Assembly: GCA_016861185.1 (NCBI GenBank) | Contig: BOKW01000007.1 | Span: 186,001-250,000, forward strand | Direction: 5' to 3' | Length of the DNA stretch: 64,000 nucleotides | From: Betaproteobacteria bacterium | GTDB taxonomy: Bacteria; Pseudomonadota; Gammaproteobacteria; Burkholderiales; Burkholderiaceae_F | Shown: one piece after another, positions 1 through 64,000 of the stretch | Numbering within the stretch: the stretch's first letter is position 1 | How the letters are laid out: every line of letters begins with the position of its first letter | Program-made: the position numbers and the translations under genes | The notes under the pieces: generated by a model | The model's database searches: none | What the model was told of the DNA's origin: nothing | The model's input: the letters and a program-made list of their open reading frames with translations, nothing else

Positions 1-150
1 GCGCCGCGCGTGCTCGTCGACTACGCGGCGGCCGGCGCCAAGCGCGCAGCCGCCGAAGGGCCGGCTACGCGTGAACGCGCGCCGGCGCCGAAGCGTACGA
101 TCGGGCGCAGCACGAGCCCGCGTGCGATCCGGCAGGAGGCCTACGCATGA
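1..150 (+). CDS. Partial C-terminus of an unidentified protein
   Basis: An open frame runs in from the left edge and ends at a TGA at 148-150, giving 49 visible residues. The tail begins PRVLVDYAAAGAKR and turns into a basic, proline- and arginine-rich stretch with no motif I recognise. The stop codon overlaps the ATG of the next gene (ATGA), so it is probably the upstream member of the same operon as the phasin-like and patatin genes. The product cannot be named from this fragment. Confidence 0.55.
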   Translation, partial: APRVLVDYAAAGAKRAAAEGPATRERAPAPKRTIGRSTSPRAIRQEAYA

Positions 151-638
151 GCGCAGTGATACGGCCGATCGATCGCGCTTCGCACGGCGGCCGCCGAAGC
201 GATACGGCGGATCCGGTAGCCGCCGCTGCGCGGCTGATGCGCGCGCTCGCCGAAGCGCTGCTCGCCGGAGTCCAGCGCACCACCGAGTTGAACTGGCAGG
301 CGGCGCGCAGGCTGCTCGTCGCTTCTCAGTCGCCCACCTGGCAGGCGCAGGCGGAGCAGACGATGCAGGCGTGGCGGCTTTCGTGGCGCGCGTATCGCGT
401 CTGCTCGACGACCGCGTCCGACGTGCTGGAACTGGCGCGCGTGCACGTGCAGTCCGACACCGACGAGGTGTGGCGCGCGTTGCAGCGCGCGGGTCTGGAG
501 CTGGCCGGCGTCGAGCCGCAGCGCGCGCTCGAGCTGCAGCGGCGCACGCGCGAGGTGCAGCAGGCCTTCTCCGCTTACCTCGACAGCGTGCTGGCGCTGC
601 AGCGCGAACTGGTCGCCGTCGCACAGGAGCCGCAGTGA
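147..638 (+). CDS. Phasin-like helical protein
   Basis: The protein has 163 residues and is almost entirely predicted amphipathic helix, with repeated Gln/Arg/Glu/Ala and no signal peptide or cysteine-rich motif. Size and composition resemble phasin-family proteins, which coat polyhydroxyalkanoate granules. The start ATG overlaps the upstream stop (ATGA), and its own stop overlaps the ATG of the patatin-like gene by one base (TGATG), so the three genes are probably translationally coupled. A granule-surface protein beside a lipase-like enzyme fits polyester or lipid-granule metabolism, but that is inference; it could be another small helical protein. Confidence 0.6.
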   Translation: MSAVIRPIDRASHGGRRSDTADPVAAAARLMRALAEALLAGVQRTTELNWQAARRLLVASQSPTWQAQAEQTMQAWRLSWRAYRVCSTTASDVLELARVHVQSDTDEVWRALQRAGLELAGVEPQRALELQRRTREVQQAFSAYLDSVLALQRELVAVAQEPQ

Positions 639-1792
639 TGGCGCGCGCCGGCACAGGGAACGGAAAGCGCGGCGCAGCGGCGCCGGCCGCGCGTCCGCCG
701 GGACAGATCGTGCTCGTTCTGCAGGGCGGCGGCGCGCTGGGGGCATATCAGGTCGGCGTCTACCAGGCGCTGCACGAGGCGGGCATCGAGCCCGACTGGG
801 TGATCGGCACGTCGATCGGCGCGATCAACGCCGCGATCGTCGCCGGCAACGCGCCGGGCGAGCGGCTTGCGAAGCTGCACGCGTTCTGGGACTCGCTGCA
901 ATGGCGCACGCCGTGGGGCGTGCCGGTCGCGCCGCCCGGCGTGCTCAACCCGCTCGCGAACCTGACCACGCTGACGCAGGGCATCGGCGGCTTCTTCGCG
1001 CCGAACCCGGCGTCGTGGTGGGGGCCGTTCGCTTCGCTCGGGCTGGAGCGCGCGGCGTTCTACGACACGGCGCCGCTGCGTACCACGCTCGAAGGGCTGG
1101 TCGACTTCAAGCGGATCGCGCAGGGACCGACGCGGCTGACGGTCGGCGCGGTCAACGTGCGCACCGGCGAGATGCGCTACTTCGACAGCCGGCGCGACAA
1201 GCTCGCCGCCGCGCACGTGATGGCCTCCGGCGCGCTGCCGCCGGCGTTTCCCGCGATCCGCATCGACGGCGAACCGTACTGGGACGGCGGCGTGTACTCG
1301 AACACGCCGATCGAGGCGGTGCTCGACGACAACCCGCGGCGCAGCTCGACGATCTTCGCCGTGCACATGTGGAACCCGAGCGGCAGCGAGCCCGACACGA
1401 TCTGGCAGGTGCTCGGCCGCCAGAAGGACATCCAGTACGCGAGCCGCGCCGGCAGCCATATCGCGCGCCAGCAGCAGATCCACCGGCTGCGGCACGTGAT
1501 CAACGAGCTGGTCGCGCGCCTGCCCGAGCGCGAGCGCGCACACAACGACGTGCGCGAACTCGCCGCCTGGGGCTGCAGCACGACGATGCACATCGTGCGG
1601 CTGCTGGCGCCGCGGCTCGAAGGCGAGGACCATACGAAGGACATCGACTTCACGCCGGCCGGCATCCGCGCGCGCTGCGAGGCCGGCTACCGCGACACGA
1701 AGGAAGCGATCGCAGAAGCGCCGTGGGCCGCGCCGGCCGATCCGCTGCAGGGGGTCTACGTGCACGACCACGCGTCGGCACACGTGATGTGA
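638..1792 (+). CDS. Patatin-like phospholipase
   Basis: This 384-residue protein is a patatin-fold serine acyl hydrolase. The oxyanion loop GGGALGAYQ is at about residues 30-38, the nucleophile elbow GTSIG at 57-61 (Ser59), and the catalytic Asp in DGG at 216-218. The roughly 160 residues after the DGG match the extension (DUF3734) common in bacterial patatins encoded near polyhydroxybutyrate genes. The ATG at 638 was chosen because it overlaps the preceding stop and lies just upstream of the conserved core; the frame stays open further upstream, but that part is arginine-rich out-of-frame translation of the phasin-like gene. The substrate is unknown, likely a lipid or polyester ester bond. 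Confidence 0.9.
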   Translation: MARAGTGNGKRGAAAPAARPPGQIVLVLQGGGALGAYQVGVYQALHEAGIEPDWVIGTSIGAINAAIVAGNAPGERLAKLHAFWDSLQWRTPWGVPVAPPGVLNPLANLTTLTQGIGGFFAPNPASWWGPFASLGLERAAFYDTAPLRTTLEGLVDFKRIAQGPTRLTVGAVNVRTGEMRYFDSRRDKLAAAHVMASGALPPAFPAIRIDGEPYWDGGVYSNTPIEAVLDDNPRRSSTIFAVHMWNPSGSEPDTIWQVLGRQKDIQYASRAGSHIARQQQIHRLRHVINELVARLPERERAHNDVRELAAWGCSTTMHIVRLLAPRLEGEDHTKDIDFTPAGIRARCEAGYRDTKEAIAEAPWAAPADPLQGVYVHDHASAHVM

Positions 1793-1803
1793 GGAGGTTC
1801 GCG

Positions 1804-3192
1804 ATGGCGCAGATCGAGGCGTTCGACGCAGTGATCCTCGGTGCCGGCCAGGCCGGCAAGCCGCTCGCGCTGGCACTCGCCAAGGCGGGCCGGAAGACGG
1901 CGATCGTCGAGCGCGAGCATGTCGGCGGCACCTGCATCAACGTCGGCTGCACGCCGACCAAGACGATGGTCGCGAGCGCGCGCGTCGCGTATCTGGCGCG
2001 CCGCGCCGCCGACTACGGCGTCGCCGCCGGGCCCGTCGCGGTCGACATGCGGCGCGTCGTCGCGCGCAAGCGCGCGATCGTCGAGCGCTTCCGCAACTAC
2101 GGGACGCAGCGGCTGCAGAAGACGGAGAACGTCGAGCTGATCTTCGGCGCCGCGCGCTTCGTCGACTCGAAGACGGTCGAGGTCGCGCTGCGCGCGGGCG
2201 GTACGCGGCGGCTGACCGCGTCGAAGATCGTGATCAACACGGGCGGGCGGCCGTCCGTGCCGCCGATTCCGGGACTGGCCGACGTGCCGCATCTCGATTC
2301 TTCGTCGGTGATGGAACTGAACGAAGTGCCGCGGCATCTGGTCGTGCTCGGCGGCGGTTTCATCGGGCTGGAGTTCGCGCAGATGTTCCGCCGCTTCGGC
2401 GCGGAGGTCACGGTGCTCGAAGGCCTGCCGCGGCTCGCCGCGCGCGACGACGAGGACGTGGGCGAAGCGCTGCGCAAGGTGCTCGAAGAAGACGGCCTGC
2501 GCATCGAAACCGGCGCGCTCGCCGAACGCGTCGAAGGCAAGGCCGGCGACATCGCCGTTTACTACAAGCAGAACGGCGCGGCGAAGACCGTACGCGGCTC
2601 GCATCTGTTGGTCGCGGTCGGCCGCAAGCCGAACACCGAGGACCTGACGCTCGCCGCGGCGGGCGTGGCGACCGAGCGCGGATTCATCCCGGTCGACGAG
2701 ACGCTGCAGACCAACGTGCCGGGCATCTACGCGGTCGGCGACGTCAAGCCCGGGCCGCAGTTCACGCACGTCTCGTACGACGACTTCCGCATCCTGCGCG
2801 ACCGCTGGGTGTTGGGGCTCGACGCGAAACTCGGCGACCGGCTGGTGCCGAACACCGTGTTCACCGACCCGCAGTTGGCATCCGTGGGGCTGAACGAAAC
2901 CGAGGCGCGCAAGCGCGGGCTCAATGTCCGCGTTGCGAAGATCGGCATGAACGGCATCGCCCGCGCGCTCGAGATGGACGAGTCGCGCGGCTTTCTCAAG
3001 GTCATCGTCGACGCGAAGACCGACCGCATCCTCGGCTGCACCGTCTTCGGCATCGAAGGCGGCGAGATCATGGCGATGCTGCAGATCGCGATGATGGGCA
3101 AGCTGCCTTACACGGTGCTCAAGGAAGCGATCTTCGCCCACCCGACGCTCGCCGAGGGGCTGAACAACGTCTTCCTCGCGCTCGACGCCTGA
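1804..3192 (+). CDS. FAD-dependent disulfide oxidoreductase (mercuric reductase/lipoamide dehydrogenase family)
   Basis: The 462-residue protein has the class I pyridine-nucleotide disulfide oxidoreductase layout. An FAD-binding GAGQAG is near residue 13, the redox pair is GGTCINVGC with Cys44 and Cys49, and the NAD(P)-binding GGGFIGLE is mid-protein. An FAD-binding AVGD follows, and the dimerisation domain ends in HPTLAE at about 446-451, which carries the catalytic His-Glu. A strong ribosome-binding site (GAGGAGG) precedes the ATG, 11 bases after the patatin gene. There is no N-terminal heavy-metal domain and no C-terminal Cys pair, so mercury reduction is not indicated. Its electron acceptor cannot be told from sequence. 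Confidence 0.88.
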   Translation: MAQIEAFDAVILGAGQAGKPLALALAKAGRKTAIVEREHVGGTCINVGCTPTKTMVASARVAYLARRAADYGVAAGPVAVDMRRVVARKRAIVERFRNYGTQRLQKTENVELIFGAARFVDSKTVEVALRAGGTRRLTASKIVINTGGRPSVPPIPGLADVPHLDSSSVMELNEVPRHLVVLGGGFIGLEFAQMFRRFGAEVTVLEGLPRLAARDDEDVGEALRKVLEEDGLRIETGALAERVEGKAGDIAVYYKQNGAAKTVRGSHLLVAVGRKPNTEDLTLAAAGVATERGFIPVDETLQTNVPGIYAVGDVKPGPQFTHVSYDDFRILRDRWVLGLDAKLGDRLVPNTVFTDPQLASVGLNETEARKRGLNVRVAKIGMNGIARALEMDESRGFLKVIVDAKTDRILGCTVFGIEGGEIMAMLQIAMMGKLPYTVLKEAIFAHPTLAEGLNNVFLALDA

Positions 3193-3395
3193 ACGGCTGG
3201 CGCCGTCGCGCAATTGCGCGATCGCGCGCATTTGTCGCTCGTCGATTGCTCCGTAGCGGTCGGGATACGCAACGCCTACCTTGACTTGCATGCGGGCCTC
3301 GCGGCGAGGGGCGTCGCGGCGCATGCGCCGGCGGACTCGCATCGGAGCCGGTCACCTTCGTGCGTTCCGTGACCACGAGCCGAAGGAGCAAGGCG

Positions 3396-4553
3396 ATGCC
3401 AACCAAACGTACGCGCAACGAGTTCGAGGATCCGGTCGAGGGCAAACCGCCGGAAGAAGGTTCCACCCAGAGCGAAGAGTTCGAGCCGCCCGCCGATGCG
3501 GCGACGCTGGCCGTCGAAGCGGGCGACGCCGAGATGGAAGCCGCGCTCGCGCAGGTCGACCCGCAGATCCTGTCGGCGAAAGCGGAACTGGAGAAGCTGC
3601 TCGCCGAGCATGCGCGGGCCGAAGTCGGAATCCAGTCGGCCGAGGTGATGGAAGCGAACATCGTCGGCGTCGGCATCGGCCTCGGCGATCCGGCCGCCGG
3701 TGCCTTGCCCGGCGAGCCCACGCTCGAGGTGTACACGATCGAGCCTGCGACGGAAGCGGAGACGAAGGCGCGGCTCGCCTCCGCCGCCGGCGTCTCGGCG
3801 CTCGCCGAAGCGGACTTTCCGATGAACGTCGTGTGCACCGGCATCATCGACGCGCAGCCGCACCGGATGCGCATGCGGCCTGCGCCGGGCGGCATCAGCG
3901 TCGGGCACTTCCGCATCACGGCCGGCACGCTCGGATGCCTGGCGCGCGGCCGCACCGCGCCGCGCATCAACCGGCTGATGATCCTCAGCAACAACCACGT
4001 GCTCGCCAACTCGAACGCGGCCGCGATCGGCGACTGCGTCGCGCAGCCGGGGCCGATCGACGGCGGGCGCTGTCCGGCGGACCAGGTCGCCGTGCTCGAG
4101 CGCTTCGTGCCGATCAACTTCGCGGGCGGCGCGAACGTCGTCGACTGCGCGACTGCCTGGGCATGGCCCGACCGCGTGCGGCGCGAGCTGATGTACATCA
4201 GCGGCGGTGTGACGCGCTTCTTCCGTGTCGGCGCCACTCCGGTGGCGGCGGCGCGCGGCATGCTGGTCGGCAAGAGCGGGCGGACGACGCAACTGACGCG
4301 CGGGACGATCACGGCGGTCGGCGTCGCGATCAACGTCAACTACGGCGGGCGGATCGCGCGTTTCGTCGATCAGATCGCGATCCGTGCGGCCAGCGGGGAT
4401 TTCAGCCGCGGCGGCGATTCGGGTTCGCTGATCTGGACCTGGGACACGCGGCGCGCGCCGGTCGGGCTGCTGTTCGCGGGCGGCGGCGGGACGACCTTCG
4501 CCAACCGCATCACCCGCGTGCTGGCCGCGCTCGACATCCAGCTTTTCACGTGA
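3396..4553 (+). CDS. Nal1-like trypsin-fold serine protease
   Basis: The protein has 385 residues and no signal peptide. The acidic N-terminal third (about 1-85) is probably flexible or regulatory. The protease part has a candidate triad of His201 in SNNHVLA, Asp250 in NVVDCA and Ser342 in GGDSGS, as in chymotrypsin-fold peptidases. The SNNHV and GDSGS context resembles the Nal1-like group of bacterial trypsin-like proteins. The residues at 85-165 (NIVGVGIG, then EVYTIEP) look like the pro-domain that packs on the protease in this group. The ATG at 3396 follows GAAGGAGC; an upstream ATG at 3360 has a poorer site. The target is unknown. Confidence 0.75.
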   Translation: MPTKRTRNEFEDPVEGKPPEEGSTQSEEFEPPADAATLAVEAGDAEMEAALAQVDPQILSAKAELEKLLAEHARAEVGIQSAEVMEANIVGVGIGLGDPAAGALPGEPTLEVYTIEPATEAETKARLASAAGVSALAEADFPMNVVCTGIIDAQPHRMRMRPAPGGISVGHFRITAGTLGCLARGRTAPRINRLMILSNNHVLANSNAAAIGDCVAQPGPIDGGRCPADQVAVLERFVPINFAGGANVVDCATAWAWPDRVRRELMYISGGVTRFFRVGATPVAAARGMLVGKSGRTTQLTRGTITAVGVAINVNYGGRIARFVDQIAIRAASGDFSRGGDSGSLIWTWDTRRAPVGLLFAGGGGTTFANRITRVLAALDIQLFT

Positions 4554-4644
4554 TCGCGGGCGCTGCGCGGGAGTAGTATCCGCAGCAACGGTGCTGGCGG
4601 GGTTCGAACCCTGCCGGCGCCGCACCCGCAGGCAGGAATCGCGC

Positions 4645-4935
4645 ATGGCCTCCCGCAAATCGCTCGGTTCGCTCGACTTTCTCGCGCAGGATCCGGTCCG
4701 CGTTCAGACGGAGGATCCGGCGCGCGGCGACGAAGGCGACGTGCTGCCCGCCGAAACGATCGACGCGCTGATGCGCATCCCCGGCGTCGACGGCGTCTGG
4801 GTCGAGGTCAACGCCAAGGGCCAGCGCGAGGTCGTGATCTACGTCGCCGATCTGAAGCAGAAGGTCGCGGTTCCGCCGGTCGTCGCCGGCATGCCGACGC
4901 GCATCATCGGCGGCGAGCCGATTCGCGCGCTGTAG
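4645..4935 (+). CDS. Small protein resembling a protease pro-domain
   Basis: This gene encodes 96 residues starting ninety-one bases after the Nal1-like protease. The second half (IPGVDGVWVEVN, then VVIYVADL and ending GGEPIRAL) has the alternating beta pattern I associate with the N-terminal pro-domain of Nal1-like proteases, including the typical end before the protease begins. It could therefore be a free-standing inhibitor or activator of the neighbouring protease. This is inference from pattern only; there is no other recognised motif. Confidence 0.6.
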   Translation: MASRKSLGSLDFLAQDPVRVQTEDPARGDEGDVLPAETIDALMRIPGVDGVWVEVNAKGQREVVIYVADLKQKVAVPPVVAGMPTRIIGGEPIRAL

Positions 4936-5024
4936 CCCAGACGCGGCTTGCCGGCCGGCGCCGCCGGCCGCGGCGCGACCGCTCGCTTTCGAACGCGCAG
5001 GTGGTGCGAGCGGCGCGGCGCCGT

Positions 5025-6209
5025 TCAGCGTGTGAATTCTGGGATCGCGCGCCGCATGAACTCGTCGAACAGCGGCACGGTGAATGCCATCTCACCGTGG
5101 GCCGGGCTGTAAATCATCCCTTTCCTGATCAGCTTTGCGCGTACAGGGCCGAGGCTGTTGACCTGAACGCCGAGCGTTGCCGCGATGTCGCCGGTGCGGT
5201 GCGGGCTCGGCCCCATCTCGGCCATCGCACGCAGAAACTTCTTCTCGCTCGGCGTCAGCCGGTCGAAGCGGACGCGAAAGAAGTTCTCGTCGAGCCGGCG
5301 AATCACAGTGGTGGTCGCACGCTTCACGACGTCGAGCCCGATCGGGCTCGACGTGGCCTGATTCCAGGCCTGGTAGCCCCACTCTTGCAGAAAGTACGGA
5401 TAACCCTGCGTCGTCTTGAAGATATGCGCCAGCGCCGCCGGCTCGAACCGGATACCGGCCGCGCGTGCGGGCTCCTGCAATGCGCGCCGGGCCTCGTCCT
5501 CGGTCAGCGCGCCGATCGGCGGAAAGCTGAACAGCCGCTCCGCATAGGACTTCGATTCGCCGGCAAGCCCGGGCAGTATCGGCAGACCGGCGCCGACCAG
5601 CACCATCGGCAGCTGGCGCTGCTGCACCTTGTGCATCGCCATGATCAGCGCGCCCAGTTCCTTCTGGCTGAAATACTGGACCTCGTCGATCAGCAGCGCC
5701 ACCGCGCTGTTCCGTTCGGCGGCAGCCTCGGCTACCGCCACCAGCAGGTTGGGCAAATCGATTTCCAGATCGCCGCTGTCGGCGACGCCCTTTTCCGGCT
5801 CGATGTCCAGCCCGATGTCCACATCGCCGACCGTAACCCTGATCGCGGAGATGAAGCCGCGCAGCACTGCCAGCCCGCGCCTGACCTTGTTGCCGGCGCC
5901 GGCCAGCCGATCCAGATCGAACAGAAGTCTTCTCAGGCTGGGTGCCAGCAGCGGCCCGAGCCGCTTGTCCTCGTGGGCCTCGATCTCTATCGTCCGGTAG
6001 CCGGCTGCGGCGGCCATTCGCTGGATCTCGTTCAGCAGCACCGTCTTGCCGACGCCTCGCAGTCCCGTCAGAAGCAGGCTCTTCTCCGGTCGGCCGGCCT
6101 TGATCCGCCCGAGAAGAATGCGCGCCTGCTCGAGCACCGGCTCGCGCCCCACCAGTTCAGGCGGCGGCGCGCCGGCGCCCGGCGAGAACGGGTTCTTGAT
6201 CGGATCCAT
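5025..6209 (-). CDS. AAA+ ATPase with C-terminal winged helix
   Basis: The 394-residue protein has an Orc1/Cdc6-like AAA+ core: a VGRE motif at about 19-22, Walker A GLRGVGKT at 49-56 and Walker B ALLIDEVQ at 171-178. A lid domain is followed by a C-terminal winged-helix region (about 325-394) with a SEKKFLRAM start. Such single-protein ATPases are often found in mobile and defence regions, but the partner is not known. It is the most downstream gene of the minus-strand island and is separated from the helicase gene by a short AT-rich stretch, so it may have its own promoter. Confidence 0.8.
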   Translation of the reverse strand: MDPIKNPFSPGAGAPPPELVGREPVLEQARILLGRIKAGRPEKSLLLTGLRGVGKTVLLNEIQRMAAAAGYRTIEIEAHEDKRLGPLLAPSLRRLLFDLDRLAGAGNKVRRGLAVLRGFISAIRVTVGDVDIGLDIEPEKGVADSGDLEIDLPNLLVAVAEAAAERNSAVALLIDEVQYFSQKELGALIMAMHKVQQRQLPMVLVGAGLPILPGLAGESKSYAERLFSFPPIGALTEDEARRALQEPARAAGIRFEPAALAHIFKTTQGYPYFLQEWGYQAWNQATSSPIGLDVVKRATTTVIRRLDENFFRVRFDRLTPSEKKFLRAMAEMGPSPHRTGDIAATLGVQVNSLGPVRAKLIRKGMIYSPAHGEMAFTVPLFDEFMRRAIPEFTR

Positions 6210-6212
6210 GTC

Positions 6213-6258
6213 TATCGACTTATAACGATTTATGTCTGAAATCGAGTATACGTCGATA
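6213..6258 (-). promoter_or_regulatory. AT-rich promoter/operator candidate of the AAA+ gene
   Basis: This is an AT-rich island in very GC-rich surroundings, directly upstream of the ATPase ATG. It carries an inverted repeat TATCGAC (6213-6219) and GTCGATA (6252-6258). On the minus strand a TATACT at 6250-6245 could serve as a -10 element; I see no good -35 match. An operator is inferred, not shown. Confidence 0.3.
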
Positions 6259-6299
6259 AACTCGCTACAGTCGATGTCACCGACGACGGCGGCACCCGC

Positions 6300-8471
6300 C
6301 TACTTGCTGCGCAGGTCGTCGAGAAACTCCGACGCCGGCTCAGTGCTCGTCACGAGCAGATGCTCGCGCGCCCGCGTGCAGGCGACGTACAGCAGGTGGC
6401 GCTCGGTGTTGTAGACCTCTTCGAGATCGCTGTCGTCGGTCACGCCCTCGATGCGCGATTGCAGCGGGACGATCTCGTCGTCGCAGGCCATGACCGCCAC
6501 GGCGCGGAATTCGAGGCCCTTGGCCAAGTGCATGGTGCCGATCGCCACGTGGCCGTGCGCCGTCTCGACGTGCTCGTCCAGCACACGGAACGGCAGCGCG
6601 GCGCGTTCGACCGCGGCCTGCGCGCGCGGCAGTTCCGCTTCCGAGCGCACGAACACGCCGATCTCGTGCGGCGCCACGCCTTCCTTGCTGCGGGCCGCGA
6701 TCCAGGCCCCGGCCGCGGCGATTTCCTCTTCCTGGGTGCCGAACGTCTGCACCACGGGCAGCGGACCGTTGAACACCGAAACCGTGCCGCGTCGCTGCTC
6801 CGTGTTGCCGTCGACATCCGCGACTTCCGGCGCGAGCAGGCGATCGGCCTGCATCCGGATCTGGTGCGACGTGCGGTAGTTGATGTGCAGCGTGCGCGCG
6901 CGGCCGCGGATGTCGACGCCGAGCGACTTCCACGAGAACGGCTGCTGAAAGATCCGCTGCCCCAGGTCGCCGGCGAAGAAAAGCGCATTCGGCCGGTCGG
7001 CGCCGTCGGTCTTTCCGATCGCGGCGAGAAAGCGCAGTTGCGCCGGACTCAGGTCCTGCGATTCATCCACGACCACGAAGTCGAACGGCGGATGCTTGCG
7101 GCCCGCCAGTTCCGCTGCGAGCCGGCTGAACATCGCGGCGCGCGTGATCAGACCGTCGGCGTGCAGCCGCGCGTGCACGGCTTCGAAGACGGACCACAGC
7201 GCGGCCCGCTGTGCCTCCGGCAGGCGCGTCTTGCGGCCGAGCCGCTTGACGTCGCGATACGCCTCCCAGCGATCGAGCTGCCAGGCGTCGACCAATTCGT
7301 CCCACTCGGTCAGCAGAAAGCCCACGCCCGGCTTCTTCGCCGTAACCGCTGCGGCGGCCTCGGTCATCAAGCTGCGGATCGCATCGCGCGAAGCGAAGCG
7401 CGGCGGGCCGAAGTGGCGCTCGTACAGCCGCTCGCCGATCGCATCGATGGCGTGGACTTCAAGCCGCTCGGCCAGGCGCGGTTCATTGCTGATCAGACGG
7501 CGCAACCGGGTGCGCAGCGCGTTGGCGAGCGTCTCCGAAAACGTCGTCAGCAGCACTCGACTGTCGGGGTGCCTGCGCGCCAGGAACACCGCGCGGTGCA
7601 GGGCGACGATCGTCTTGCCGGTGCCGGCCGAGCCGGAGACGCGCGCCGGGCCGCTGAAGTCGCGCTCGACCAGTTCGCGCTGGGCGGGGTGAAGGAAGAT
7701 CGTCCACTTGTCCCAGGGAAACTCCAGCGCACGCTGCAGTTCTTCAGCATCGGAGATCAAGCGGAACCGCCGCTGTGCGTCCGGGTGAGCAAACGGGTCG
7801 TGTGCCTGGTCCTCCGATTCGACGGCCGCGCCGATCGTTCGCCCCACGGCGTCGGGTCGTTTGCTGATCCGATAGGGCGCGGCGGGCTCGTGCGCTGCTG
7901 TGCGCGCCGACGCAGGGCTGCCCCCGGTCGCCAGTTCCAGCACGGCCTCGGCCGCTTCGCTAGGTAGATGGCTGGCCAGCTCGAGCAGGCTGTCTTCGTC
8001 GGCTTGGCGCACGTCAGCGAGCCACTCCGGGGGCACCCCGTAACTCAGCAGCTCCTCGTCCGATCTGTGCGCAAACAGGGGCGTCTTCCGCGGCGCGGGC
8101 GTTGGGACCTCGACGTATCGAGGCACCACGATTTCCTCGACGCGCTCGCGGATCTCGACGATCTGCGCGGCACCGGTCTTCGGATGGGTTTCGAGCTTCC
8201 GTCTTTCCGCCCACGCATAGGCCCTGTCGTGGTGGTCGACGTAGCACAGCATCAAGCTGGCCGGGGTCCGGTGCACGATCAGCCGGATGTCGCTGTTTAC
8301 GCGCACCGACCAGAAGTTCTTGTCCTTCGCCTTGTCGAGCTTGTGAAAGCTCATCCCCGGATTGGCCGGGTTGAGTTGCAGGTCGAACGCGGTGGTCTTG
8401 GCGGCCTTCTGCTCATCGCCGGTCAGCCGGGCGAGGCTATCGGTGAAGGTTTCGGCGATGAGGAAGTTCAT
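6300..8471 (-). CDS. RelE-like domain fused to UvrD/Rep-type DNA helicase
   Basis: The protein has 723 residues. Residues 1-90 look like a RelE/ParE toxin fold (SFHKLDKAKDKNFWSVRVN, then DIRLIVHR and YVDHHDRAY). A linker leads to a superfamily 1 helicase: Walker A GSAGTGKT at 280-287, Walker B VDESQDL at 468-474, a TMHLAKGLEF motif V and a C-terminal YVACTRAREHL motif VI. RelE-helicase fusions of this layout are known in bacteria, but their role is not settled. The ATG at 8471 begins the RelE-like part; a truncated second copy at 10182-10376 starts with the same residues and supports this start. Confidence 0.85.
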   Translation of the reverse strand: MNFLIAETFTDSLARLTGDEQKAAKTTAFDLQLNPANPGMSFHKLDKAKDKNFWSVRVNSDIRLIVHRTPASLMLCYVDHHDRAYAWAERRKLETHPKTGAAQIVEIRERVEEIVVPRYVEVPTPAPRKTPLFAHRSDEELLSYGVPPEWLADVRQADEDSLLELASHLPSEAAEAVLELATGGSPASARTAAHEPAAPYRISKRPDAVGRTIGAAVESEDQAHDPFAHPDAQRRFRLISDAEELQRALEFPWDKWTIFLHPAQRELVERDFSGPARVSGSAGTGKTIVALHRAVFLARRHPDSRVLLTTFSETLANALRTRLRRLISNEPRLAERLEVHAIDAIGERLYERHFGPPRFASRDAIRSLMTEAAAAVTAKKPGVGFLLTEWDELVDAWQLDRWEAYRDVKRLGRKTRLPEAQRAALWSVFEAVHARLHADGLITRAAMFSRLAAELAGRKHPPFDFVVVDESQDLSPAQLRFLAAIGKTDGADRPNALFFAGDLGQRIFQQPFSWKSLGVDIRGRARTLHINYRTSHQIRMQADRLLAPEVADVDGNTEQRRGTVSVFNGPLPVVQTFGTQEEEIAAAGAWIAARSKEGVAPHEIGVFVRSEAELPRAQAAVERAALPFRVLDEHVETAHGHVAIGTMHLAKGLEFRAVAVMACDDEIVPLQSRIEGVTDDSDLEEVYNTERHLLYVACTRAREHLLVTSTEPASEFLDDLRSK

Positions 8472-8482
8472 CGAACTGGGAA

Positions 8483-8926
8483 CTAGCGGCGCGGAACGAA
8501 GGAGAACTTGGCCGCCATCTTCTGCGCCCGATCGATCCAGAAGTGCTTCTTCTGTTCGTCCGGCGTGTCGGGAGGATCGTGCCACCCAACGATATTGGCG
8601 TGTTCGGGATATGGTTTGCCGTCCGCGTCGCAGGCCAAGCCAACTTCGAACACAACTGCTGCAAGACCGACGCCGCGGCCAATCGCAGGCTTTGGAGCAA
8701 ACCTGTCAAAGTGTTCAGTACAGATTGCCCAAACCTGGGCATCGCTCAAGGCTGATGATCTACAAACCGACATCTCGAGGCGCCCGTCCGGCGCTTTGTT
8801 TCGACGACGGGGCATCAAGCGTTGGTGGCGAATGGTGTTCGCCTTTGCGTCTATCTGCTGGCGGTCCCACACAAAACTGCTGAGTAGTTCGTCAGGCCGC
8901 ACGCCTTGCGGCTGCTGGGGGCTCAT
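8483..8926 (-). CDS. Unknown short protein of TIGR04255 cassette (HANI-motif type)
   Basis: The protein has 147 residues, no membrane segment and no signal peptide. It carries DGRLEMSVCR near residue 50 and HANIVGW near residue 113, which I associate from memory with an unnamed small family often encoded beside TIGR04255 genes. The ATG lies 35 bases inside the end of the preceding gene, suggesting coupled translation, and the RelE-helicase gene starts 11 bases after its stop. Base composition is lower in GC than the flanking chromosome. No function can be assigned. Confidence 0.72.
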   Translation of the reverse strand: MSPQQPQGVRPDELLSSFVWDRQQIDAKANTIRHQRLMPRRRNKAPDGRLEMSVCRSSALSDAQVWAICTEHFDRFAPKPAIGRGVGLAAVVFEVGLACDADGKPYPEHANIVGWHDPPDTPDEQKKHFWIDRAQKMAAKFSFVPRR

Positions 8927-9443
8927 AGAGCCGGCCGATGAACCGAACCACGTCTCCAAGGGAAGCTTCAAGAGTCTCCTGACTGCTTGCATCAACCGGC
9001 TGCCACGCATGAATACCCCCCTCGCTACCGAACTGACCCGCAAAGTTGATCTTTCCGTGGTCACCGATGCTCATAGAGAACATCCGCGTTGGGTCAATTG
9101 ACCAGTTTAGAGAGATCTCACCATCGTGCTCAGCGATCACGTCTGGTGCCGGTGTTCCCTTTGGGAGCAAGACAAACAGTGATTGGGCGATCCTTTCCGC
9201 GAGAAGAACAGTTGCCTCCGCAACGGGCGATGCCCCTTCGCCGTCCCAGTTCGCATGCCTGCAATCGATCGCAATCTCGCGCAAAGCGGCTTCTATCGTC
9301 GGCGTCCAATCCGATGCGCTCCGACTCAGGTAGTTGCTGCTCTTCGCCCAAGCGACGCGAACCGCCCTGGCAGCTTCGCTCACTGGGTCGTAGTCCTCAC
9401 CACGGCGCAGGCGCAGACCGTGCATCGCGATTGCTGTGCTCAT
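8892..9443 (-). CDS. Unknown protein of TIGR04255 cassette (NWDG-motif type)
   Basis: The protein has 183 residues. Features are a helical N-terminal half with RHANWDGEGASPV near residue 65, then a beta-rich half with HDGEISLNWS and MFSMSIGDHGKINFAG. The ATG overlaps the stop of the TIGR04255 gene by four bases (ATGA), and the end overlaps the next gene by 35 bases. I recall this NWDG pattern in uncharacterised proteins that travel with TIGR04255 and HANI-type neighbours. There is no catalytic motif or membrane segment; a structural or regulatory partner is plausible but unproven. Confidence 0.75.
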   Translation of the reverse strand: MSTAIAMHGLRLRRGEDYDPVSEAARAVRVAWAKSSNYLSRSASDWTPTIEAALREIAIDCRHANWDGEGASPVAEATVLLAERIAQSLFVLLPKGTPAPDVIAEHDGEISLNWSIDPTRMFSMSIGDHGKINFAGQFGSEGGIHAWQPVDASSQETLEASLGDVVRFIGRLYEPPAAARRAA

Positions 9444-10189
9444 TGGTACAACTCCGCCGCTCGCTCGGTAATGGTGCTAAAAAAGGTCCGATTCTTCAGC
9501 TGCCTCAACCTCTCAAGGATGGTCCAGACTTGCGCGTCAGCCGGGTCCAAGTCGATAAGCATGAAGGCATCGATGTCAAGGATCACGGGGACTGGCGGAC
9601 TTTCGGGGGTTTCGTCAACTGCCAGGGTCAGGTTTACGCGCGCACCAGTCTCCATGTCTACCAACTGAAACCGCTGAAGGAAGGATGCCATAGCCTGCGG
9701 CGCTTCTTCCGGGACATCAGCGAGCTTTTGAAGGTACGTTTGATAGGAGTCCCCGGGACGCATTGGCAGACGAAGATTATTTATGAATCGGGTCGCCACG
9801 CGAACGACCCTGCGCGGCGCAAGCCGTGCCATGTAGATTGCCCAGACGCGCCGGGTTTCCTCGACCAGCCTTTCCCACTCTTCGTACGGAGGCAGACGAC
9901 TTAGCGTGAACCCCGTCGTCCGGAATTGAGCCACGTACCTCTCGTCCAAGGAGTGCAGACGCACTCCTACCAGTTCGGCCTGAGCCTTGGTTTGGGGCGT
10001 CCGGCCGTTCGTGGGAAGCTCGAGATTGAAGAAACCCTGTGCGATCGATCCCTTTACGTAGTAGCCGAAGCCCGGTTCGCCGATGCTTGCCGTTAGATCT
10101 GCGTGCTTAAGACCGTCTCGCGGGGCGACGTGAATATCGATCAGTGCTTCGGTGATCGGTGCGCGCGACAGATGTCGTTGCTTAGCCAT
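9440..10189 (-). CDS. TIGR04255 family protein
   Basis: The protein has 249 residues and matches the sporadically distributed TIGR04255 family. It begins with the typical PITEALIDI and continues with a beta-rich half (GFTLSRLPPYEEWERLVEE, then RRVVRVATRFINNL) and a C-terminal helix. The family's molecular function is not known to me. It heads a three-gene overlapping cassette with a lower GC content than the flanks. The ATG at 10189 is preceded by GGAGCGGAA and lies inside the tail of the truncated RelE-like copy, suggesting the cassette arrived at that position. Confidence 0.85.
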   Translation of the reverse strand: MAKQRHLSRAPITEALIDIHVAPRDGLKHADLTASIGEPGFGYYVKGSIAQGFFNLELPTNGRTPQTKAQAELVGVRLHSLDERYVAQFRTTGFTLSRLPPYEEWERLVEETRRVWAIYMARLAPRRVVRVATRFINNLRLPMRPGDSYQTYLQKLADVPEEAPQAMASFLQRFQLVDMETGARVNLTLAVDETPESPPVPVILDIDAFMLIDLDPADAQVWTILERLRQLKNRTFFSTITERAAELYQ

Positions 10190-10376
10190 TTCCGCTCCGG
10201 CGTGACGGACACAAGTTAGCGGTCTCCCTATCCTTGCGGAGCTTGTGAAAGCTCGTGCCTGCATCGGCTGGATTCCGCTGCGCGTTGGCGAACGCCGTCG
10301 TCTTGACGGCCCTCTCCTCATTGCCCGTCAGCCGGGTGAGGGTACGGGTGCAAGTTTCGGCGACGAGGAGGTTCAT
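10182..10376 (-). pseudogene. Truncated copy of the RelE-like N-terminus of the helicase
   Basis: The 64 residues start MNLLVAETCTRTLTRLTGNE and align, without gaps for about 30 residues, with the first residues of the RelE-helicase protein (MNFLIAETFTDSLARLTGDE). Similarity continues through NPA and SFHKL to about residue 46, then stops. The frame ends inside the start of the TIGR04255 gene. It lacks most of the RelE fold and all of the helicase, so it is a gene remnant, although it could still be translated as a short leader. Confidence 0.85.
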
Positions 10377-10390
10377 TTCGCTCGCCTATA

Positions 10391-11332
10391 TCAAAGCAGT
10401 GTGCCCTGCGAGTCGCTTTCCAGGGGAGTGACGCGCCTGATGATGATTGTCGGCCGCCGATCAACGACAAATCGTGATTTGGAGTGTCGAGTGACGCCGC
10501 CTTCAACAATGCAGCGAAGAAACAACGCAGACTTGTACTGCACGATGCTGCCTTGCTCCGGAATGCAGTTGAGGTTGTGTCCTTGGTACTCCAATCCGAT
10601 CGAATTCGTTTCCGCGTTTCCGCGAATAAGACGCCCCTCAAGCCTGACTTGCATCCCGTGTTCGAGCTCTGGAAACAGAAGTTCTTCGTCGACCTCTTCC
10701 GTGGTTTCGGTGAAGATCCGTTTCTCTCGAATCGTCACTCTCTGCTCAATGAGGATGTCGCCATCGCGCACACTCACTGTGAGCGTTCGCTCTTCCTCTA
10801 CTACCTGCGCCAGCTTTGCCAGCGTCGCAGCAGGCACGGCTGCGTACCATTCCACGAATTCGACCGGCAAGTACTCATACTCGCCATGCGCATTGGGAAT
10901 GCCGACCTCCGTGTTGTCGTTCCGCCAGCGGACGTTCTCTAGCGACCATCCCTTCAATTTGCCCGTGTGCTTTGCAAGGCGGATTAGATCGACAATGGCC
11001 GTGAGGGATCTCTTGAATATGTCCTTGAGGCCGACGCCATCGAAGTCCCGCTTCGCCATTTCTTCGCCGGCGCGTTTCGCGTAGGCGATCCCAAATGCGC
11101 CGACGACCGCCACGCCCGCGAGCACCGCTGCTTCCCAAGACCCCTCCCGAATTCGTACCGGCACTTCATACTCGGCTTTCGCGAGTTCTGACGACTGCTT
11201 TGAGTTGAAGTAGCGCAGAAGGTCATCCAACCCGGTCAGTGCTATCCCGGCCATTCCGGCGTCAAGAATACCGGGGCCAACAGCTTTGCCGTCGTATCGT
11301 ACAAAGCCGACTTCGGTTCTCTCGTCGCCCAC
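10391..11332 (-). CDS. Unknown 313-aa protein of the defence island
   Basis: I do not recognise this protein. The N-terminal part has VRYDGKAVG and GIALTGLDDLLRYF. A hydrophobic segment at about residues 65-88 (EAAVLAGVAVVGAFGIAYAK) could be one membrane helix or a buried helix. The part after residue 180 is beta-rich, with repeated short strands such as TLTVSVRDGDI and EQRVTI. GC content is lower than the flanking chromosome. It lies 30 bases downstream of the methyltransferase and 14 bases upstream of the RelE-like remnant, all on one strand, so co-transcription with a defence operon is likely. Confidence 0.75.
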   Translation of the reverse strand: MGDERTEVGFVRYDGKAVGPGILDAGMAGIALTGLDDLLRYFNSKQSSELAKAEYEVPVRIREGSWEAAVLAGVAVVGAFGIAYAKRAGEEMAKRDFDGVGLKDIFKRSLTAIVDLIRLAKHTGKLKGWSLENVRWRNDNTEVGIPNAHGEYEYLPVEFVEWYAAVPAATLAKLAQVVEEERTLTVSVRDGDILIEQRVTIREKRIFTETTEEVDEELLFPELEHGMQVRLEGRLIRGNAETNSIGLEYQGHNLNCIPEQGSIVQYKSALFLRCIVEGGVTRHSKSRFVVDRRPTIIIRRVTPLESDSQGTLL

Positions 11333-11362
11333 GGCATCCCCTGCAAAAGCCTCGAGGCAAGC

Positions 11363-14323
11363 TCAGTTCACCCTAAATACCTTCATCACCTCATCCCCCA
11401 GGTGATTGATCACCTTCACCGCGATGCGCCCCGACTGCGGCTTCGGGAAGGGCCGTGAGGTGTCGCTGTTCAGCGTGGCCCAGGCTTCTTCGTTGATCTC
11501 GGCTTTCAGCGTCGTCTTCAGCGCGCTGTAGGGGTCGTTGGCGCCGAGGAAGTAGGCGTGGCGGACGAAGAAGCTTTCTTCGTTGTAGTCGGTGTCTATG
11601 AACCAGCAGGCGATGCCCTCGGGGCCGTCGCTGCGGACTTCGCCGGTTTGCGGGTGGAAGACGTCCACGCCGTTGACCTTGACGCGGATCTTGCCGTCCT
11701 CGGCGGGCAGGATCGTGATGTCCGGCTCGCCGAAGATCACGAACAGGTTGCCCTTGCCGGTGGTCTTCAGGTCCTCGGCCATGTGCAGGTCGGCGTTCAT
11801 GCGCGCCTTCAGCACGGGGATGCGGCCGAGCTTGCTGAACTCGGTGGCGTGCGCCTCGTAGTTGAAGGCGCAAGCGATCAGCACGTCGAAGTCGGCGTCG
11901 CCCGCTTCGCGCGCGGCGGCGACCAGATCGGGGCGGGTGACGGTGCCGAACTCGGGGCCGATGAAGATCGCGGCGCGCTTTTCGACACGACTGCCCTCAC
12001 CCTGCCCTCTCCCGGAGGGAGAGGGTTCCGAAGACGCGCCTTCGACGTAGCGGCCTTCGGCGCAGATGAGTTCGCCAGGCCAGGGCTTCAGCGACGTGAA
12101 GGTGATCCGGTCTTCCTTGTGCGCCTGCTGCACGCCGGCCGCTTTCAGGTTCTCCAGGATCATCTGCGGGAAGCTCTGCCTTTCGCCGTAGCCCGAACCC
12201 GGCTCTCCCGCATGCGGCTTGCTCGGGTCGATCAGCTCGTCGTTCTCGTCCACGCCCAGCACGCGGTGCGGCGACAGGCTTTCGACCGTGAACGGTCCTG
12301 CGACGCGAACCTTCTTCTTGTCTTCGTACGGCTTGTCGTACAGGTACTCGAACTCGGCCTTGGCGGCGATCGAGGCGTCGATTTCCTTCTGGCGCGCGAT
12401 GCGCGCCTGCCACCAGTCGGCGTGCAGCTTCTTGGCTGCGTCGGGCCACTTGGCGTCGGCTTCGCGCGGGATCTCCCACTCCTCCCACGCCTTTGCTCCC
12501 TCTCCCCTCGCGGGAGAGGGCTGGGGAGAGGGGGCGCCGCGCCCGAGCGCGGCGTTCAGCTTCTCGCGCAGCGGCTCCAGCTTCGCCTGCCACTTGTCCC
12601 AGATGACGTCGATCTCGGCGTTGTTGGCGATCGACTTCAGCGTGATGTGCGGCACGCGCTCGTAGACGAAGCCCTGGCGGATGTCGCCGCGCGTCGGTTG
12701 CGACGACGGCGCGCTGCGGGTGATCTCGGCTTCCTTCAGTTGGCCGTCGCGCGAGTCGGCCAGGAGGTAGTACGGATAGCGCGCGCCCATGATGCGGGCG
12801 CGGGCCAGCGCGAGCGCAACGCGCGAAGTGTCGATCGTGATCCAGCGGCGGCCCCATTGTTCGGCGACGTAGGCGGTGGTGCCGGAGCCGCAGGTGGGGT
12901 CGAGCACGAGGTCACCGGGGTCGGTCGACATGACAATGCAGCGCTGAATCAGCTTCGGCGTTGTCTCCACAACATAGCGACGGTCAGGGGCTCCCCCGAT
13001 GTCCGTCCAGATGTTGTTCAGCCCGTATACGGCGAAGTCACCTAACCGCCGTGCGTAACGGATCGCGTTCTGCTGGGCAACAACGCGATTCGCCATCTTG
13101 AGCCGCGCCATGCCCTGCTCGTTTGTCTTCCAGCGCGTTTTCTCGGTCGGGCGAAATGTCCTACCTGCGAACTCGACAGGAAACCAAGAAGCGGCTCCCT
13201 CGCCTTTGTCCCTGCCGATGCTCGCGGACTGAAGGTTGTCCGGCGTCAGGAAGTCAGCTCCCGTGGGCAGGGGGCGCGTGCCGATCCGCTCCGACTCTGT
13301 CGCGGGTCGAATGCGTCCGTCGGCTTCGACTACCAACCCGTAATGCTCGGCACCGCCTTCGGTGTGGCTCTTGGGCAAGTACAGCGAGCGATACTTCACC
13401 GCCTCGACGCGCCGCGCATACCAGAGGATGAAGTCCGTGACTAGTGGCAGAGTGACATTCGTCGCGCTGGTCGTCTTTTGTGCCGTGATCTGGCCGACGA
13501 AGTTCTCGTCGCCGAACACCTCGTCCATCACCGCCCGCACGCGATGCACGTTCTCATCGCCAATCTGCACAAAGATCGACCCCGAATCCGCGAGCAGATC
13601 CCGCGCCACCGTCAGCCGATCGCGCAGGTAGGTCAGGTAGCTGTGAATCCCGTCGCGCCACGTGTCACGGAACGCCTTCACCTGCTCCGGCTCGCGCGTG
13701 ATGTGCGCGGCGCCGTCCTTCACGTCGCGGCTCGTCGTGCTCCACTGGAAGTTGCTGTTGAATTTGATGCCGTACGGCGGATCGAGGTAGATGCACTGGA
13801 CCTTGCCGCGCAGCCCTTCGCGCTCGGCGAGGCTCGCCATCACCTGCAGTGAATCGCCGAGGATCATGCGGTTCGACCAGTTCTGGTCGTGTTGATAGAA
13901 CTCGGTCTTGTCGACGCCGTGCGGGATGCCGTTGAAATCGGCAAACAGATCGGGTTGCACGCCCTCACCCCCGGTCCCTCTCCCGGAGGGCGAGGGGTGC
14001 AAGGCGGTTTCGCGCAGCAGGTCGTCGATCAGCGCCTTGGGGTGGACTTTCTCCTGGATGTACAGCGGCGGCGCGTGCACGACAAGATCGGACCAGTCCT
14101 GCTCGTCCTTGCCGCGCCAGACGAGCTGCGGGTCCAGATCGCGATTGCGCCGCTGCTTTTCTTCGTCGAGGCCGGCGGCGCCGCGCGGGTAGGCCACGCG
14201 CACGGGGTCCTGTTCGTTCTTCTGCATCACCGACTGGTACTCGGCGGTCGGGATGTTCTTGCGCTTGGCTTCCTCGTGGGTCAGCGCTTCGACGGTCTTG
14301 GCGGTTGCGGTTTTCTTGGCCAT
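11363..14323 (-). CDS. Site-specific DNA methyltransferase (type III Mod-like)
   Basis: The protein has 986 residues. The order DPPY at 181-184, then the SAM-binding DPTCGSGTT at 475-483, is that of beta-class N6-adenine/N4-cytosine methyltransferases, including type III Mod subunits. The C-terminal half, rich in Trp and charged residues, is probably target recognition. Three in-frame insertions of a palindromic repeat encode PSPSGRGTGGEG (about 110-121), APSPQPSPARGEG (about 596-608) and EPSPSGRGQGEG (about 764-775). It is encoded on the same strand as the large restriction/helicase gene, with three short loci between them. The flexible inserts probably sit in surface loops; whether activity is retained is unknown. 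Confidence 0.9.
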   Translation of the reverse strand: MAKKTATAKTVEALTHEEAKRKNIPTAEYQSVMQKNEQDPVRVAYPRGAAGLDEEKQRRNRDLDPQLVWRGKDEQDWSDLVVHAPPLYIQEKVHPKALIDDLLRETALHPSPSGRGTGGEGVQPDLFADFNGIPHGVDKTEFYQHDQNWSNRMILGDSLQVMASLAEREGLRGKVQCIYLDPPYGIKFNSNFQWSTTSRDVKDGAAHITREPEQVKAFRDTWRDGIHSYLTYLRDRLTVARDLLADSGSIFVQIGDENVHRVRAVMDEVFGDENFVGQITAQKTTSATNVTLPLVTDFILWYARRVEAVKYRSLYLPKSHTEGGAEHYGLVVEADGRIRPATESERIGTRPLPTGADFLTPDNLQSASIGRDKGEGAASWFPVEFAGRTFRPTEKTRWKTNEQGMARLKMANRVVAQQNAIRYARRLGDFAVYGLNNIWTDIGGAPDRRYVVETTPKLIQRCIVMSTDPGDLVLDPTCGSGTTAYVAEQWGRRWITIDTSRVALALARARIMGARYPYYLLADSRDGQLKEAEITRSAPSSQPTRGDIRQGFVYERVPHITLKSIANNAEIDVIWDKWQAKLEPLREKLNAALGRGAPSPQPSPARGEGAKAWEEWEIPREADAKWPDAAKKLHADWWQARIARQKEIDASIAAKAEFEYLYDKPYEDKKKVRVAGPFTVESLSPHRVLGVDENDELIDPSKPHAGEPGSGYGERQSFPQMILENLKAAGVQQAHKEDRITFTSLKPWPGELICAEGRYVEGASSEPSPSGRGQGEGSRVEKRAAIFIGPEFGTVTRPDLVAAAREAGDADFDVLIACAFNYEAHATEFSKLGRIPVLKARMNADLHMAEDLKTTGKGNLFVIFGEPDITILPAEDGKIRVKVNGVDVFHPQTGEVRSDGPEGIACWFIDTDYNEESFFVRHAYFLGANDPYSALKTTLKAEINEEAWATLNSDTSRPFPKPQSGRIAVKVINHLGDEVMKVFRVN
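11993..12031. repeat. Palindromic repeat (in-frame copy 1)
   Basis: A hairpin with nine-base arms CCCTCTCCC and GGGAGAGGG around GGA lies at 12005-12025, with a CCCTCACCC flank. It sits inside the methyltransferase gene and is translated as PSPSGRGQGEG. Confidence 0.85.
12498..12532. repeat. Palindromic repeat (in-frame copy 2)
   Basis: CCCTCTCCC at 12498-12506 pairs with GGGAGAGGG at 12512-12520, followed by CTGGGGAGAGGG. It lies inside the methyltransferase gene in another reading phase and is translated as PSPQPSPARGEG. Confidence 0.85.
13961..14000. repeat. Palindromic repeat (in-frame copy 3)
   Basis: CCCTCTCCC pairs with GGGCGAGGG at 13976-13996, preceded by CCCTCACCCCCGG. It lies inside the methyltransferase gene near its 5' end and is translated as PSPSGRGTGGEG. 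Confidence 0.85.
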
Positions 14324-14350
14324 GTTGTCTTGCTTGATCCTGCGTCGTTG

Positions 14351-14396
14351 GCCCTCACCCCCGGCCCCTCTCCCGCGGATGCGGGCGAGGGGAGGG
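14351..14396. repeat. Palindromic repeat upstream of the methyltransferase
   Basis: This is another copy of the CCCTCACCC...CCCCTCTCCCGC...GCGGGCGAGGGG element. It occupies most of the gap between the ORF6N gene and the methyltransferase start. Confidence 0.8.
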
Positions 14397-14408
14397 AAGC
14401 CCTTCTCG

Positions 14409-14981
14409 TCAAGAAAATCCTATGCGGCGCTTGGGCTGCGCCTTGCGAGATTCGTCTTCGGCGATCAGTTGCTTGATGGCGTCGAAGACGACGGCGAACT
14501 TCTCGTCGTACTTCTTCTCCATCGCCTCAATCTTGCGCGCGAGTTCGCGGTTCGAATCCATCAGCCGGCGCAACTGCACGAAGGTGCGCATGATGGCGAT
14601 GTTCACTTCGACCGCGCGCGGGGAGCGCAGCACGCTGGAGAGCATGGCGACGCCCTGTTCGGTGAAGGCGTATGGCAGGCCGCGACGGCCGCCGTGCGAA
14701 ATCGAGGTCACGATCCGTGACCTCAAAGTGTTTCGAGCGGGGGATCGCTCTGCCGAACTTGAAATGCCAATCTGGCATTTCAAGTTTTCCCAGTCGTCGG
14801 CCGTCAGCCGAAACATGAAGTCGTCCGGGAATCTGGCAACGTTGCGCTGGACGGCGCGATTGAGTGCGCCAGTTGCGACGCCATAGAGCAGTGCAAGATC
14901 GGCATCGAGCATCACACGCTCGCCACGAACGAAGAAGACAAGCTGGGCGAGGCTCTCCGGCTTCGGCGTCAGTGCGGTCAT
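14409..14981 (-). CDS. ORF6N domain protein
   Basis: The protein has 190 residues. The ORF6N domain is recognisable from VRGERVMLDADLALLYGV (residues 18-35) and the signature YAFTEQGVAMLSSVL (104-118), followed by a C-terminal coiled coil (about 135-170). ORF6N domains are DNA-binding modules linked to phage and mobile regions. Two perfect hairpins in the gene encode the near-duplicate peptides LKCQIGIS (67-74) and LRSRIVTS (87-94). The stop of the chimeric vapC remnant lies three bases upstream. A regulatory role for this island is possible. Confidence 0.85.
   Translation of the reverse strand: MTALTPKPESLAQLVFFVRGERVMLDADLALLYGVATGALNRAVQRNVARFPDDFMFRLTADDWENLKCQIGISSSAERSPARNTLRSRIVTSISHGGRRGLPYAFTEQGVAMLSSVLRSPRAVEVNIAIMRTFVQLRRLMDSNRELARKIEAMEKKYDEKFAVVFDAIKQLIAEDESRKAQPKRRIGFS
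14704..14724. repeat. Perfect hairpin inside the ORF6N gene
   Basis: GAGGTCACG and CGTGACCTC form nine-base arms around ATC. The same core, GGTCACGATCCGTGACC, recurs at 15191-15207 outside the gene. Confidence 0.85.
14756..14786. repeat. Perfect 14-bp hairpin inside the ORF6N gene
   Basis: AACTTGAAATGCCA and TGGCATTTCAAGTT form perfect fourteen-base arms around ATC. They encode the NLKCQIGISS segment of the ORF6N protein. Confidence 0.9.
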
Positions 14982-14984
14982 CGG

Positions 14985-15290
14985 TCAGTTCCGCCGGTAC
15001 TCGTGTCCGTCGTTAGCGGCCCCAGCATCGCTCCACGCGGTCACAGCCGGTGACCGCATGCGGCCGATCGAGCCGGCCAAGATCACAAGCTGTGATCTTG
15101 AAGGAAAGCGGAACTCATCACGAACTGTGACGAGTTCGAATTTCCGCTCGATGCGGTCACAAGGCGTGACCGCATCACTTTGCGGCTTGAGGTCACGATC
15201 CGTGACCCCAAGCCCGGCCGCTCCCCGTCGCGATACACGCCGGATGTCTTGTCGGTGGTCGACCCGGAGCGAGGTATCTACCAGGATCAT
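14985..15290 (-). pseudogene. vapC toxin remnant running into a palindrome cluster
   Basis: The frame starts with an ATG overlapping the vapB stop (ATGA), the usual vapBC arrangement. The first twelve codons, MILVDTSLRVDH, match the N-terminus of PIN-domain VapC toxins, including the first catalytic Asp. After that the similarity ends. The remaining roughly 85 codons translate a series of short palindromes, and none of the later acidic PIN residues is present. The frame stays open to 101 residues and stops three bases before the ORF6N gene. It is almost certainly a toxin gene truncated by insertion or deletion. Confidence 0.8.
15037..15211. repeat. Cluster of five short palindromes
   Basis: Five palindromes follow one another: 15037-15057 (arms GCGGTCAC), 15078-15100 (arms CAAGATCACA), 15111-15137 (arms GAACTCATCAC, one mismatch), 15150-15176 (arms GATGCGGTCAC) and 15187-15211 (arms TTGAGGTCACG, one mismatch). 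Four have perfect or near-perfect arms ending in TCAC/GTGA around a loop of three to five bases. Spacing is irregular, so this is not a CRISPR array. The cluster lies within the vapC remnant frame. Confidence 0.85.
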
Positions 15291-15484
15291 GCCGAGGCGG
15301 GGCGGCGTCGGGGGATCGACCGCAGCCGCGGCTCGCTGCCGCCGAGCCTTGCGAGCCGGCGCGCGCTTTCGCGCTGGATCAGCGCCCTCAAGGCTTCGTG
15401 GATCAACGCGGTGCGCTCCGTCAGGCCGGTGAGGTGCTGCGCTTCGCTGACCAGACGCTCGTCGAGGTTGATAGTTGTTCGCAT
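15287..15484 (-). CDS. vapB: VapB-type antitoxin
   Basis: The 65-residue protein begins with a ribbon-helix-helix segment (RTTINLDERLVSEAQ, then TGLTERTALIHEALRALI) typical of VapB antitoxins of the DUF2191 type. The C-terminal ARRLARLGGSEP is the part that normally binds and blocks VapC. The gene is intact, while the overlapping vapC is reduced to twelve recognisable codons, so the antitoxin is an orphan here. It may still repress its own promoter or act on a VapC elsewhere in the genome. Confidence 0.88.
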   Translation of the reverse strand: MRTTINLDERLVSEAQHLTGLTERTALIHEALRALIQRESARRLARLGGSEPRLRSIPRRRPASA

Positions 15485-15552
15485 GTTCGGCTTCCGTCCG
15501 ATGTGGCCGGAAGATACATCGGGTGATGCCTCGCCTGTGATCAACGCCGCGG

Positions 15553-15634
15553 TCCCTCACCCTCGGTCCCTCTCCCGGAGGGAGAGGGAAGAAAAGCCCC
15601 TCTCCCCCTGGGAGAGGGGTCGGGGTGGGGGAAG
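15553..15634. repeat. Double palindromic repeat between restriction gene and vapB
   Basis: Two adjacent hairpins occur: CCCTCTCCC/GGGAGAGGG at 15568-15588 and CCCCTCTCCC/GGGAGAGGGG at 15597-15619. CCCTCACCC and GGGGTGGGGG form the outer flanks. It is the same element family as in the methyltransferase gene, here in a complete two-hairpin arrangement. Confidence 0.85.
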
Positions 15635-15682
15635 GAGGTGTCACGCGGTTTGGAAAAGCTCAATAGGCCGGGGCGACGGTCG

Positions 15683-18600
15683 TCACGCGGCTTCGAGCGT
15701 GACGACGCGGTCGATCATCTTGTCGAACTCGGCTTCGACCTTTGCCTTGAAGTCGGATTCGATCTGGTAGATCTCGGTGAATTCGGCGAACGCCCAGCGG
15801 CCGAAAGTGCCGAGGTTGTTCACGCCGGGCACCCAGTGGGTTTCCATCGCCAGCTTCTTTTCTTTGGCGTCCTCGCGGCGGTAGCCCTTGATCTCGACGA
15901 CCAGGTGCAGCAGGTCGTCGTCGCCCCGGCCGTCGTCGACCAGCACGATGAAATCCGGCAGGTACTTGCGCGTCTCCGAACCGTAGCGATACGGCACCTC
16001 CAGCCCGAGGTTGTGGTTCTTCACGTAGGCGCGTACGCGCGGATGCGCTTCGGCCACGCGGCAGAACTCGGCTTCCCAGTCGCTATCGAGGATCACCCAG
16101 TTGACGTGGCACTTGGGCGGCGGCCCGCTGGTATCCCAGCGCAACGTCTTGGAGGTGTTGAAGCGCACGTGCGCGGTGGAGCCGACGGGGTTGTAGGGGT
16201 CGAGCACGGCCTTGATCGGCCGCTCGCCGACGAACTTGCGGGTGATGCCGGCGGTGATGCGGTTGCACGCCATGTCCGCAAGTTCCTGGTACATCAGCAG
16301 CGCCGGGTACGTGCCGCCCTTGCACACCAGATAGCCGTCGAGCCATTGCTTGGTGATGCGCTTCAGTTGCCCGAACAGGTGCAGCTTGGGCGCCTCGCCG
16401 GGATCGCGCCACTTGGTGTAGAGCAGCCGCTGCGTGAGGTGAAAGAGTAGCGTCGAGTGCCGCATGTCGCCCAGGTGGTCGAGGCTCAGATCGACGGACT
16501 CGCCGATGATGCCGGCGTTGCGGGTGATCGACGGGCCGACCAGTTCCGGCGTCAGCACCAGCACGGAGTCGTCGTTGAACTCTGCCGTAAGGCGTTCTTC
16601 CGGCAGTTCGACGCGGTAGCCCTCGACGCGCGGGAAGCGAATCTCCAATGCATCGCGCTCGGGCCTGACCGCTTTGACCTGGATCGTCTCGCGCGGCGGC
16701 TGCGGCGGCGCGACGACCGGCTTGGCCGTGAAGTCGAACGGGATGCCGAGCACGTCGGCGTATTCGACGTTGAAGAGGTTCTGTTCGTTCAGGTCGTACG
16801 ACTGGCGGCGCAGCGCGCGGCCGATCACCTGCTCGCACAGCAACTGCGTGCCGAACGCGCGCACACCGAGCACATGCGTGACGGTGTTGGCGTCCCAGCC
16901 TTCGGTCAGCATCGAGACGGAAACGACGCAACGGACCTGTTCGCCGAGCCGCCCCGGCTTGCCGACGGTGTTCATCACCTCGCGCAGCAGATCCTGGTCG
17001 GTGAGGTTGTCGGCCTGCCGCCGGTCGCCGGTGCGCTCGACGATCTCGCGGCGGAAGCGCTCGATCTCGTCGGCGGCCATCGTGTGGAAGTTGTCGTCGA
17101 GCGCTTCGCCCGATTCGAGCTGTTCGCTGTCGATCAGCAGCGTGTTCGGGCGCGGGAGCGGGTTGCCGTGCTCGTCGAAGTTCTGGAACAGTCGCAGGCG
17201 GCCGTTTTCGAGCGTGGTCGTGCCGTCATCGTTGCTCCTGTAGAAGCCGGAGATGTAGTCGTAGACGAGCTTGGACGTGGAGGTGTTGTTGCAGACGACG
17301 ATGAAGCAGGGCGGCACGCGGATGCCGGCGTCCTGCCACAGCTTGAACGTTTTCTCGTAATGACCGTACAGCGCCAGCAGCGCCGTCTGCAGCGGCGCGG
17401 GCAGTGCGAGCGGATCGAGGGCTTCGGCCTTGCCGCGACCTTTCTTGGGCATGTCCTTGCGGATGTTCTCCCACAGGTTGCGGTACATCGGCATCTCGTT
17501 GCCGGGAATGTTGTCGGCGACCGGCACGCGCGGCAGCTTGACGATGCCGCACTCGATCGCGTCCATCAGCGAGAAGTCGCTCATGGTCCACGGGAACAGC
17601 GTGCCCTCGGCGTAGCCCGAGCCGCGCAGGAAGAACGGCGTGGCCGACAGGTCGATCACGCGCGCGATGCCAAGCTTGCGGTTGACGGCCTCCAGCCCGG
17701 AGATCCACAGGCGGGCGGCTTCGTTGTTCTTCTCAGCTTCCTTGCGCTCGTCGCCTTTCAGCTCTTCGTCTTCGTCCGCGCCCGGTTTCTCCCGGTAGCA
17801 GTGGTGCGCTTCGTCGTTCAGGACGAGGATATTCTTCAAGCCCATCAGGTCGGGCATCACCCGCTGCAGCATCTGCCCCTCGGTTTCGAGGGTGCTCAGC
17901 GCCTCGCCGCGACCCTGCAGCAGGGCGCGGCCGCCTTTGGACAACTCGAGGCGCTCGCGCAGCTTGAAGGCGTGGTAGTTGGTGATGACGATCTTGGCGC
18001 GGTGGATCTCTTCCAGCAGGTCGCCCGGGACGAGTTCGCGCTCCTTGTAGTAGCTGTCCGGATCGTTCGGCTGCAGCACGCGCAGCCGGTCCTTGATCGT
18101 CAGGCCTGGCGTGACGACGAGGAAGCCGCGCGTGAAGCGCTTGCTTTGCGGCCGCCGCACCGCGTTGATCGTCTGCCAGGCGATCAACATCGCCATCACC
18201 GTCGTCTTGCCTGCGCCGGTGGCGAGCTTCAGCGCGAGCCGCATCAGTTCCGGATTGGCGTCGTTGTTGGCGTTGGCGAGATGCTCCAGAAAGCGCTCGC
18301 CGGCCTTGCCGATGCTCGGCGCGACTTCGGTCAGCCAGATCGCCGTTTCGACCGCCTCGATCTGGCAGAAGAACGGCCGGATGCCGCTGAACTCATGATG
18401 GCGCCAATGCTGGAGCAGGCGGGCCGTTTCCGGTGTGACGCGCCAGTCGTTCGGATTCGGCAGCCGGCGCCATTCGTCGACGTGCTGGCGCACCGACTGG
18501 ATGATGGCGGTGTGGTCGTACTGCTGCTCTTTGGTGGAAAGGCCCTTGCCCTCGTCGAAGACGAGCGAAGCCTGTTCCGCGGCGCCCTTGCGTTTCCTGG

Positions 18601-18748
18601 GCTTGGGGATCGGGGTGATGAATTCTGCGCGGCGGCGGCTCTCAACGATTCTCTGCGTCGGCTGGCCGGTTGCGTCGAGCTCCCAATGGCGTGACGGATA
18701 ACCGTAGGGGCTGTTGAGGATGGGTTGCTCGAAGAAGCGGTTATCCAT
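15683..18748 (-). CDS. DEAD/DEAH helicase-type restriction endonuclease subunit
   Basis: The protein has 1021 residues. A superfamily 2 helicase core carries Walker A ATGAGKT at 176-182, DEAH at 312-315, SAT at 368-370 and a motif VI region with QVIGRALRR. The C-terminus has a PD-(D/E)XK nuclease pattern, PDF at 931-933 and EIK at 952-954. This is the layout of type III Res-like enzymes, close to what is annotated as the BPTD_3080 family. It probably pairs with the methyltransferase gene downstream on the same strand. The ORF6N, vapB and repeat insertions separate the two and are odd for a single R-M operon. Confidence 0.9.
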   Translation of the reverse strand: MDNRFFEQPILNSPYGYPSRHWELDATGQPTQRIVESRRRAEFITPIPKPRKRKGAAEQASLVFDEGKGLSTKEQQYDHTAIIQSVRQHVDEWRRLPNPNDWRVTPETARLLQHWRHHEFSGIRPFFCQIEAVETAIWLTEVAPSIGKAGERFLEHLANANNDANPELMRLALKLATGAGKTTVMAMLIAWQTINAVRRPQSKRFTRGFLVVTPGLTIKDRLRVLQPNDPDSYYKERELVPGDLLEEIHRAKIVITNYHAFKLRERLELSKGGRALLQGRGEALSTLETEGQMLQRVMPDLMGLKNILVLNDEAHHCYREKPGADEDEELKGDERKEAEKNNEAARLWISGLEAVNRKLGIARVIDLSATPFFLRGSGYAEGTLFPWTMSDFSLMDAIECGIVKLPRVPVADNIPGNEMPMYRNLWENIRKDMPKKGRGKAEALDPLALPAPLQTALLALYGHYEKTFKLWQDAGIRVPPCFIVVCNNTSTSKLVYDYISGFYRSNDDGTTTLENGRLRLFQNFDEHGNPLPRPNTLLIDSEQLESGEALDDNFHTMAADEIERFRREIVERTGDRRQADNLTDQDLLREVMNTVGKPGRLGEQVRCVVSVSMLTEGWDANTVTHVLGVRAFGTQLLCEQVIGRALRRQSYDLNEQNLFNVEYADVLGIPFDFTAKPVVAPPQPPRETIQVKAVRPERDALEIRFPRVEGYRVELPEERLTAEFNDDSVLVLTPELVGPSITRNAGIIGESVDLSLDHLGDMRHSTLLFHLTQRLLYTKWRDPGEAPKLHLFGQLKRITKQWLDGYLVCKGGTYPALLMYQELADMACNRITAGITRKFVGERPIKAVLDPYNPVGSTAHVRFNTSKTLRWDTSGPPPKCHVNWVILDSDWEAEFCRVAEAHPRVRAYVKNHNLGLEVPYRYGSETRKYLPDFIVLVDDGRGDDDLLHLVVEIKGYRREDAKEKKLAMETHWVPGVNNLGTFGRWAFAEFTEIYQIESDFKAKVEAEFDKMIDRVVTLEAA

Positions 18749-19003
18749 GTCCCTTGACGAGAGGTGGGCATGCGAGCGGGTCGCGCCCGAAGCTTACAGG
18801 CGCGCCCGTCGAAAGGGCAGCCTCGACACCCGGTTCCGGCGCGCCCGCGCCAGCGACGACGCCGGCGACCGCGAACCACTGCCTTCGCCTCCCCCCCGTT
18901 GATTCCCCCGCGCGCCGCCCCAAAATTGCGCGACCGAATGCGCCGGCGGGTTCCGGCCGTGACGAAACCGGCCGGCGCTTGCGGGTGAACATGGAGGAGC
19001 GCC

Positions 19004-19165
19004 ATGCCAACGTATCAATACCGCTGCGAAAAGTGCGGCGAAACGTTCGAGCGGGTCGAGCGCCTGGCCGAGCGCGAGTCGCCGCATCGCTGCCCGAAGT
19101 GCGGCAGCGAGTCGGTGCAGTCCGCACCGACGACCTTCATGGCCAAGACGTCGCGCAAGAGCTGA
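19004..19165 (+). CDS. FmdB-type zinc-ribbon protein
   Basis: This 53-residue protein starts MPTYQYRCEKCG, the hallmark of the FmdB/CxxC_CxxC_SSSS family of putative regulators. Cys8-Cys11 and Cys30-Cys33 form the zinc ribbon. A GGAGGAGC ribosome-binding site precedes the ATG. The C-terminal tail is Ser/Lys-rich. It is a single gene with the pirin gene converging from the other side. Confidence 0.9.
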   Translation: MPTYQYRCEKCGETFERVERLAERESPHRCPKCGSESVQSAPTTFMAKTSRKS

Positions 19166-19183
19166 GCGCGGCGCGAACGATCG

Positions 19184-19212
19184 GCGCGGCGGGCGCAGTG
19201 CACCCGCCGCGC
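19184..19212. terminator. Hairpin between convergent genes, possible terminator
   Basis: GCGCGGCGGG (19184-19193) pairs perfectly with CCCGCCGCGC (19203-19212) in the 51-base gap between the zinc-ribbon and pirin genes. There is no T-run on either side, so intrinsic termination is uncertain. Confidence 0.35.
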
Positions 19213-19216
19213 GCCG

Positions 19217-20083
19217 TCAGCGCGCCAGCGCGCCGAACCGCCCGCCGTTGAAGTCCTCGATCGCCTGCACGATCTGCTCCTCGCTGTTCATCACGAACGG
19301 GCCGTAGCCGACGACCGGCTCGTCGATCGGCTCGCCGGCGAGCAGCAGCACGGTGGCGTCGCCGTTGGCTTCGAGCGCGACGTCGCTGCCTTCGCGGTCG
19401 AGCAGCACGAGCTGCGCTTCGCGCGCGACCTGCGCGTCGTTGACCAGCACGGTGCCGCGCAGGACGACGAGCGCGAGCGTGTGGCCCGCCGGCAGCGTGA
19501 ACTCGGCGCGGCGTCCCGCGGCGAGCCGCACGTCCCACACTTCGATCGGCGTGAACGTGCGCGCCGGCCCGCGTTTGCCCGCGAACTCGCCGGCGATCAC
19601 GCGCACCGTGCCCGCGCCTTCCGGCAGCTTCACGGCCGGAATGTCCGCGTCGGGCAGCGTCTGGTAGCGCGGCGGCGTCATCTTGTCCCTGGCCGGCAGG
19701 TTGACCCACAGTTGCACCATCTCGAACGCGCCGCCCGTGCGCGTGAACTCGCGCGAGTGGAACTCCTCGTGCAGGATGCCGGCGCCGGCGGTCATCCACT
19801 GCACGTCGCCGGGGCCGATCCGGCCGCCGGCGCCGGTCGAGTCGCGATGCTCGACTTCGCCGGCGTAGACGATGGTCACGGTCTCGAAGCCGCGGTGCGG
19901 GTGCTCGCCCACGCCGCGCGGCCGCGCCGCCGGCGCGAACTGCGCCGGGCCGGCGTAGTCGAGCAGAAGGAACGGGCTGGTGTGCCGGCCGAAGCCGTGG
20001 TACGAGAACAGCGTGCGCACCGGAAAGCCGTCGCCGACCCAGTGGCGATCGGTGCTGGTGTAGACGCCGAGGACTTTTTTCAT
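19217..20083 (-). CDS. Pirin family protein
   Basis: The 288-residue bicupin has the pirin metal site motif HPHRGFETVTIVYAGEVEHRD in the N-terminal cupin (about residues 60-80), where three His and a later Glu bind iron. Bacterial pirins are quercetinase-like or redox-sensing proteins. The start MKKVLGVYTS is chosen because similarity to the family begins there; the frame is open ten codons further upstream without better support. Confidence 0.9.
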   Translation of the reverse strand: MKKVLGVYTSTDRHWVGDGFPVRTLFSYHGFGRHTSPFLLLDYAGPAQFAPAARPRGVGEHPHRGFETVTIVYAGEVEHRDSTGAGGRIGPGDVQWMTAGAGILHEEFHSREFTRTGGAFEMVQLWVNLPARDKMTPPRYQTLPDADIPAVKLPEGAGTVRVIAGEFAGKRGPARTFTPIEVWDVRLAAGRRAEFTLPAGHTLALVVLRGTVLVNDAQVAREAQLVLLDREGSDVALEANGDATVLLLAGEPIDEPVVGYGPFVMNSEEQIVQAIEDFNGGRFGALAR

Positions 20084-20252
20084 CGATTGCTCCATGCGGG
20101 GTCGCGGCCCCATCGAGATGCGCGGAAGGTAGGGGCGCCGTGTTCGTCGCGGTAGTCCGCGGAAATCGACCGCACCGTTCCACGCCGGGAACGATCTCGG
20201 TGGCCCTACCGCGCTGCGCGCGAGCCGCGACGCACCAGACCGATGGGAAGAA

Positions 20253-20350
20253 GCGAACGCGGAGACGCAAGGGCGCAGAGGGGCGCGGAGGAAAAGCGTT
20301 CGACCGACCTTCTCTGCGCTTCTCAGCGTCCTCTGCGCCTCTGCGTTCGC
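20253..20350. repeat. Dispersed inverted repeat (GCGGAGACGCAG type)
   Basis: Outer arms GCGAACGC and GCGTTCGC enclose purine-rich AGACGC/GCAGAGG units on the left and their complements (CCTCTGCGCCTCTGCG) on the right. It is a GC-richer relative of the CACGGAGACAC repeats at 31.0, 54.5 and 63.5 kb. It ends at the DUF5996 stop codon. Confidence 0.7.
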
Positions 20351-20361
20351 TCAGTCACAGT

Positions 20362-21279
20362 TCAACGCGGGCGATGCGCGAGCGCTTCGATGTCCCAGCC
20401 CGCGGCCGCGGCGCCCGCGCGATAGGCGCTTTCGAGGAATTGCAGCAGCGCGGCCGCGGGATCGGCGGCCGTGCGTGCGTCCTCGTACGGATAGATTGCG
20501 AGCGAGCTGCCGTTCGGCCGCGCCGTCCACGCCGCGCCGCTCGGCTGCAGCGGCGCCGCGCGCAGCCCGGCCGGCTCGGGGAAGGTGTACGAGTAGAAGG
20601 CCGGGTAGGGGACATTCTCGTCGCCGGCCCAGAAGCCGAAGCTCGCGACCTCGTGCGAATACGCCTCGCGCATCACGCGGCTGGCGCCTGGCATCGGCGG
20701 CGCTGCGCGCCCGGAAAACCGCGTGACCGCGAGGTCGAAGGTGTGCCAGAACAGGTGCACCGGTGTGCTCTTGCCGACGAAACGTCCGCGAAAGGCCTCG
20801 AACACGCCGGCGATCGCCACCAGCGCGCGCCAGAAGCGCTGCACGGCCGCCGCGTCGTAGCGCGCGTGCACGCGATCCTCGACGAACGGGATCGTGCTCA
20901 TGCAGTCGTACGGATGCGGATGGATGTCGGCGCGCACGCCGAGCGCGGCGAGCCGATCGCGCAGCGCTTCGTAGAAGTCGCAGACCGCGAGCCCGTCGTG
21001 CAGCGGAAACGAAGCCCGCCGCCCGGACGACAGGTCGATCCGCAGCGCGTGGTCGACGAAGTCGAACGCGATCTCGCAGGCACCCGCGCCGGTCGGCATC
21101 GCGCCGGTGGTCAGCCCGCGCGCGTTGACGTACAGCGTGACGTGCCACCAGTGGTTGACGGGAGGCGCGAGCGCGAGCCGCAGCTTGCCGACGATCTGCA
21201 GGTAAAGGTGCAGCGTGTCCTTCGAGTCGCGCCAGTCGGCGTACGGCAGCGCGGGCCAGCCGGGTGCGGTGGCTTGCAT
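20362..21279 (-). CDS. DUF5996 family protein
   Basis: The 305-residue protein begins WPALPYADWRDSKDTLHLYLQI and continues NHWWHVTLYVNARGL, the typical opening of the DUF5996 family. Later conserved-looking parts include HLFWHTFDLAVTRFSG and ASFGFWAGDE. There is no signal peptide or membrane helix, so it is probably cytoplasmic. The family's activity is unknown. It is encoded just upstream of the FMN reductase gene on the opposite side of a 10-base gap, same strand order. Confidence 0.85.
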   Translation of the reverse strand: MQATAPGWPALPYADWRDSKDTLHLYLQIVGKLRLALAPPVNHWWHVTLYVNARGLTTGAMPTGAGACEIAFDFVDHALRIDLSSGRRASFPLHDGLAVCDFYEALRDRLAALGVRADIHPHPYDCMSTIPFVEDRVHARYDAAAVQRFWRALVAIAGVFEAFRGRFVGKSTPVHLFWHTFDLAVTRFSGRAAPPMPGASRVMREAYSHEVASFGFWAGDENVPYPAFYSYTFPEPAGLRAAPLQPSGAAWTARPNGSSLAIYPYEDARTAADPAAALLQFLESAYRAGAAAAGWDIEALAHRPR

Positions 21280-21289
21280 CGCCTTGCCT

Positions 21290-21850
21290 TCAAGCCTGCG
21301 CGCCGCGGACGAACTCAACGAAGCCCGCGACAAAGCCGCGAAGCTGCTCGCGAATCGCGGCGTCGGTGAGCGCGCCGTTCGGATCGAACGCCGTTCCGGC
21401 GCGCGACACCATCAAACGGGCGCCGAACCACGGCCGCGTGCCGAGCGTGCGCAGCACCGGCAGCCACGCGTTCTGGGCGAGCACGGTGCCGAAGCCGCCC
21501 GGTGTGGCGCCCATCACCGCGACCGGCTTGCCGCCGAACACGCGCGGGATGTCCGCCGCCGGGCGCGTCAGCCAGTCGATCGCGTTCTTCATCACGCCGG
21601 GGATCGAGTTGTTGTATTCGGGCGTCGCGAGCAGCAGACCGTTGGCGGCGGCGATCGCGTCCTTCAACGCCTGCACCGCAGGCGGGATGCCTTGTTCGCG
21701 TTCGACATCGCCGTCGTATAGCGGAATGTCGCGGATCGATCCGATCTTCAGTGCGGTGCCTTCGGGCATCGCCTCGACCGCCGCGCGCAGCAGCGCCGAG
21801 TTGAACGAGTCGCGCCGCAGGCTGCCGGAAACTCCGACGATCGTCGTCAC
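21290..21850 (-). CDS. NADPH-dependent FMN reductase
   Basis: The 186-residue protein has a flavodoxin-like fold. GVSGSLRRDSFNSALLR at residues 7-23 is the FMN-phosphate loop and TPEYNNSIPGVMKNAIDWL (about 76-94) is the flavin/NADPH signature of the ChrR/YieF-type quinone and chromate reductases. It probably reduces quinones or other acceptors with NADPH. The DUF5996 gene follows 10 bases downstream, so the two likely form an operon. Confidence 0.92.
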   Translation of the reverse strand: MTTIVGVSGSLRRDSFNSALLRAAVEAMPEGTALKIGSIRDIPLYDGDVEREQGIPPAVQALKDAIAAANGLLLATPEYNNSIPGVMKNAIDWLTRPAADIPRVFGGKPVAVMGATPGGFGTVLAQNAWLPVLRTLGTRPWFGARLMVSRAGTAFDPNGALTDAAIREQLRGFVAGFVEFVRGAQA

Positions 21851-21910
21851 GAGCGTGCTCCTCTTCGATGTGGCCGCCGCGGCTGCCGTGCGGGCGCCGG
21901 CCGCGGCGCG

Positions 21911-22210
21911 CTATCCATAAACGACCGCCCCGGCGATGACCGCGCTGTTCAGCACGATCCACCCGATGCAGGGCAGGTAGATGTTCTTGTCGCGCTTCAG
22001 CAGCCCGAACCAGAACCACAACAGCGCCGAAATCAAGTACGCGCTCCAGGACCAGACCGAAACTCCCGCCGCCTGGCGGCCGATCCATATCGTCAACACC
22101 TGCGGAACGGTCATCAGCAGAGTGAAGAGCGACATGCCTCCCAGCACGCGCCGCAGGGTGGTCTCGGAAAGCAAACCGAATGCGGAAGCGGGCGTCGGAT
22201 CCGGAGCCAT
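21911..22210 (-). CDS. SemiSWEET-like sugar transporter
   Basis: The 99-residue membrane protein has three hydrophobic helices. The PQ motif (TVPQVLTIW) in the first helix and the following SVWSWSAYLISALLWFWFGL match bacterial SemiSWEETs, which dimerise to pass sugars. The ATG at 22210 was preferred over a GTG two codons upstream because GGGAGG sits five bases before it. A soluble tail of about 20 residues precedes helix 1. Its substrate is unknown. Confidence 0.8.
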   Translation of the reverse strand: MAPDPTPASAFGLLSETTLRRVLGGMSLFTLLMTVPQVLTIWIGRQAAGVSVWSWSAYLISALLWFWFGLLKRDKNIYLPCIGWIVLNSAVIAGAVVYG

Positions 22211-22393
22211 CTTCACCTCCCGTCGCTTGATTCATGGGGCCGGTCTCACGTCGGCGCCGATGCGCTCCGTCGTCGCCGCGCATCGAATCCGCCGGTCGGT
22301 CCTCCGGGCGATCGTAGAACCGACTTCGGCGGCCGCGGAAGTACCGTGATTTATCCTGTCCGTTCCGCTGCTGGAACGATCGCGATCGGCCCC

Positions 22394-23353
22394 GTGTACG
22401 ACCTCAACGATCTCTACTTCTTCGCGCAGGTCGTCGATCACAGGGGCTTTGCGCCCGCCGGCCGCGCGCTCGGCGTGCCGAAGTCGAAGCTGAGCCGCCG
22501 CATCGCGCTGCTGGAAGAGCGGCTCGGCGTGCGGCTGATCCAGCGCTCGACGCGCCGCTTCGCCGTCACCGACATCGGCGAACGCTTCTACCGCCACTGC
22601 AAGGCGATGCTCGTCGAGGCCGAGGCGGCGCAGGAGGCGATCGAGACGATGCGCGCCGAGCCGCAGGGCATCGTGCGGCTCGCCTGCCCGGTCGCGCTGC
22701 TGCAGTACCAGGTCGGCGCGATGCTCGCGCAGTTTCTCGTGCGGTGTCCGCGCGTGAAACTGCAGCTCGAAGCGACCAACCGGCGCGTCGACGTGATCGG
22801 CGAGAGCTTCGACCTCGCGCTGCGCGTGCGCTTTCCGCCGCTGGAAGACAGCGAGCTGGTGATGAAGGTGCTCGGCGAAAGCCCGCAATGCCTGGTCGCC
22901 GGCCCCGCGCTGCTCGCGCGCCACGGCGTGCCGCAGGTTCCCGCGGACCTGCACGCGCTGCCGAGCCTCGATCTCGCGCGCGGCGACGGCGAGCACGCCT
23001 GGCGGCTCGGCGGACCGGACGGCGCGGACGCGACCGTGCATCACGAACCGCGGCTCGTCACCGACGACATGGCTGCGCTGCGCGCGGCGGCGCTCGCCGG
23101 CGTGGGCGCCGTACAGCTTCCGACGATGGTCGTGCGCGACGATGTCGAACGCGGCGCGCTGATCCGCCTGCTGCCGCGCTGGCGGCTGCGCAGCGGCATC
23201 GTGCACGCCGTGTTTCCATCGCGCCGCGGGCTGCTGCCTTCGGTGCGCGAGCTGATCGACTTCCTCGCCGCGCGTTACGCGGAGTTGGGTGCCGCGGAGA
23301 ACCGACCCTCGCCCGCATCGGCGGAAGAGGGCGCCAGCGCGGCGGGCGGGTGA
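22394..23353 (+). CDS. LysR family transcriptional regulator
   Basis: The 319-residue protein has an N-terminal winged helix-turn-helix (LNDLYFFAQVVDHRGFAPAG, then SKLSRRIALLEERLGVRL) and a substrate-binding domain from about residue 90. The start is a GTG at 22394, giving MYDLNDL. The gene is divergent from the SemiSWEET, FMN reductase and DUF5996 genes, the usual position for a LysR regulator of those genes. The ligand is not predictable. Confidence 0.92.
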   Translation: MYDLNDLYFFAQVVDHRGFAPAGRALGVPKSKLSRRIALLEERLGVRLIQRSTRRFAVTDIGERFYRHCKAMLVEAEAAQEAIETMRAEPQGIVRLACPVALLQYQVGAMLAQFLVRCPRVKLQLEATNRRVDVIGESFDLALRVRFPPLEDSELVMKVLGESPQCLVAGPALLARHGVPQVPADLHALPSLDLARGDGEHAWRLGGPDGADATVHHEPRLVTDDMAALRAAALAGVGAVQLPTMVVRDDVERGALIRLLPRWRLRSGIVHAVFPSRRGLLPSVRELIDFLAARYAELGAAENRPSPASAEEGASAAGG

Positions 23354-23386
23354 GGGCAGGCAGCGCGTCGACCGCCGCCCGCCGGC

Positions 23387-25351
23387 TCAATCCGGCCGCA
23401 ACAGAAACCGCTCGAGAAACAGCACGCGCGCGTAGAAGGCGTAATCGGCGTTCGCCTTCTTGGCGAAACCGTGGCCTTCGTCCTCGGCGATCAGGCTCCA
23501 CACCGGCACGCCGTTGGCGCGCACGGTGCGCACGATCTGCTCGGCTTCCCGCACCGGCACGCGCGGATCGTTGCGGCCGTGCAGGACGAACAGCGGCACG
23601 CGGATCTGCGCGGCGTTCGTGAGCGGCGAGATGCGGTCGAGGAACGCGCGCATCGCCGGATCGCGCTCGTCGCCGTACTCGGAGCGGCGCAGGTCGCGCC
23701 GGTAGCTTTCGGTGCGCTCGAGGAAGGTGACGAAGTGCGAAATGCCGACCGCGCTGATCGCGGCGCGGATGCGGTCGCCGTAGTGCACCGCGACCGCGAG
23801 CGTCATGTAGCCGCCGTAGCTGCCGCCCTGCACGGCGACGCGCTGCGCGTCGAGGTCGGGCTGCGCGGCGATCCAGTCGAGCAGCGCGCCGATGTCGCGC
23901 ACGGCATCCTCGCGCCGCATGCCGTCGTCGAGCGCGACGAAGGTCTTGCCGAAGCCGGTCGAGCCGCGCACGTTCGGCTCGATCAGCACGATGCCCAGCT
24001 CGTTGATCAGGTAGTTGTTGCGTCCGTTGAAGTCGAGCCGCGCCTGCACCGCCGGCCCGCCGTGGATGTCGATCAGCACCGGCCGCGGCCCCGCGAAGCG
24101 CGCCGGCGGCCGCGTGATCCAGCCGCTGATCCTGCGGCCGTCGAAGCTCGTCCACTCGACCAGCTCCGACGGGCGGAAAGTTCGCGTGTCGATGCCCGCC
24201 GTGTCGGCCGGCGCCCACACGGTGCGCGTGCGCGCCGCAAGGTCGACGACCTCGACGCTCGACGGCGACTGCGCGGAGACGACCGCCAGCGCGACCGCAC
24301 GCGCGTCGGGCGCGAAGCGCAGCGCGGTGACGTTGCCGGGCGGCGCCGGCACCGCGATCGGCTCGAGCGTGGCCGCGTCGTAGAGGCGCGGCACGCCGCG
24401 CCCGGCCTCGTTGACGACCACCGCGATGCGCGAGCGGTCGCGTGCGATCTCCACCGCGTGCACGTCCCACGCGACGCCGCGCGTCACGCGCTCGAAGGCG
24501 CCGCTCGCAGGATCGAAGCGCTCGAGCCGGCGGAACTCGTCCGCGCGGTCGGTCGCGACGAAGATGCGCCGCCCGTCCGGCGCGTAGTGCGCCGACGCGA
24601 AGAACGCGGGCGCGTCGCCCGCGCGCGGCAGAAGCCGCGTGCGTCGTCCGCTCGCGGTGTCGAGCGTCCAGACCTCGCTGTCGGCCGGCGAGCGATAGCG
24701 GACGAGCAGCACGCTGCGGTCGTCGTCGGAGACGTCCGACGCGAACCAGCCCGTGCCCGGCAGCGTGGCGAGCACGCGCCGCGCGCCGCTCGCGGGTTCC
24801 AGCAGCGCGACCTCGGTCGTCACGCGCTCGCGCGTGCCGCCGGGCGCGGTGCGGTCCAGCGGCACCGAGGTCTGCACGAACGCGGTGCCGGCGCGGTTGA
24901 ACGGTCCGAGCGCGTGCCGCCGGCCCGCGTCGCTGAGCTGCGTTTCCTGTCCGGTGGTGATGTCCAGCCGGTAGATCTGCGTCGCTTCGTCGCCGCCGGC
25001 GTCGCGCAGGAACACGAGCAGGTTCGGGCGTCCAGGAACGAAGGCGCCGCTGCGGGTCGGCTCCTGCGAGCGCGTCAACGCTTCGAGCGGCCGGCCGGGG
25101 CGCGCGCGATGAAGCTGCACCGTGTTGCCGCTGCGGAAAGCGACCAGCAGCGATGCGCCGTCCGGCGACCAGTCGAGCAGCGCGGCGCCGCGGAACTCGC
25201 CGTACGGACCCACGCGGCGCACGAGCTCGGCCGGCACCGCGGGCACACCGGACAGCGTCAACGCCGGGGGTGGCGCAAGCGGAGGCGTTGCGGGCGGTGC
25301 GGCGCAGGCGGCGAGCAGGGCGGTCAGCGCGAGCGGCAGGCGGGAATTCAT
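23387..25351 (-). CDS. S9 family prolyl oligopeptidase, lipoprotein
   Basis: The 654-residue protein has a lipoprotein signal with lipobox LAAC at residues 13-16, so it is probably anchored in an envelope membrane. A beta-propeller region of about 350 residues precedes the alpha/beta-hydrolase domain. The catalytic triad is Ser511 in GGSYGGYM, Asp595 in GRNDPRV and His627 in DEGHGF. This arrangement is typical of S9C acylaminoacyl or dipeptidyl peptidases acting on short peptides. It stands alone, convergent with the LysR gene. Confidence 0.93.
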   Translation of the reverse strand: MNSRLPLALTALLAACAAPPATPPLAPPPALTLSGVPAVPAELVRRVGPYGEFRGAALLDWSPDGASLLVAFRSGNTVQLHRARPGRPLEALTRSQEPTRSGAFVPGRPNLLVFLRDAGGDEATQIYRLDITTGQETQLSDAGRRHALGPFNRAGTAFVQTSVPLDRTAPGGTRERVTTEVALLEPASGARRVLATLPGTGWFASDVSDDDRSVLLVRYRSPADSEVWTLDTASGRRTRLLPRAGDAPAFFASAHYAPDGRRIFVATDRADEFRRLERFDPASGAFERVTRGVAWDVHAVEIARDRSRIAVVVNEAGRGVPRLYDAATLEPIAVPAPPGNVTALRFAPDARAVALAVVSAQSPSSVEVVDLAARTRTVWAPADTAGIDTRTFRPSELVEWTSFDGRRISGWITRPPARFAGPRPVLIDIHGGPAVQARLDFNGRNNYLINELGIVLIEPNVRGSTGFGKTFVALDDGMRREDAVRDIGALLDWIAAQPDLDAQRVAVQGGSYGGYMTLAVAVHYGDRIRAAISAVGISHFVTFLERTESYRRDLRRSEYGDERDPAMRAFLDRISPLTNAAQIRVPLFVLHGRNDPRVPVREAEQIVRTVRANGVPVWSLIAEDEGHGFAKKANADYAFYARVLFLERFLLRPD

Positions 25352-25413
25352 GTCGATCGGGTCACCGGGTGTCGTGCGCGCGGATCATGCCCGATCGTTT
25401 GCCCCGCGGCGCG

Positions 25414-25444
25414 CAAACAAAAACGGCGCGGAGTCCGCGCCGTT
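25414..25444 (-). terminator. Rho-independent terminator
   Basis: AACGGCGCGGA (25422-25432) and TCCGCGCCGTT (25434-25444) form perfect 11-base arms. On the minus strand the hairpin is followed by TTTTTGTTTG. It lies 20 bases beyond the stop of the glycine-zipper gene. Confidence 0.85.
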
Positions 25445-25464
25445 CTGGATCGAAAGCGCTGCCG

Positions 25465-26040
25465 TTACGAGACCAGCTGCCACTGCCCCTGGCCGTCGCG
25501 GCAGGCCTTGCGCAGTGCGCTTTCGCTGGCGGCTCCGCGGCTGGCATTGAGCCGGAAGTTGCGGCAGTTCCTGCCGTCGCCGGCGAGCGGCACGAGTTCG
25601 TAGGCCACGCCGGTCTGCGCGTTGTTCCAGCGCACGACCTTGTTGTCGCCGGCCAGTTCCAGCGAATGGCCGATACAGGCCTGGTCGGCGCGATCGAGCT
25701 CGCGGCCGATCTTCGCGCCGAGCACCGCGCCGATCGCGGTGCCCACGATCACCGCGACCGCCCGCGAATCGGGATCCGAGCTGCGCGCGCCGACGATGCC
25801 GCCGATCGCGCCGCCCGCGACCGCGAGCACGGCATCGGTGTTGCAGCGGCCGGAGACGACGCCGTAGTCCTTCTCCCAGACCTTGCCGGTGTAGCCGCGG
25901 TAGTTCGGGTCGTTCTTCTTGCGCCAGCCGTGCGCCTTCGCGTGGGGCGGCGGTTCGGCGGCCGCGGGCAGCGAGGTCGCGAAAGCCAGCACGGCCGCAG
26001 CGGTCGCGAGAACGCGCAGCGCGTTGACGTTGAATCGCAT
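25465..26040 (-). CDS. Exported glycine-zipper protein
   Basis: The 191-residue protein has a Sec signal peptide (about 1-29, ending PAAAEPP). Two glycine-zipper helices follow: VAGGAIGGIVGA near residue 74 and VIVGTAIGAVLGAKIGREL near 93, as in 17-kDa surface antigen-type proteins. The C-terminal region with four Cys (CIGHS, CNTD, CRNF, CRDG) may be disulfide-bonded in the periplasm. A role in the outer membrane or envelope is inferred. It is followed by a strong intrinsic terminator. Confidence 0.82.
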   Translation of the reverse strand: MRFNVNALRVLATAAAVLAFATSLPAAAEPPPHAKAHGWRKKNDPNYRGYTGKVWEKDYGVVSGRCNTDAVLAVAGGAIGGIVGARSSDPDSRAVAVIVGTAIGAVLGAKIGRELDRADQACIGHSLELAGDNKVVRWNNAQTGVAYELVPLAGDGRNCRNFRLNASRGAASESALRKACRDGQGQWQLVS

Positions 26041-26224
26041 CGGAAGGTCTCCGTCGAGTGAGGTCGACGGCAAGGCTAGCGCCGTACCCGCGGACCGCGA
26101 ACCCGCAAAAAGGGCGTATCCACCCGGCTTTTCGTTCGGGACGGCGAATCGCGCGCTCGCCGGCGCTCAACGCGATTCCCGATCTGATTGGCGGTCGCTC
26201 GTCTGCTGGGCACCGCCGCTGCCA

Positions 26225-26387
26225 CATTCGTAAGCGAGTTCAACGAGCTCGAAGGGGATGCCCTCGGGATCGCCGAACGGCGCGACGATGCCGAAGCCCT
26301 CGTCGTGCGGTGGCCGAATGCAGGGGCGCCCAACCGCTCGAGCCGCGCCCGGCACTCAGCGAGCGAGGTCGCGTCGAAGGTCAGTTG
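26225..26387 (-). pseudogene. VOC/glyoxalase-fold gene fragment
   Basis: Two adjacent frames together give the C-terminal half of a VOC-superfamily protein: LTFDATSLAECRARLERLGA in one frame and GFGIVAPFGDPEGIPFELVE in another. The N-terminal half is missing and a frameshift lies near 26335. It directly follows the SRPBCC gene, a pairing common for these families. It is most likely a decayed gene. Confidence 0.65.
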
Positions 26388-26821
26388 TCGGCATAACCGT
26401 CGGTCCACGACCGCGACGCATCGTGATTGCGCAGATCGATGCCGTGATCGACGGCCGCCTTCATCGCCATCAGCACGGAAACCCATCCGGCCACCATCTC
26501 CATCCGGATCGACTCGTCCACCTGCGAGGCGAACAGCGATAGATCGGATCCGCCGCGGCCGTCGCCCGCCAGGCTGAACTCGACGATCGAGCCGAAGTAC
26601 TCCACCGCGAACACCCGCGGACGCTCGCGCCGAAGCACGCGACCCGAATACGGCTCGTAGTTGACGAAATGAAACGTGATGCGGCCGTCGCGCTCGGGCG
26701 CGGACTCGGCCCAGTAGCTCGCCCGGCCGGCGTCCGTGGCCAGCGCATCGAACACCTTCTCGGGCGGCGAGTTGAAGTGGAGTTTCCAGCGGATCGTTCC
26801 CGGTTCGGATTGAAAGGACAT
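26381..26821 (-). CDS. SRPBCC (AHSA1-like) domain protein
   Basis: The 146-residue protein has the AHSA1/START-like opening (SPPEKVFDALATDAGRASYWAES) and the characteristic middle strands ITFHFVNYEPYSGRVL, ending with a helix (ESIRMEMVAGWVSVLMAM). Such proteins form a hydrophobic cavity, and many are uncharacterised. The ATG at 26821 was chosen because family similarity starts right after it; the frame continues 23 codons upstream. Confidence 0.85.
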   Translation of the reverse strand: MSFQSEPGTIRWKLHFNSPPEKVFDALATDAGRASYWAESAPERDGRITFHFVNYEPYSGRVLRRERPRVFAVEYFGSIVEFSLAGDGRGGSDLSLFASQVDESIRMEMVAGWVSVLMAMKAAVDHGIDLRNHDASRSWTDGYADN

Positions 26822-26978
26822 GAGGATTGCTCCCTTCGGGTGGCGTCGGTCGTCGATTGGATGTTCAACACGCCGCGGAATCAAGCTCATGCACGCAGCG
26901 CGCGCGTCTTCCCTCCCCGAGTCTTCGGCATCGAACTAACCCAGGGCTGCGTCGAACGAAGCGGCCGTGTCGCGACAT

Positions 26979-27467
26979 TCATTGTCGCTCATGCGCCGCC
27001 CGGATCGCTTCGACGCGCCGGCGGTTGACGCCGAAGTCCTTGCGGCCGACGCGCGAGGCGGAGCGGACGTGGATCACGCCTTCGGCCGGAGAGGCCCAGA
27101 ACTCCACGTCGTCGACGAACTTGAGCCACCTCGTCGTGAACTGCGCGTACAGGTAGTCCGAGCGCGCGCCGACGACGCGCGCGCCCGGCATCGACTCGAC
27201 GATGCGTCTCAGGCGCGCGATCGCGGCCGCGGGGTCGCCCGCGAGCGGCAGCGGCGCGATCGCCGCGTAGTCCTTCTGCGGCGCGTCGGGATAAAGATGC
27301 GCCTGGCTGGAGACGCTGTTGGGCGTGCGCGAAGGCGGCTTGAGCCGCCCGTCGCGCACGCCGAGATCCGCCGGTTCGCGGCCCGACAGCAGCCCGAGCT
27401 GCCCGGCGAGGAAGGTCAGCGCGACCAACGCGAAGGCAATCCACAGGGCGACGGCGAGGAATTTCAT
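26979..27467 (-). CDS. DUF1499 family membrane-anchored protein
   Basis: The 162-residue protein has one N-terminal membrane helix (residues 3-25). The DUF1499 body follows, with LGVRDGRLKPPSRTPNSVSS near 35-54, then TTRWLKFVDDVEFW and a C-terminal basic SRVGRKDFGVNRRRVE. The bulk is probably periplasmic. Function is unknown. The long upstream open frame is out-of-frame sequence of the neighbouring oxidoreductase gene. Confidence 0.85.
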   Translation of the reverse strand: MKFLAVALWIAFALVALTFLAGQLGLLSGREPADLGVRDGRLKPPSRTPNSVSSQAHLYPDAPQKDYAAIAPLPLAGDPAAAIARLRRIVESMPGARVVGARSDYLYAQFTTRWLKFVDDVEFWASPAEGVIHVRSASRVGRKDFGVNRRRVEAIRAAHERQ

Positions 27468-27577
27468 CTTGGTATCTCCTTCGCGGCCGCGTCGGCCGGT
27501 GCACGTGCGGATTGGAACACGGAAAGCGGCGCCGTTCTTCCCGCCGCCGGACCGATCCGATCGCGGGGCCGCGGCGC

Positions 27578-28696
27578 TCAGCGCGCGTAGCGCGCGACGA
27601 AGCGGCGGTCGATGCGGTCCTTCCAGCGCCAGACCCAGCGCCCTTCGGCGCTCAAGCCGTCCCAGCTCGCGATCGCATGTTGCGGGCCGGTCGAGATCAG
27701 GTACAGCGCGACGCGCTGCGGGCGGTAGCGGCGCGGCCGCTTGCCGGCGAGATGGCGCAGCAGGTTCAGCGCGAGCGGCGGGCCGGCGCGCACCGCGTAG
27801 ACGCCGGACTTCGGACGCGGATGGCCGACCATCGACGCGCAGTCGCCGGCGGCGAAGACGAACGGGTGCGAGATCGACTGCAGCCGCTCGTCGACCGCGA
27901 TGAAGCCGCGTTCGTCGACGGCGAGCCCCGCTTCGCGCGGCCACTCGGCGGCAGCCGCGCCGATCGCGGCGATCGTCACGTCGGAGGCGATCTCGCCGCC
28001 GTCGGCGAGCAACACCGTATGGCGCGTGATCTCCGCGGCGTCGTCTTCGATCAGCCGCACGCCGCGCGCGGGCGCGAGCCGCGCGATGCGCCGGCGCACG
28101 CCTTCGCCGAGCGTCGGCAGCAGGCCGGGTTTGCCGGTGACGAGCTGCACGCGCGCCGGCACGCGCGCGGTCTGCATGCGGTGCGCGATCGCGAGGGCAA
28201 GCTCGACGCCGCCGGCACCGCCGCCGAGCACGGTGAGCGTGGCGGCGTCTTCGCCGGCTTCGGCCAGTGCAGCAAGCTGCGCGAAAAGCCGCGGCCAGGC
28301 CTGGATCAGCGATTCGATCGGCCGCAGTGCGATCGCATGCTCGCGCAACCCGGGGATCGCGTCGAGGTTCATCACCGGCCCGGTCGCGATCGAGATTACG
28401 TCGAAGGGCAGCGGCTCGGAAGCCTCCGTGTACGCGATCCGCGCGGCAAGGTCGAGCCGGGCGACGTGCGCCTGCACGAAGCGCGCGTTGGCCCGCTGCG
28501 CGAGCGGCGCGAGCGGGATCACGCACTGCTCGATCTCGTAGTGGCCCGCGATCCAGCCCGGCAGCATGCCCGAGTAGACCTGCCGGTCGAACGGCGACAC
28601 GAGCGTCACCTCGACGTCGACGAGCGGCTTGCGCGCGAGCGCGTCCAGCACGAACACGTGCGAATGGCCGCCGCCGGCCAGCAGCAGCCGCTTCAC
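27578..28696 (-). CDS. FAD-dependent oxidoreductase (NDH-2/SelD-fusion type)
   Basis: The 372-residue protein has a dinucleotide-binding GGGHSHVFVL at residues 8-17, a second GGGAGGVELA near 158 and an FAD-binding FAAGDCASM near 295. It resembles the N-terminal NADH dehydrogenase-like half found fused to selenide,water dikinase (SelD) in some bacteria, here stand-alone. It is the last gene of the sigma-factor-headed ArsS cluster, 129 bases after the DUF3047 gene. The redox partner is unknown. Confidence 0.8.
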   Translation of the reverse strand: MKRLLLAGGGHSHVFVLDALARKPLVDVEVTLVSPFDRQVYSGMLPGWIAGHYEIEQCVIPLAPLAQRANARFVQAHVARLDLAARIAYTEASEPLPFDVISIATGPVMNLDAIPGLREHAIALRPIESLIQAWPRLFAQLAALAEAGEDAATLTVLGGGAGGVELALAIAHRMQTARVPARVQLVTGKPGLLPTLGEGVRRRIARLAPARGVRLIEDDAAEITRHTVLLADGGEIASDVTIAAIGAAAAEWPREAGLAVDERGFIAVDERLQSISHPFVFAAGDCASMVGHPRPKSGVYAVRAGPPLALNLLRHLAGKRPRRYRPQRVALYLISTGPQHAIASWDGLSAEGRWVWRWKDRIDRRFVARYAR

Positions 28697-28825
28697 GGTG
28701 GGCTGAGGCGCGGCTTTCTCCGTACTGGCTGGGGGAGCACGAGGGGGCCAGCCGAGCCCCCTCGTTCGTCACCCGCCCGGCACGGGAGGTCGCGCGCGTT
28801 GGTCAAGTACATGGTGGCCGTCGAA

Positions 28826-29560
28826 TCAGGGCGTGTCGGTTTGGATCGAGATATCACCAAAGTAGGACAGCGCGTGCCCTCCCGTGTTGTCGCCGTCCGC
28901 CGAGAGGGCGACCGCGGCGAGCGGCGGCAAGCCGCCTTTGCTCTCCTCCGGAAACGCGGCGGCGAAGTCCGCGCGCAGATCGCGCGACTCGTCGAACCAG
29001 CGGCCGGGCGCTCCCTGCCGCAGCACCAGCATGCGGACGCGATCCGTGTACGCGTTGGCGAGCCACGTGCCGGCGGCGAGCTTCGCGTCCCACACGTAGC
29101 AGATCGCCGCGGCGGGCAGCTTGGGATCAAACAGCATGCGGCCGAGCCGTACGCGGAAGCGGTCGCCCGCCGACAAACGCTGGAGCGGCAGATCGAAGAG
29201 CGCGCACACGCGCGCCGGCACGTCGTCGCCCGCTTTGCGGGTCAGGTCGGCGCCTTCGATCGTCCGCTCGATGCGCCAGCGCCACGCGAGCCTCGTCGCG
29301 ATCGTGCCCGGCGGCAGCTCGTGAACGAGGTTCGCGTACGAGGTGTCGGCGCGTGCGCGCAGCACGTGCGCACCGCCGAGCGGCACCACGTCGTACTGCG
29401 TGTGGCGCGCGATCTTCGGCGAGGTGGCGAGTTTCCACGGCGCGGGCGGCGCGCCGGTCGGCGCTCTGGAAAAAGGCGCCAGCTCGATCGTGGCGGCGGC
29501 CGCGGGCGCAAGCGGCGCGAGCGCGAACGGCGCGAGCGCGAGCAGCGCGGCGCGCCTCAC
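28826..29560 (-). CDS. DUF3047 family exported protein
   Basis: The 244-residue protein starts at a GTG that overlaps the stop of the glycosyltransferase gene (GTGA) and opens with a signal peptide (about 1-22, RRAALLALAPFALAPLAPAA). The DUF3047 body includes LAWRWRIERTIEGAD and AICYVWDAKLAAGTWLANAY, ending GGHALSYFGDISIQTD. It is predicted periplasmic. The family has no known activity. The tight overlap ties it to the arsenosugar-type cluster. Confidence 0.85.
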   Translation of the reverse strand: MRRAALLALAPFALAPLAPAAAATIELAPFSRAPTGAPPAPWKLATSPKIARHTQYDVVPLGGAHVLRARADTSYANLVHELPPGTIATRLAWRWRIERTIEGADLTRKAGDDVPARVCALFDLPLQRLSAGDRFRVRLGRMLFDPKLPAAAICYVWDAKLAAGTWLANAYTDRVRMLVLRQGAPGRWFDESRDLRADFAAAFPEESKGGLPPLAAVALSADGDNTGGHALSYFGDISIQTDTP

Positions 29561-30195
29561 GCGGTGATCCAGCCCGCGGCGAGCGCGCGCTCGTAGTCTT
29601 CCGGCGTGTCGAGATCCGGCAGCGGCGGGCGTTCGCACCAGCGCAGTCCGAGCCGCGCCATGCGCGCGCGCGTGGCCTGCATCACCGTCGATCCGCCCCA
29701 TTCGATCCCTTCGAACAACTGCGCGTGCGGTGCACGCAGTCCGATCAGCACGTAGCCGCCGTCTTCGGCGGGCTGCACGACCGCGTCGTGCGCGGCGAGC
29801 GCTTCCGCCGCCGCCGCGAGATCCGCGGTCGTCAGGGCCGGGCAATCGGTGCCGATCAGCAGGCAGCGAGCGCCGCGGCCGGGCGCGAGTGTAGTGGCGA
29901 ACGCCTGCAGCATTCGCGTACCGAGATCACGTCCCTGCTGAATCCGGACCCGGATGCCGACGCGCTGCGCGCAGGCGGCGATGAACGGATGCTGCGCGTC
30001 GCCGGCGACCCACAGCGTCACGCGCGCGCCCGCGAGCGCGACGGACTTTGCGAGCGCGCTTTCGATCAACCGTTCCTGCAGCCGTGCCGCACCCTCGGCG
30101 CCGAGCCGCGGGATCAGCCGCGTCTTCGCTTCGCCCGGGACGGGCGCCTTGGCGAAGACGGCGATGTCGAGCGAGGCTGCGTCTGACGGTCGCAT
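29557..30195 (-). CDS. TIGR04282 arsenosugar-type glycosyltransferase
   Basis: The 212-residue protein has the family signature FAKAPVPGEAKTRL at residues 14-27, IGTDCPAL near 115 and QPAEDGGYVLIG near 141. TIGR04282 proteins (DUF2064, nucleotidyltransferase fold) were named for co-occurrence with the radical-SAM enzyme ArsS. Here ArsS lies about 8 kb upstream in the same gene run. The substrate has not been shown for this protein, and related enzymes act in selenoneine synthesis. Confidence 0.9.
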   Translation of the reverse strand: MRPSDAASLDIAVFAKAPVPGEAKTRLIPRLGAEGAARLQERLIESALAKSVALAGARVTLWVAGDAQHPFIAACAQRVGIRVRIQQGRDLGTRMLQAFATTLAPGRGARCLLIGTDCPALTTADLAAAAEALAAHDAVVQPAEDGGYVLIGLRAPHAQLFEGIEWGGSTVMQATRARMARLGLRWCERPPLPDLDTPEDYERALAAGWITA

Positions 30196-30210
30196 CGGGT
30201 GCGTCGCGGT

Positions 30211-30302
30211 TCTCCCTCCCCTTCAGGGGGAGAGTCGGGGTGGGGACGGGCGAGACGCCGCAGGCTACCCGATCCCTCTCCCGACCCCCCTTGGAGGGGA
30301 AG
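30211..30302. repeat. Palindromic repeats between the two glycosyltransferase genes
   Basis: CTCCCTCCCCTTCAGGGGGAGAG at 30212-30234 and GATCCCTCTCCC...TTGGAGGGG at 30271-30299 are diverged copies of the CCCTCTCCC hairpin family, separated by GTCGGGGTGGGG. They fill the 123-base gap between the genes. Confidence 0.7.
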
Positions 30303-30318
30303 GAGTCAGGCCGTCGGT

Positions 30319-31011
30319 TCACCGCGCATCGCGATAACGCCGCGCCAGCTCCGCCGGATCGGCGCCGAAGAAGTACGCGAGCCGCAGCCGCCACATCAGC
30401 AGGATCGTGCGCCACACGCCGTGCTTTTCCCAGCGGCGGCCCGAGGTCGTCACGCGTGCGGCGAGCGCGAGCGGCGGCGAGATGCGCTTGGCGCGTTTGC
30501 AGAACTCGATGTCCTCCATCAGCGGAATCGGCGCAAAGCCTTCGAGCGCAAGGAAGGCGCCGCGTTCGACGAAGATCGCCTGGTCGCCGGTGGCGATGCC
30601 GGTGAGCCGCGAGCGCCAGTTCATCAGCGCCTCGACCACCGGCAGCCAGCGCGAGCGGCCGTCGATCGAAACGTCGAAGCGGCCCCAGCGGCGGTCCGAG
30701 TTGGCGAGCGTGCGGAAGATGATCCGGTCGGCGTCGGGCGGAAGCTGCGTGTCGGCGTGCAGGAACAGCAGCACGTCGGCGTCGGCTGCCTCCGGCGCGC
30801 GCGCTCCCGCGTTCATCTGCAGCGCGCGGCCGCGCGGCGTTTCGATCACGCGGTCAGCCAGCGGTGCGGCGCGCCGCACCGTGTCGTCGCCGCTGCCGCC
30901 GTCGACGACGATCACGCGCGCGCCGCGCGCGCGCAGTTCCGCCAACCGCGCCAGTGCCGCCTCGATGCCGCGCGCTTCGTTGAGCACCGGAACGATGATC
31001 GCGAGTCGCAT
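30319..31011 (-). CDS. TIGR04283 arsenosugar-type family 2 glycosyltransferase
   Basis: The 230-residue GT-A protein has IIVPVLNEA at residues 5-13, VVDGGSGDDT at 35-44, the metal-binding FLHADT near 83 and IPLMEDIEFCKR near 182. TIGR04283 members co-occur with ArsS and TIGR04282. It has no membrane helix. It is separated from the Rossmann-fold gene upstream by a 220-base stretch of repeats. Confidence 0.92.
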   Translation of the reverse strand: MRLAIIVPVLNEARGIEAALARLAELRARGARVIVVDGGSGDDTVRRAAPLADRVIETPRGRALQMNAGARAPEAADADVLLFLHADTQLPPDADRIIFRTLANSDRRWGRFDVSIDGRSRWLPVVEALMNWRSRLTGIATGDQAIFVERGAFLALEGFAPIPLMEDIEFCKRAKRISPPLALAARVTTSGRRWEKHGVWRTILLMWRLRLAYFFGADPAELARRYRDAR

Positions 31012-31039
31012 GCTTCGGCGTTCTGAGGATGCTGTATTT

Positions 31040-31111
31040 CAACACGGAGACACCGAGTGCACGGAGAAAAGCCTCTCGGCTCCCCGTTTCCTCCGTGTGC
31101 TCCGTGGCGGA
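31040..31111. repeat. Dispersed inverted repeat (CACGGAGACAC type), copy 1
   Basis: AACACGGAGACACCGAGTGCACGGAG on the left pairs imperfectly with CTCCGTGTGCTCCGTGG on the right around a GC-rich loop. It lies between the glycosyltransferase and Rossmann-fold genes. Confidence 0.75.
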
Positions 31112-31137
31112 ATCTCCGACTGCGAAGGCCGAAGGAT

Positions 31138-31214
31138 TCACCACAGAGACACCGAGAGCACAGAGAAAACCAAAGCGACGTCCTTCTCGGTGTTCGCGGT
31201 GTCTCGGTGTTCGA
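31138..31214. repeat. Dispersed inverted repeat (CACAGAGACAC type), copy 2
   Basis: CACCACAGAGACACCGAGAG on the left pairs imperfectly with TTCTCGGTGTTCGCGGTGTC on the right. It is adjacent to copy 1, in the same orientation, with about 26 bases between. Confidence 0.75.
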
Positions 31215-31231
31215 ATCGGCCTCGTCCACCA

Positions 31232-31975
31232 TCACCGCAGTTTTCGCCGCTTCGGCGCGAGTTGCGGCCACTTCGCTTCGACAATCGCGAGCAGGTCGCG
31301 CGCGCCGAGCACGGTGACGCCGGACCGCGCGGTGCGGGCGGCTTCGACGATCGCGCGCGCGGCCGACTTGACCGACAGCGCGCGCGCGTACGTCGGCAGC
31401 ATGATGTCGGCGAGCGTGCGGCCGGCCGCGCGGACGAGCCCGGCGATCCAGCGTCCCGCGGGACGCGTGTCGTCGGCCGCGGTCGGTCTGACGATCAGCA
31501 CCGATTCGAAACCCATGCGCGCCAGCTCGATCTCGTCGCTGCTGGCGATGGTCGCCGCGGCCGCGCTCATCTGCAGCAGCGCATCCAGCGGCGCGACGAC
31601 GACGAGCCGGCGCGCGCCGCAGTCGCGCGCGATGCGCGCGGCTGCGAGCAGCTCGCCCGGCGCGAACGCGCGCAGCGGCGAGCCCGCCGGCACGAAGGTC
31701 TCGGGTCCCGCGAGGCAGACGTAGGCATCGTCGGCGATCACCACGCCCTGGCCGACGACCCACGGGCGGAAGCGCGCGGCGGCCGAGCCGATCGGCTGCG
31801 TGACGCCGACGTGTACGACGCGGTACTCGCTCGAGCCCACGAGCCGCGCCAGCAACTCCTCGCCGAGCGCGCCGACCAAACCGAGCGCAAGCGCGGTGCG
31901 CGCGCCGTCGTCCGCGCGCACGTTGCGCACGCGGTCGGCGGCGACTGCGGATTCGAGCGACGGCGCATCCGACAT
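31232..31975 (-). CDS. Rossmann-like protein of the ArsS cluster
   Basis: The 247-residue protein is built like an atypical NAD(P)-binding epimerase/reductase. An ALGLVGALGEELLARL segment at residues 30-45 takes the place of the glycine loop, RRLVVVAPLDA occurs near 121, and SVKSAARAIVEAA near 201. The glycine loop is non-canonical, so cofactor binding is uncertain. It is placed inside the arsenosugar-type gene run, 64 bases after the DUF547 gene. Confidence 0.65.
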   Translation of the reverse strand: MSDAPSLESAVAADRVRNVRADDGARTALALGLVGALGEELLARLVGSSEYRVVHVGVTQPIGSAAARFRPWVVGQGVVIADDAYVCLAGPETFVPAGSPLRAFAPGELLAAARIARDCGARRLVVVAPLDALLQMSAAAATIASSDEIELARMGFESVLIVRPTAADDTRPAGRWIAGLVRAAGRTLADIMLPTYARALSVKSAARAIVEAARTARSGVTVLGARDLLAIVEAKWPQLAPKRRKLR

Positions 31976-32039
31976 GGCGGTGCGAGGTTAGCAGCCCGGC
32001 ACGCCGCCTCGGCCGAAGGCCGACGGCGATCGGCCGACG

Positions 32040-32888
32040 TCACTTCGCGTCGTTCAATGACCAGTCGTATTCGACGAACCTGATCGGCGCACCCTTGGCG
32101 CGCAGCGCGGTGCGGTCGGCGTCGGTGTCGGCGAGCACGTCCGCGTAGCGCGCGCCGAGATCGGCGAGCGACGCGAAGCCCGGATAGCCGAGGAAGCTCT
32201 TGCCGCCCTTCTTGAAGTCGTCGGCGTACCAGTCGAAAAGCTGCGACAGCTCGAGCGTCTTCGTCTGCGGGTCGTAACGGTTGCGCGTGCGGTCGGACAG
32301 GAAGCGCCGCATCAGGTCTTCGAGCTGCGCATCGAGCCTGTCCGCGGTGAACGCCTGCCGGCCGAGCATCGGGCAGCCGATCGACGCGCAGTTCACCGCC
32401 ACGTGCACGCGCGGGTCGTCGAAGACGCCGGGCGCGCGCATCGTTTCGTGCTCGATGCCGTCGAGGTGCTGCGGTCTGCCGAGCAGCGTGAAGAAGCGGT
32501 CCTTCCACGGATTGCCGAACACGAGGCCGAAGTCGCGGATCGACTTCAGGTTCGGGTAGCGCGTCAGGATCTTTTCGACCGTGAACGCGTTGTACGCGTT
32601 GGCGAGAAAGGCGTACTGCTGCGGCTTGCTCCACTTCGCGTATTCGTCGGCGCCGACCGCGGACAGCGACTTCAGATACGCCTGAAGCTGCGCGCGGTCG
32701 GCCGCGAAGCTCTTGTAGTCGACGCGCGAGCTGTTGCCGTCGGGCGCGACACGGACGTGTTTCTGCAGCAGCGCGGTCCACGCCGCGTGCGTGTGATCGA
32801 ACTGCGCGCGCGCCTCGGGCGACACGAGCGCGAGCAGCGCGACGGCGGCGGCGCAGAGCAGGGCGGCGAAGCACGGGCGATGCGACAT
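32040..32888 (-). CDS. DUF547 family exported protein
   Basis: The 282-residue protein has a signal peptide (about 1-28, ending EARAQ). The DUF547 core is clear: RVDYKSFAADRAQLQAYL near 55, KPQQYAFLANAYNAFTVEKI near 87, HVAVNCASIGCPML near 161 with the conserved Cys pair. DUF547 proteins are papain-like in fold by prediction and are often encoded with TVP38-type proteins and ArsS. The start is followed on the minus strand by the signal peptide, with GGAGACC upstream. Confidence 0.92.
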   Translation of the reverse strand: MSHRPCFAALLCAAAVALLALVSPEARAQFDHTHAAWTALLQKHVRVAPDGNSSRVDYKSFAADRAQLQAYLKSLSAVGADEYAKWSKPQQYAFLANAYNAFTVEKILTRYPNLKSIRDFGLVFGNPWKDRFFTLLGRPQHLDGIEHETMRAPGVFDDPRVHVAVNCASIGCPMLGRQAFTADRLDAQLEDLMRRFLSDRTRNRYDPQTKTLELSQLFDWYADDFKKGGKSFLGYPGFASLADLGARYADVLADTDADRTALRAKGAPIRFVEYDWSLNDAK

Positions 32889-32905
32889 TGGGGGTCTCCG
32901 TGGTT

Positions 32906-33736
32906 TCAACGCGTGGACTGCCGGGCGGGTTCGGGCGCGGCGCTGCGCGCTGCCAGCGGCGCCGGCGTCGCCTCTTCGATCCGGTCCGCCCACAGCACGC
33001 GGCGGTAGTCGAAGCCGCGCTCGAGCGTCGGCTTGACGATGCGGAAGTACGGCGAGATGTCGAAGTCGCGCGGCGCGTACAGGCTGTGGTGGCGGATGTG
33101 CAGGTATTCGCGGTAGCAGTGGCTGCAGTGCGGATCGGCGAGCTTTTCGCGCGTGACTTCGGGCAGGATCGGATAGCGCACCGACTGGTACGCCTGCGCG
33201 ATCAGCGTCGAGCAGATCGCGCGCGTCGGGTCGCCGCTGCCGAACGCGAGCAGCCGCCGGCGGTACTGCGCCGGCACCGGCGGCGTGCGCAGCAGGTAGC
33301 GAGCCAGGTCGATCACGTTGCGCAGGTCGTAGCGGTGGCCGATGCGGCCGATCGCGAAGCGGATCACGCGCTCGCGGTCCTCGTCGGTCAGCCCGACCGG
33401 GCGGCAGATGCGCGTGTGCAGCGTCGCGTACGTCGACAGCGGAACCGCGCGCACGCCGTGCTTCAGGTCCGCTTCGATCAGCTCGGCGGGCTCGCCGTCG
33501 ATCGGCGCCAGCTCGGGCCGCCGGCCGACGTACAGCGTCGCGTGCGACCAGGTCGATTGCGTCAGGTACTTGATCGCGACGCTGATGCGCGTATTGCCTT
33601 CGACCAGCAGCACGTCGCCCGGCTGCAGCGCTGCGGCGAGCGCGTGCGCGTCGCTGGTGGTCGCGCTCGGCCGCCCGACCGGACGCGTGAGGTAGTCGGC
33701 GAGCTTGGCTCCGATCCAGCGCGCAATCGGATTCAT
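32906..33736 (-). CDS. YiiX/YebB-like NlpC/P60-type cysteine hydrolase
   Basis: The 276-residue protein has ALQPGDVLLVEGNTRISVAI near 36, the His of WSHATLYVG near 64 and the likely nucleophile Cys in AICSTLIAQAYQ near 176, the permuted papain-like order of YiiX/LRAT enzymes. These act on lipid or peptide amide/ester bonds. The start overlaps the stop of the TVP38-reductase fusion (ATGA). There is no signal peptide, so it is probably cytoplasmic or membrane-peripheral. Confidence 0.85.
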   Translation of the reverse strand: MNPIARWIGAKLADYLTRPVGRPSATTSDAHALAAALQPGDVLLVEGNTRISVAIKYLTQSTWSHATLYVGRRPELAPIDGEPAELIEADLKHGVRAVPLSTYATLHTRICRPVGLTDEDRERVIRFAIGRIGHRYDLRNVIDLARYLLRTPPVPAQYRRRLLAFGSGDPTRAICSTLIAQAYQSVRYPILPEVTREKLADPHCSHCYREYLHIRHHSLYAPRDFDISPYFRIVKPTLERGFDYRRVLWADRIEEATPAPLAARSAAPEPARQSTR

Positions 33737-35964
33737 CGAAGCGAGTGCTTGGCCTCCGCAGCATAAGCGGGGCGCTTGTCCCTGAGCAGAGCGCCGACCT
33801 TGCCGAGGACCGCGCCGAAGCCGAAGGCGCCGCGCCGCCACGCCTGGAACGCGGCGAGGAACGCCCATTGGCCCTGCGTGACGGTCGCGCGCTTCCAGTT
33901 GCCGGCGGCGTACTTGTTCGCTTCCGCGAGCGTCGGGTAGATGTGGATCGTGCCGAGGATCTTGTTCATGCCGAGGCCGTGTTTCATCGCGAGCACGTAC
34001 TCGGCGAGCAGGTCGCCGGCGTGCTCGCCGACGATCGTCGCGCCGAGGATCCGATCGGTGCCGGGTTTGGTCAGCACCTTGACGAAGCCGTGCGCTTCGC
34101 CGTCGGCGATCGCGCGATCGAGATCGTCGATGCCGTAGACCGTCACCGCGTGCGGAACGTTCTGCGCCTTCGCCTCGGACTCGTTGAGTCCCACGCGCGC
34201 GACCTCGGGGTCGGTGAAGGTCGACCACGGGATCACGCGGTAGTCGGCCTTGAATCGGCGGAAGCTGCCGAACAGCGCGTTGACCGCCGCGTACCACGCC
34301 TGATGCGACGCGGTGTGCGTGAACTGGAACGGCCCGGCGACATCGCCGCACGCGTAGATGTTCGGATAGATCGTCTGCAGGTACTCGTCGGTTTCGACCG
34401 TGCGCGCCTTGGTCGTTCCGATGCCGAGTTCTTCGAGCCCGTAGCCCTCGGTATTGGCGATGCGGCCGACGGCGACCAGCAGCGCGTCGAAGGGGATGCG
34501 CACGTCGTGCCCTTCGTACTCGGCGATCAGGATCTTCTCGCCGCCTTCGACGGCGAAGCGCTTGGCCTTGTGGCCGACCAGCACGCGGATGCCTTCGGCC
34601 TCGAAGCGGCGCTGCACGATCTCCGAAACCTCGGGGTCCTCGCGGATCAGCAGACCCGGCAGCATCTCGACCTGCGTCACCTGGCTGCCCAAACGCGCGA
34701 ACGCCTGCGTCAGCTCGGAGCCGATCGGCCCGCCGCCCAGCACGACCAGCCGCTTCGGCAGCTCGCGCAGGTTCCACACGGTGTCGGAGGTGAGATAGCC
34801 CACCTCCTCGATGCCGGGAATCGGCGGCACGAACGGGCGCGCGCCGGCGGCGATGACGATGTTCTTCGTCGCCAGCGTCTTCTTGCCGTTCGGCGTGGCC
34901 ACCTCGACCGTCCACGGCGAGGTGATCTTCGCGCTGCCCTCGACGCATTCCACGCCGAGCGACGTGTAGCGCTCGACCGAATCGTGCGGCTCGACCGTCC
35001 TGACCACGCGCGCGACGCGCTCCATCACCTCGGCGAAGTCGAAGTCGGCGCGCGCTTCGCGAATGCCGAACTCCTTGCTGCGCGCGATGTGCGACAGCAG
35101 CTTGGCCGAGCGGATCAGCGCCTTGCTCGGCACGCAGCCGGTGTTCAGGCAGTCGCCGCCCATGCGGTGTTTCTCGACCAGCGCCACCTTCGCTTTCGTC
35201 GCCGCGGCGATGTACGCCGATACGAGCCCCGCCGAGCCCGCACCGATCACGACCAGGTTGTAGTCGTACTTCGCCGGCCGCTTGTCCTTCCACTTCGCAT
35301 AGACGCGGCGCGACTTGACCGCGGCGAGGGTGCGCTTGGCGATCAGCGGGAAGATGCCCAGCAGCACGAAGGCGACGATCAGGCCGGCCGAAACGCGGAA
35401 CTGTCCGAGCTGCGTGCCCGCGTAGACGTAGACGATCGTCCCGGCGAGCATGCCGAGCTGACTGACCCAGTAGAACGTGCGCGCTCGGATCGGCGTCAGC
35501 GCCATCGCGAGGTTGATCAGCCAGAACGGGAAGATCGGCACCAGCCGCAGCGCGAAGAGATAGAACGCGCCTTCCTTCGCGATCCCTTCGTTCAGGGGTT
35601 TGAGCCGGTCGCCGAACCTGCCCTGCACCCAGTCGCGCAGCAGGAAACGCGCGGCGAGGAAGGCGAGCGTGGCGCCGATGCTGGAGGCGAACGAGACGAC
35701 GATCGTGCCGACGACCAGCCCGAAGATCGCGCCGCCGGCGAGCGTCATGAGCGCCGCGCCCGGCAGCGAAAGCGCGGTGACCGCGATGTAGACGGCGAAG
35801 TAGATCGCGATCGTCTGGAGCGGATGCGCGGCGTAGTACGCGTCGATCTTCGCGCGGCTCGCCTGGAAGAACTCGAGCGTCAGGTACTGCTTCAGATCGA
35901 AGACGAAAAACGCCGCAATCGCCGCGGCGATCACGGCGAGCAGCGCGAGCTTTTTCTTGTCCAT
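33733..35964 (-). CDS. TVP38/TMEM64 membrane domain fused to disulfide oxidoreductase
   Basis: The 743-residue fusion protein begins with about 235 residues of TVP38/DedA-like membrane domain (five to six helices, including LSLPGAALMTLAGGAIFGL). A pyridine-nucleotide disulfide oxidoreductase follows: FAD loop VIGAGSAGLVSAY, redox pair GGDCLNTGCVPSK, NAD(P) loop GGGPIGSEL and the dimerisation domain with HIYPTLAE. The fusion places a mercuric/glutathione-reductase-like unit at the inner face of the membrane. It overlaps the next gene by four bases. Transport coupled to reduction is an inference; the substrate is unknown. Confidence 0.9.
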   Translation of the reverse strand: MDKKKLALLAVIAAAIAAFFVFDLKQYLTLEFFQASRAKIDAYYAAHPLQTIAIYFAVYIAVTALSLPGAALMTLAGGAIFGLVVGTIVVSFASSIGATLAFLAARFLLRDWVQGRFGDRLKPLNEGIAKEGAFYLFALRLVPIFPFWLINLAMALTPIRARTFYWVSQLGMLAGTIVYVYAGTQLGQFRVSAGLIVAFVLLGIFPLIAKRTLAAVKSRRVYAKWKDKRPAKYDYNLVVIGAGSAGLVSAYIAAATKAKVALVEKHRMGGDCLNTGCVPSKALIRSAKLLSHIARSKEFGIREARADFDFAEVMERVARVVRTVEPHDSVERYTSLGVECVEGSAKITSPWTVEVATPNGKKTLATKNIVIAAGARPFVPPIPGIEEVGYLTSDTVWNLRELPKRLVVLGGGPIGSELTQAFARLGSQVTQVEMLPGLLIREDPEVSEIVQRRFEAEGIRVLVGHKAKRFAVEGGEKILIAEYEGHDVRIPFDALLVAVGRIANTEGYGLEELGIGTTKARTVETDEYLQTIYPNIYACGDVAGPFQFTHTASHQAWYAAVNALFGSFRRFKADYRVIPWSTFTDPEVARVGLNESEAKAQNVPHAVTVYGIDDLDRAIADGEAHGFVKVLTKPGTDRILGATIVGEHAGDLLAEYVLAMKHGLGMNKILGTIHIYPTLAEANKYAAGNWKRATVTQGQWAFLAAFQAWRRGAFGFGAVLGKVGALLRDKRPAYAAEAKHSLR

Positions 35965-36029
35965 CGGATCTCCCTGCGCGCCGGGGGCGGCGCGCGAACC
36001 GGGCAGTGGTCGACGCGTCGGCGTCGATC

Positions 36030-37055
36030 TTACGCAGTCGCGGGCCGGCAGATCGCCGCCGGCGCGCGGCCGAGCGCCTGGTCGATCGTGAACGCGGGTC
36101 CCTCGACGATTCGGCGGCGATACGAGATCGCCGCCGGCGAATCGGACGGCCAGATCGCGTCGAAGCGCGCGAGCCACGCCGCGAGATCGAATTCGATCCT
36201 GAGCGCGTCGACGAAGCAACCGGCGTCGAAGAGCCCGTACAGCCGCGTGCGTTCGAGCGCGCGCGGCAGACCCCGCGTCGAGATGCGCGTCAGCACCCCG
36301 TACGTGGTGCCGGCGAAGTTCGCCATGCCGGCCGCGCCATTGTTGATCACGAAGCCGCGCTCGAACGCCTTCAGCGCCGGCGCACAGGTGTGGCTGCACG
36401 CGTAGCCGTCGACCGCGCCGAGTTCGAGCGCGCCGGCGAGCTGCGCCGCGCGGCTTTCGTCGTGCAGGCTGTCGTGCGCGAAGCGCCAGCCGGCGAGCGC
36501 CCACGCGTCGCCGTGCACGACCGCGATGCGCGCGTCGCCGACCTGCGCGACCGCGTGCATCGGCAGCTCGCCCAGCAGCCGTCGCGAATGAAAGCCGTCT
36601 TCACACAATGCGCGCGCGACCGCGCGCAGTCGCGCGAGGATCGCGTTGCTGCGCTCGACGTCGTCGTCGGGCACCGATTCGGGATACGCGCAGCCGCAGC
36701 CGGCGGCATCGTCGTCGCTCGCGATTTCGGTCTCGACGTTGCCGCGCAGCGCCACGCTCGCTGGCGCGGCGACGACCCTCCGCTGGATCTCGGCGTACAG
36801 CGCCGGCTCCGCGTCGAACCAGTGGAAGTCGCCGTTGAACACGCGCTTGGGCGCAACGACTTCGGCCGCCGCCATCGCGTCGATCGCATCGAGCGCACAC
36901 GGATTGCCGTACAAGCCGCCGATCACGTACAGCGTGTCGGTCGCGATCTCGGGCGGGCGCGCGAACACGCGCGGCGAGTAGCCGTAGTGCGGCGGGCAAA
37001 GCCGGCCGGCGGGTTCGGATTGCGGATTGCGGATCGCGGATTGCGCTCGCGTCAT
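36030..37055 (-). CDS. Metallophosphoesterase-like protein, degenerate first motif
   Basis: The 341-residue protein keeps several calcineurin-like features: NGDFHWFD near 94, LRGNVE near 123 and AVVHGDAWAL near 178. In place of the usual metal-binding DxHG near the N-terminus it has IGGLYGN, so one metal site seems altered. A CGCAYPESVP insert follows. The ATG overlaps the stop of the symporter gene (ATGA). The first 15 residues come from a low-complexity GGATTGC repeat and may not be essential. It is in the middle of the arsenosugar-type run. Confidence 0.75.
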   Translation of the reverse strand: MTRAQSAIRNPQSEPAGRLCPPHYGYSPRVFARPPEIATDTLYVIGGLYGNPCALDAIDAMAAAEVVAPKRVFNGDFHWFDAEPALYAEIQRRVVAAPASVALRGNVETEIASDDDAAGCGCAYPESVPDDDVERSNAILARLRAVARALCEDGFHSRRLLGELPMHAVAQVGDARIAVVHGDAWALAGWRFAHDSLHDESRAAQLAGALELGAVDGYACSHTCAPALKAFERGFVINNGAAGMANFAGTTYGVLTRISTRGLPRALERTRLYGLFDAGCFVDALRIEFDLAAWLARFDAIWPSDSPAAISYRRRIVEGPAFTIDQALGRAPAAICRPATA

Positions 37056-38467
37056 CGGCTCGCCTGTATCGCAGTACGGCCGAACGCTGCTGCGCTTCGC
37101 AGCGCGACCGGCAGCAGGAAGCCTGCGGTGCACAACGCGAGCCCGTACGCGTTGGCGCCGAGCAGCAGCGCGTACTTGCCGTCGCCGATCGCCCAGCTCT
37201 GCGGCAGCACGCCGGCCGCGAGCGCGAAGCCGATCGCGATGCCGGTCCAGAAGCTCAGATGGAAGCTCCACGGCGAGCGGTCGGCCCAGCGGTGCAACAG
37301 GAACACCGGCGCCAACCCCATCACCATCGTGCCGCTGACGGTCGTCGCCTTGAGGATATCGGTGCCGGCGACCATCGGCAGGTTGCCGACCACGGCGATT
37401 GCGATCATCGCGACCATGCCGATGCGGATCGCGCGCGGCGCGTCGAGCGTATGCCCGGCCAGCAGCGGCAGCTCGCGGCCGACCGACTTCGCGACCGACG
37501 AGAAGGTCGAGTCGAGCGTGGAGCCCGCTGCCGAGATCATCACGACGCTCATCAGGAACAACGCGCCCAGCCCGAGCGCGCCGGCGACCGCCGCCGGCAC
37601 GTTGTCGCCCGGCGCGATGCCTTCGAGCCGCGCGTGCACGCCGACCAGGCTGAAGCCGAAGATGCAGACGAAACCGAGCACGCCGGCGATCACGAACGCC
37701 CGCAGCATCGAACGCTCGCGCGTGATGAAGCCGCGGTCGGTCAGCACGGGGTCGTGGAACGGGTAGCTCAGCACCTGCAGCGCGGCGACCAGGATCAGAT
37801 CGACGCCGCCGCGCAGCGTGAACTCGCCGACCGCAAGCAGCGTGCCGGTGCCGTGGCGCGGCAGCACGACGAGCAGCGCGAACGCGGCGAAGACGACGAA
37901 CAGCGCGGCCTGGATCACGTCGGTGAAGATCGAGCTGCGCAGCCCGCCCTTCAGGCTGTAGAAGAGCGTGACCGCGGTGAACAGCAGCGCGGCGCCGATG
38001 AACACACCCGATCCCGCCGGCCCGTAGTAGCCGCCGACGACGGCGGTGTTGCTCCACACCTCGTTGTAAAGCCGGATCAGGATCGCGGCGCTGAACGCCA
38101 GCGCGGCGAGCTTGCCGTACTTCGACGTGAGGAACTGCACGAGCCCGGTCGCCGCGTAGCGCGTGCGCAGCCGGTAGATCACGAAGCCGGCGAGCGGGAT
38201 CGACAGCCAGTAGGTCGCGTAGGCGAGCCCGCCGACCACGCCGTGGATCGCGCCGAGGTTGGCCGCGTTGGTGATCGACTTGGCGAAGATCCACGAGATG
38301 AAGATGCTCAGCATCAACGCCCATTCGCTCGCCGCGCGCCCCTGCTCGTCGGTGCCGGCGAAAAACGCCGACAACGTACGCGCCTGCGGCGACACCGCGT
38401 ACATCGCCACGCCGTACAGGATCAGGAAACCCCAGAAGGCGAATCCGAAGAGAAGCTCGGTCTGCAT
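37052..38467 (-). CDS. Sodium:solute symporter family transporter
   Basis: The 471-residue protein has about thirteen hydrophobic helices and SSS-family landmarks. These include ISIFISWIFAKSITNAANLG near residues 53-73, GGLRSSIFTDVIQAALF near 174 and a conserved RSMLRAF segment. It probably takes up an organic solute with sodium. It starts 13 bases after the arsS stop and overlaps the metallophosphoesterase start, so it shares their operon. The substrate is unknown, possibly a pathway precursor or product. Confidence 0.9.
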   Translation of the reverse strand: MQTELLFGFAFWGFLILYGVAMYAVSPQARTLSAFFAGTDEQGRAASEWALMLSIFISWIFAKSITNAANLGAIHGVVGGLAYATYWLSIPLAGFVIYRLRTRYAATGLVQFLTSKYGKLAALAFSAAILIRLYNEVWSNTAVVGGYYGPAGSGVFIGAALLFTAVTLFYSLKGGLRSSIFTDVIQAALFVVFAAFALLVVLPRHGTGTLLAVGEFTLRGGVDLILVAALQVLSYPFHDPVLTDRGFITRERSMLRAFVIAGVLGFVCIFGFSLVGVHARLEGIAPGDNVPAAVAGALGLGALFLMSVVMISAAGSTLDSTFSSVAKSVGRELPLLAGHTLDAPRAIRIGMVAMIAIAVVGNLPMVAGTDILKATTVSGTMVMGLAPVFLLHRWADRSPWSFHLSFWTGIAIGFALAAGVLPQSWAIGDGKYALLLGANAYGLALCTAGFLLPVALRSAAAFGRTAIQASR

Positions 38468-38480
38468 CGTCGCCTCCGCG

Positions 38481-39446
38481 TCAACCGAGAGCGCCGCCGC
38501 AGCTCGACCCTTGCCCGGCGGTGCAGCCGTAGCAGTGGTCGGCGACGACGATCGGGTTGTCGGTGAGGTCCAGTTCGAGCCAGTCCTCGAGGTGCAGCCG
38601 GCCGTGCCCCTTGCCGCCCTCGCGCAGCGGCAGGCCGAGCATCTGGTGGAAGTCGCAGTCGTACAGGAAACCCTGCCAGTCGACCGAAACGAGCGTGCGG
38701 CACATCACGTGCTCGACGTTCTCGGCGCGATGCGCCGAGCGCAGCAGCGCCATGTAATCGCGGAACTGCCCCTTGCTGATCAGCGTGGAGCCGAAGCGCG
38801 CGATCGGCATGTTCGCCAGCGCATACAGCCGCGTGAAGACGATGCCGAAGTGCTCGCCGAGCTGCTTGCGGTAGTCGGCTTCGAGCTTCTTCTGGTCCGG
38901 CGGCAGCGACGGCCCCTGCGGGTTGTAAACGAGCGAAAGCGGAAGCCGCTCGTCGCGGCCGTAGCCGAGCGCATTGAGCTTCTGCAAGGCGTGCACGCTC
39001 TTGTCGAAGACGCCTTTGCCGCGCTGACGATCGACGTTGTCTTCCAGGTAGCAGGGCAGGGAGGCGACGACCTCGACCCCGTTCGCGGCGAGAAACTCTG
39101 CGAGTTCCTCCTGCCCGGGCTCGAACAGGATCGTCAGGTTGCAGCGGTCGATCACGTGCACGCCGCGCGTTCCTGCCTCGCGCACGAGGTCGCGGAAGTG
39201 CGGGTTCAGTTCGGGTGCGCCGCCGGTCAGGTCGAGGGTCTTGATCTCCTTCGCGACGAGCACGTCCAGCACGAGGTCGATCGTCTCGCGGCTCATCTGC
39301 TCGGTGCGGTTGGGCCCCGCGTTGACGTGGCAGTGCACGCAGGACTGGTTGCAGGTGTAGCCGAGATTGACCTGCAGCGTTTCGACGACGCGGCGGCGGA
39401 TCGGCGGGAAATCGGTGGCCTTCAGCAGCGGCAGGGTGGCGTGCAC
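38481..39446 (-). CDS. arsS: Arsenosugar biosynthesis radical SAM protein ArsS
   Basis: The 321-residue protein carries the radical-SAM cluster motif CNQSCVHC with Cys32, Cys36 and Cys39, LDLTGGAPELNP near 71 and the ArsS C-terminal domain (DUF3641) ending CYGCTAGQGSSCGGALG with Cys305, Cys308 and Cys316. ArsS is thought to transfer the 5'-deoxyadenosyl group to dimethylarsenite, making the precursor of arsenosugars. All expected Cys codons are Cys, with no in-frame TGA that would suggest selenocysteine. It lies just downstream of the anti-sigma gene. Confidence 0.95.
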   Translation of the reverse strand: MHATLPLLKATDFPPIRRRVVETLQVNLGYTCNQSCVHCHVNAGPNRTEQMSRETIDLVLDVLVAKEIKTLDLTGGAPELNPHFRDLVREAGTRGVHVIDRCNLTILFEPGQEELAEFLAANGVEVVASLPCYLEDNVDRQRGKGVFDKSVHALQKLNALGYGRDERLPLSLVYNPQGPSLPPDQKKLEADYRKQLGEHFGIVFTRLYALANMPIARFGSTLISKGQFRDYMALLRSAHRAENVEHVMCRTLVSVDWQGFLYDCDFHQMLGLPLREGGKGHGRLHLEDWLELDLTDNPIVVADHCYGCTAGQGSSCGGALG

Positions 39447-39557
39447 GGGGCGTCCTTCGGAGGGGCTGGATAGCTTGGTCGCGGCCGGCGCGCGGGTCTT
39501 ACGCCGGGCCGCCGCTATGCCTCCGACCGGGGAGGATCGTAGCGGTTCAGTCCCGCC

Positions 39558-39746
39558 TCATTCGCCGAGCCGCCGCACGGCGCGGCGCATCAGGTCGAAC
39601 TGGCGGTCGACCCGGGAACAGAGATCGCAGGCCTTCAAGTGCAGGTACAGGCGGTAGCGGCCGAGCGGCGAAAGCGGCCGATCCATCCGCTCCGAAAGCA
39701 GCACGTGGGCCTGCCGGCAGGTGATTCGGGTCAGTCGCTTGATCAT
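39558..39746 (-). CDS. Small zinc-finger anti-sigma factor
   Basis: The 62-residue protein has the zf-HC2 anti-sigma pattern: Cys10, His14, then His36-x3-Cys40-x2-Cys43. It has no membrane helix, so it should be a soluble, possibly redox- or metal-sensing anti-sigma factor. The ATG overlaps the sigma factor stop (ATGA), which supports a partner role. Confidence 0.88.
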   Translation of the reverse strand: MIKRLTRITCRQAHVLLSERMDRPLSPLGRYRLYLHLKACDLCSRVDRQFDLMRRAVRRLGE

Positions 39747-40312
39747 CCGGCTTGCACCTTCCCGAACCAGTTCGATTCGAGGCACTCCCGCAGGCGCATG
39801 CGCGCGCGGAAGAGCATCACGAAGCAGTTGGTCGACGTGATCGCCAGCTCCTTACAGATCTGCTCGGTCTCGAGCTCGAGCCACTCGCGCATCATGAACA
39901 CGCGGCCGAGATTGGCCGGCAGCCGGTCGACGCAAAGCTGCAGGATCTCGAAGAACTGCGTGCGCGCGAGCGTCTGCTCGGGATCGCCCCAGTCGAGCGG
40001 AGGATCGAGCCGATGGCCGCTGGGGTGGTAAAGCTCGTCGAAGGTTTCGACTTCGGCCGCTTCGACCTGCGCGTCGGCGGAGATCTCGCGCGCCGCGCGG
40101 CGGAAGTGATCGATGATCTTGTGCTTGAGGATGCCGACGACCCAGGTCTTCAGTTGCGACTGGCCGGCGAAATTGCCCGCGCCTTCGAGCGCCGCGATCA
40201 GCGTCTCGGAGACGACGTCCTCGGCCCAGGTGTCGTTGCGAAGCTGCAGCCGCGCGATCTTCAGCAGCGCGGGGCGCAGCTCGGCGAGCGACTGACTGAC
40301 GGCAGCATCCAT
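39743..40312 (-). CDS. ECF RNA polymerase sigma factor
   Basis: The 189-residue protein has sigma region 2 (WAEDVVSETLIAALEGA, then QLKTWVVGILKHKIIDHFRR) and region 4 (LPANLGRVFMMREWLELETEQICKEL, then TSTNCFVMLFRARMRLRECL). It is group IV, lacking regions 1 and 3. It heads the run arsS-symporter-phosphoesterase-reductase and onwards, and forms a pair with the overlapping zinc-finger anti-sigma gene. It probably controls that run. Confidence 0.93.
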   Translation of the reverse strand: MDAAVSQSLAELRPALLKIARLQLRNDTWAEDVVSETLIAALEGAGNFAGQSQLKTWVVGILKHKIIDHFRRAAREISADAQVEAAEVETFDELYHPSGHRLDPPLDWGDPEQTLARTQFFEILQLCVDRLPANLGRVFMMREWLELETEQICKELAITSTNCFVMLFRARMRLRECLESNWFGKVQAG

Positions 40313-40387
40313 CGGCGCTCCGGGCGGATGGGGCGTTCCGATCGAACGGCGCGCGATCCAGCACGCCGGCGTTTTGTTCTGTCTTGC

Positions 40388-41290
40388 CTACTTCTTGTGC
40401 CGCAGGCGGCGGATCAGCGATGACGTGTCCCACCGCCCGCCGCCCATCGCCTGCACGTCAGCATAGAACTGGTCGACCAGCGCCGCCACCGGCAGCGGCG
40501 CGCCGTTGCGCCGCGCTTCGTCGAGGCACAGGCCGAGGTCCTTGCGCATCCAGTCCACGGCGAAGCCGAAGTCGAACTTGTCGTCGACCATCGTCGTGCC
40601 GCGGTTGTCCATCTGCCAGCTCTGCGCCGCGCCCTTGCCGATCACCTGCAGCACGAGCTTCATGTCGAGCCCGGCGGCCAGCCCGAAGTTGATCCCTTCC
40701 GACAGACCTTGGACCAGCCCGGCGATGCAGAGCTGGTTGACCATCTTGGCGAGCTGGCCAGCGCCGCTCGGGCCGATCAGCGTGACCGCCTTGGCGTAAG
40801 CCATCGCGACCGGCTGGATCCGTTCGAACGCGGCCGCATCGCCGCCGCACATCACCGTGAGCATCCCGTTGACCGCGCCCGCCTGGCCGCCCGACACCGG
40901 GGCGTCGACGAAGTGCAGGCCGCGCTTGCGCGCCTCGCCGTGCAGTTCGCGCGCGATCGCGGCCGAGGCGGTCGTGTTGTCGACGAACACCGCATCGTTG
41001 GCCATGCCGGCGAACGCGCCGTCGGCGCCGAGTACGACCGAACGCAGGTCGTCGTCGTTGCCGACGCAGCAGAAGACGATCTGCGCGCCGGCCGCGGCTT
41101 CGCGCGGGGTCCCGGCGAAGTTGCCGCCGTATTCGTCGACCCAGCGCTCGGCCTTCTTGATCGTCCGGTTGAAGACGGTGACGTGATGGCCGGCGCGGGC
41201 GAGATGGCCCGCCATCGGATAGCCCATCACGCCGAGCCCGACAAAGGCGACCTTGTGCGGAGTGACGGGTTCGTAGGTCTTGTTGGTCAT
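40388..41290 (-). CDS. 3-hydroxyisobutyrate dehydrogenase family oxidoreductase
   Basis: The 300-residue protein has the NAD(P) loop GLGVMGYPMA at residues 18-27, the substrate-binding DAPVSGGQAGA near 128 and the catalytic Lys in GAGQLAKMVNQ near 180. The family covers 3-hydroxyisobutyrate, tartronate semialdehyde and glyoxylate reductases. The last option would fit the glyoxylate-linked genes at 58-63 kb, but that is speculation. It is separated from the sigma factor by 75 bases. Confidence 0.93.
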   Translation of the reverse strand: MTNKTYEPVTPHKVAFVGLGVMGYPMAGHLARAGHHVTVFNRTIKKAERWVDEYGGNFAGTPREAAAGAQIVFCCVGNDDDLRSVVLGADGAFAGMANDAVFVDNTTASAAIARELHGEARKRGLHFVDAPVSGGQAGAVNGMLTVMCGGDAAAFERIQPVAMAYAKAVTLIGPSGAGQLAKMVNQLCIAGLVQGLSEGINFGLAAGLDMKLVLQVIGKGAAQSWQMDNRGTTMVDDKFDFGFAVDWMRKDLGLCLDEARRNGAPLPVAALVDQFYADVQAMGGGRWDTSSLIRRLRHKK

Positions 41291-41471
41291 CGGCTGCAGC
41301 TCCTCCTGTGAGCGGCGATTCTATCGGGCCGCCGGGCGCGCGGCCGCGCTCGCGCAAAAGCGGGACGCGCATAAGGGGGTCGCGGAGCGCGCCCGTCGCG
41401 CGCATCGTCATCGGCGCGACACGCCGTTTTCGTAGCGTGCCGCCGTTCCCGTCCGACAGAGGAGGTTCACA

Positions 41472-42737
41472 ATGAGAACGACGCGTGCCGGCCGCCTGAC
41501 GGCGGCGCTGCTGCTGGCCGTTTCGCCGATGACGATCGACACAACGCATGCGCAGGGACGTGCTGCCGAGGCCGCTCGCGGCGGCATGCGGCCGGCGGTG
41601 CCGCTCGTCATCGCGCATCGCGGCGCGAGCGGCTATGTGCCCGAGCACACGCTCGAGGCGTATGCGCTCGCGATCGAACTGGGCGCCGACTACGTCGAGC
41701 CCGACCTGGTCGCGACCAAAGACGGCGTGCTGATTGCCCGCCACGAGCCGAACCTGATCGCGACGACCGACGTCGCCGCGCGGCCCGAGTTCGCTTCGCG
41801 CAAGCGCACCGCCGTCGTCGATGGCGTCATCGAGGAAGGCTTCTTCGCGAGCGACTTCACGCTGGCGGAGATCAAGACGCTGCGCGCAATCCAGCCGCTT
41901 TCCGAGCGGGATCAGTCGTTCAACGGCCGCTTCCGCATTCCGACCTTCGCCGAGATCCTCGAACTCGTTCGCCGCAAGTCGGCCGAGCAGGGGCGCGCGA
42001 TCGGCGTGTACCCCGAGACCAAGCATCCCACCTATCACCGCGACCTCGGGCTGCCGCTGGAAGACCGCGTGCTGGACGAACTCACCCGCGCCGGCATGAA
42101 CCATCGCGGCGCGCCGGTGTTCATCCAGTCCTTCGAGGTGTCGAACCTGCAGTACCTGCGAACGCGAACGCGCGTCAAGCTCGTGCAGTTGATCGACGGC
42201 GACTCGGTCGCCAACGACGGCACGGTGACGCTGGCGCCGCCGTTCGACAGGCCGTACGACTTCGCGGTGCGCGGCGACCCGCGCACGTTCAAGGACCTGC
42301 TGACCCCCGCCGGGCTGCGCGAGATCGCGACCTACGCCGACGGGATCGGCCCGTGGAAGCCGTACCTGATCAGCTCGAAGTGCACCGACGCCAACAACGA
42401 CGGCCAGTGCGACGACGTCAACGGCGACGGGCGGGTCGACGAAGCCGACCGCACGCTGCTCGCGCCGACGACGGTCGTGGCCGATGCGCACGCCGCCGGC
42501 CTGCTCGTGCACCCGTTCACGTTCCGCAGCGAGCAGCGCCGGCTCGCAAGGGACTACGCCGGCAACCCGATCAACGAGTACCTGAAGTTCTACGAACTGG
42601 GCGTCGACGGACTGTTCAGCGACTTCACGGACACTGCGCGGAGCGCGCGCTTCATGTTCCTGCTGAAGACGCGACCGGAACTCGCGCAGTGCCTCACCGG
42701 CGAGCAGCGCGGCCGCGCGTGCGACGCCCTGCGGTGA
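41472..42737 (+). CDS. Exported glycerophosphodiester phosphodiesterase
   Basis: The 421-residue protein has a signal peptide (about 1-28, ending THAQG). The GDPD TIM barrel begins with [20 protein letters not shown] (His-Arg catalytic pair) and has the metal-binding EPDL and the second catalytic His in ARHEPNL. Between two barrel strands lies a Ca-binding EF-hand/dockerin-like segment at 304-327 ([20 protein letters not shown]). A GAGGAGG ribosome-binding site lies ten bases upstream of the ATG. It likely hydrolyses glycerophosphodiesters in the periplasm. Confidence 0.92.
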
Positions 42738-42764
42738 GTCGCCTGCGCACGGAAGGGACGCGCC

Positions 42765-43535
42765 TCAGCGCTTGATCCGGTGCGTCGTGCCGCCGGCGTG
42801 TTCGCGCCGGCGCACGAGCACGCGCATGAACTGCGGGTGCCAGGGCCGGCAGGCCAGCAGCAGGCTCATCGGCGGTCGTTCGGCGGCGGGAAACTGCGCG
42901 TCCTCCGCGTGCCGGTCGGAGAACTCGCGCGCCAGCCGCTTGAGCCTTTCGATCAGCAGCGCGCTGGACGCGGGCGACAGCCGCCCGTTCAACAGGATCA
43001 TCAGCTCGTCGTCGCCCGCGAAATCGGAGTCGAAGAAGTCGTCTGCGGCGCTCTTGAACGCGGTCTGGATCGGCCCGTTCGGAATCCACGCGAAGGTGCG
43101 CGCGATGCGCAGCTTGAAGCGGTTGTTCGGCAGCAGCTCGATGATGCCGATGCGATCGAGCCGCACCAGCAGGCCGACGAGCTCTGCCTCGGTCAGGTCG
43201 TAGGTCGCGAGGATGTGGTCGAAGGAAAGCAGGTTCAGCGCGCAGATCGCGACGAGGAAAAGCTTCGGGTCGTCGACGATCTCGCGCTCCTGCGCGACCG
43301 TCAGCCGGCTGATCAGGTGCTCTTCGCGGTTGAAGCCGCGCGTCAGATCGGTGAACTCGATGCCGGCGGCCGTGCAGATCTGATCGAGCCGCTCCAGCGT
43401 GAAGTTGCGCTGCGAGAACATGCGCTTGACGCTCGGCTCGCTCATGCCGATGCGGCGCGCGACCTCCGCGTAGGTCAGCCCGCGCGCCTTCAGCTCGCGC
43501 TTGAGCACGTCGATCACCGCACTGGCTTGCGCCAT
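42765..43535 (-). CDS. XRE/Cro-type helix-turn-helix regulator
   Basis: The 256-residue protein begins with a helix-turn-helix (ARGLTYAEVARRIGMSEPSVKRMFS, residues 17-41). A 200-residue effector-like region of unknown type follows, with FDHILATYDLTEAELVGLLVRL near 103. It resembles proteins annotated only as XRE family regulators. It converges with the glycerophosphodiesterase gene. The ligand is unknown. Confidence 0.82.
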   Translation of the reverse strand: MAQASAVIDVLKRELKARGLTYAEVARRIGMSEPSVKRMFSQRNFTLERLDQICTAAGIEFTDLTRGFNREEHLISRLTVAQEREIVDDPKLFLVAICALNLLSFDHILATYDLTEAELVGLLVRLDRIGIIELLPNNRFKLRIARTFAWIPNGPIQTAFKSAADDFFDSDFAGDDELMILLNGRLSPASSALLIERLKRLAREFSDRHAEDAQFPAAERPPMSLLLACRPWHPQFMRVLVRRREHAGGTTHRIKR

Positions 43536-43576
43536 CGAGAGGCCCCTCCCTCGCACTTCGCCGGCGCGCCCGACCT

Positions 43577-43668
43577 CCGTTCGTGCTGAGCCCGTCGAAG
43601 CACGAACGGCGCACTAGGCTCCAGTCGCTCTCTGAGCGAGCGCCCTTCGACGAGCTCAGGGCGAACGG
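43577..43668. repeat. Two short inverted repeats (TTCGACGAGCTCAGG type)
   Basis: CCGTTCGTGC (43577-43586) and GCACGAACGG (43600-43609) are perfect ten-base arms around TGAGCCCGTCGAA. About thirty bases on, CGCCCT...AGGGCG encloses TCGACGAGCTC at 43641-43663. Each unit contains a TCGA centre and a GAGC/GAGCTC block, so they look like members of one dispersed small repeat family. Confidence 0.6.
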
Positions 43669-43814
43669 CTGCGCGCAGCGTTCCCTTACCGATGCCGACC
43701 AGTATCGCTTCCCGATACCATCGGCCGCAAGCGGCGTGACGCCCCCGCCGTCCCGATGACAGCGCGGCGGTAACGGCGGCAGCATCGCGACATCCAAGAA
43801 CAGGGAGAACAGCC

Positions 43815-44909
43815 ATGTTGCGGATCGAACGCAGCCATCTCGCCGAAGCGAGCGCGGCGGACATCATCACGCGCGAGCAGGCCGATCGCCTGTGGGCCTT
43901 TCTTGCCGAGCGGATCGCTGCCGCGCCCGCTGCGCGCGAGCACGGCCCGCGCTTCACGTTCACGAACGTCCTCTATTACCTCGGCGGCATGCTCGCGATC
44001 GGCGCGATGTCGCTGTTCATGACGCTCGGCTGGGATGCGTTCGGCGGCTGGGGCGTGTTCTTCATCGCACTGCTGTACATGGGGGCGGCGCTCGCGCTGG
44101 CGCGGCGCTTCGAGCGGCAGGATCTCGCGATCCCGATGGGCATCATGGCCGCGCTGGTCGTCGTGCTCGTGCCGCTCGCGGTGTGGGGTTTGCAGCACGC
44201 GCTCGGCTTCTGGGCCGACGCGAAAGGCGCCGAGCACTACCGCCAGTACCACTACGTGATCGACTGGCGCTGGGTCACGCTCGAGTTTGCCACGCTGCTC
44301 GCGGGCGTGCTGATGCTGTACCGCTGGAAGGCGCCGTTCCTGCTGATGCCCGTGGCGGTGACGCTGTGGTACATGAGCATGGATCTGGCGTTGCTGCTGC
44401 TGCCGCCCGACGTCAAGCCGTGGTCGGAAAGCGAATGGCTGTTCCGCAAGTGGTTTTCGGTCGCGTTCGGGCTCGTGATGGTGCTGGTCGCGTTCTGGGT
44501 CGACCTGCGCTCGCGTTTCACGAAGGACTACGCGTTCTGGCTCTACCTGTTCGGGCTGCTGGCGTTCTGGGGCGGGCTGAGTTCGCTCGGCTCCAACCAA
44601 CTCGCGGGCAAGCTCGTGTATCTGGCGATCAACCTGGGTCTCGTGCTGATCGGCGCGGTGCTGGTGCGGCGCGCCTTCACCGTGTTCGGCGGAATCGGCG
44701 TGGCCATCGTGCTCGCCGACATCTCGTGGCGCTTCTTCAAGGACTCGTGGCTGTTCCCGATCGCGCTGACCGCGATCGGGCTCGCGATCGTCTATCTGGG
44801 CATCTGGTGGAGCCGCAACGAAGCCCGTCTCGCCGGCACGCTGCAGGCGCGGCTGCCGGCCGATCTGCGCGAGCTGATCGCCAGCCGCCGCGCGAGCCTC
44901 GGGCACTGA
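43815..44909 (+). CDS. DUF2157-like integral membrane protein
   Basis: The 364-residue protein has a soluble N-terminus of about 50 residues (LAEASAADIITREQADRLWAF) followed by about nine hydrophobic helices, as in DUF2157 proteins. A YVIDWRWVTLEFATLLAGV segment and a conserved-looking FTVFGGIGVAIVLADISWRFF segment are present. The C-terminus is a short basic tail. The function is unknown. There is no operon partner. Confidence 0.82.
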   Translation: MLRIERSHLAEASAADIITREQADRLWAFLAERIAAAPAAREHGPRFTFTNVLYYLGGMLAIGAMSLFMTLGWDAFGGWGVFFIALLYMGAALALARRFERQDLAIPMGIMAALVVVLVPLAVWGLQHALGFWADAKGAEHYRQYHYVIDWRWVTLEFATLLAGVLMLYRWKAPFLLMPVAVTLWYMSMDLALLLLPPDVKPWSESEWLFRKWFSVAFGLVMVLVAFWVDLRSRFTKDYAFWLYLFGLLAFWGGLSSLGSNQLAGKLVYLAINLGLVLIGAVLVRRAFTVFGGIGVAIVLADISWRFFKDSWLFPIALTAIGLAIVYLGIWWSRNEARLAGTLQARLPADLRELIASRRASLGH

Positions 44910-44915
44910 CGCGCG

Positions 44916-45809
44916 TCAGCGCTTCGCGTCGCCGCCGCCCGGCTCGATCCAGAACGCGCGGCTCGAGCGCTTGGCGCGGTACATGGCGAGATTCGCGGCG
45001 AGCAGCAGGTCGTCCTCGCTGCGGCCGTCGCGCGGGAACAGCGCGCCGCCGATGTTGACGCCGACCGTACCCGAGACGTCGCTGACGCGGAACGGCTGCG
45101 CAATGCTGTCGGCGAGCGCGACGGCGCGCGGTTCGAGCAGCGCGGCGCTCGCCACCCCGTCGAGCAGCACGGCGAACTCGTCGCCGCCGATGCGCACCGC
45201 GAGGTCGTCGGCGCGTACCTGAGTCTGGATGCGGCGCGCGACCATGCGCAGGATCTCGTCGCCGATGCGGTGGCCGTGCTGTTCGTTGAACGGGCGGAAG
45301 CGCGCGAGGTTCAGGAACAGCAGAGCGAACGGGCGGCCGGCCGCGATCGCGCGCTGCATGCGGCGCGACAGACCGAGCCGGTTGCCGAGCGTCGTCAGCG
45401 CGTCGCTTTGCGACTGCGGCGGCGCGTCGCTCGGACGCGCACGCGCCGGCGTGGCGTCGCGCACGATCGCGACCGCGTAACGCGCGCCGTCGAGTTCGAT
45501 CGTCGCCAGCGCGATCGACACGGGCACTTCGTCGCCCGACTTGGCGAGCGCGGGCAGGGACGGCCGCGCGCTCATCGCGGCCGCCTGTGCGCCCCGCATG
45601 AACTGCGCCTGCAAGCGCGCGTGGCTCTCGCGGTAACGCTGCGGCAGCAGCATCTGATGCTCGCGGCCGATCAGCTCGTCGGGCATGTAGCCGAAGACGC
45701 GCCGTACGGCCGGGTTGGCCAGCACGATCTTGCCGCTTTCGTCGACGACGATGCAGGCGTCGGGCAGGACTTCGAGCAGGTTGCGGAGGGTGGAAACGGC
45801 GTCTTTCAT
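44916..45809 (-). CDS. PAS-GGDEF protein with altered metal site
   Basis: The 297-residue protein has an N-terminal PAS domain (about 5-120) with the usual LPDACIVVDESGKIVLANPA opening. A GGDEF domain follows. The GGDEF signature is intact at 208-212, and an RxxD inhibitory site (RADD, 199-202) precedes it at the right distance. However, the first metal-binding region reads LNLARFRPFNEQHGH where active enzymes have LDLDxFKxIND, so both acidic residues are missing. Cyclase activity is therefore doubtful; the domain may act as a cyclic-di-GMP receptor. Confidence 0.88.
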   Translation of the reverse strand: MKDAVSTLRNLLEVLPDACIVVDESGKIVLANPAVRRVFGYMPDELIGREHQMLLPQRYRESHARLQAQFMRGAQAAAMSARPSLPALAKSGDEVPVSIALATIELDGARYAVAIVRDATPARARPSDAPPQSQSDALTTLGNRLGLSRRMQRAIAAGRPFALLFLNLARFRPFNEQHGHRIGDEILRMVARRIQTQVRADDLAVRIGGDEFAVLLDGVASAALLEPRAVALADSIAQPFRVSDVSGTVGVNIGGALFPRDGRSEDDLLLAANLAMYRAKRSSRAFWIEPGGGDAKR

Positions 45810-45886
45810 TGCGGCTCGCGGTGATGGCTCGATCCCGGCGACCCTCAGGGGTGCCGCGCAGCGCGCCGGAGCGCGCCACGGCCGGA

Positions 45887-46000
45887 TCATGCCATCGCGC
45901 GCGGTGCCTCGATCGCGCCTTCTGCCGCCAGCGCGTCAATCTGTTCGTCCGAATAGCCGTGGTCGCGCAGCACGTCGAGCATGTGCTGGCCGGTGCCGCC
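45887..46000 (-). pseudogene. C-terminal fragment of a CaiB/BaiF CoA-transferase
   Basis: HGYSDEQIDALAAEGAIE is identical to the C-terminus of the intact CoA-transferase at 53290-54501, preceded by TGQHMLDVLRD, which matches its EHTREVLRE. The DNA is nearly identical over about 70 bases. No other part of the gene is present, and the frame above the fragment has no similarity. It is an isolated remnant or a recombined end. Confidence 0.8.
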
Positions 46001-46126
46001 CGGCTGGTGCCCGCGTTCGCGCGCGGTCTTGTCGTCGTCGCGCGGGCCTCGCCCCCGCCGTTCGGCCGCTGTCCGCCGGCCACCGCCGTGGCACACCGGC
46101 GAATCGCGCTGGCGCGTCCTGGAGCT

Positions 46127-47815
46127 CTAATCCCGCCGCGAACGCCAGATCGAGACGATGATCCAGACGCTGTTGACGAACGCGAGCACGTAGCCGAGCA
46201 GCCCGAGCACCGTAAAAAACGGGATGCCGAACAGCTGCGGGCCGGACGTGACCGTCATCACGATCGAGGAGCCGATGACGACCGACGCGGTCATGATGCC
46301 GATCGTGATGCGGTCGATCGTGTTGTCCAGTTTGCGCACGAAGCTGTCCAGCCGCTTCAGGTCGATGTCCACGCGCATGCGACCGCGGCGCGCGTCCTTC
46401 AGCAGCCGCGCGACGTCGCGCGGCACCGAGCCGAGCAGGCCGAGGAACTGCGCGAGATTCGCGCCGCCGCGCCGCCCGACCTCCGCCGGCGCGTAGCGCG
46501 CGGCGAGCGCGCGCTCGAGGAAGGGCTGCAGCCGGTCGACGAGGCGGAAGTCCGGATCGTATTTGCGGCCCAGCCCTTCGAGCGTGATCAGCGCCTTGAA
46601 CATCAGCGTGAGGTCGGCCGGCAGCACGATGCCGTGCTCGCGCACCAGCGCGGTGATGCGCTGGATCAGCGCACCGACGCGCAGGTCCTTCAGCGGCAGG
46701 TCGGCGTAGTCGAACACCAGTTCGTCGACGTCGGCGGCGAGCCGCTCGTCGTCGATCGCGTCCTCGCCCGCCCAGTCGAGCAGCACCTCGAGCATCGGCT
46801 CGCTGTCGCGACGCGCGATGCCCGACAGCAGATCGACGATCTGGTTGCGGCGCGCCGGCGAAAGGCGGCCGACCATGCCGAAGTCGATCATCGCGATGCG
46901 GTTGCCCGGCAGGTAGATCACGTTGCCCGGGTGCGGATCGGCGTGAAAGAAGCCGTCCTCGAGGATCATCTTGAGCACCGCGTCGACACCGCGCTGCGCG
47001 AGCAGCTTCGGATCGAGCCCGGCGCGCTCGATCGCCGCCACGTCTTCGCCGCCGATGCCGTCGATCGCTTCCTGCACGTTCATCGCGCTGCTGGTCCACT
47101 GCGGGAAGACGTGCGGGATCAGGATGTAGGGGTCGTCGCGGAAGTTGCGCGCGAAGCGCTCGATGTTGTGCGCTTCGGCGGCCAGGTCCAGTTCGCGCGC
47201 GAGCGAACGGCGGAACTCCTCGACCACGCGCACCGGCTGGTAGCGGCGCGCGTCGGGCAACTCGCCTTCGATGAACTGCGCCAGATGCGACAGCAGCCGC
47301 AGATCGGCGTCGACCTTGACCTCGATGTCCGGGCGGCGCACCTTCAGCACCACCGCGCGGCCGTCGCGCAGCCGCGCGCGGTGCACCTGGGCGATCGAGG
47401 CGGAGCCGGACGGCGTGCGTTCGAGGTCGGCGAACACCGCGTCGGGTGCGCTGCCCAGCGCGCGCTCGATGACCGGAGCGATCTGCTCGAACGGCACCGG
47501 TGCGACGGCTGCGTGCAGTTGTGCGAGTTCGGCCGTCCACTTGGGCGGCAGCAGATCCTCGCGCGTGGACAGCATCTGGCCGAGCTTGACGAACGTCGGA
47601 CCCAGTTCCTCGAACGCGAGCCGCAGCCGCTGCTGCGGCTCGAGCGCCGCGCTGCGCGACACTTCGCCCCAATGCAGAATGGTGCCGGCGCGCTCGAGAA
47701 TCGACGCCACGCCGACGCGCCGCACGAGATCGCCCAGGCCGTGCCGGATGAAGACCAGGCTGATCTCGTGCAGGCGCGGCAGATCGCGCACCGCGCTGAA
47801 CGCCGCCTCGGGCAC
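46127..47815 (-). CDS. AarF/ABC1/UbiB family atypical kinase
   Basis: The 562-residue protein has the family's TFVKLGQMLSTREDLLP near residue 75, the nucleotide-loop ERTPSGSASIAQVH near 132, the catalytic FFHADPHPGNV near 290 and MIDFGMVG near 310. The C-terminus carries two membrane helices (about 500-555). UbiB-like proteins assist ubiquinone biosynthesis and lipid handling. The companion gene is eight bases upstream. Confidence 0.93.
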   Translation of the reverse strand: MPEAAFSAVRDLPRLHEISLVFIRHGLGDLVRRVGVASILERAGTILHWGEVSRSAALEPQQRLRLAFEELGPTFVKLGQMLSTREDLLPPKWTAELAQLHAAVAPVPFEQIAPVIERALGSAPDAVFADLERTPSGSASIAQVHRARLRDGRAVVLKVRRPDIEVKVDADLRLLSHLAQFIEGELPDARRYQPVRVVEEFRRSLARELDLAAEAHNIERFARNFRDDPYILIPHVFPQWTSSAMNVQEAIDGIGGEDVAAIERAGLDPKLLAQRGVDAVLKMILEDGFFHADPHPGNVIYLPGNRIAMIDFGMVGRLSPARRNQIVDLLSGIARRDSEPMLEVLLDWAGEDAIDDERLAADVDELVFDYADLPLKDLRVGALIQRITALVREHGIVLPADLTLMFKALITLEGLGRKYDPDFRLVDRLQPFLERALAARYAPAEVGRRGGANLAQFLGLLGSVPRDVARLLKDARRGRMRVDIDLKRLDSFVRKLDNTIDRITIGIMTASVVIGSSIVMTVTSGPQLFGIPFFTVLGLLGYVLAFVNSVWIIVSIWRSRRD

Positions 47816-47823
47816 GGGCGGAC

Positions 47824-48474
47824 CTACTTCGCTTTTTTCGGCTCCGCCTGCTGGCGCAGCGCGTCGGCGAAGCCGGCGAGCAACCCGCTGGTGAGCAGCG
47901 TCATGTTGGCGCCGTATTCGCGCACGGCTTCCATCCCCGGCACCGCGCGTGTGCGCGCCGAGCCGCCGAGCCGATTCGCGAACTCGCTCATCACCTGCGC
48001 GAAGCGCACGCTCGCGTCCGCCCCGACGCGTTGCGCGTGCAGCGCGAGATCGGCCAGTTCGCGCCGCAGGTTGCCGGTGGTCGCGTCGGCGATGTGGTTG
48101 GCCACCGCGACGTAGTCCTGCTGCAGCTTCTGCAGCGCCGCGAAGGCGTTTTTCAGGTCGTTGTCGGTGAAGTCCTTGCCGCGCGCGGCAAGCGCCGCCA
48201 GCGCTTCGTGCACCGCCTGCGCCGAAGCGGCCAGCGCCTGGTCGAAGCCGCGGATCGCCTCGGCAAAAGCTTCGCGCGCCCGTGCGTTGTCGAGTGGCGG
48301 CGGCAGTATGGCGGCGCCGGTCATCGCGCGCACGACTTCGGTTACGCCCTCGGCATCGAGCCGGCCGCTGGTCAGCATCTGCGCGGTCAGCTCCCGCACC
48401 CGTTCGCGGATCGCCTGCTCGTCGGCCGGCGCGGAGGAACCCGCACTGCCCGCCGGCGCTGTCGTATCGGTCAT
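47824..48474 (-). CDS. Unknown helical protein paired with the AarF kinase
   Basis: The 216-residue protein is largely alpha-helical, with an acidic disordered start and repeated Ala/Glu/Asp. It has DFTDNDLKNAFAALQKLQQDYV near 105 and a hydrophobic C-terminal helix (VREYGANMTLLTSGLLAGFADAL). It resembles the DUF6781 group, also found beside AarF-type kinases, though I am not certain. It starts the two-gene operon. Confidence 0.72.
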   Translation of the reverse strand: MTDTTAPAGSAGSSAPADEQAIRERVRELTAQMLTSGRLDAEGVTEVVRAMTGAAILPPPLDNARAREAFAEAIRGFDQALAASAQAVHEALAALAARGKDFTDNDLKNAFAALQKLQQDYVAVANHIADATTGNLRRELADLALHAQRVGADASVRFAQVMSEFANRLGGSARTRAVPGMEAVREYGANMTLLTSGLLAGFADALRQQAEPKKAK

Positions 48475-48605
48475 TTCGCGCCTCCCGTCGTGTCGATGCG
48501 CAAGATCAGGATAGACCGATTCGGCGCCGGCTGAGGAGTCGCCGGGGGCGGTCCCGCTCGAGCGAAGGGTCGGGCGGCGCTGCTCGCGGCGCGGCTGGTC
48601 CATGC

Positions 48606-48743
48606 CCGTGCGCTCCAGTAGCGCGGCTCCCGATGCCGATGCGCGATCGCATAGATCCGAGGACCGGCATGTTCATCGACTTCGTAGACGACGGCGTAGG
48701 GGAATCGGTCGAAGTGCCACCGTGCGGCGCCAGGCGGCTGCGC
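48606..48743 (-). pseudogene. RelE/ParE toxin C-terminal fragment
   Basis: The translation WHFDRFPYAVVYEVD, followed by RIYAIAHRHREPRYW, is the C-terminal half of a ParE-like toxin (strand pair with the RRFPYAVVY motif, then the AHxxREPxYW end). The N-terminal helices are missing; the frame runs upstream into the decayed Nudix gene. No antitoxin gene is adjacent. Confidence 0.75.
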
Positions 48744-48769
48744 ATCTGGACCGGCTGCCGCCCCGGGCA

Positions 48770-49150
48770 TGGCCTCGCCAAGCGAAGGCGTCCGCAATGC
48801 GCTCGACGTGACGGGCGAGTGTATTGGCCGGCAGACTGTGGTGCGGAAACCAGGCATGTTGGTCTGCCTCCGAAGCGGCGAGCAACTCACCGCCCTTCCG
48901 CAGGCAAAGGAAGTTGAACACGCTCTCGTGCTTGCCGGGAACGAAATAGACACCGAGCCGCCGCGCGGCCGGTACGACGAGGCCCGTTTCCTCCTGCACC
49001 TCACGCACCACCGCGCGCTATGGCGTTTCGCCAGGTTCGACGTGACCCTCCCGGTAGGTTCCAGGCGCCACGGTCTGTGCGGTGCGATAGCAGGACCCGG
49101 CGGTTCGCATCGAAGACGATCGCGAAAGCGCCGACCGTCTTCACGGGCAT
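48770..49150 (-). pseudogene. Decayed Nudix hydrolase gene (integron cassette)
   Basis: The first frame gives MPVKTVGAFAIVFDANRRVLL. An extra base in the GGGAGGG run near 49046-49052 then shifts the frame. The continuation GHVEPGETP, stop TAG at 49018-49020, RAVVREVQEETGL rebuilds a complete Nudix box with the stop replacing one residue, most likely Trp. The rest (LGVYFVPGKHESVFNFLCL) is in that frame. The ATG at 49150 lies eight bases after the attC core, as expected for a cassette gene. Two separate lesions make this a pseudogene. Confidence 0.82.
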
Positions 49151-49158
49151 GATCGCGG

Positions 49159-49230
49159 GCCTAACGTTCGACATGAGCGGCGGCTGTAGGCCGCAGGCCG
49201 GAAGCCGTCCGCTCGATGGAGGGGTTAGGT
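49159..49230 (-). other. Integron attC recombination site
   Basis: On the minus strand the element begins ACCTAAC and ends GTTAGGC. The inner arms CATCGAGCGG and CCGCTCATG pair with one unpaired base, and the centre can fold (CGGCT/AGCCG). This is the layout R''-L''-L'-R' of attC sites. The stop codon of the DUF3800 gene is the TAA inside the first core. A second GTTAGGT core precedes the gene at 50085-50091. Confidence 0.85.
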
Positions 49231-50067
49231 CGCATTGAGAATCTCCTTTACGCCCTTTCGCGCGCGTGACAGCAGATCGACGTTTCCAGACGGAACCACT
49301 ATTCCGCGGCCAACGATGTTGTCTGGCGCTCCGCGAAAGTTGTCCTTCGCCAAGCGCAGGCAGTCGACGCCTTGCCCACTGTCCTTCTTCTGTAGGCAGC
49401 ATTCTAGGAACTCGCGTGTAGCTCCTACCACTAGGTCTGCAACCTGCAACAAAGTGCTGTGGTGCATGCTCGTGAACAAGACCGAATCCGCAAACCCGAG
49501 ATTGCTTAGCTTCCCGCATTGATAGGTGACGCTTCCGTTCGCGGTGCGACCGCGAGAGAACGCCCAGGCGTACTCCGAATCGAACGGCTTTGCATTCCCC
49601 TTGTCTGGCCAGTCCAGCACAACCTGAGCAGAAGGAGGCTTCTCGTCTCGGACGTGAAGACCGAAACGCATGAGGCCGTTGGCGAATATGAAGCGACTTA
49701 GTTCTTCCTTTTTGTCTTTCAACACCTGTCGGTCAGCACTGTAGCCCTCAATGCATGAGATGAGGATGGCGCAGTCCGTCTCAGCCAAGCATGAGAAGAC
49801 TTCCTTCCTCCACTCCTTTGACGTTCGCATCAATGACTCATAGATCTCCGTCTTGCCTTGCGTCTTGTACAGGTCCCTTAGGTCTTTCAGATTCCACTTG
49901 ACTGGCGATCGCGAGTTTCCTGTATGCCGCCGTTTTATGGACTCGACGCCGGTGCGAATGTGATGCTCTGCCTCCGGCGAAACCACCAAACCGCCAAAGA
50001 GCAAGATGTCAGGAATCTCGGCTTCCTTTATCCCGTGCAGTTCAGAGTTGTCGGCGTACCACTTCAC
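49225..50067 (-). CDS. DUF3800 family protein on an integron cassette
   Basis: The 280-residue protein starts MKWYADNSELHG, a variant of the YxDESG opening of DUF3800, and has LLQVADLVVGATREF near 213, the conserved C-terminal motif. DUF3800 proteins are predicted to be RNase H-like and occur in mobile regions; their activity is unproven. The GTG start at 50067 lies 23 bases after a cassette core site. Its GC content, visibly lower than the neighbours, and the attC site at its stop show recent transfer. Confidence 0.85.
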   Translation of the reverse strand: MKWYADNSELHGIKEAEIPDILLFGGLVVSPEAEHHIRTGVESIKRRHTGNSRSPVKWNLKDLRDLYKTQGKTEIYESLMRTSKEWRKEVFSCLAETDCAILISCIEGYSADRQVLKDKKEELSRFIFANGLMRFGLHVRDEKPPSAQVVLDWPDKGNAKPFDSEYAWAFSRGRTANGSVTYQCGKLSNLGFADSVLFTSMHHSTLLQVADLVVGATREFLECCLQKKDSGQGVDCLRLAKDNFRGAPDNIVGRGIVVPSGNVDLLSRARKGVKEILNAT

Positions 50068-50091
50068 CGCTGCGTCTCCGTGCGACCTAAC

Positions 50092-50420
50092 GTAATTTCA
50101 TCCGTACCGCCGCCACCGAATAACTTGCCCCTGTAGCGGCTAACCTGGCCCGGCGGGTCCGCGGAAAACCGCGCCACGCCTTGCTTTCGGCCCGGACATC
50201 GGGGTTTCTCCCGGTACGAACAGAAACCGCGAAACCCGGCACTCGGCTTCCGGGCTGTCGCGTCCGCAGCCGGCGGCCCCTTCCACCCGCACGTGGCGCG
50301 AACGCGGGCAAAGCTTAAGAACCGGACCCCCACCGTGTCCAGAGGGAGTCGTTACCCGCGACACGCTTCGCAACTGGGTACCATGCGGCCCGCCCGTAAC
50401 GCTTTCGCCTTCGCCCCGCC
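50092..50420. other. Gene-free interval before the DUF349 gene
   Basis: These 329 bases hold no supportable gene. The part next to the DUF3800 gene is AT-rich and follows the GTTAGGT core. I found no partner core for a second attC and no integrase fragment. The promoter of the DUF349 gene probably lies in the right half. Confidence 0.5.
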
Positions 50421-53270
50421 GTGCTCAACAAGCTCCTGTTCGGCTCCGCCCAACACGAACACGCCGATCCCGCGCAGCGATTGCTGGGTGTGGCCGAGCT
50501 GGCGCCGGATGCCCCGGCGCTGGCGCAACTGCTCGCCGCCGATCCCGCACCCGAGGTGCGCGCCGCCGCCGCCATGCGCTGCGTCGATGCGGTGGCGCTC
50601 GCCGCCGCGTGGCGGGAAGAAACCGAGCCGGCGGTGCGGGCGGCGATCGCATCGTCGTTGGGCAGGGCGCTCGCCACGAGCGCCGGCGTTGCGGCCGCGC
50701 GGTCGCTGCTCGCCGCGTCCGAGTGCACCGACGCGATCCGCGCCGCGGTGGCGCTCGCCGCAACCGACGAAACGCTGCGGCGCGCGGCCATCGAAGGCAT
50801 CACCGACGAACAGGTGCTGATCGATATCGCGCTGGCGGCGGAACTGGCGCCGGTGCGGCTCGCCGCGGCCGAGCGCGTCCAAACGCCGGAGCCGCTGCGG
50901 CGCTTGGCGGAGGCGGCGCGCGACAAGGATCGCGGCGTGGCGCGGATCGCGCGCCAGCGGCTCGATGCGATCGAGCATCGCGCGCAGCAGGCCGCCGCCG
51001 CCGATGCGCTGCTGGCCGAAGCAGAAGCGCTCGCCGAGCGGGCGGGGCCGATCGTGATGGCCGCGGTCGAGCTGGACCGGCGCTGGCACGCGCTCGATCT
51101 GGGCGACGACGCCGTTCGCCGGGCGCGCTGGGAGCAGATCGGCGCGCGGCTGCGCGCGCGTTTCGAGCGCGAGCACGAAGCACAACGCGCGCGCGCGGCG
51201 TTTCAGCGGCGCTTGAACGAATGGCTGGCGGCGCTGCAATCGGCGCCGGCGACGAGTCTCTTGCCCGCGCTGCGCGGCGAACTGCTGGCGTTGCGCGAAC
51301 AGGCGCAACAACTCGAAGACGGCGCCGCGCTGGCGCAACTGGAGCAGGCCGAGCAACGGATCGCGCAGTGGGAGCAGGCGGCGCCGGCGCTGGCCAGCGC
51401 CGAAGCGTTGGTCGCGGAAGCGGAGCGACTCGCAGCGGAAACGCCGGTCGACGACGCGGGGCTGCCGCGCCGCTGGCAGGCGCTCGACCTGTCGGTTCGC
51501 ACGCCGGAGCTGACGCGCCGGTTCGAAGCCGCGCTGCTGGTGATCGAGAGGCGCCGGCTGGCGCTCGTGCGCGCCGCTCAGCAGCAGGAAGGGGCGGTGC
51601 GGCAGCGATTGCACGTGGCCTTGCACGCCGCCGAGCAGGCGCTGGCCGCCGGGCAATTGCACGAGGCCCGCGCCGCGGCCGGCGAGGCGCGGGAGCTGAA
51701 GTCCACCGCTGGCTTGCTGCCGAAGCCGACGGTGCAGCGGCTCGCGCGCGTCGTGCAGCAGTTGCGCGAGCTGGAGCGGTGGGAAAGCTTTGGCCAGCAG
51801 ACGGCCCGCATTCAGCTGTGTGAACGCGCCGAAGCGCTCGCGCGCCAAACGCTGCCGCCCGCGGCCCTGGCGCGCGAGGTGCAGCAGTTGCGCGCGGAAT
51901 GGAAAAAGCTCGACGAGCAGCACGCCGGCGTGCCGAAATCGTTGTGGGAACGCTTCGATGCCGCCTGCGAAAAGGCGTACGCGCCGGCGGCGCGGCATTT
52001 CGCCGAGCTGGCCGCGCAGCACAAGCAGGCGCGCAAGCAGCGCGAAGAATTCATCGCCGCGGCAGCGGCGCATGCGCCGGCGCTGCTCGCCGAGCCGCGC
52101 GACTGGCGCGCGATCGAACGCTGGTTGCGCGAAGCCGATGCGACGTGGCACGGGCCGAGCCTCGGCAGCGTGGAGCCGGGCGCGTGGAAAAAGCTCGACG
52201 CGCGCTTCAAGGCCGCGGTCGCGCCGCTGCGCGATGCCTTGTCCGGCGCGCGGGCGCAAGCGAAAAGCGAACGCCAGGCGCTGATCGCCGAAGCGCAGGC
52301 GCTCGCGGCGCAGGCGCTGGAGCGCGACACGCCCGCCAAGGTGAAAGCGCTGCAGGCGCACTGGCAGGCGCAGGCGAAGCATGTGCCACTCGCGCCGCGC
52401 GACGAACGCGTGCTGTGGGAGCAATTTCGCGCCGCCTGCAACGCCGTGTTCGAAGCGCGCGCCAGCGCGCGCCAGCAGGCGGATTGCCGGCAGCAGGAGC
52501 AGCGCCGCGCCTTCGAGGTCTTGTGCGGGCAGCTCGAGCAGTTGGCGCGCGCGAGCGACGTCGACGAAGCGCAGATCCGCCGCGCGCGGCACGAAGTGCT
52601 GGAGCAATGGAAAAGAGCGCTCGCGGAGAACGGCCCGGCGCCGGCGGCGCTCGAGGGGCGCTTCAGAGCCGCACGCACGCGGATCGAAGCCGCGCTCGGC
52701 ACGCGCATGCGCAGGCAGCAAGAGGCGGTGTGGCACGCGCTGCTGGCGAAGGAAAGCCTGTGCGCCGAGCTCGATGCGCGGGTGATTGCCGGCGAGGCCG
52801 ATCGGACCGCGGCGGACTCCGTGCGCGAGCGCTGGGCGGCGCTGCCGCCGCTCGCCCCGGCGATGGAGCAAAAACTGCTCGCGCGGCGCGACGTTGCGTT
52901 GGCGGTGCTCGCGCGGTTGCAGGAAGAGTACGTGCGCGAAGATCACCTGGCGCTGATCGAGAAGGCCGCGCCGGCGCGCTGCGACGCGCTGCTCGAACTG
53001 GAGTTGCTGCTCGGCCTGGACAGTCCGGCCGACCTCCAGCCGCAGCGGCTCGCGGTGCAGGTCAAGCAATTGCGCGGCCGTTTCAAGGAGGCGGCGCCGC
53101 GCGGCGCGGCTTCCGTCGGCGCGATCCTGCTCGAGTGGTGCGCGTTGCCCGGCGTGGCCGATGCGCGCGATCGGCAACGCTGCGAGCGCATCGCGGCAGC
53201 ACTGAGTCCCGGTGCAGTCGTTCCGAGCCCGCCCGCGCGGGGGCAGGCTGCGGCGAAGCGCTCGGGTTGA
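50421..53270 (+). CDS. DUF349 repeat protein
   Basis: The 949-residue protein is nearly all helical and extremely rich in Ala, Arg, Glu and Gln, with several DUF349 repeats (for example LWERFDAACEKAYAPAARHF near 514 and LWEQFRAACNAVFEARAS near 665). An N-terminal HEAT-like region (about 15-170) precedes them. The start is a GTG after a pyrimidine-rich leader. A role in nucleic acid or cytoskeletal interaction has been suggested for such proteins; none is proven. Confidence 0.85.
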   Translation: MLNKLLFGSAQHEHADPAQRLLGVAELAPDAPALAQLLAADPAPEVRAAAAMRCVDAVALAAAWREETEPAVRAAIASSLGRALATSAGVAAARSLLAASECTDAIRAAVALAATDETLRRAAIEGITDEQVLIDIALAAELAPVRLAAAERVQTPEPLRRLAEAARDKDRGVARIARQRLDAIEHRAQQAAAADALLAEAEALAERAGPIVMAAVELDRRWHALDLGDDAVRRARWEQIGARLRARFEREHEAQRARAAFQRRLNEWLAALQSAPATSLLPALRGELLALREQAQQLEDGAALAQLEQAEQRIAQWEQAAPALASAEALVAEAERLAAETPVDDAGLPRRWQALDLSVRTPELTRRFEAALLVIERRRLALVRAAQQQEGAVRQRLHVALHAAEQALAAGQLHEARAAAGEARELKSTAGLLPKPTVQRLARVVQQLRELERWESFGQQTARIQLCERAEALARQTLPPAALAREVQQLRAEWKKLDEQHAGVPKSLWERFDAACEKAYAPAARHFAELAAQHKQARKQREEFIAAAAAHAPALLAEPRDWRAIERWLREADATWHGPSLGSVEPGAWKKLDARFKAAVAPLRDALSGARAQAKSERQALIAEAQALAAQALERDTPAKVKALQAHWQAQAKHVPLAPRDERVLWEQFRAACNAVFEARASARQQADCRQQEQRRAFEVLCGQLEQLARASDVDEAQIRRARHEVLEQWKRALAENGPAPAALEGRFRAARTRIEAALGTRMRRQQEAVWHALLAKESLCAELDARVIAGEADRTAADSVRERWAALPPLAPAMEQKLLARRDVALAVLARLQEEYVREDHLALIEKAAPARCDALLELELLLGLDSPADLQPQRLAVQVKQLRGRFKEAAPRGAASVGAILLEWCALPGVADARDRQRCERIAAALSPGAVVPSPPARGQAAAKRSG

Positions 53271-53289
53271 CGGCGCGGCGGTGCCGCCG

Positions 53290-54501
53290 TCAACGTGCGA
53301 TTTCGATCGCGCCTTCTGCCGCCAGCGCGTCGATCTGTTCGTCCGAATAGCCGTGCTCGCGCAGCACTTCGCGCGTGTGCTCGCCGAGCAGCGGGGCGGG
53401 GCGCTCGATCGACGTCGGCGTGTCGGAAAAGTGCAGCGGGCAACCGAGCGCTTTCGTCGGCCCGGCCTGCGGATGGACGAGGTCGACGACCATGCCGCGT
53501 GCCTGCGTCTGCGGATGCGCCAGCGCCTCGCCGATCGAGTGCACCGGGCCGACCGGAACGCCGGCGGCGTCGAACGCCTCGATCCACTGCGCGCGCGTGC
53601 GCGTGACGAGCACCGCGTTCATCGCCGCCACCAGCGCCTCGAGGTTGCGCATGCGATCGCTGTTGGTGCGGAAGCGCGGATCGTCGCGCCACTCGGGATG
53701 GCCCAGCACTTCGGCGATGCGCTCCCAGTTCGCCTGGTTCGCCCCGCCGATGTTGATCCAGCCGTCCTTCGTTCTGAACGCCTGATACGGTGCGGTGAGC
53801 ACGTGCGCGGAGCCGGTCGGCCCCGGCGATTCGCCGGTGGCGAAGTAGATCGCCGCGTGCCAGTAGGTCTGCTGCAGCGCCGCTTCCATCAGCGACGTAT
53901 CGACGACCTGGCCGCGGCCGGTCTTCAGCTTGTGCGCGTACGCGGCGCAGATGCCGACCACCGCGAGGATGCCGGCGTTGATATCGGCGACCGAGTTGCC
54001 GGTCTTCGCCGGCGGGCCGCCCGGCTCGCCGGTGATCGACATCAGCCCGGCGAAACCCTGCGCGATCAGATCGAAGCCGCCTTTGTCCGCATAGGGCCCC
54101 GTGCGGCCGTAGCCGGAGACCGCGCAGTAGATCAGCCCGGGATTGACCTGCGCCAGCACGTCATAGCCGAGGCCGAGCTTTTCCAGTGTGCCGAGGCGGT
54201 AGTTCTCGGTCAGCACGTCGGCGTCGCGCACCAGCCGCAGCAGCACGTCGCGGCCTCTCGGATGCTTGAGGTTCAACGCGATGCCGCGCTTGTTGCGATT
54301 GAGGATCAGAAATGGCGCGGAGATGCCGTTGACGCGCGGCTCCTGGTAGCCGCGCGCGTCGTCGCCGCCGGGCAGCTTCTCCACCTTGATCACGTCCGCG
54401 CCCATGTCGGCGAGCATCATCCCCGCGGTCGGCCCGGCCATGATCTGCGCCAGCTCCAGCACCCGCATGCCGGCGAGCGGGCCCGTCTTGCTTTCGGTCA
54501 T
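53290..54501 (-). CDS. CaiB/BaiF family CoA-transferase
   Basis: The 403-residue protein is a class III CoA-transferase. GMRVLELAQIMAGP lies at residues 8-21, KVEKLPGGDDAR near 40 and the catalytic Asp in YGRTGPYADKGGFDL near 130-150 is followed by GFAGLMSITG. It transfers CoA between carboxylic acids. It lies downstream of the enoyl-CoA hydratase gene and a dispersed repeat, in the order of a catabolic operon. Its C-terminus has a stray duplicate at 45887-46000. Confidence 0.93.
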   Translation of the reverse strand: MTESKTGPLAGMRVLELAQIMAGPTAGMMLADMGADVIKVEKLPGGDDARGYQEPRVNGISAPFLILNRNKRGIALNLKHPRGRDVLLRLVRDADVLTENYRLGTLEKLGLGYDVLAQVNPGLIYCAVSGYGRTGPYADKGGFDLIAQGFAGLMSITGEPGGPPAKTGNSVADINAGILAVVGICAAYAHKLKTGRGQVVDTSLMEAALQQTYWHAAIYFATGESPGPTGSAHVLTAPYQAFRTKDGWINIGGANQANWERIAEVLGHPEWRDDPRFRTNSDRMRNLEALVAAMNAVLVTRTRAQWIEAFDAAGVPVGPVHSIGEALAHPQTQARGMVVDLVHPQAGPTKALGCPLHFSDTPTSIERPAPLLGEHTREVLREHGYSDEQIDALAAEGAIEIAR

Positions 54502-54522
54502 CGCGAATTCAGGTACTCAGTA

Positions 54523-54599
54523 TCAACACGGAGACACGGAGAACACCGAGAAAAACTTGTTTCGCTCTTCTCCGTGCCCTCTGTGTCTCTGTGGTGAAG
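54523..54599. repeat. Dispersed inverted repeat (CACGGAGACACGG type), copy 3
   Basis: CAACACGGAGACACGGAGAA on the left pairs imperfectly with TTCTCCGTGCCCTCTGTGTC and TCTGTGGTG on the right. It fills the gap between the CoA-transferase and enoyl-CoA hydratase genes. Confidence 0.8.
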
Positions 54600-54601
54600 A
54601 T

Positions 54602-55381
54602 TCATCTGCCTACGAAACGCGGCTTCTCTTTCGCCAGGAACGCGCGGTAGCCGATGCGGAAGTCCTCGGTGTCGAAGCAGTCGAAGCACTCGTCGTATTC
54701 GGCTTCGGTCAGCGGCCGCGGATCGGCGAGCCGCCGCGCGAACTTCTTGTGCCAGCGGGCCGTGAGCGGGGCGCCTTCGGCGATGCGCTCCGCGGTGGCG
54801 CGCGCCTCCGCTGCCACCAGATCGTCCGATACGACCCGCGTGACCAGCCCCTTGTCCTTCGCTTCGGCCGCATCGAACACGCGCCCTTCGAGCAGGATCT
54901 CCAGCGCGACCGCGGGACCCACCAGCCGCACCAGCGGCAACATCTCCGGATAGGCCATCACGAGGCCGAGGTTCTTGATCGGCGCACCGAAGCGGCTCGA
55001 CTGCCCGCAGATGCGGATATCGCACAACGCGGCGATCTCCAGCCCGCCGCCCACGCAGATGCCGTGGATCTGCGCGACCAGCGGCGTCGGGCAGTTCGCG
55101 AGCGCGGCGGCGGTCGCGTGCATCGCTTTGCCGTACTCGATCGCCTGTTGCTTGTTGGAGCGCTGCGTTGCGAATTCGGAGATGTCGTTGCCCGGTGAAA
55201 ACGCCTTGTCACCGGCGCCGCGCAGCACGATGCAGCGCACTGCGGTGTCCCGCGACAGGGCGGAGACGGTGTCGCCCAGTTCGGCCCACATCGCGCGCGT
55301 CAGCGCGTTCAGCTTATCCGGCCGGTTGAGGACGACGGTCGCGATCGGTCCGTCGCGTTCGACGAGGATGGTTTCGTCCAT
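54602..55381 (-). CDS. Enoyl-CoA hydratase/isomerase family protein
   Basis: The 259-residue crotonase-fold protein has LNRPDKLNALTRAMWAEL at 18-35, the oxyanion-hole FSPGNDISEF near 61 and GICVGGGLEIAALCDIRI near 106-123. It likely acts on an unsaturated acyl-CoA made by the adjacent CoA-transferase. It starts three bases after the stop of the TRAP large permease, so it shares the transporter operon. Confidence 0.92.
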   Translation of the reverse strand: MDETILVERDGPIATVVLNRPDKLNALTRAMWAELGDTVSALSRDTAVRCIVLRGAGDKAFSPGNDISEFATQRSNKQQAIEYGKAMHATAAALANCPTPLVAQIHGICVGGGLEIAALCDIRICGQSSRFGAPIKNLGLVMAYPEMLPLVRLVGPAVALEILLEGRVFDAAEAKDKGLVTRVVSDDLVAAEARATAERIAEGAPLTARWHKKFARRLADPRPLTEAEYDECFDCFDTEDFRIGYRAFLAKEKPRFVGR

Positions 55382-55384
55382 CGG

Positions 55385-56668
55385 CTAGCGGTAAAAGAGG
55401 TCGATCAAACCCAGCGTTACGACGGGTACGTAGGTGATCAGCAGAAGCACGGCAATGAGGACCCCGATGAACGGAATGTTCGCCTTGGTCACGTCCCAGA
55501 CGCTCTCCTTCGCGATCGAGCAGGTGAGCAGCAGCACGCTCGCTACAGGCGGCGTCTGCTGGCCGATGGCGAGGTTGAGCGTCACGATCAGGCCGAAATG
55601 GATCGGATCGATCCCCGCCGCGGTCACCGCCGGCATCACGATCGGCACCACCAGGACGATGGCGGCCGCCGAGTGCAGGAACATCCCGATGATGAGGAAG
55701 AAGATATTCAGGATCGCGAGGATCGCCCACTTCTCGCTCGTGATGGAGAGCATCGCCGCCGCGATGCGTTGCGGAAGCTGCACTTCGGTCAGATACAGGC
55801 CGAGCAGCGCCGAGGAGGCGACCAGCAGCATCACGGTGCCGGTCTGCACCGCGCCGTCGATGACCGCCTCGCGCAGGCGCGCCCAGTCGAGCTCGCGATA
55901 GATCAGGCCGCCCACCACGAGCGCCGCGACGACGGCGAGCGCCGCGCCTTCGGTCGCCGTCACCACGCCGCCGAAGATGCCCCCAAGGATGATGACCGGC
56001 AGCGTGAGCGCCCAGAACGCATGCTTGAACGCGCGCCAGAGCGCGCCCCACTGGAAGATCTGCTCCACCGGCCAGTTGTTCTTGACCGCGTACCAGTAGC
56101 ACAGGCCCATGAAGCCGAACGCCGCAAGCAGGCCGGGCACGATGCCCGCGACGAACATCTGGACGACCGAAGTGCCCGCCATGACCGCATAAAGGATCAT
56201 CGGGATCGACGGCGGGATGATGATCGCGAGCGTGGCCGTCGAGGAGGTCACCGCGGCCGTGAAGGGGCCCGGGTAACCGCGCTTCTTCATGGCGGGCATG
56301 ATGATGGACGCGGTGGCGGCGACGCCGGCAACCGCCGAGCCCGAGATCTCCGCGAAGAACATGTGGCTGAGCACGTTCACCTGGGCGAGCGCGCCTCTCA
56401 CCCAGCCGACGAGCGCCTGGCAAAAGTCGATCAGCCGGTGCGAGATCCCCGACGTGTTCATGATCGCGGCGGCGAGGATGAACAGCGGGATCGCGATCAG
56501 CGGAAAGCTGGTCGCGCCCTGGTAAAGCGCGATCGGCACGTTGGGCAGGCTTGCCACACCCTGGGTCGCGAGCATCGCCACGACCGCCGCAATGGAAAGC
56601 GCCACGGCGATCGGGACGTTGATCAGCACCAGCGCGACCACGCAGACGAGGACGAGGAAGCCGATCAT
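55385..56668 (-). CDS. dctM: TRAP transporter large permease (DctM-type)
   Basis: The 427-residue protein has about twelve membrane helices and DctM landmarks, such as FPLIAIPLFILAAAIMNTSG near 55, EISGSAVAGVAATASIIMPAM near 110 and TATLAIIIPPSIPMILYAV near 142. It forms the transport pore with the small permease. The ATG overlaps the stop of the small permease gene (ATGA). Confidence 0.95.
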   Translation of the reverse strand: MIGFLVLVCVVALVLINVPIAVALSIAAVVAMLATQGVASLPNVPIALYQGATSFPLIAIPLFILAAAIMNTSGISHRLIDFCQALVGWVRGALAQVNVLSHMFFAEISGSAVAGVAATASIIMPAMKKRGYPGPFTAAVTSSTATLAIIIPPSIPMILYAVMAGTSVVQMFVAGIVPGLLAAFGFMGLCYWYAVKNNWPVEQIFQWGALWRAFKHAFWALTLPVIILGGIFGGVVTATEGAALAVVAALVVGGLIYRELDWARLREAVIDGAVQTGTVMLLVASSALLGLYLTEVQLPQRIAAAMLSITSEKWAILAILNIFFLIIGMFLHSAAAIVLVVPIVMPAVTAAGIDPIHFGLIVTLNLAIGQQTPPVASVLLLTCSIAKESVWDVTKANIPFIGVLIAVLLLITYVPVVTLGLIDLFYR

Positions 56669-57168
56669 GCGGGCTCCTCCGCGCGCGTCGCCTCGTCGCG
56701 CGCTTCGCGCAGCACCTCGGGAAACACCAGCAGCTGGCCGACGACGATGAGGGCGGCGCTGATCGGGATCACCGAGTTCGCATAAGCCACCGAGACCTCC
56801 GGCAGCGACACGAGCCGGTCCGTTGCGAGGACCTCGAGGATCGAATAGCCGACCCAGGCGAGCAGCACGAAGAAGGCGAGCGTGCAAAGTTGCGCGACGA
56901 CGGCGGCGGCGACCCGCGAGCCGGGCGGCAGCATTCGCACGATCTCGGGCACGCCCATGTGCGCGTGCTTGAGCACCGCCAGCGCCGAGCCGTAGAAGGT
57001 CACCCAGGCCAGCAGGATGGTGGCGACCTCGTCATACCAGACGAGGGAATCGCCCGAGTAGCGGAAGACCACGCCCGCCGTCACCTCGGCGGCGAGCGCG
57101 GTCATCAGCGCGATGCAGACCCACTCGAGGAAGCGCTCGTATCCCCGGCGAAACGATTGGAAAGTCAT
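56665..57168 (-). CDS. dctQ: TRAP transporter small permease (DctQ-type)
   Basis: The 167-residue protein has four membrane helices and a WYDEVATILLAWVTFYGSAL segment near 44-63, typical of DctQ. It follows the binding protein by three bases and overlaps the large permease gene. Confidence 0.93.
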   Translation of the reverse strand: MTFQSFRRGYERFLEWVCIALMTALAAEVTAGVVFRYSGDSLVWYDEVATILLAWVTFYGSALAVLKHAHMGVPEIVRMLPPGSRVAAAVVAQLCTLAFFVLLAWVGYSILEVLATDRLVSLPEVSVAYANSVIPISAALIVVGQLLVFPEVLREARDEATRAEEPA

Positions 57169-57171
57169 CGC

Positions 57172-58173
57172 CTACCTGCCCAGAGCGATCGCGCGATCGA
57201 TCACGTCTTTCGAGCCGGCGACCTCCTTCGCGAACTCGTCGTAGACCGGCTTGCTGGCGGCGATGAAGGCATCCTTGTTCGGCGCGTTGACGGCCACGCC
57301 CGCGGCCTTGATCTTGCCGAGCAGCTCCTCGTCGTCCTTCGCGGCCTTCTCGTACACGAACGCCTGCGTCTCCTTGGCCGTGTCCTCGAGGATCTTGCGC
57401 ACGTCGGCGGGCAGCGACGCCCACTTCTTGGCGCCGACCGTCACGTACGCCGGCGTGTAGACGTGGCCCGTCAGCGACAGGTATTTCTGCACCTCCTGGA
57501 ACTTGGCGCTGAAGATCTGCGTGAACGGGTTTTCCTGGCCGTCCATCACGCCGGTCTGCAACGCAGTGAAGACCTCCGAGAACTTCATCGGCGAAGGATT
57601 GGCGCCGTAGGTCTGGAACATCTTGACCCGCCACTTGCCCTCGGGCACGCGCAGCTTGATGCCCTTCAGGTCGTCCGGTGTGTTGATGGGCCGCTTGTTG
57701 TTGGTGATGTGGCGGTAGCCGTTCTCCCAAACGGCGATGACCTTCAGCCCCTTCTTCTCCGCCTCCGGCGCGAGCTTGGACCAGAACACCTCGCGCTCGA
57801 TGCGCTTCATGTGCTCGCGGTCCTTGACCAGGTACGGCATCTCGAACACGCCGAACATGTCGGCCTCCGACGACATCACCGTCGAAGGCAGCGCCATGTC
57901 GACGGTGCCGAGCTTCAGTTTCTGCAGCAGCTCCTTGTCGCCGCCGAGCTGGCTCGAGCCGTAGACGACGACCTTGGCCTTGTCGCCGAGCTTGGCGTTG
58001 GCGCGTTTGGCGAACTCCTCGGCCGACGCGGCGAACAGCGATCCCGGTTCGCCGACGTGACCGAACTTGATCTCGATCTGCGCAGCCGAGCTGCCGGCAG
58101 CCGTCAGTGCGACCGCGCCGAAGGCGGCGGCGATCAGTCGAATGCGGAAGCGAGGATTGGTGCGGTCGGTCAT
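57172..58173 (-). CDS. dctP: TRAP transporter substrate-binding protein (DctP-type)
   Basis: The 333-residue protein has a signal peptide (about 1-34, ending GSSAAQ) and the DctP fold: FGHVGEPGSLFAASAEEFAKR near 38, LGTVDMALPST near 92 and the conserved carboxylate-binding Arg in KGIKLRVPEG near 173. It captures an organic acid in the periplasm. It is the first gene of the TRAP operon and lies downstream of a CCCTC-type repeat. Confidence 0.95.
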   Translation of the reverse strand: MTDRTNPRFRIRLIAAAFGAVALTAAGSSAAQIEIKFGHVGEPGSLFAASAEEFAKRANAKLGDKAKVVVYGSSQLGGDKELLQKLKLGTVDMALPSTVMSSEADMFGVFEMPYLVKDREHMKRIEREVFWSKLAPEAEKKGLKVIAVWENGYRHITNNKRPINTPDDLKGIKLRVPEGKWRVKMFQTYGANPSPMKFSEVFTALQTGVMDGQENPFTQIFSAKFQEVQKYLSLTGHVYTPAYVTVGAKKWASLPADVRKILEDTAKETQAFVYEKAAKDDEELLGKIKAAGVAVNAPNKDAFIAASKPVYDEFAKEVAGSKDVIDRAIALGR

Positions 58174-58202
58174 CGGTCGTCTCCTTGGCGTTGATCTCGT
58201 TC

Positions 58203-58242
58203 GCCCCTCCTCCCCATTGGGAGAGGGGAAGGGCAGAGGGGG
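58203..58242. repeat. Palindromic repeat upstream of dctP
   Basis: GCCCCTCCTCCCCATTGGGAGAGGGGAAG is a diverged member of the CCCTCTCCC hairpin family, followed by GGCAGAGGGGG. It lies between the aminotransferase stop and dctP. Confidence 0.65.
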
Positions 58243-58243
58243 T

Positions 58244-59488
58244 TCAAGCTACCTTGCGTTGCGGCGAACGGCGCGCCCCAGGCGCCGTCTCGCGCAGATA
58301 CTCGAGCGCGGCTTGCACGCCGCCGGCGCGATGCGGCACGCCGGCGAGCGCAAGGCCCATCTCGACGCCGGCGAGCGTTCCCGCCAGCGTCAGGTCGTTG
58401 AAGTCGCCGAGGTGCCCGATGCGAAACACCCAACCGGAGAGCTTGCTCAGCCCCTGGCCGAGCGACATGTTGAAGTTCTCCAGCGCCACCTTGCGGAACG
58501 CATCGGCGTCGTGGTGTTTGCCTTGCGCGTCCTTCGGCATCACGACGGCGGTCAGCGTATTGCTGTACTCGGCCGGGTTCGTGCAGAGGATCTCAAGTCC
58601 CCAGCCGCGCACCGCGCGCCGCGTGGCCTCCGCGTGGCGCGCGTGGCGCGCGAACACGTTCGACAGACCCTCTTCGAGCAGCATGTCGATCGCTTCGGAC
58701 AGTCCATAGAGAAGGTTCGTGCTCGGGGTATACGGGAAGAAGCCGTTCGCGTTCGCCGCCAGCATCTCGTCCCAGCCCCAGAAGGACTTCGGCAACCGCG
58801 CGGACTTCGACGCGGCGAGCGCCTTGTCGCTGACGGCGTTGAACGACAGGCCCGGCGGCAGCATCAAGCCCTTCTGCGAGCCGCCGACCGTCACGTCCAC
58901 GCCCCACTCGTCGTGGCGATAGTCGATCGACGCGAGCGAGGAGATCGTATCGACCAGCAGCAGCGCCGGATGGCGCGCGTTATCGATCGCGCGGCGCACC
59001 GCGGCGATGTCCGACGTCGCACCGGTGGAGGTTTCGTTGTGGACGACGGCGACCGCCTTGATCCGGTGCTCGCGATCCTCGACGAGCCGCGCTTCGATCG
59101 CCGCCGCATCGACGCCGCGCCGCCAGCTTCCCTGCTCGAAGCCGCCGAGGACGATCGGCACGAGCCCCAGCTTCTCCGCCATCTTCTTCCACAGGCTGGC
59201 GAAGTGCCCCGTCTCGTACATCAGCACCGCGTCGCCCGGCGACAGCGTGTTGGCGAGCGCGGCTTCCCACGCGCCGGTGCCCGACGCGGGGTAGATCACG
59301 ACGGGACTCCTGGTCTGGAAGATCGCGCGGATGCCGGCGAGCACTTTCTTCGCCAGCGTCTGGAACTCCGGCCCGCGATGGTCGATCGTCGGATGATCGA
59401 TCGCGCGCAGGATGCGGTCGGGCACGTTGGTCGGCCCGGGGATCTGCAGGAAGTGGCGGCCGCTCGGATGCGAGTTCAAGCGCAGCAT
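58244..59488 (-). CDS. Serine/alanine-glyoxylate aminotransferase family protein
   Basis: The 414-residue class V PLP enzyme has IPGPTNVPDRILRAID at 16-31 and IDHRGPEF near 35, the signature of serine-glyoxylate and alanine-glyoxylate transaminases. YPASGTGAWEAAL is near 66, HNETSTGA near 150 and the PLP Lys in GGSQKGLMLPPG near 203. It likely transaminates glyoxylate. The ATG at 59488 starts the conserved part; 22 codons further upstream are open but unsupported. It diverges from the GntR gene. Confidence 0.93.
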   Translation of the reverse strand: MLRLNSHPSGRHFLQIPGPTNVPDRILRAIDHPTIDHRGPEFQTLAKKVLAGIRAIFQTRSPVVIYPASGTGAWEAALANTLSPGDAVLMYETGHFASLWKKMAEKLGLVPIVLGGFEQGSWRRGVDAAAIEARLVEDREHRIKAVAVVHNETSTGATSDIAAVRRAIDNARHPALLLVDTISSLASIDYRHDEWGVDVTVGGSQKGLMLPPGLSFNAVSDKALAASKSARLPKSFWGWDEMLAANANGFFPYTPSTNLLYGLSEAIDMLLEEGLSNVFARHARHAEATRRAVRGWGLEILCTNPAEYSNTLTAVVMPKDAQGKHHDADAFRKVALENFNMSLGQGLSKLSGWVFRIGHLGDFNDLTLAGTLAGVEMGLALAGVPHRAGGVQAALEYLRETAPGARRSPQRKVA

Positions 59489-59545
59489 CGTGTTTGTCCT
59501 GTGGGTCTGCGGCGCTCGAATCTTCTTCCGGCCGCGATTGCATTT

Positions 59546-59553
59546 TGTATACA
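59546..59553. promoter_or_regulatory. Candidate GntR operator TGTATACA
   Basis: The perfect 8-base palindrome TGTATACA lies in an AT-rich patch (CATTTTGTATACAC) midway between the divergent aminotransferase and GntR genes. FadR/VanR-type GntR proteins bind TGTxxxACA-like palindromes. It is the best candidate for autoregulation and control of the aminotransferase. Confidence 0.55.
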
Positions 59554-59583
59554 CTAGGCCATCGGAACGCGGGAGGCAAGTAC

Positions 59584-60429
59584 GTGATTCCCGTCATCGA
59601 GTCCGCGCAGCCGCACGCGATCGGCCGGCAGGTGCTGCACGCGGCCGTCGTCGCGCAATTGCGCGACATGATCACAGAAGGCCAGCTCACCCCTGGCGAA
59701 CGGCTCAACGAACGCGTGCTGTGCGAGCAGCTCGGCATCTCGCGCACGCCGCTGCGCGAGGCGTTCAAGGTGCTGGCGACCGAGGGGCTGATCGTGCTGC
59801 TGCCGAACCGCGGCGCACAGGTCGCGAAGATGGGGCGCGACGAAGTCGTGCACGCGTTCCAGGTGATGGGCGCGCTCGAAGGCCTGTCGGGCGAACTGGC
59901 CTGCGCGAATATCACCGAAGAAGAGCTGGCCGAGATCAGGGAGTTGCATCGGCAGATGGCCGCGTGCCACCGCAAGCGCGACCTGCCCGGCTATTACCGC
60001 CTGAACCGCGCGATCCACGAGCGCATCAACGCCGCTGCGCGCAACCCGGTGCTGACGCAGGTGTATCGCACGGTCAACGCGCGGCTGCACGCGTTGCGCT
60101 TCCGCTCGAACTTCGACCGCAAGAAGTGGGACGCCGCGCTCGCCGAGCACGAGCAGATGCTCGAAGCGCTCGCTGCGCGCGACGGCGAACGGATGCGCCG
60201 ACTGCTGGTCGAGCATCTCGCGCACAAGTGCGCGGCCGCGGTGCTCGCGCTGATGGAAAGCGAGCGCGCGTCCGCACCTGCGGCCGACGGCGAAGCGCAG
60301 GCGCGGCGCGGCAACGGCGCTGCCGCGCGATCGGCAGCCGCGCGGCGCTCGGGCGCCCCGCGCGCCGCCGGCGCCGCGGCGGGACGCGCGGCCAAGTCGG
60401 CGCGCCGGATCAACGGTCGCCGCGTATGA
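59584..60429 (+). CDS. GntR family (FCD-type) transcriptional regulator
   Basis: The 281-residue protein has a winged helix (GERLNERVLCEQLGISRTPL, then REAFKVLATEGLI, about 40-75) and an FCD all-helical effector domain with the HERINAA metal/ligand segment near 140. A GTG at 59584 follows GGGAGGC at a proper distance. The last 45 residues form an Ala/Arg/Lys-rich, histone-like tail that is unusual for this family. The stop overlaps the start of the dehydrogenase gene (ATGA). Confidence 0.9.
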   Translation: MIPVIESAQPHAIGRQVLHAAVVAQLRDMITEGQLTPGERLNERVLCEQLGISRTPLREAFKVLATEGLIVLLPNRGAQVAKMGRDEVVHAFQVMGALEGLSGELACANITEEELAEIRELHRQMAACHRKRDLPGYYRLNRAIHERINAAARNPVLTQVYRTVNARLHALRFRSNFDRKKWDAALAEHEQMLEALAARDGERMRRLLVEHLAHKCAAAVLALMESERASAPAADGEAQARRGNGAAARSAAARRSGAPRAAGAAAGRAAKSARRINGRRV

Positions 60430-63400
60430 GCTCGACCACGGCCGGCAGCGCGCCTTCCGCGCGCCGCATGTTCTTTCAGCCGTCGCTCGCCCGGACCGAT
60501 CTCGCGCATCGCCTGCGCCGTGCGGTGCGCGGCGAAGTGCTGTTCGATGCGGCTTCGCGCGGGCGCTATTCGACCGACGCGTCGATCTATCAGGTCGAGC
60601 CGCTCGGCGTGCTGATCCCGCGGGACGAAGACGACCTGCGCGCCGCGCTCGAGATCTGCCGCGAACTGAAAGTGCCCATCCTGCCGCGCGGCGGCGGCAG
60701 CAGCCAGTGCGGGCAAACGGTCGGCCGCGCGCTCGTGATCGACTACAGCAAATACCTCGACCGCGTGGCCGCGTTCGACAAGGAAACGCGGACCGTCGAA
60801 GTGCAGCCGGGCATCGTGCTCGATGCATTGAACGCGCTCCTCAAGCCGCACGACCTGTGGTTTCCGGTGGACGTGTCGACCTCCGCGCAGGCCACGCTCG
60901 GCGGCATGGCAGGCAACAACTCGTGCGGCTCGCGCTCGATCGCGTACGGCAACATGGTGCACAACGTCGCCGGCATCGACGCGCTGCTCGCCGACGGCAC
61001 CGACGAGTTCTTCGGCCCGTTCGGCGTAGACGCCAAGCGGCCCCTGCGCTCGCCGCGCGCCTCGACGCTCGTGTCGAAGCTGTTCGAGATCGGCGCGCGC
61101 GAGCGCGACGAAATCGAACGCACGTGGCCGACCGTGATGCGCCGGGTCGGCGGCTACAACCTGGACGTTTTTCATCCGCGCAGCGAGCGGCCGTACACCG
61201 CCGACGGGTCGGTGAACCTGGCGCATCTGCTGGTCGGCAGCGAAGGCACGCTGGCGCTGTTTCGCCGGCTGCACTTGCAGCTTGCGCCGCTGCCCGCGCA
61301 CAAAGTGCTGGGTGTGGTGAACTTCCCGACGTTCTACGCGGCGATGGATTCGGCGCAGCACATCGTGAAGCTCACGCCCACCGCGGTCGAGCTGGTCGAC
61401 CGCACGATGATCGAACTGTCGCGTGCGAATCCGGCGTTCCGCCCGACGATCGAGCGAGCGCTGATCGGCGAGCCGGAGGCGATCCTGCTCGTCGAGTTCT
61501 CGGGCGACGATCGCGCCGCACAGGTCGCGCGACTGAAGCAGCTCGTCGCGCTGATGGGCGACCTCGGATTGCCGCGCAGCGTCGTCGAGATGACCGACGC
61601 CGGCGCGCAGAAGGCCTTGTGGGAAGTGCGCAAGGCGGGGCTGAACATCATGATGTCGATGCGCGGCGACGGCAAACCGGTGTCGTTCATCGAAGACTGC
61701 GCGGTGCCGCTCGAACATCTGGCCGAATACACGGCGCGGCTCACCGACGTGTTCGCCAGGCACGGCACCAAGGGTACCTGGTACGCGCACGCGAGCGTGG
61801 GCACGCTGCACGTGCGGCCGATCCTCGACATGCGCCGCGACGGCGCAAAGAAGATGCGCGCGATCGCCGAGGAAGCCTCCGCGCTCGTGCGCCAGTACAA
61901 GGGAGCGTACTCGGGCGAACACGGCGACGGGCTCGTCCGCAGCGAATGGGTCGCATGGCAGTTCGGCCCGCGGCTCACGCGCGTGTTCGAAGAGATCAAG
62001 GACCTGTTCGACCCTGACGGCCTGATGAACCCCGGCAAGATCGTGCGGCCGTCGAAGATGGACGACGCGGGCCTGTTCCGCTTCAAGCCGGGCTACGCGA
62101 TCCAACCACTCGAAACCGCGCTCGACTGGTCGGCTTGGAACGTTCACAACGACCACCGCACCGAAGAAACCACGCCGCCGGGTACGGGAGGAGACCCGGC
62201 ACGCGGCTTCGGCAAGGCGGTCGAGATGTGCAACAACAACGGCCACTGCCGCAAGTTCGACGCCGGCACGATGTGCCCGAGCTTTCGCGCTACGCGCGAC
62301 GAGCAGCATCTGACGCGCGGCCGCGCCAACACGCTGCGGCTCGCGCTTTCCGGTCAGCTCGGCGCCGATGCGTTCACGTCGGACGCGATGTTCGCGACGA
62401 TGGACCTGTGCGTGAGCTGCAAAGGCTGCCGGCGCGAATGTCCGACCGGCGTCGACATGGCGAAGATGAAGGTCGAGTTCCTTCATCACTACAAGAAGAA
62501 ACACGGCCTGACGCTGAAGGACCGGCTCGTCGCCTACCTGCCGCGCTACGCGCCGTGGGCGGCAAGGCTGCCGTGGCTGGCGAACGCGCGCGAATGGCTG
62601 CCTGGCGCGAAGGCGCTGGGCGAGCGATGGTTCGGGCTGTCGGGGCAGCGATCGCTGCCGCGCTGGCGCCGCGATACGTTCCTGCGTACCGCGCCCGACG
62701 AGCACGCGAACGATGCCGACGTGGTGCTGTTCGTCGATACGTTCAACCACTACTTCGAGCCGGAGAACGCACGTGCAGCGCTCGCGGTGTTGCAGGCTGC
62801 CGGCTTGCGCGTGCACGTCGCGCGCGCGGCCGTGGATGACGCGGAACCGGCGCGCCCGCTGTGCTGCGGGCGGACCTTTCTCGCTTCGGGTCAGGTCGAC
62901 GAAGCGAAGCGCGAGGCGCGCCGCCTGCTCGCCGCGCTCGCGCCATTCGCCGAGCGCGGCGTGCCGATCGTGGGGCTCGAGCCTTCGTGCCTGCTCGGCC
63001 TGCGCGACGAGTACCTCGCGATGGGGCTGGGCGAGACGGCGCGCAAGCTCGCGGTCAACGCGCTGACGATCGAGGAGTACCTCGCGCGCGAGCACACCGC
63101 CGGCCGTCTGAAGCTCGCGTTGAAGCCGCTGCCGCAGTCGCGTGCGCTCGTGCACGGCCACTGCCATCAGAAGGCGTTCGACGCGATGAAGCCGGTCGAG
63201 CAGGTACTGCGGCTGATCCCGGAACTGAAGGTCGAGACGATCGAGTCGAGCTGCTGCGGCATGGCCGGCAGCTTCGGCTACGAAGCCGCGCACTACGACG
63301 TGTCGATGAAGATGGCCGAACTGTCCCTGCTGCCTGCGGTGCGCGCTGCCGACGAAAGCACGCTCGTCGTCGCCGACGGCACGAGCTGCCGCCATCAGAT

Positions 63401-63467
63401 CGCCGACGGCGCAGTGCGCGAGGCGCTGCACGTCGTGCGCGTGCTCGAACGCGCGCTCGCTCGATAG
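60426..63467 (+). CDS. FAD- and Fe-S-containing D-2-hydroxyacid dehydrogenase (YdiJ-like)
   Basis: The 1013-residue protein joins an FAD-binding PCMH domain (PRGGGSSQCGQTVGRALVID near 88-107), an FAD-oxidase C-terminal domain (EHGDGLVRSEW near 500) and a Fe-S region. The clusters are CNNNGHC, then CPSF, and CVSCKGCRRECPTG. It ends with a CCG-type domain (LCCGRTF and SSCCGMAGSFGYE). The layout and length match YdiJ-type enzymes, described as D-2-hydroxyglutarate dehydrogenases; glycolate or D-lactate are alternatives. It is coupled to the GntR gene. Confidence 0.92.
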   Translation: MSSTTAGSAPSARRMFFQPSLARTDLAHRLRRAVRGEVLFDAASRGRYSTDASIYQVEPLGVLIPRDEDDLRAALEICRELKVPILPRGGGSSQCGQTVGRALVIDYSKYLDRVAAFDKETRTVEVQPGIVLDALNALLKPHDLWFPVDVSTSAQATLGGMAGNNSCGSRSIAYGNMVHNVAGIDALLADGTDEFFGPFGVDAKRPLRSPRASTLVSKLFEIGARERDEIERTWPTVMRRVGGYNLDVFHPRSERPYTADGSVNLAHLLVGSEGTLALFRRLHLQLAPLPAHKVLGVVNFPTFYAAMDSAQHIVKLTPTAVELVDRTMIELSRANPAFRPTIERALIGEPEAILLVEFSGDDRAAQVARLKQLVALMGDLGLPRSVVEMTDAGAQKALWEVRKAGLNIMMSMRGDGKPVSFIEDCAVPLEHLAEYTARLTDVFARHGTKGTWYAHASVGTLHVRPILDMRRDGAKKMRAIAEEASALVRQYKGAYSGEHGDGLVRSEWVAWQFGPRLTRVFEEIKDLFDPDGLMNPGKIVRPSKMDDAGLFRFKPGYAIQPLETALDWSAWNVHNDHRTEETTPPGTGGDPARGFGKAVEMCNNNGHCRKFDAGTMCPSFRATRDEQHLTRGRANTLRLALSGQLGADAFTSDAMFATMDLCVSCKGCRRECPTGVDMAKMKVEFLHHYKKKHGLTLKDRLVAYLPRYAPWAARLPWLANAREWLPGAKALGERWFGLSGQRSLPRWRRDTFLRTAPDEHANDADVVLFVDTFNHYFEPENARAALAVLQAAGLRVHVARAAVDDAEPARPLCCGRTFLASGQVDEAKREARRLLAALAPFAERGVPIVGLEPSCLLGLRDEYLAMGLGETARKLAVNALTIEEYLAREHTAGRLKLALKPLPQSRALVHGHCHQKAFDAMKPVEQVLRLIPELKVETIESSCCGMAGSFGYEAAHYDVSMKMAELSLLPAVRAADESTLVVADGTSCRHQIADGAVREALHVVRVLERALAR

Positions 63468-63484
63468 ACGGCGCAGGTCCGGTC

Positions 63485-63541
63485 AGCACGGAGAAAGTCG
63501 CCGATCGAGTCCCCCTTTCCGTGCTCTCCGTGTCTCCGTGT
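63485..63541. repeat. Dispersed inverted repeat (CACGGAGA type), copy 4
   Basis: AGCACGGAGAAAG on the left pairs with CTTTCCGTGCTCTCCGTGTC on the right. It follows the stop of the dehydrogenase gene. Confidence 0.75.
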
Positions 63542-63570
63542 CGATTCCTGATGCCCTCGAAGGCTGCGGT

Positions 63571-63636
63571 TCAACCACCGAGAACGCCGAGAACAGACAG
63601 TTGCTTTTTCGGCGTTCTCCTTTCGCCTTCCGAGTG
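63571..63636. repeat. Dispersed inverted repeat (ACCGAGAACGCCGAGAA type), copy 5
   Basis: AACCACCGAGAACGCCGAGAA on the left pairs with TTTTCGGCGTTCTCC on the right. It lies between copy 4 and the gamma-glutamyltransferase stop. Confidence 0.7.
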
Positions 63637-63643
63637 AAGATGC

Positions 63644-64000
63644 TCAGTACCCCGCCGCCAACCCATCGCGCCGCGCGTCGCTCGCGGCGACGTAGCCTTC
63701 GATCGTGGGGTCGCCGAGCCGCCAGACGAACTGGCCGGCGCCGTAGTCCATGTAGCTGTCCTCGATCTTCGCGATCTGGTGCCCGCGGCGGGCGAGTTCT
63801 TCGCGCACGGGCGCGGGCATCGTCGGCTCCAGGTCGACCTTCAGCCCCGAGTCCCATTTCCAGCGCGGCGCGTCGCACGCGGCCTGCGGCTGCTGCTTCG
63901 CGAGCAGCATGCGCGTCAGCGTCTGCACGTGTCCCTGCGGCTGCATGTTGCCGCCCATCACGCCGAAGCTCATCACCGGCGCGCCGGCGCGGGTCAGGAA
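63644..64000 (-). CDS. ggt: Gamma-glutamyltransferase, C-terminal part (cut by window edge)
   Basis: The 118 visible residues are the end of the small subunit of a gamma-glutamyltransferase. SFGVMGGNMQPQGHVQTLTR is the family's conserved GG-MQPQGH segment, followed by DAPRWKW and ending GYVAASDARRDGLAAG. The catalytic Thr and the large subunit lie beyond the right edge. The enzyme moves gamma-glutamyl groups of glutathione and related compounds in the periplasm. Confidence 0.9.
   Translation of the reverse strand, partial: FLTRAGAPVMSFGVMGGNMQPQGHVQTLTRMLLAKQQPQAACDAPRWKWDSGLKVDLEPTMPAPVREELARRGHQIAKIEDSYMDYGAGQFVWRLGDPTIEGYVAASDARRDGLAAGY

Follow-up and report, generated by a model that had tools for sequence, protein, structure and literature searches.

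A group of thirteen genes centred on a radical SAM enzyme of the ArsS family, found at positions 27578-40312 of a 64,000-nucleotide stretch of a betaproteobacterial genome (hereafter the window), very probably serves to attach an adenosine-derived sugar to methylated arsenic, as judged from its sequence families. We consider it somewhat probable that this cluster represents an import-type arsenosugar module, in which a metallophosphoesterase-fold protein (MPE) and a candidate importer would operate together with ArsS and the TIGR04282 and TIGR04283 proteins. Many related carriers of ArsS appear to be devoid of the methyltransferase ArsM, and may import methylated arsenic instead.

Gene content and organization of the cluster

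All thirteen genes, including an ECF sigma/anti-sigma pair, are carried by the minus strand; their location on one strand was already described in a previous sequence-only reading of this DNA. The tight grouping reported by this reading also stands, while its count of five short junctions depends on one gene start: six of the twelve junctions overlap or are shorter than 20 bp with the starts called here (-4, 13, -4, -4, 17 and -4 bp), and five of twelve if the start of MPE lies downstream of 37055. The gene encoding MPE (37055-36030), directly after the symporter, was not named in the earlier inventory. From the sigma factor onwards, the cluster contains:

39743..40312, minus strand: ECF sigma factor (TIGR02943 / PRK12520); TIGR02943 230.3 bits (cut-off 162.2), PRK12520 279.6 (cut-off 255)
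39558..39746, minus strand: soluble zf-HC2 anti-sigma factor, 62 aa, overlapping the sigma gene by 4 bp; NF052368 51.6 bits (cut-off 50), PF13490 24.9 (cut-off 22.2)
38481..39446, minus strand: ArsS, radical SAM enzyme of arsenosugar biosynthesis, with DUF3641 and Radical_SAM domains; TIGR04167 459.8 bits (cut-off 300)
37052..38467, minus strand: divergent sodium:solute symporter (SSS)-like protein, candidate importer; TIGR00813 just 19.6 bits (cut-off 184)
36030..37055, minus strand, start uncertain: MPE, metallophosphoesterase-fold protein with four invariant cysteines, candidate methylarsenical reductase or carrier
33733..35964, minus strand: fusion of a VTT domain with a MerA- and LPD-like flavin disulfide reductase (VTT_dom, Pyr_redox_2, Pyr_redox_dim); PRK06370.1-3 530.6 bits (cut-off 620)
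32906..33736, minus strand: C92 (YaeF/YiiX) permuted papain-like protein; PF05708 36.7 bits (cut-off 27; longer frame 32906-35293 scored)
32040..32888, minus strand: DUF547 protein; PF04784 69.8 bits (cut-off 27; longer frame 32040-33764 scored)
31232..31975, minus strand: 247-aa protein, no Pfam or NCBIfam match
30319..31011, minus strand: TIGR04283 GT2-family glycosyltransferase; 263.5 bits (cut-off 182)
29557..30195, minus strand: TIGR04282 CofC-like protein (DUF2064), annotated glycosyltransferase; 203.1 bits (cut-off 134), PF09837 112.8 (cut-off 25.8)
28826..29560, minus strand: DUF3047 protein, beta-rich fold; PF11249 187.4 bits (cut-off 27; longer frame 28826-29845 scored)
27578..28696, minus strand: TIGR03169 flavoprotein; 388.8 bits (cut-off 310)

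The SSS-like symporter had no Pfam match and no sequence relative was found for it in the PDB, and the VTT/MerA-like reductase matched the mercuric reductase 5x1y (E 3.8e-77). The DUF3047 protein, modelled with AlphaFold2 (mean pLDDT 94.0), gave weak structural matches to a glucuronyl C5-epimerase, X122 domains and carbohydrate-binding modules. Assignment of the TIGR04282 protein to F420 CofC or to mycofactocin MftF was rejected (TIGR03552 47 bits against a cut-off of 105, and TIGR03965 39.6 against 280). Going by the name of its model, the TIGR03169 domain is found elsewhere fused to SelD.

ArsS displays the CX3CX2C motif and conserved C-terminal cysteines. Excluding L050 and L051, which belong to the same record set as L049, Cys 32, 36, 39, 249, 264, 305 and 308 were present in all 141 aligned ArsS sequences, and Cys 316 in 140 of them. 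An arsinothricin-type ArsL identity was discarded, the best family being TIGR04167 with no arsinothricin model among the best 25 of 41 families. According to PMC8552651, arsinothricin arsQML also relies on C-As bond formation by a radical SAM enzyme encoded in one cluster with a methyltransferase and a transporter, but its ArsL moves a 3-amino-3-carboxypropyl group, whereas the radical SAM enzyme described here is an ArsS by family score and has no ArsM in its cluster.

Conservation of the neighbourhood

The best 80 of 555 relatives were kept for comparison, and similar clusters were found in named Betaproteobacteria and some Gammaproteobacteria. For cluster statistics, 141 ArsS loci were reduced to 136 at 97% identity, then to 110 usable loci with at least 6.5 kb downstream. 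Several members of the cluster accompany ArsS in other genomes as well, so their grouping is not due to chance. Homologues of the VTT/MerA-like reductase and of the TIGR03169 flavoprotein were detected in 79 and 28 of 101 loci, respectively, and DUF547 in 34 of the 110 usable loci; in several relatives, a symporter homologue is the gene that follows ArsS, and some ArsS clusters hold ArsM-like genes next to the same partner genes. The 247-aa protein had a homologue at a single other searched locus, L044. The neighbouring hibadh gene (41290-40388), whose homologues were restricted to W, L042, L043 and L044, was set aside as a pathway member.

Of 101 loci, 22 had a homologue of the ECF sigma factor, in all but one of them within 6 kb of ArsS. 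Sigma control had been suggested by the sequence-only reading; taken as a rule of ArsS clusters, it finds no support at the genome level, TIGR02943 sigma factors being encoded in 25/50 ArsS genomes of the order sample (see below) against 42/100 others (p 0.39, not significant). In 5 of these 25 genomes (G000, G020, G102, G115 and G120), the sigma gene and ArsS are no more than 10 kb apart. We propose that the sigma pair is a local switch.

Distribution of ArsS, ArsM and TIGR04283

Co-occurrences were assessed in an order sample of 150 genomes (50 with and 100 without ArsS) and in a phylum sample of 114 ArsS genomes, 60 of which came from one family (f76), and 185 genomes without ArsS. Every ArsS genome of the order sample (50/50; Fisher p 6.6e-38) also encodes TIGR04283; in the phylum sample, TIGR04283 was missing from 13/114 ArsS genomes, and 35/185 of those devoid of ArsS had a match at E up to 1e-80. 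Within f76, arsM was over the cut-off in 47/60 ArsS genomes and adjoined ArsS at all three loci read. Together with the ArsS cysteines and TIGR04283, this linkage supports the arsenosugar-type (adenosyl-arsenical) assignment originally suggested for the cluster. Homologues of methylthioadenosine (MTA) phosphorylase (MTAP) lay near ArsS in 22/101 loci, sharing its strand in 8 of these 22 only.

ArsM scored above the NF008823 cut-off in 5 of the 50 ArsS genomes of the order. ArsM-like proteins of at least 150 bits were detected in 18/50 ArsS genomes against 5/100 others (p 2e-6), and the ArsS-ArsM association was positive in both samples. The remaining 32/50 ArsS genomes are devoid of NF008823-type ArsM at this threshold, a share to be read as an upper bound because the counts cover only the NF008823 subtype, NF038099 being a separate one; the single-contig G022, G038 and G069, with a listed completeness of 99-100%, are among the genomes lacking ArsM by NF008823. 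ArsM-like presence was partly clustered on the ArsS tree (14 changes against a shuffled mean of 20.3; 5 of 1000 shuffles as low), so that the loci are not independent.

The sequence-only reading had also pointed to the lack, in the window, of the ArsM expected to feed ArsS. With the NF008823 model, this statement holds, none of the 22 matches in the genome being on C7, the contig of the window. However, the absence of ArsM as a property of this organism is refuted by a canonical arsM on contig C12 (11863-12642; 371.2 bits, cut-off 263), and the question of supply is pertinent for the clade rather than for this genome, in which import of methylated arsenic would be dispensable. An MTAP is also encoded on contig C2 (282.3 bits, cut-off 274.85).

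MPE, a metallophosphoesterase-fold family associated with ArsS

MPE had no sequence relative found in the PDB. Its AlphaFold2 model (mean pLDDT 93.4) was closest to 2gju, SapH (3qfn) and 1nnw, the Foldseek comparison with SapH (E 5.9e-10; TM-scores of 0.56 for the query and 0.74 for the target) indicating a common fold. Metallophosphoesterases usually bear D-x-H metal ligands at motif I. Unlike SapH, an asymmetric Ap4A hydrolase, MPE displays a Gly/Tyr-rich sequence at this position (G46, G47, Y49, G50 and N51, invariant in 35 aligned sequences and devoid of the D-x-H ligands) and four invariant cysteines (C20, C120, C122 and C224, same alignment). Phosphatase folds have elsewhere given rise to arsenate reductases, and we propose that MPE could be a methylarsenical reductase or carrier.

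All 26 genomes with an MPE match carry ArsS (p 1.3e-15), including two (G010 and G102) with fragments or a split match only, and none was found among the non-ArsS genomes of the sample. MPE occurred in 22 of 24 importer clusters (symporter or HtxB-like ABC). It was found in 1/18 methyltransferase clusters against 37/92 others among the 110 loci (p 0.005, with neither relatedness nor the testing of several pairs corrected for); at the genome level, no avoidance between MPE and ArsM-like proteins was observed (8/26 MPE genomes versus 10/24, p 0.56).

Candidate importers of ArsS clusters

In some relatives, the symporter is replaced by an HtxB-like ABC importer, of which the window itself holds none. 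HtxB-like proteins resemble the binding proteins of ABC uptake systems, and such systems import. The nearest solved relative of this importer is the hypophosphite-binding HtxB, whose W52, T129, S130, R178 and D206 are kept in all 11 binding proteins encoded within related ArsS clusters. By contrast, none of the 11 retains the pocket residues N128, F158 and M176, which are replaced throughout (N128S, F158H and M176Y/F; L091 and L097 look alike); W68 is changed to L in 8/11, and M18 to F or Y. The three changes at N128, F158 and M176 were modelled as giving a larger pocket in PMC6629693, and no methylphosphonate binding by HtxB itself was seen in PMC5700983, which makes a bulky dimethyl ligand uncertain.

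Among the 110 usable loci, PitA occurred only with a methyltransferase (6/6, p 9e-6). A strict exclusion between importers and methyltransferases was not retained, a methyltransferase being found in 1/24 importer clusters versus 17/86 (p 0.11, not significant).

Proposed pathway and alternative explanations

From gene content, linkage and co-occurrence, we infer a route in which dimethylated arsenic would enter through the SSS-like symporter (or the HtxB-like ABC system in some relatives) and, in this organism, could also come from its own ArsM, whose gene lies on a different contig. Pentavalent dimethylarsinate would then be reduced by MPE and the VTT/MerA-like reductase. Dimethylarsenite is the probable substrate of ArsS, which would transfer the 5'-deoxyadenosyl group of SAM onto this trivalent dimethylarsenical. 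An MTA-type phosphorylase, encoded outside the cluster here, may strip the adenine, before TIGR04282 activates the arseno-ribose and TIGR04283 hands it to an acceptor, as putative final steps. PMC12159101, citing Cheng et al. 2021, reports that arsenic is adenosylated by a radical SAM enzyme. The ArsM-ArsS arsenosugar biosynthesis of Synechocystis, as presented in PMC8552651, has in common with this system the ArsS family cysteines, TIGR04282/TIGR04283 and an ArsM in the genome. The present cluster appears to differ by an ArsM located on another contig and by the addition of MPE, the SSS-like symporter, the VTT/MerA-like reductase, DUF547, DUF3047, C92, TIGR03169 and the sigma pair.

The canonical ArsM and MTAP of this genome, the positive ArsS-ArsM association in both samples and the 8/26 genomes combining MPE with ArsM-like proteins would also fit an ordinary arsenosugar pathway fed by an endogenous ArsM, in which the transporter and MPE would be exporters or accessory proteins (arsenosugar export, late phosphate-ester hydrolysis). 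We regard this explanation as possible, if less probable, given the many ArsS genomes of the order devoid of NF008823-type ArsM, the three near-complete single-contig ones included, and the resemblance of the HtxB-like proteins to uptake systems. These apparent absences would be nothing unusual if a divergent ArsM subtype escaped NF008823, as might be suggested by the separate NCBIfam arsenosugar ArsM model (NF038099), on which the methyltransferase in the L049 cluster scores just 91 bits; likewise, the control Synechococcus elongatus matched ArsS and TIGR04283, but not NF008823 at 1e-40. Yet, among the matches listed, down to about 53 bits and with at most 15 candidates per genome, those of ArsM-less genomes begin at NF008823 position 62 or beyond and hence cover the general SAM-binding part only, which renders this explanation rather unlikely.

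The lack of ArsM above the cut-off in 45/50 ArsS genomes of the order and the hypophosphite-binding relative of the importer could otherwise indicate that ArsS of this clade adenosylates something other than arsenic, either a different thiophilic element or a phosphorus compound in reduced form acquired through the HtxB-like system. We consider this very improbable, as ArsS is still associated with ArsM-like proteins, which some clusters hold beside the same partners, and as ArsS shows no distinction between ArsM-positive and ArsM-negative genomes: among 63 labelled sequences (26 positive, 37 negative), no alignment column separated the two groups, and mean identity was 0.595 between them versus 0.597 and 0.606 within them. 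A distinct ArsS substrate in ArsM-less genomes was consequently rejected.

Possible implications for arsenic cycling

Beyond the import-type module favoured for this cluster, we only tentatively extend the scheme to many members of the order, which might perform an ArsM-independent scavenging, with an importer, an MPE of partly replaced metal site acting in reduction, and ArsS with TIGR04282/TIGR04283 locking arsenic into sugar. A literature search, with subscription papers largely outside its scope, returned no study on MPE, on importers in ArsS clusters or on ArsS without ArsM. The arsenosugar pathway has hitherto been viewed as a single-cell detoxification. If our reading is true, it would become a community trait, some bacteria methylating arsenic while others import the product and bury it in sugars, with a bearing on the origin of arsenosugars outside algae. 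It would also provide a candidate substrate for the HtxB-like importer subfamily and a candidate role for MPE, an uncharacterised family seen only with ArsS in our sample, both of which are testable in vitro.

Organisation of the gene cluster

Thirteen genes were counted on the minus strand, as the sequence-only reading had described; its five tight junctions out of twelve held for tightness but not for number, six of the twelve overlapping or being separated by fewer than 20 bp with the starts chosen here.

27578-40312, minus strand: thirteen-gene cluster
39446-38481, minus strand: ArsS
37055-36030, minus strand: metallophosphoesterase-fold protein (MPE), directly after the SSS-like symporter

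Profile scores exceeded their cut-offs for ArsS (459.8 bits against 300), TIGR04283 (263.5 against 182), TIGR04282 (203.1 against 134) and TIGR03169 (388.8 against 310). The symporter resembles SSS proteins only distantly (19.6 bits against 184), and the metallophosphatase match of the MPE is weak, below cut-off. The sigma factor is a TIGR02943 member paired with a 62-residue zf-HC2 anti-sigma, and the beta-rich DUF3047 protein appears, from its model, weakly similar to carbohydrate-binding modules and a glucuronyl C5-epimerase. The cluster also encodes a DUF547 protein, a C92 protein and a 247-aa protein. By the features testable here, the cluster is of the arsenosugar (ArsS) kind, in line with the initial assignment. 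The MPE start is uncertain because short direct repeats (ATCCGCA-like units, 37015-37045) follow the symporter-MPE junction at the start of its frame. Elsewhere in the window, the 8001-19252 stretch includes a lower-GC part (0.60-0.65, 8001 to 18000) close to a tRNA-Val (19161-19252) and carries type III restriction-like genes, an N6/N4 DNA methylase (11363-14323) and a ResIII protein (15683-18748).

In the pathway that we propose, the arsenical would be supplied by the symporter or by an ArsM encoded on another contig (C12), reduced by the MPE and the MerA-like membrane reductase, adenosylated by ArsS and relieved of adenine by an MTA phosphorylase; activation and transfer of the arseno-ribose might then fall to TIGR04282 and TIGR04283, judging by the CofC-like and GT2 families to which they are related.

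Arsenite methyltransferase genes in the genome

The genome (4.03 Mb, 13 contigs, listed as 85.6% complete) holds 22 matches to the ArsM profile NF008823, none of them on C7, the contig of the window, from which ArsM had indeed been reported absent. Taken as a property of the organism, this absence did not survive the suggested genome search for arsM, which recovered a canonical ArsM at C12:11863-12642 (371.2 bits against 263). Its N-terminus is rich in cysteine, and cysteines occupy the three known ArsM sites. An MTA phosphorylase is encoded at C2:411235-411966 (282.3 bits against 274.85), and further ArsM-like matches, below cut-off, lie at C4:249482, C4:39780 and C4:251207.

Around the C12 gene (locus L174:7283-15402), a SigZ-type sigma gene (182.4 bits, cut-off 168.65) precedes ArsM, a gene with cytochrome c motifs follows it, and a second DUF3047-like gene lies ~4 kb upstream. 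The ArsM-like gene at C4:249482-250135 (loci L005 and L175) contains an in-frame TGA, by eye at an ArsM cysteine position, in a UxxG context listed for selenoprotein arsenite methyltransferase in an excerpt of PMC13188914; with a tRNA-Sec at C1:517327, its product may be a selenoprotein of this type. Also on C4, L175:9698-10933 encodes an ArsM-like methyltransferase whose C-terminal part resembles MerC (PF03203, 25.8 bits, under the 27.6 cut-off), with a sigma and zf-HC2 anti-sigma pair upstream on the same strand.

Distribution of ArsS and its partners

At least 555 ArsS relatives occur in named genomes; the best 80 of these come mostly from MAGs of Burkholderiales and other Betaproteobacteria, plus some Gammaproteobacteria, and the closest share 85, 84 and 82% identity. 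These relatives suggest that the window belongs to the order Burkholderiales. ORF clustering of 101 loci (the window, these 80 and 20 from a 150-genome sample of the order) gave partner counts that are minima, several loci ending at contig ends: VTT/MerA-like reductase in at least 79, a joint TIGR04282/TIGR04283 group in at least 71, MPE in at least 40, TIGR03169 in at least 28, MTA phosphorylase in at least 22 (on the ArsS strand in 8), DUF547 and DUF3047 in at least 20 each, ArsM-like methyltransferase in at least 16, symporter in at least 14 and an HtxB/PhnD-like binding protein in at least 9.

Sigma homologues were found in at least 22 of the 101 loci, on the ArsS strand in 14. The claimed sigma control is plausible for this cluster, from overlap and position, but not general: in the order sample, TIGR02943 sigma factors occur in 25 of 50 ArsS genomes versus 42 of 100 others (p = 0.39) and, by coordinates, lie less than 10 kb from ArsS in 5 of those 25.

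ArsS exceeded its cut-off in 50 of the 150 order genomes and TIGR04283 in 52, including all 50 with ArsS. ArsM exceeded its own in 7, five of them ArsS-positive, and ArsM-like proteins (at least 150 bits) were present in 18 of 50 ArsS genomes versus 5 of 100 others (p = 2e-6). ArsS and ArsM are thus linked on average, yet 32 of the 50 ArsS genomes, including the single-contig G022, G038 and G069 (listed as 99-100% complete), contain no ArsM-like protein at this threshold, a count resting on NF008823 that is an upper bound because the control Synechococcus elongatus, with ArsS and TIGR04283 found, escapes this profile at 1e-40 and a separate arsenosugar-ArsM model (NF038099) exists.

Across 299 genomes of the phylum, ArsS was detected in 114 at E up to 1e-80 (113 over cut-off). 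In one family (f76), ArsM exceeded cut-off in 47 of 60 ArsS genomes, with an ArsM-like match in 53, and adjoined ArsS in all three loci read; outside it, 13 of 54 ArsS genomes had an ArsM-like match, two over cut-off. TIGR04283 accompanied ArsS in 101 of 114 genomes and also occurred in 35 of 185 without ArsS, so that the two are less tightly associated than in the order. In the two further TIGR04283 genomes of the order, which lack ArsS over cut-off (G015 and G146; loci L172 and L173), the TIGR04283 gene stands next to one for an ArsM-like methyltransferase and one for a radical SAM protein of another kind (47 and 42 bits to the ArsS profile TIGR04167), possibly a second arsenic-sugar layout.

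Proposed importer and metallophosphoesterase-fold protein

From 141 ArsS loci, 136 remained without near-duplicates and 110 had at least 6.5 kb downstream. Of these 110, 24 contain an importer, either the symporter or the HtxB-like type, and 22 of the 24 also have MPE (p = 5e-11); MPE occurred in 1 of 18 methyltransferase clusters versus 37 of 92 others (p = 0.005), and PitA solely alongside the methyltransferase (6 of 6 clusters, p = 9e-6), all p values being optimistic because loci share descent. Avoidance between importer and methyltransferase was not significant in these loci (1 of 24 versus 17 of 86, p = 0.11; one cluster has both), and at genome level none was seen between MPE and ArsM-like genes among the order's ArsS genomes (8 of 26 versus 10 of 24, p = 0.56).

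All 26 order genomes with an MPE match carry ArsS (p = 1.3e-15); the match is limited to fragments in G010 and is split in G102. MPE and ArsS lie ~468 kb apart on one contig in G038, and on different contigs in G003, G012, G026, G060, G083, G092 and G114; where the genome is fragmented, a separate contig is no proof of distance. Across 35 MPE sequences, C20, C120, C122 (GCGC) and C224 (SHTC) are invariant and motif I reads GG-x-YGN. The AlphaFold2 model (pLDDT 93.4) is nearest to the solved folds 2gju, SapH and 1nnw, and no PDB sequence relative was found. A reductase of pentavalent methylarsenicals would require an oxyanion site with thiols, encoded next to an importer, from which we infer a candidate role for the MPE.

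Where the importer is HtxB-like, HtxB itself is the best match (E 2.6e-45) to the binding protein from one related cluster (L046), followed by PtxB (3e-22), with weaker matches to the arsenic-related ArrX (8e-11) and AioX (1e-9). Eleven homologues keep W52, T129, S130, R178 and D206, with S at 128, H at 158 and Y/F at 176. For HtxB-like proteins changed at these three positions, an excerpt of PMC6629693 gives a modelled pocket of 88 versus 68 cubic angstroms. Dimethylarsinate has the same R2XO2- shape as hypophosphite, and this analogy suggests dimethylarsinate as the ligand; against it stand the lack of methylphosphonate binding by HtxB, from an excerpt of PMC5700983, and the treatment of these proteins in terms of phosphite by the authors of PMC6629693. 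In the window, the SSS-like protein occupies the importer slot instead, and no family or PDB search named a substrate for it or for a relative.

Probably one ArsS, with different supplies

In known arsenosugar synthesis, dimethylarsenite is the substrate of ArsS. Adenosylation of arsenic by a radical SAM enzyme on this pathway is described, with reference to Cheng et al. 2021, in an excerpt of PMC12159101, and the first steps in Synechocystis are assigned to ArsS together with ArsM in an excerpt of PMC8552651. A second, lower-scoring ArsS type was observed in loci L146, L150, L154, L156, L158, L165 and L180-L182, beside which no partner genes were detected with the cluster profiles; in these genomes, TIGR04283 lies on another contig or more than 20 kb away.

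The import-type layout, the MPE-ArsS tie and the rarity of detectable ArsM in the order's ArsS genomes are new to us, and no paper on them was found in the literature searched. All 141 ArsS sequences share seven invariant cysteines, and 140 have an eighth. On the ArsS tree, genomes with an ArsM-like protein group together to some extent (14 changes versus a mean of 20.3 after shuffling, with as few in 5 of 1000 shuffles). The alignment of 63 labelled sequences has no position that distinguishes ArsM-positive genomes from ArsM-negative ones, and mean identities are nearly equal (0.597 and 0.606 within the two groups, 0.595 between them), which we read as ArsS probably acting on the same substrate in both, with a different supply.
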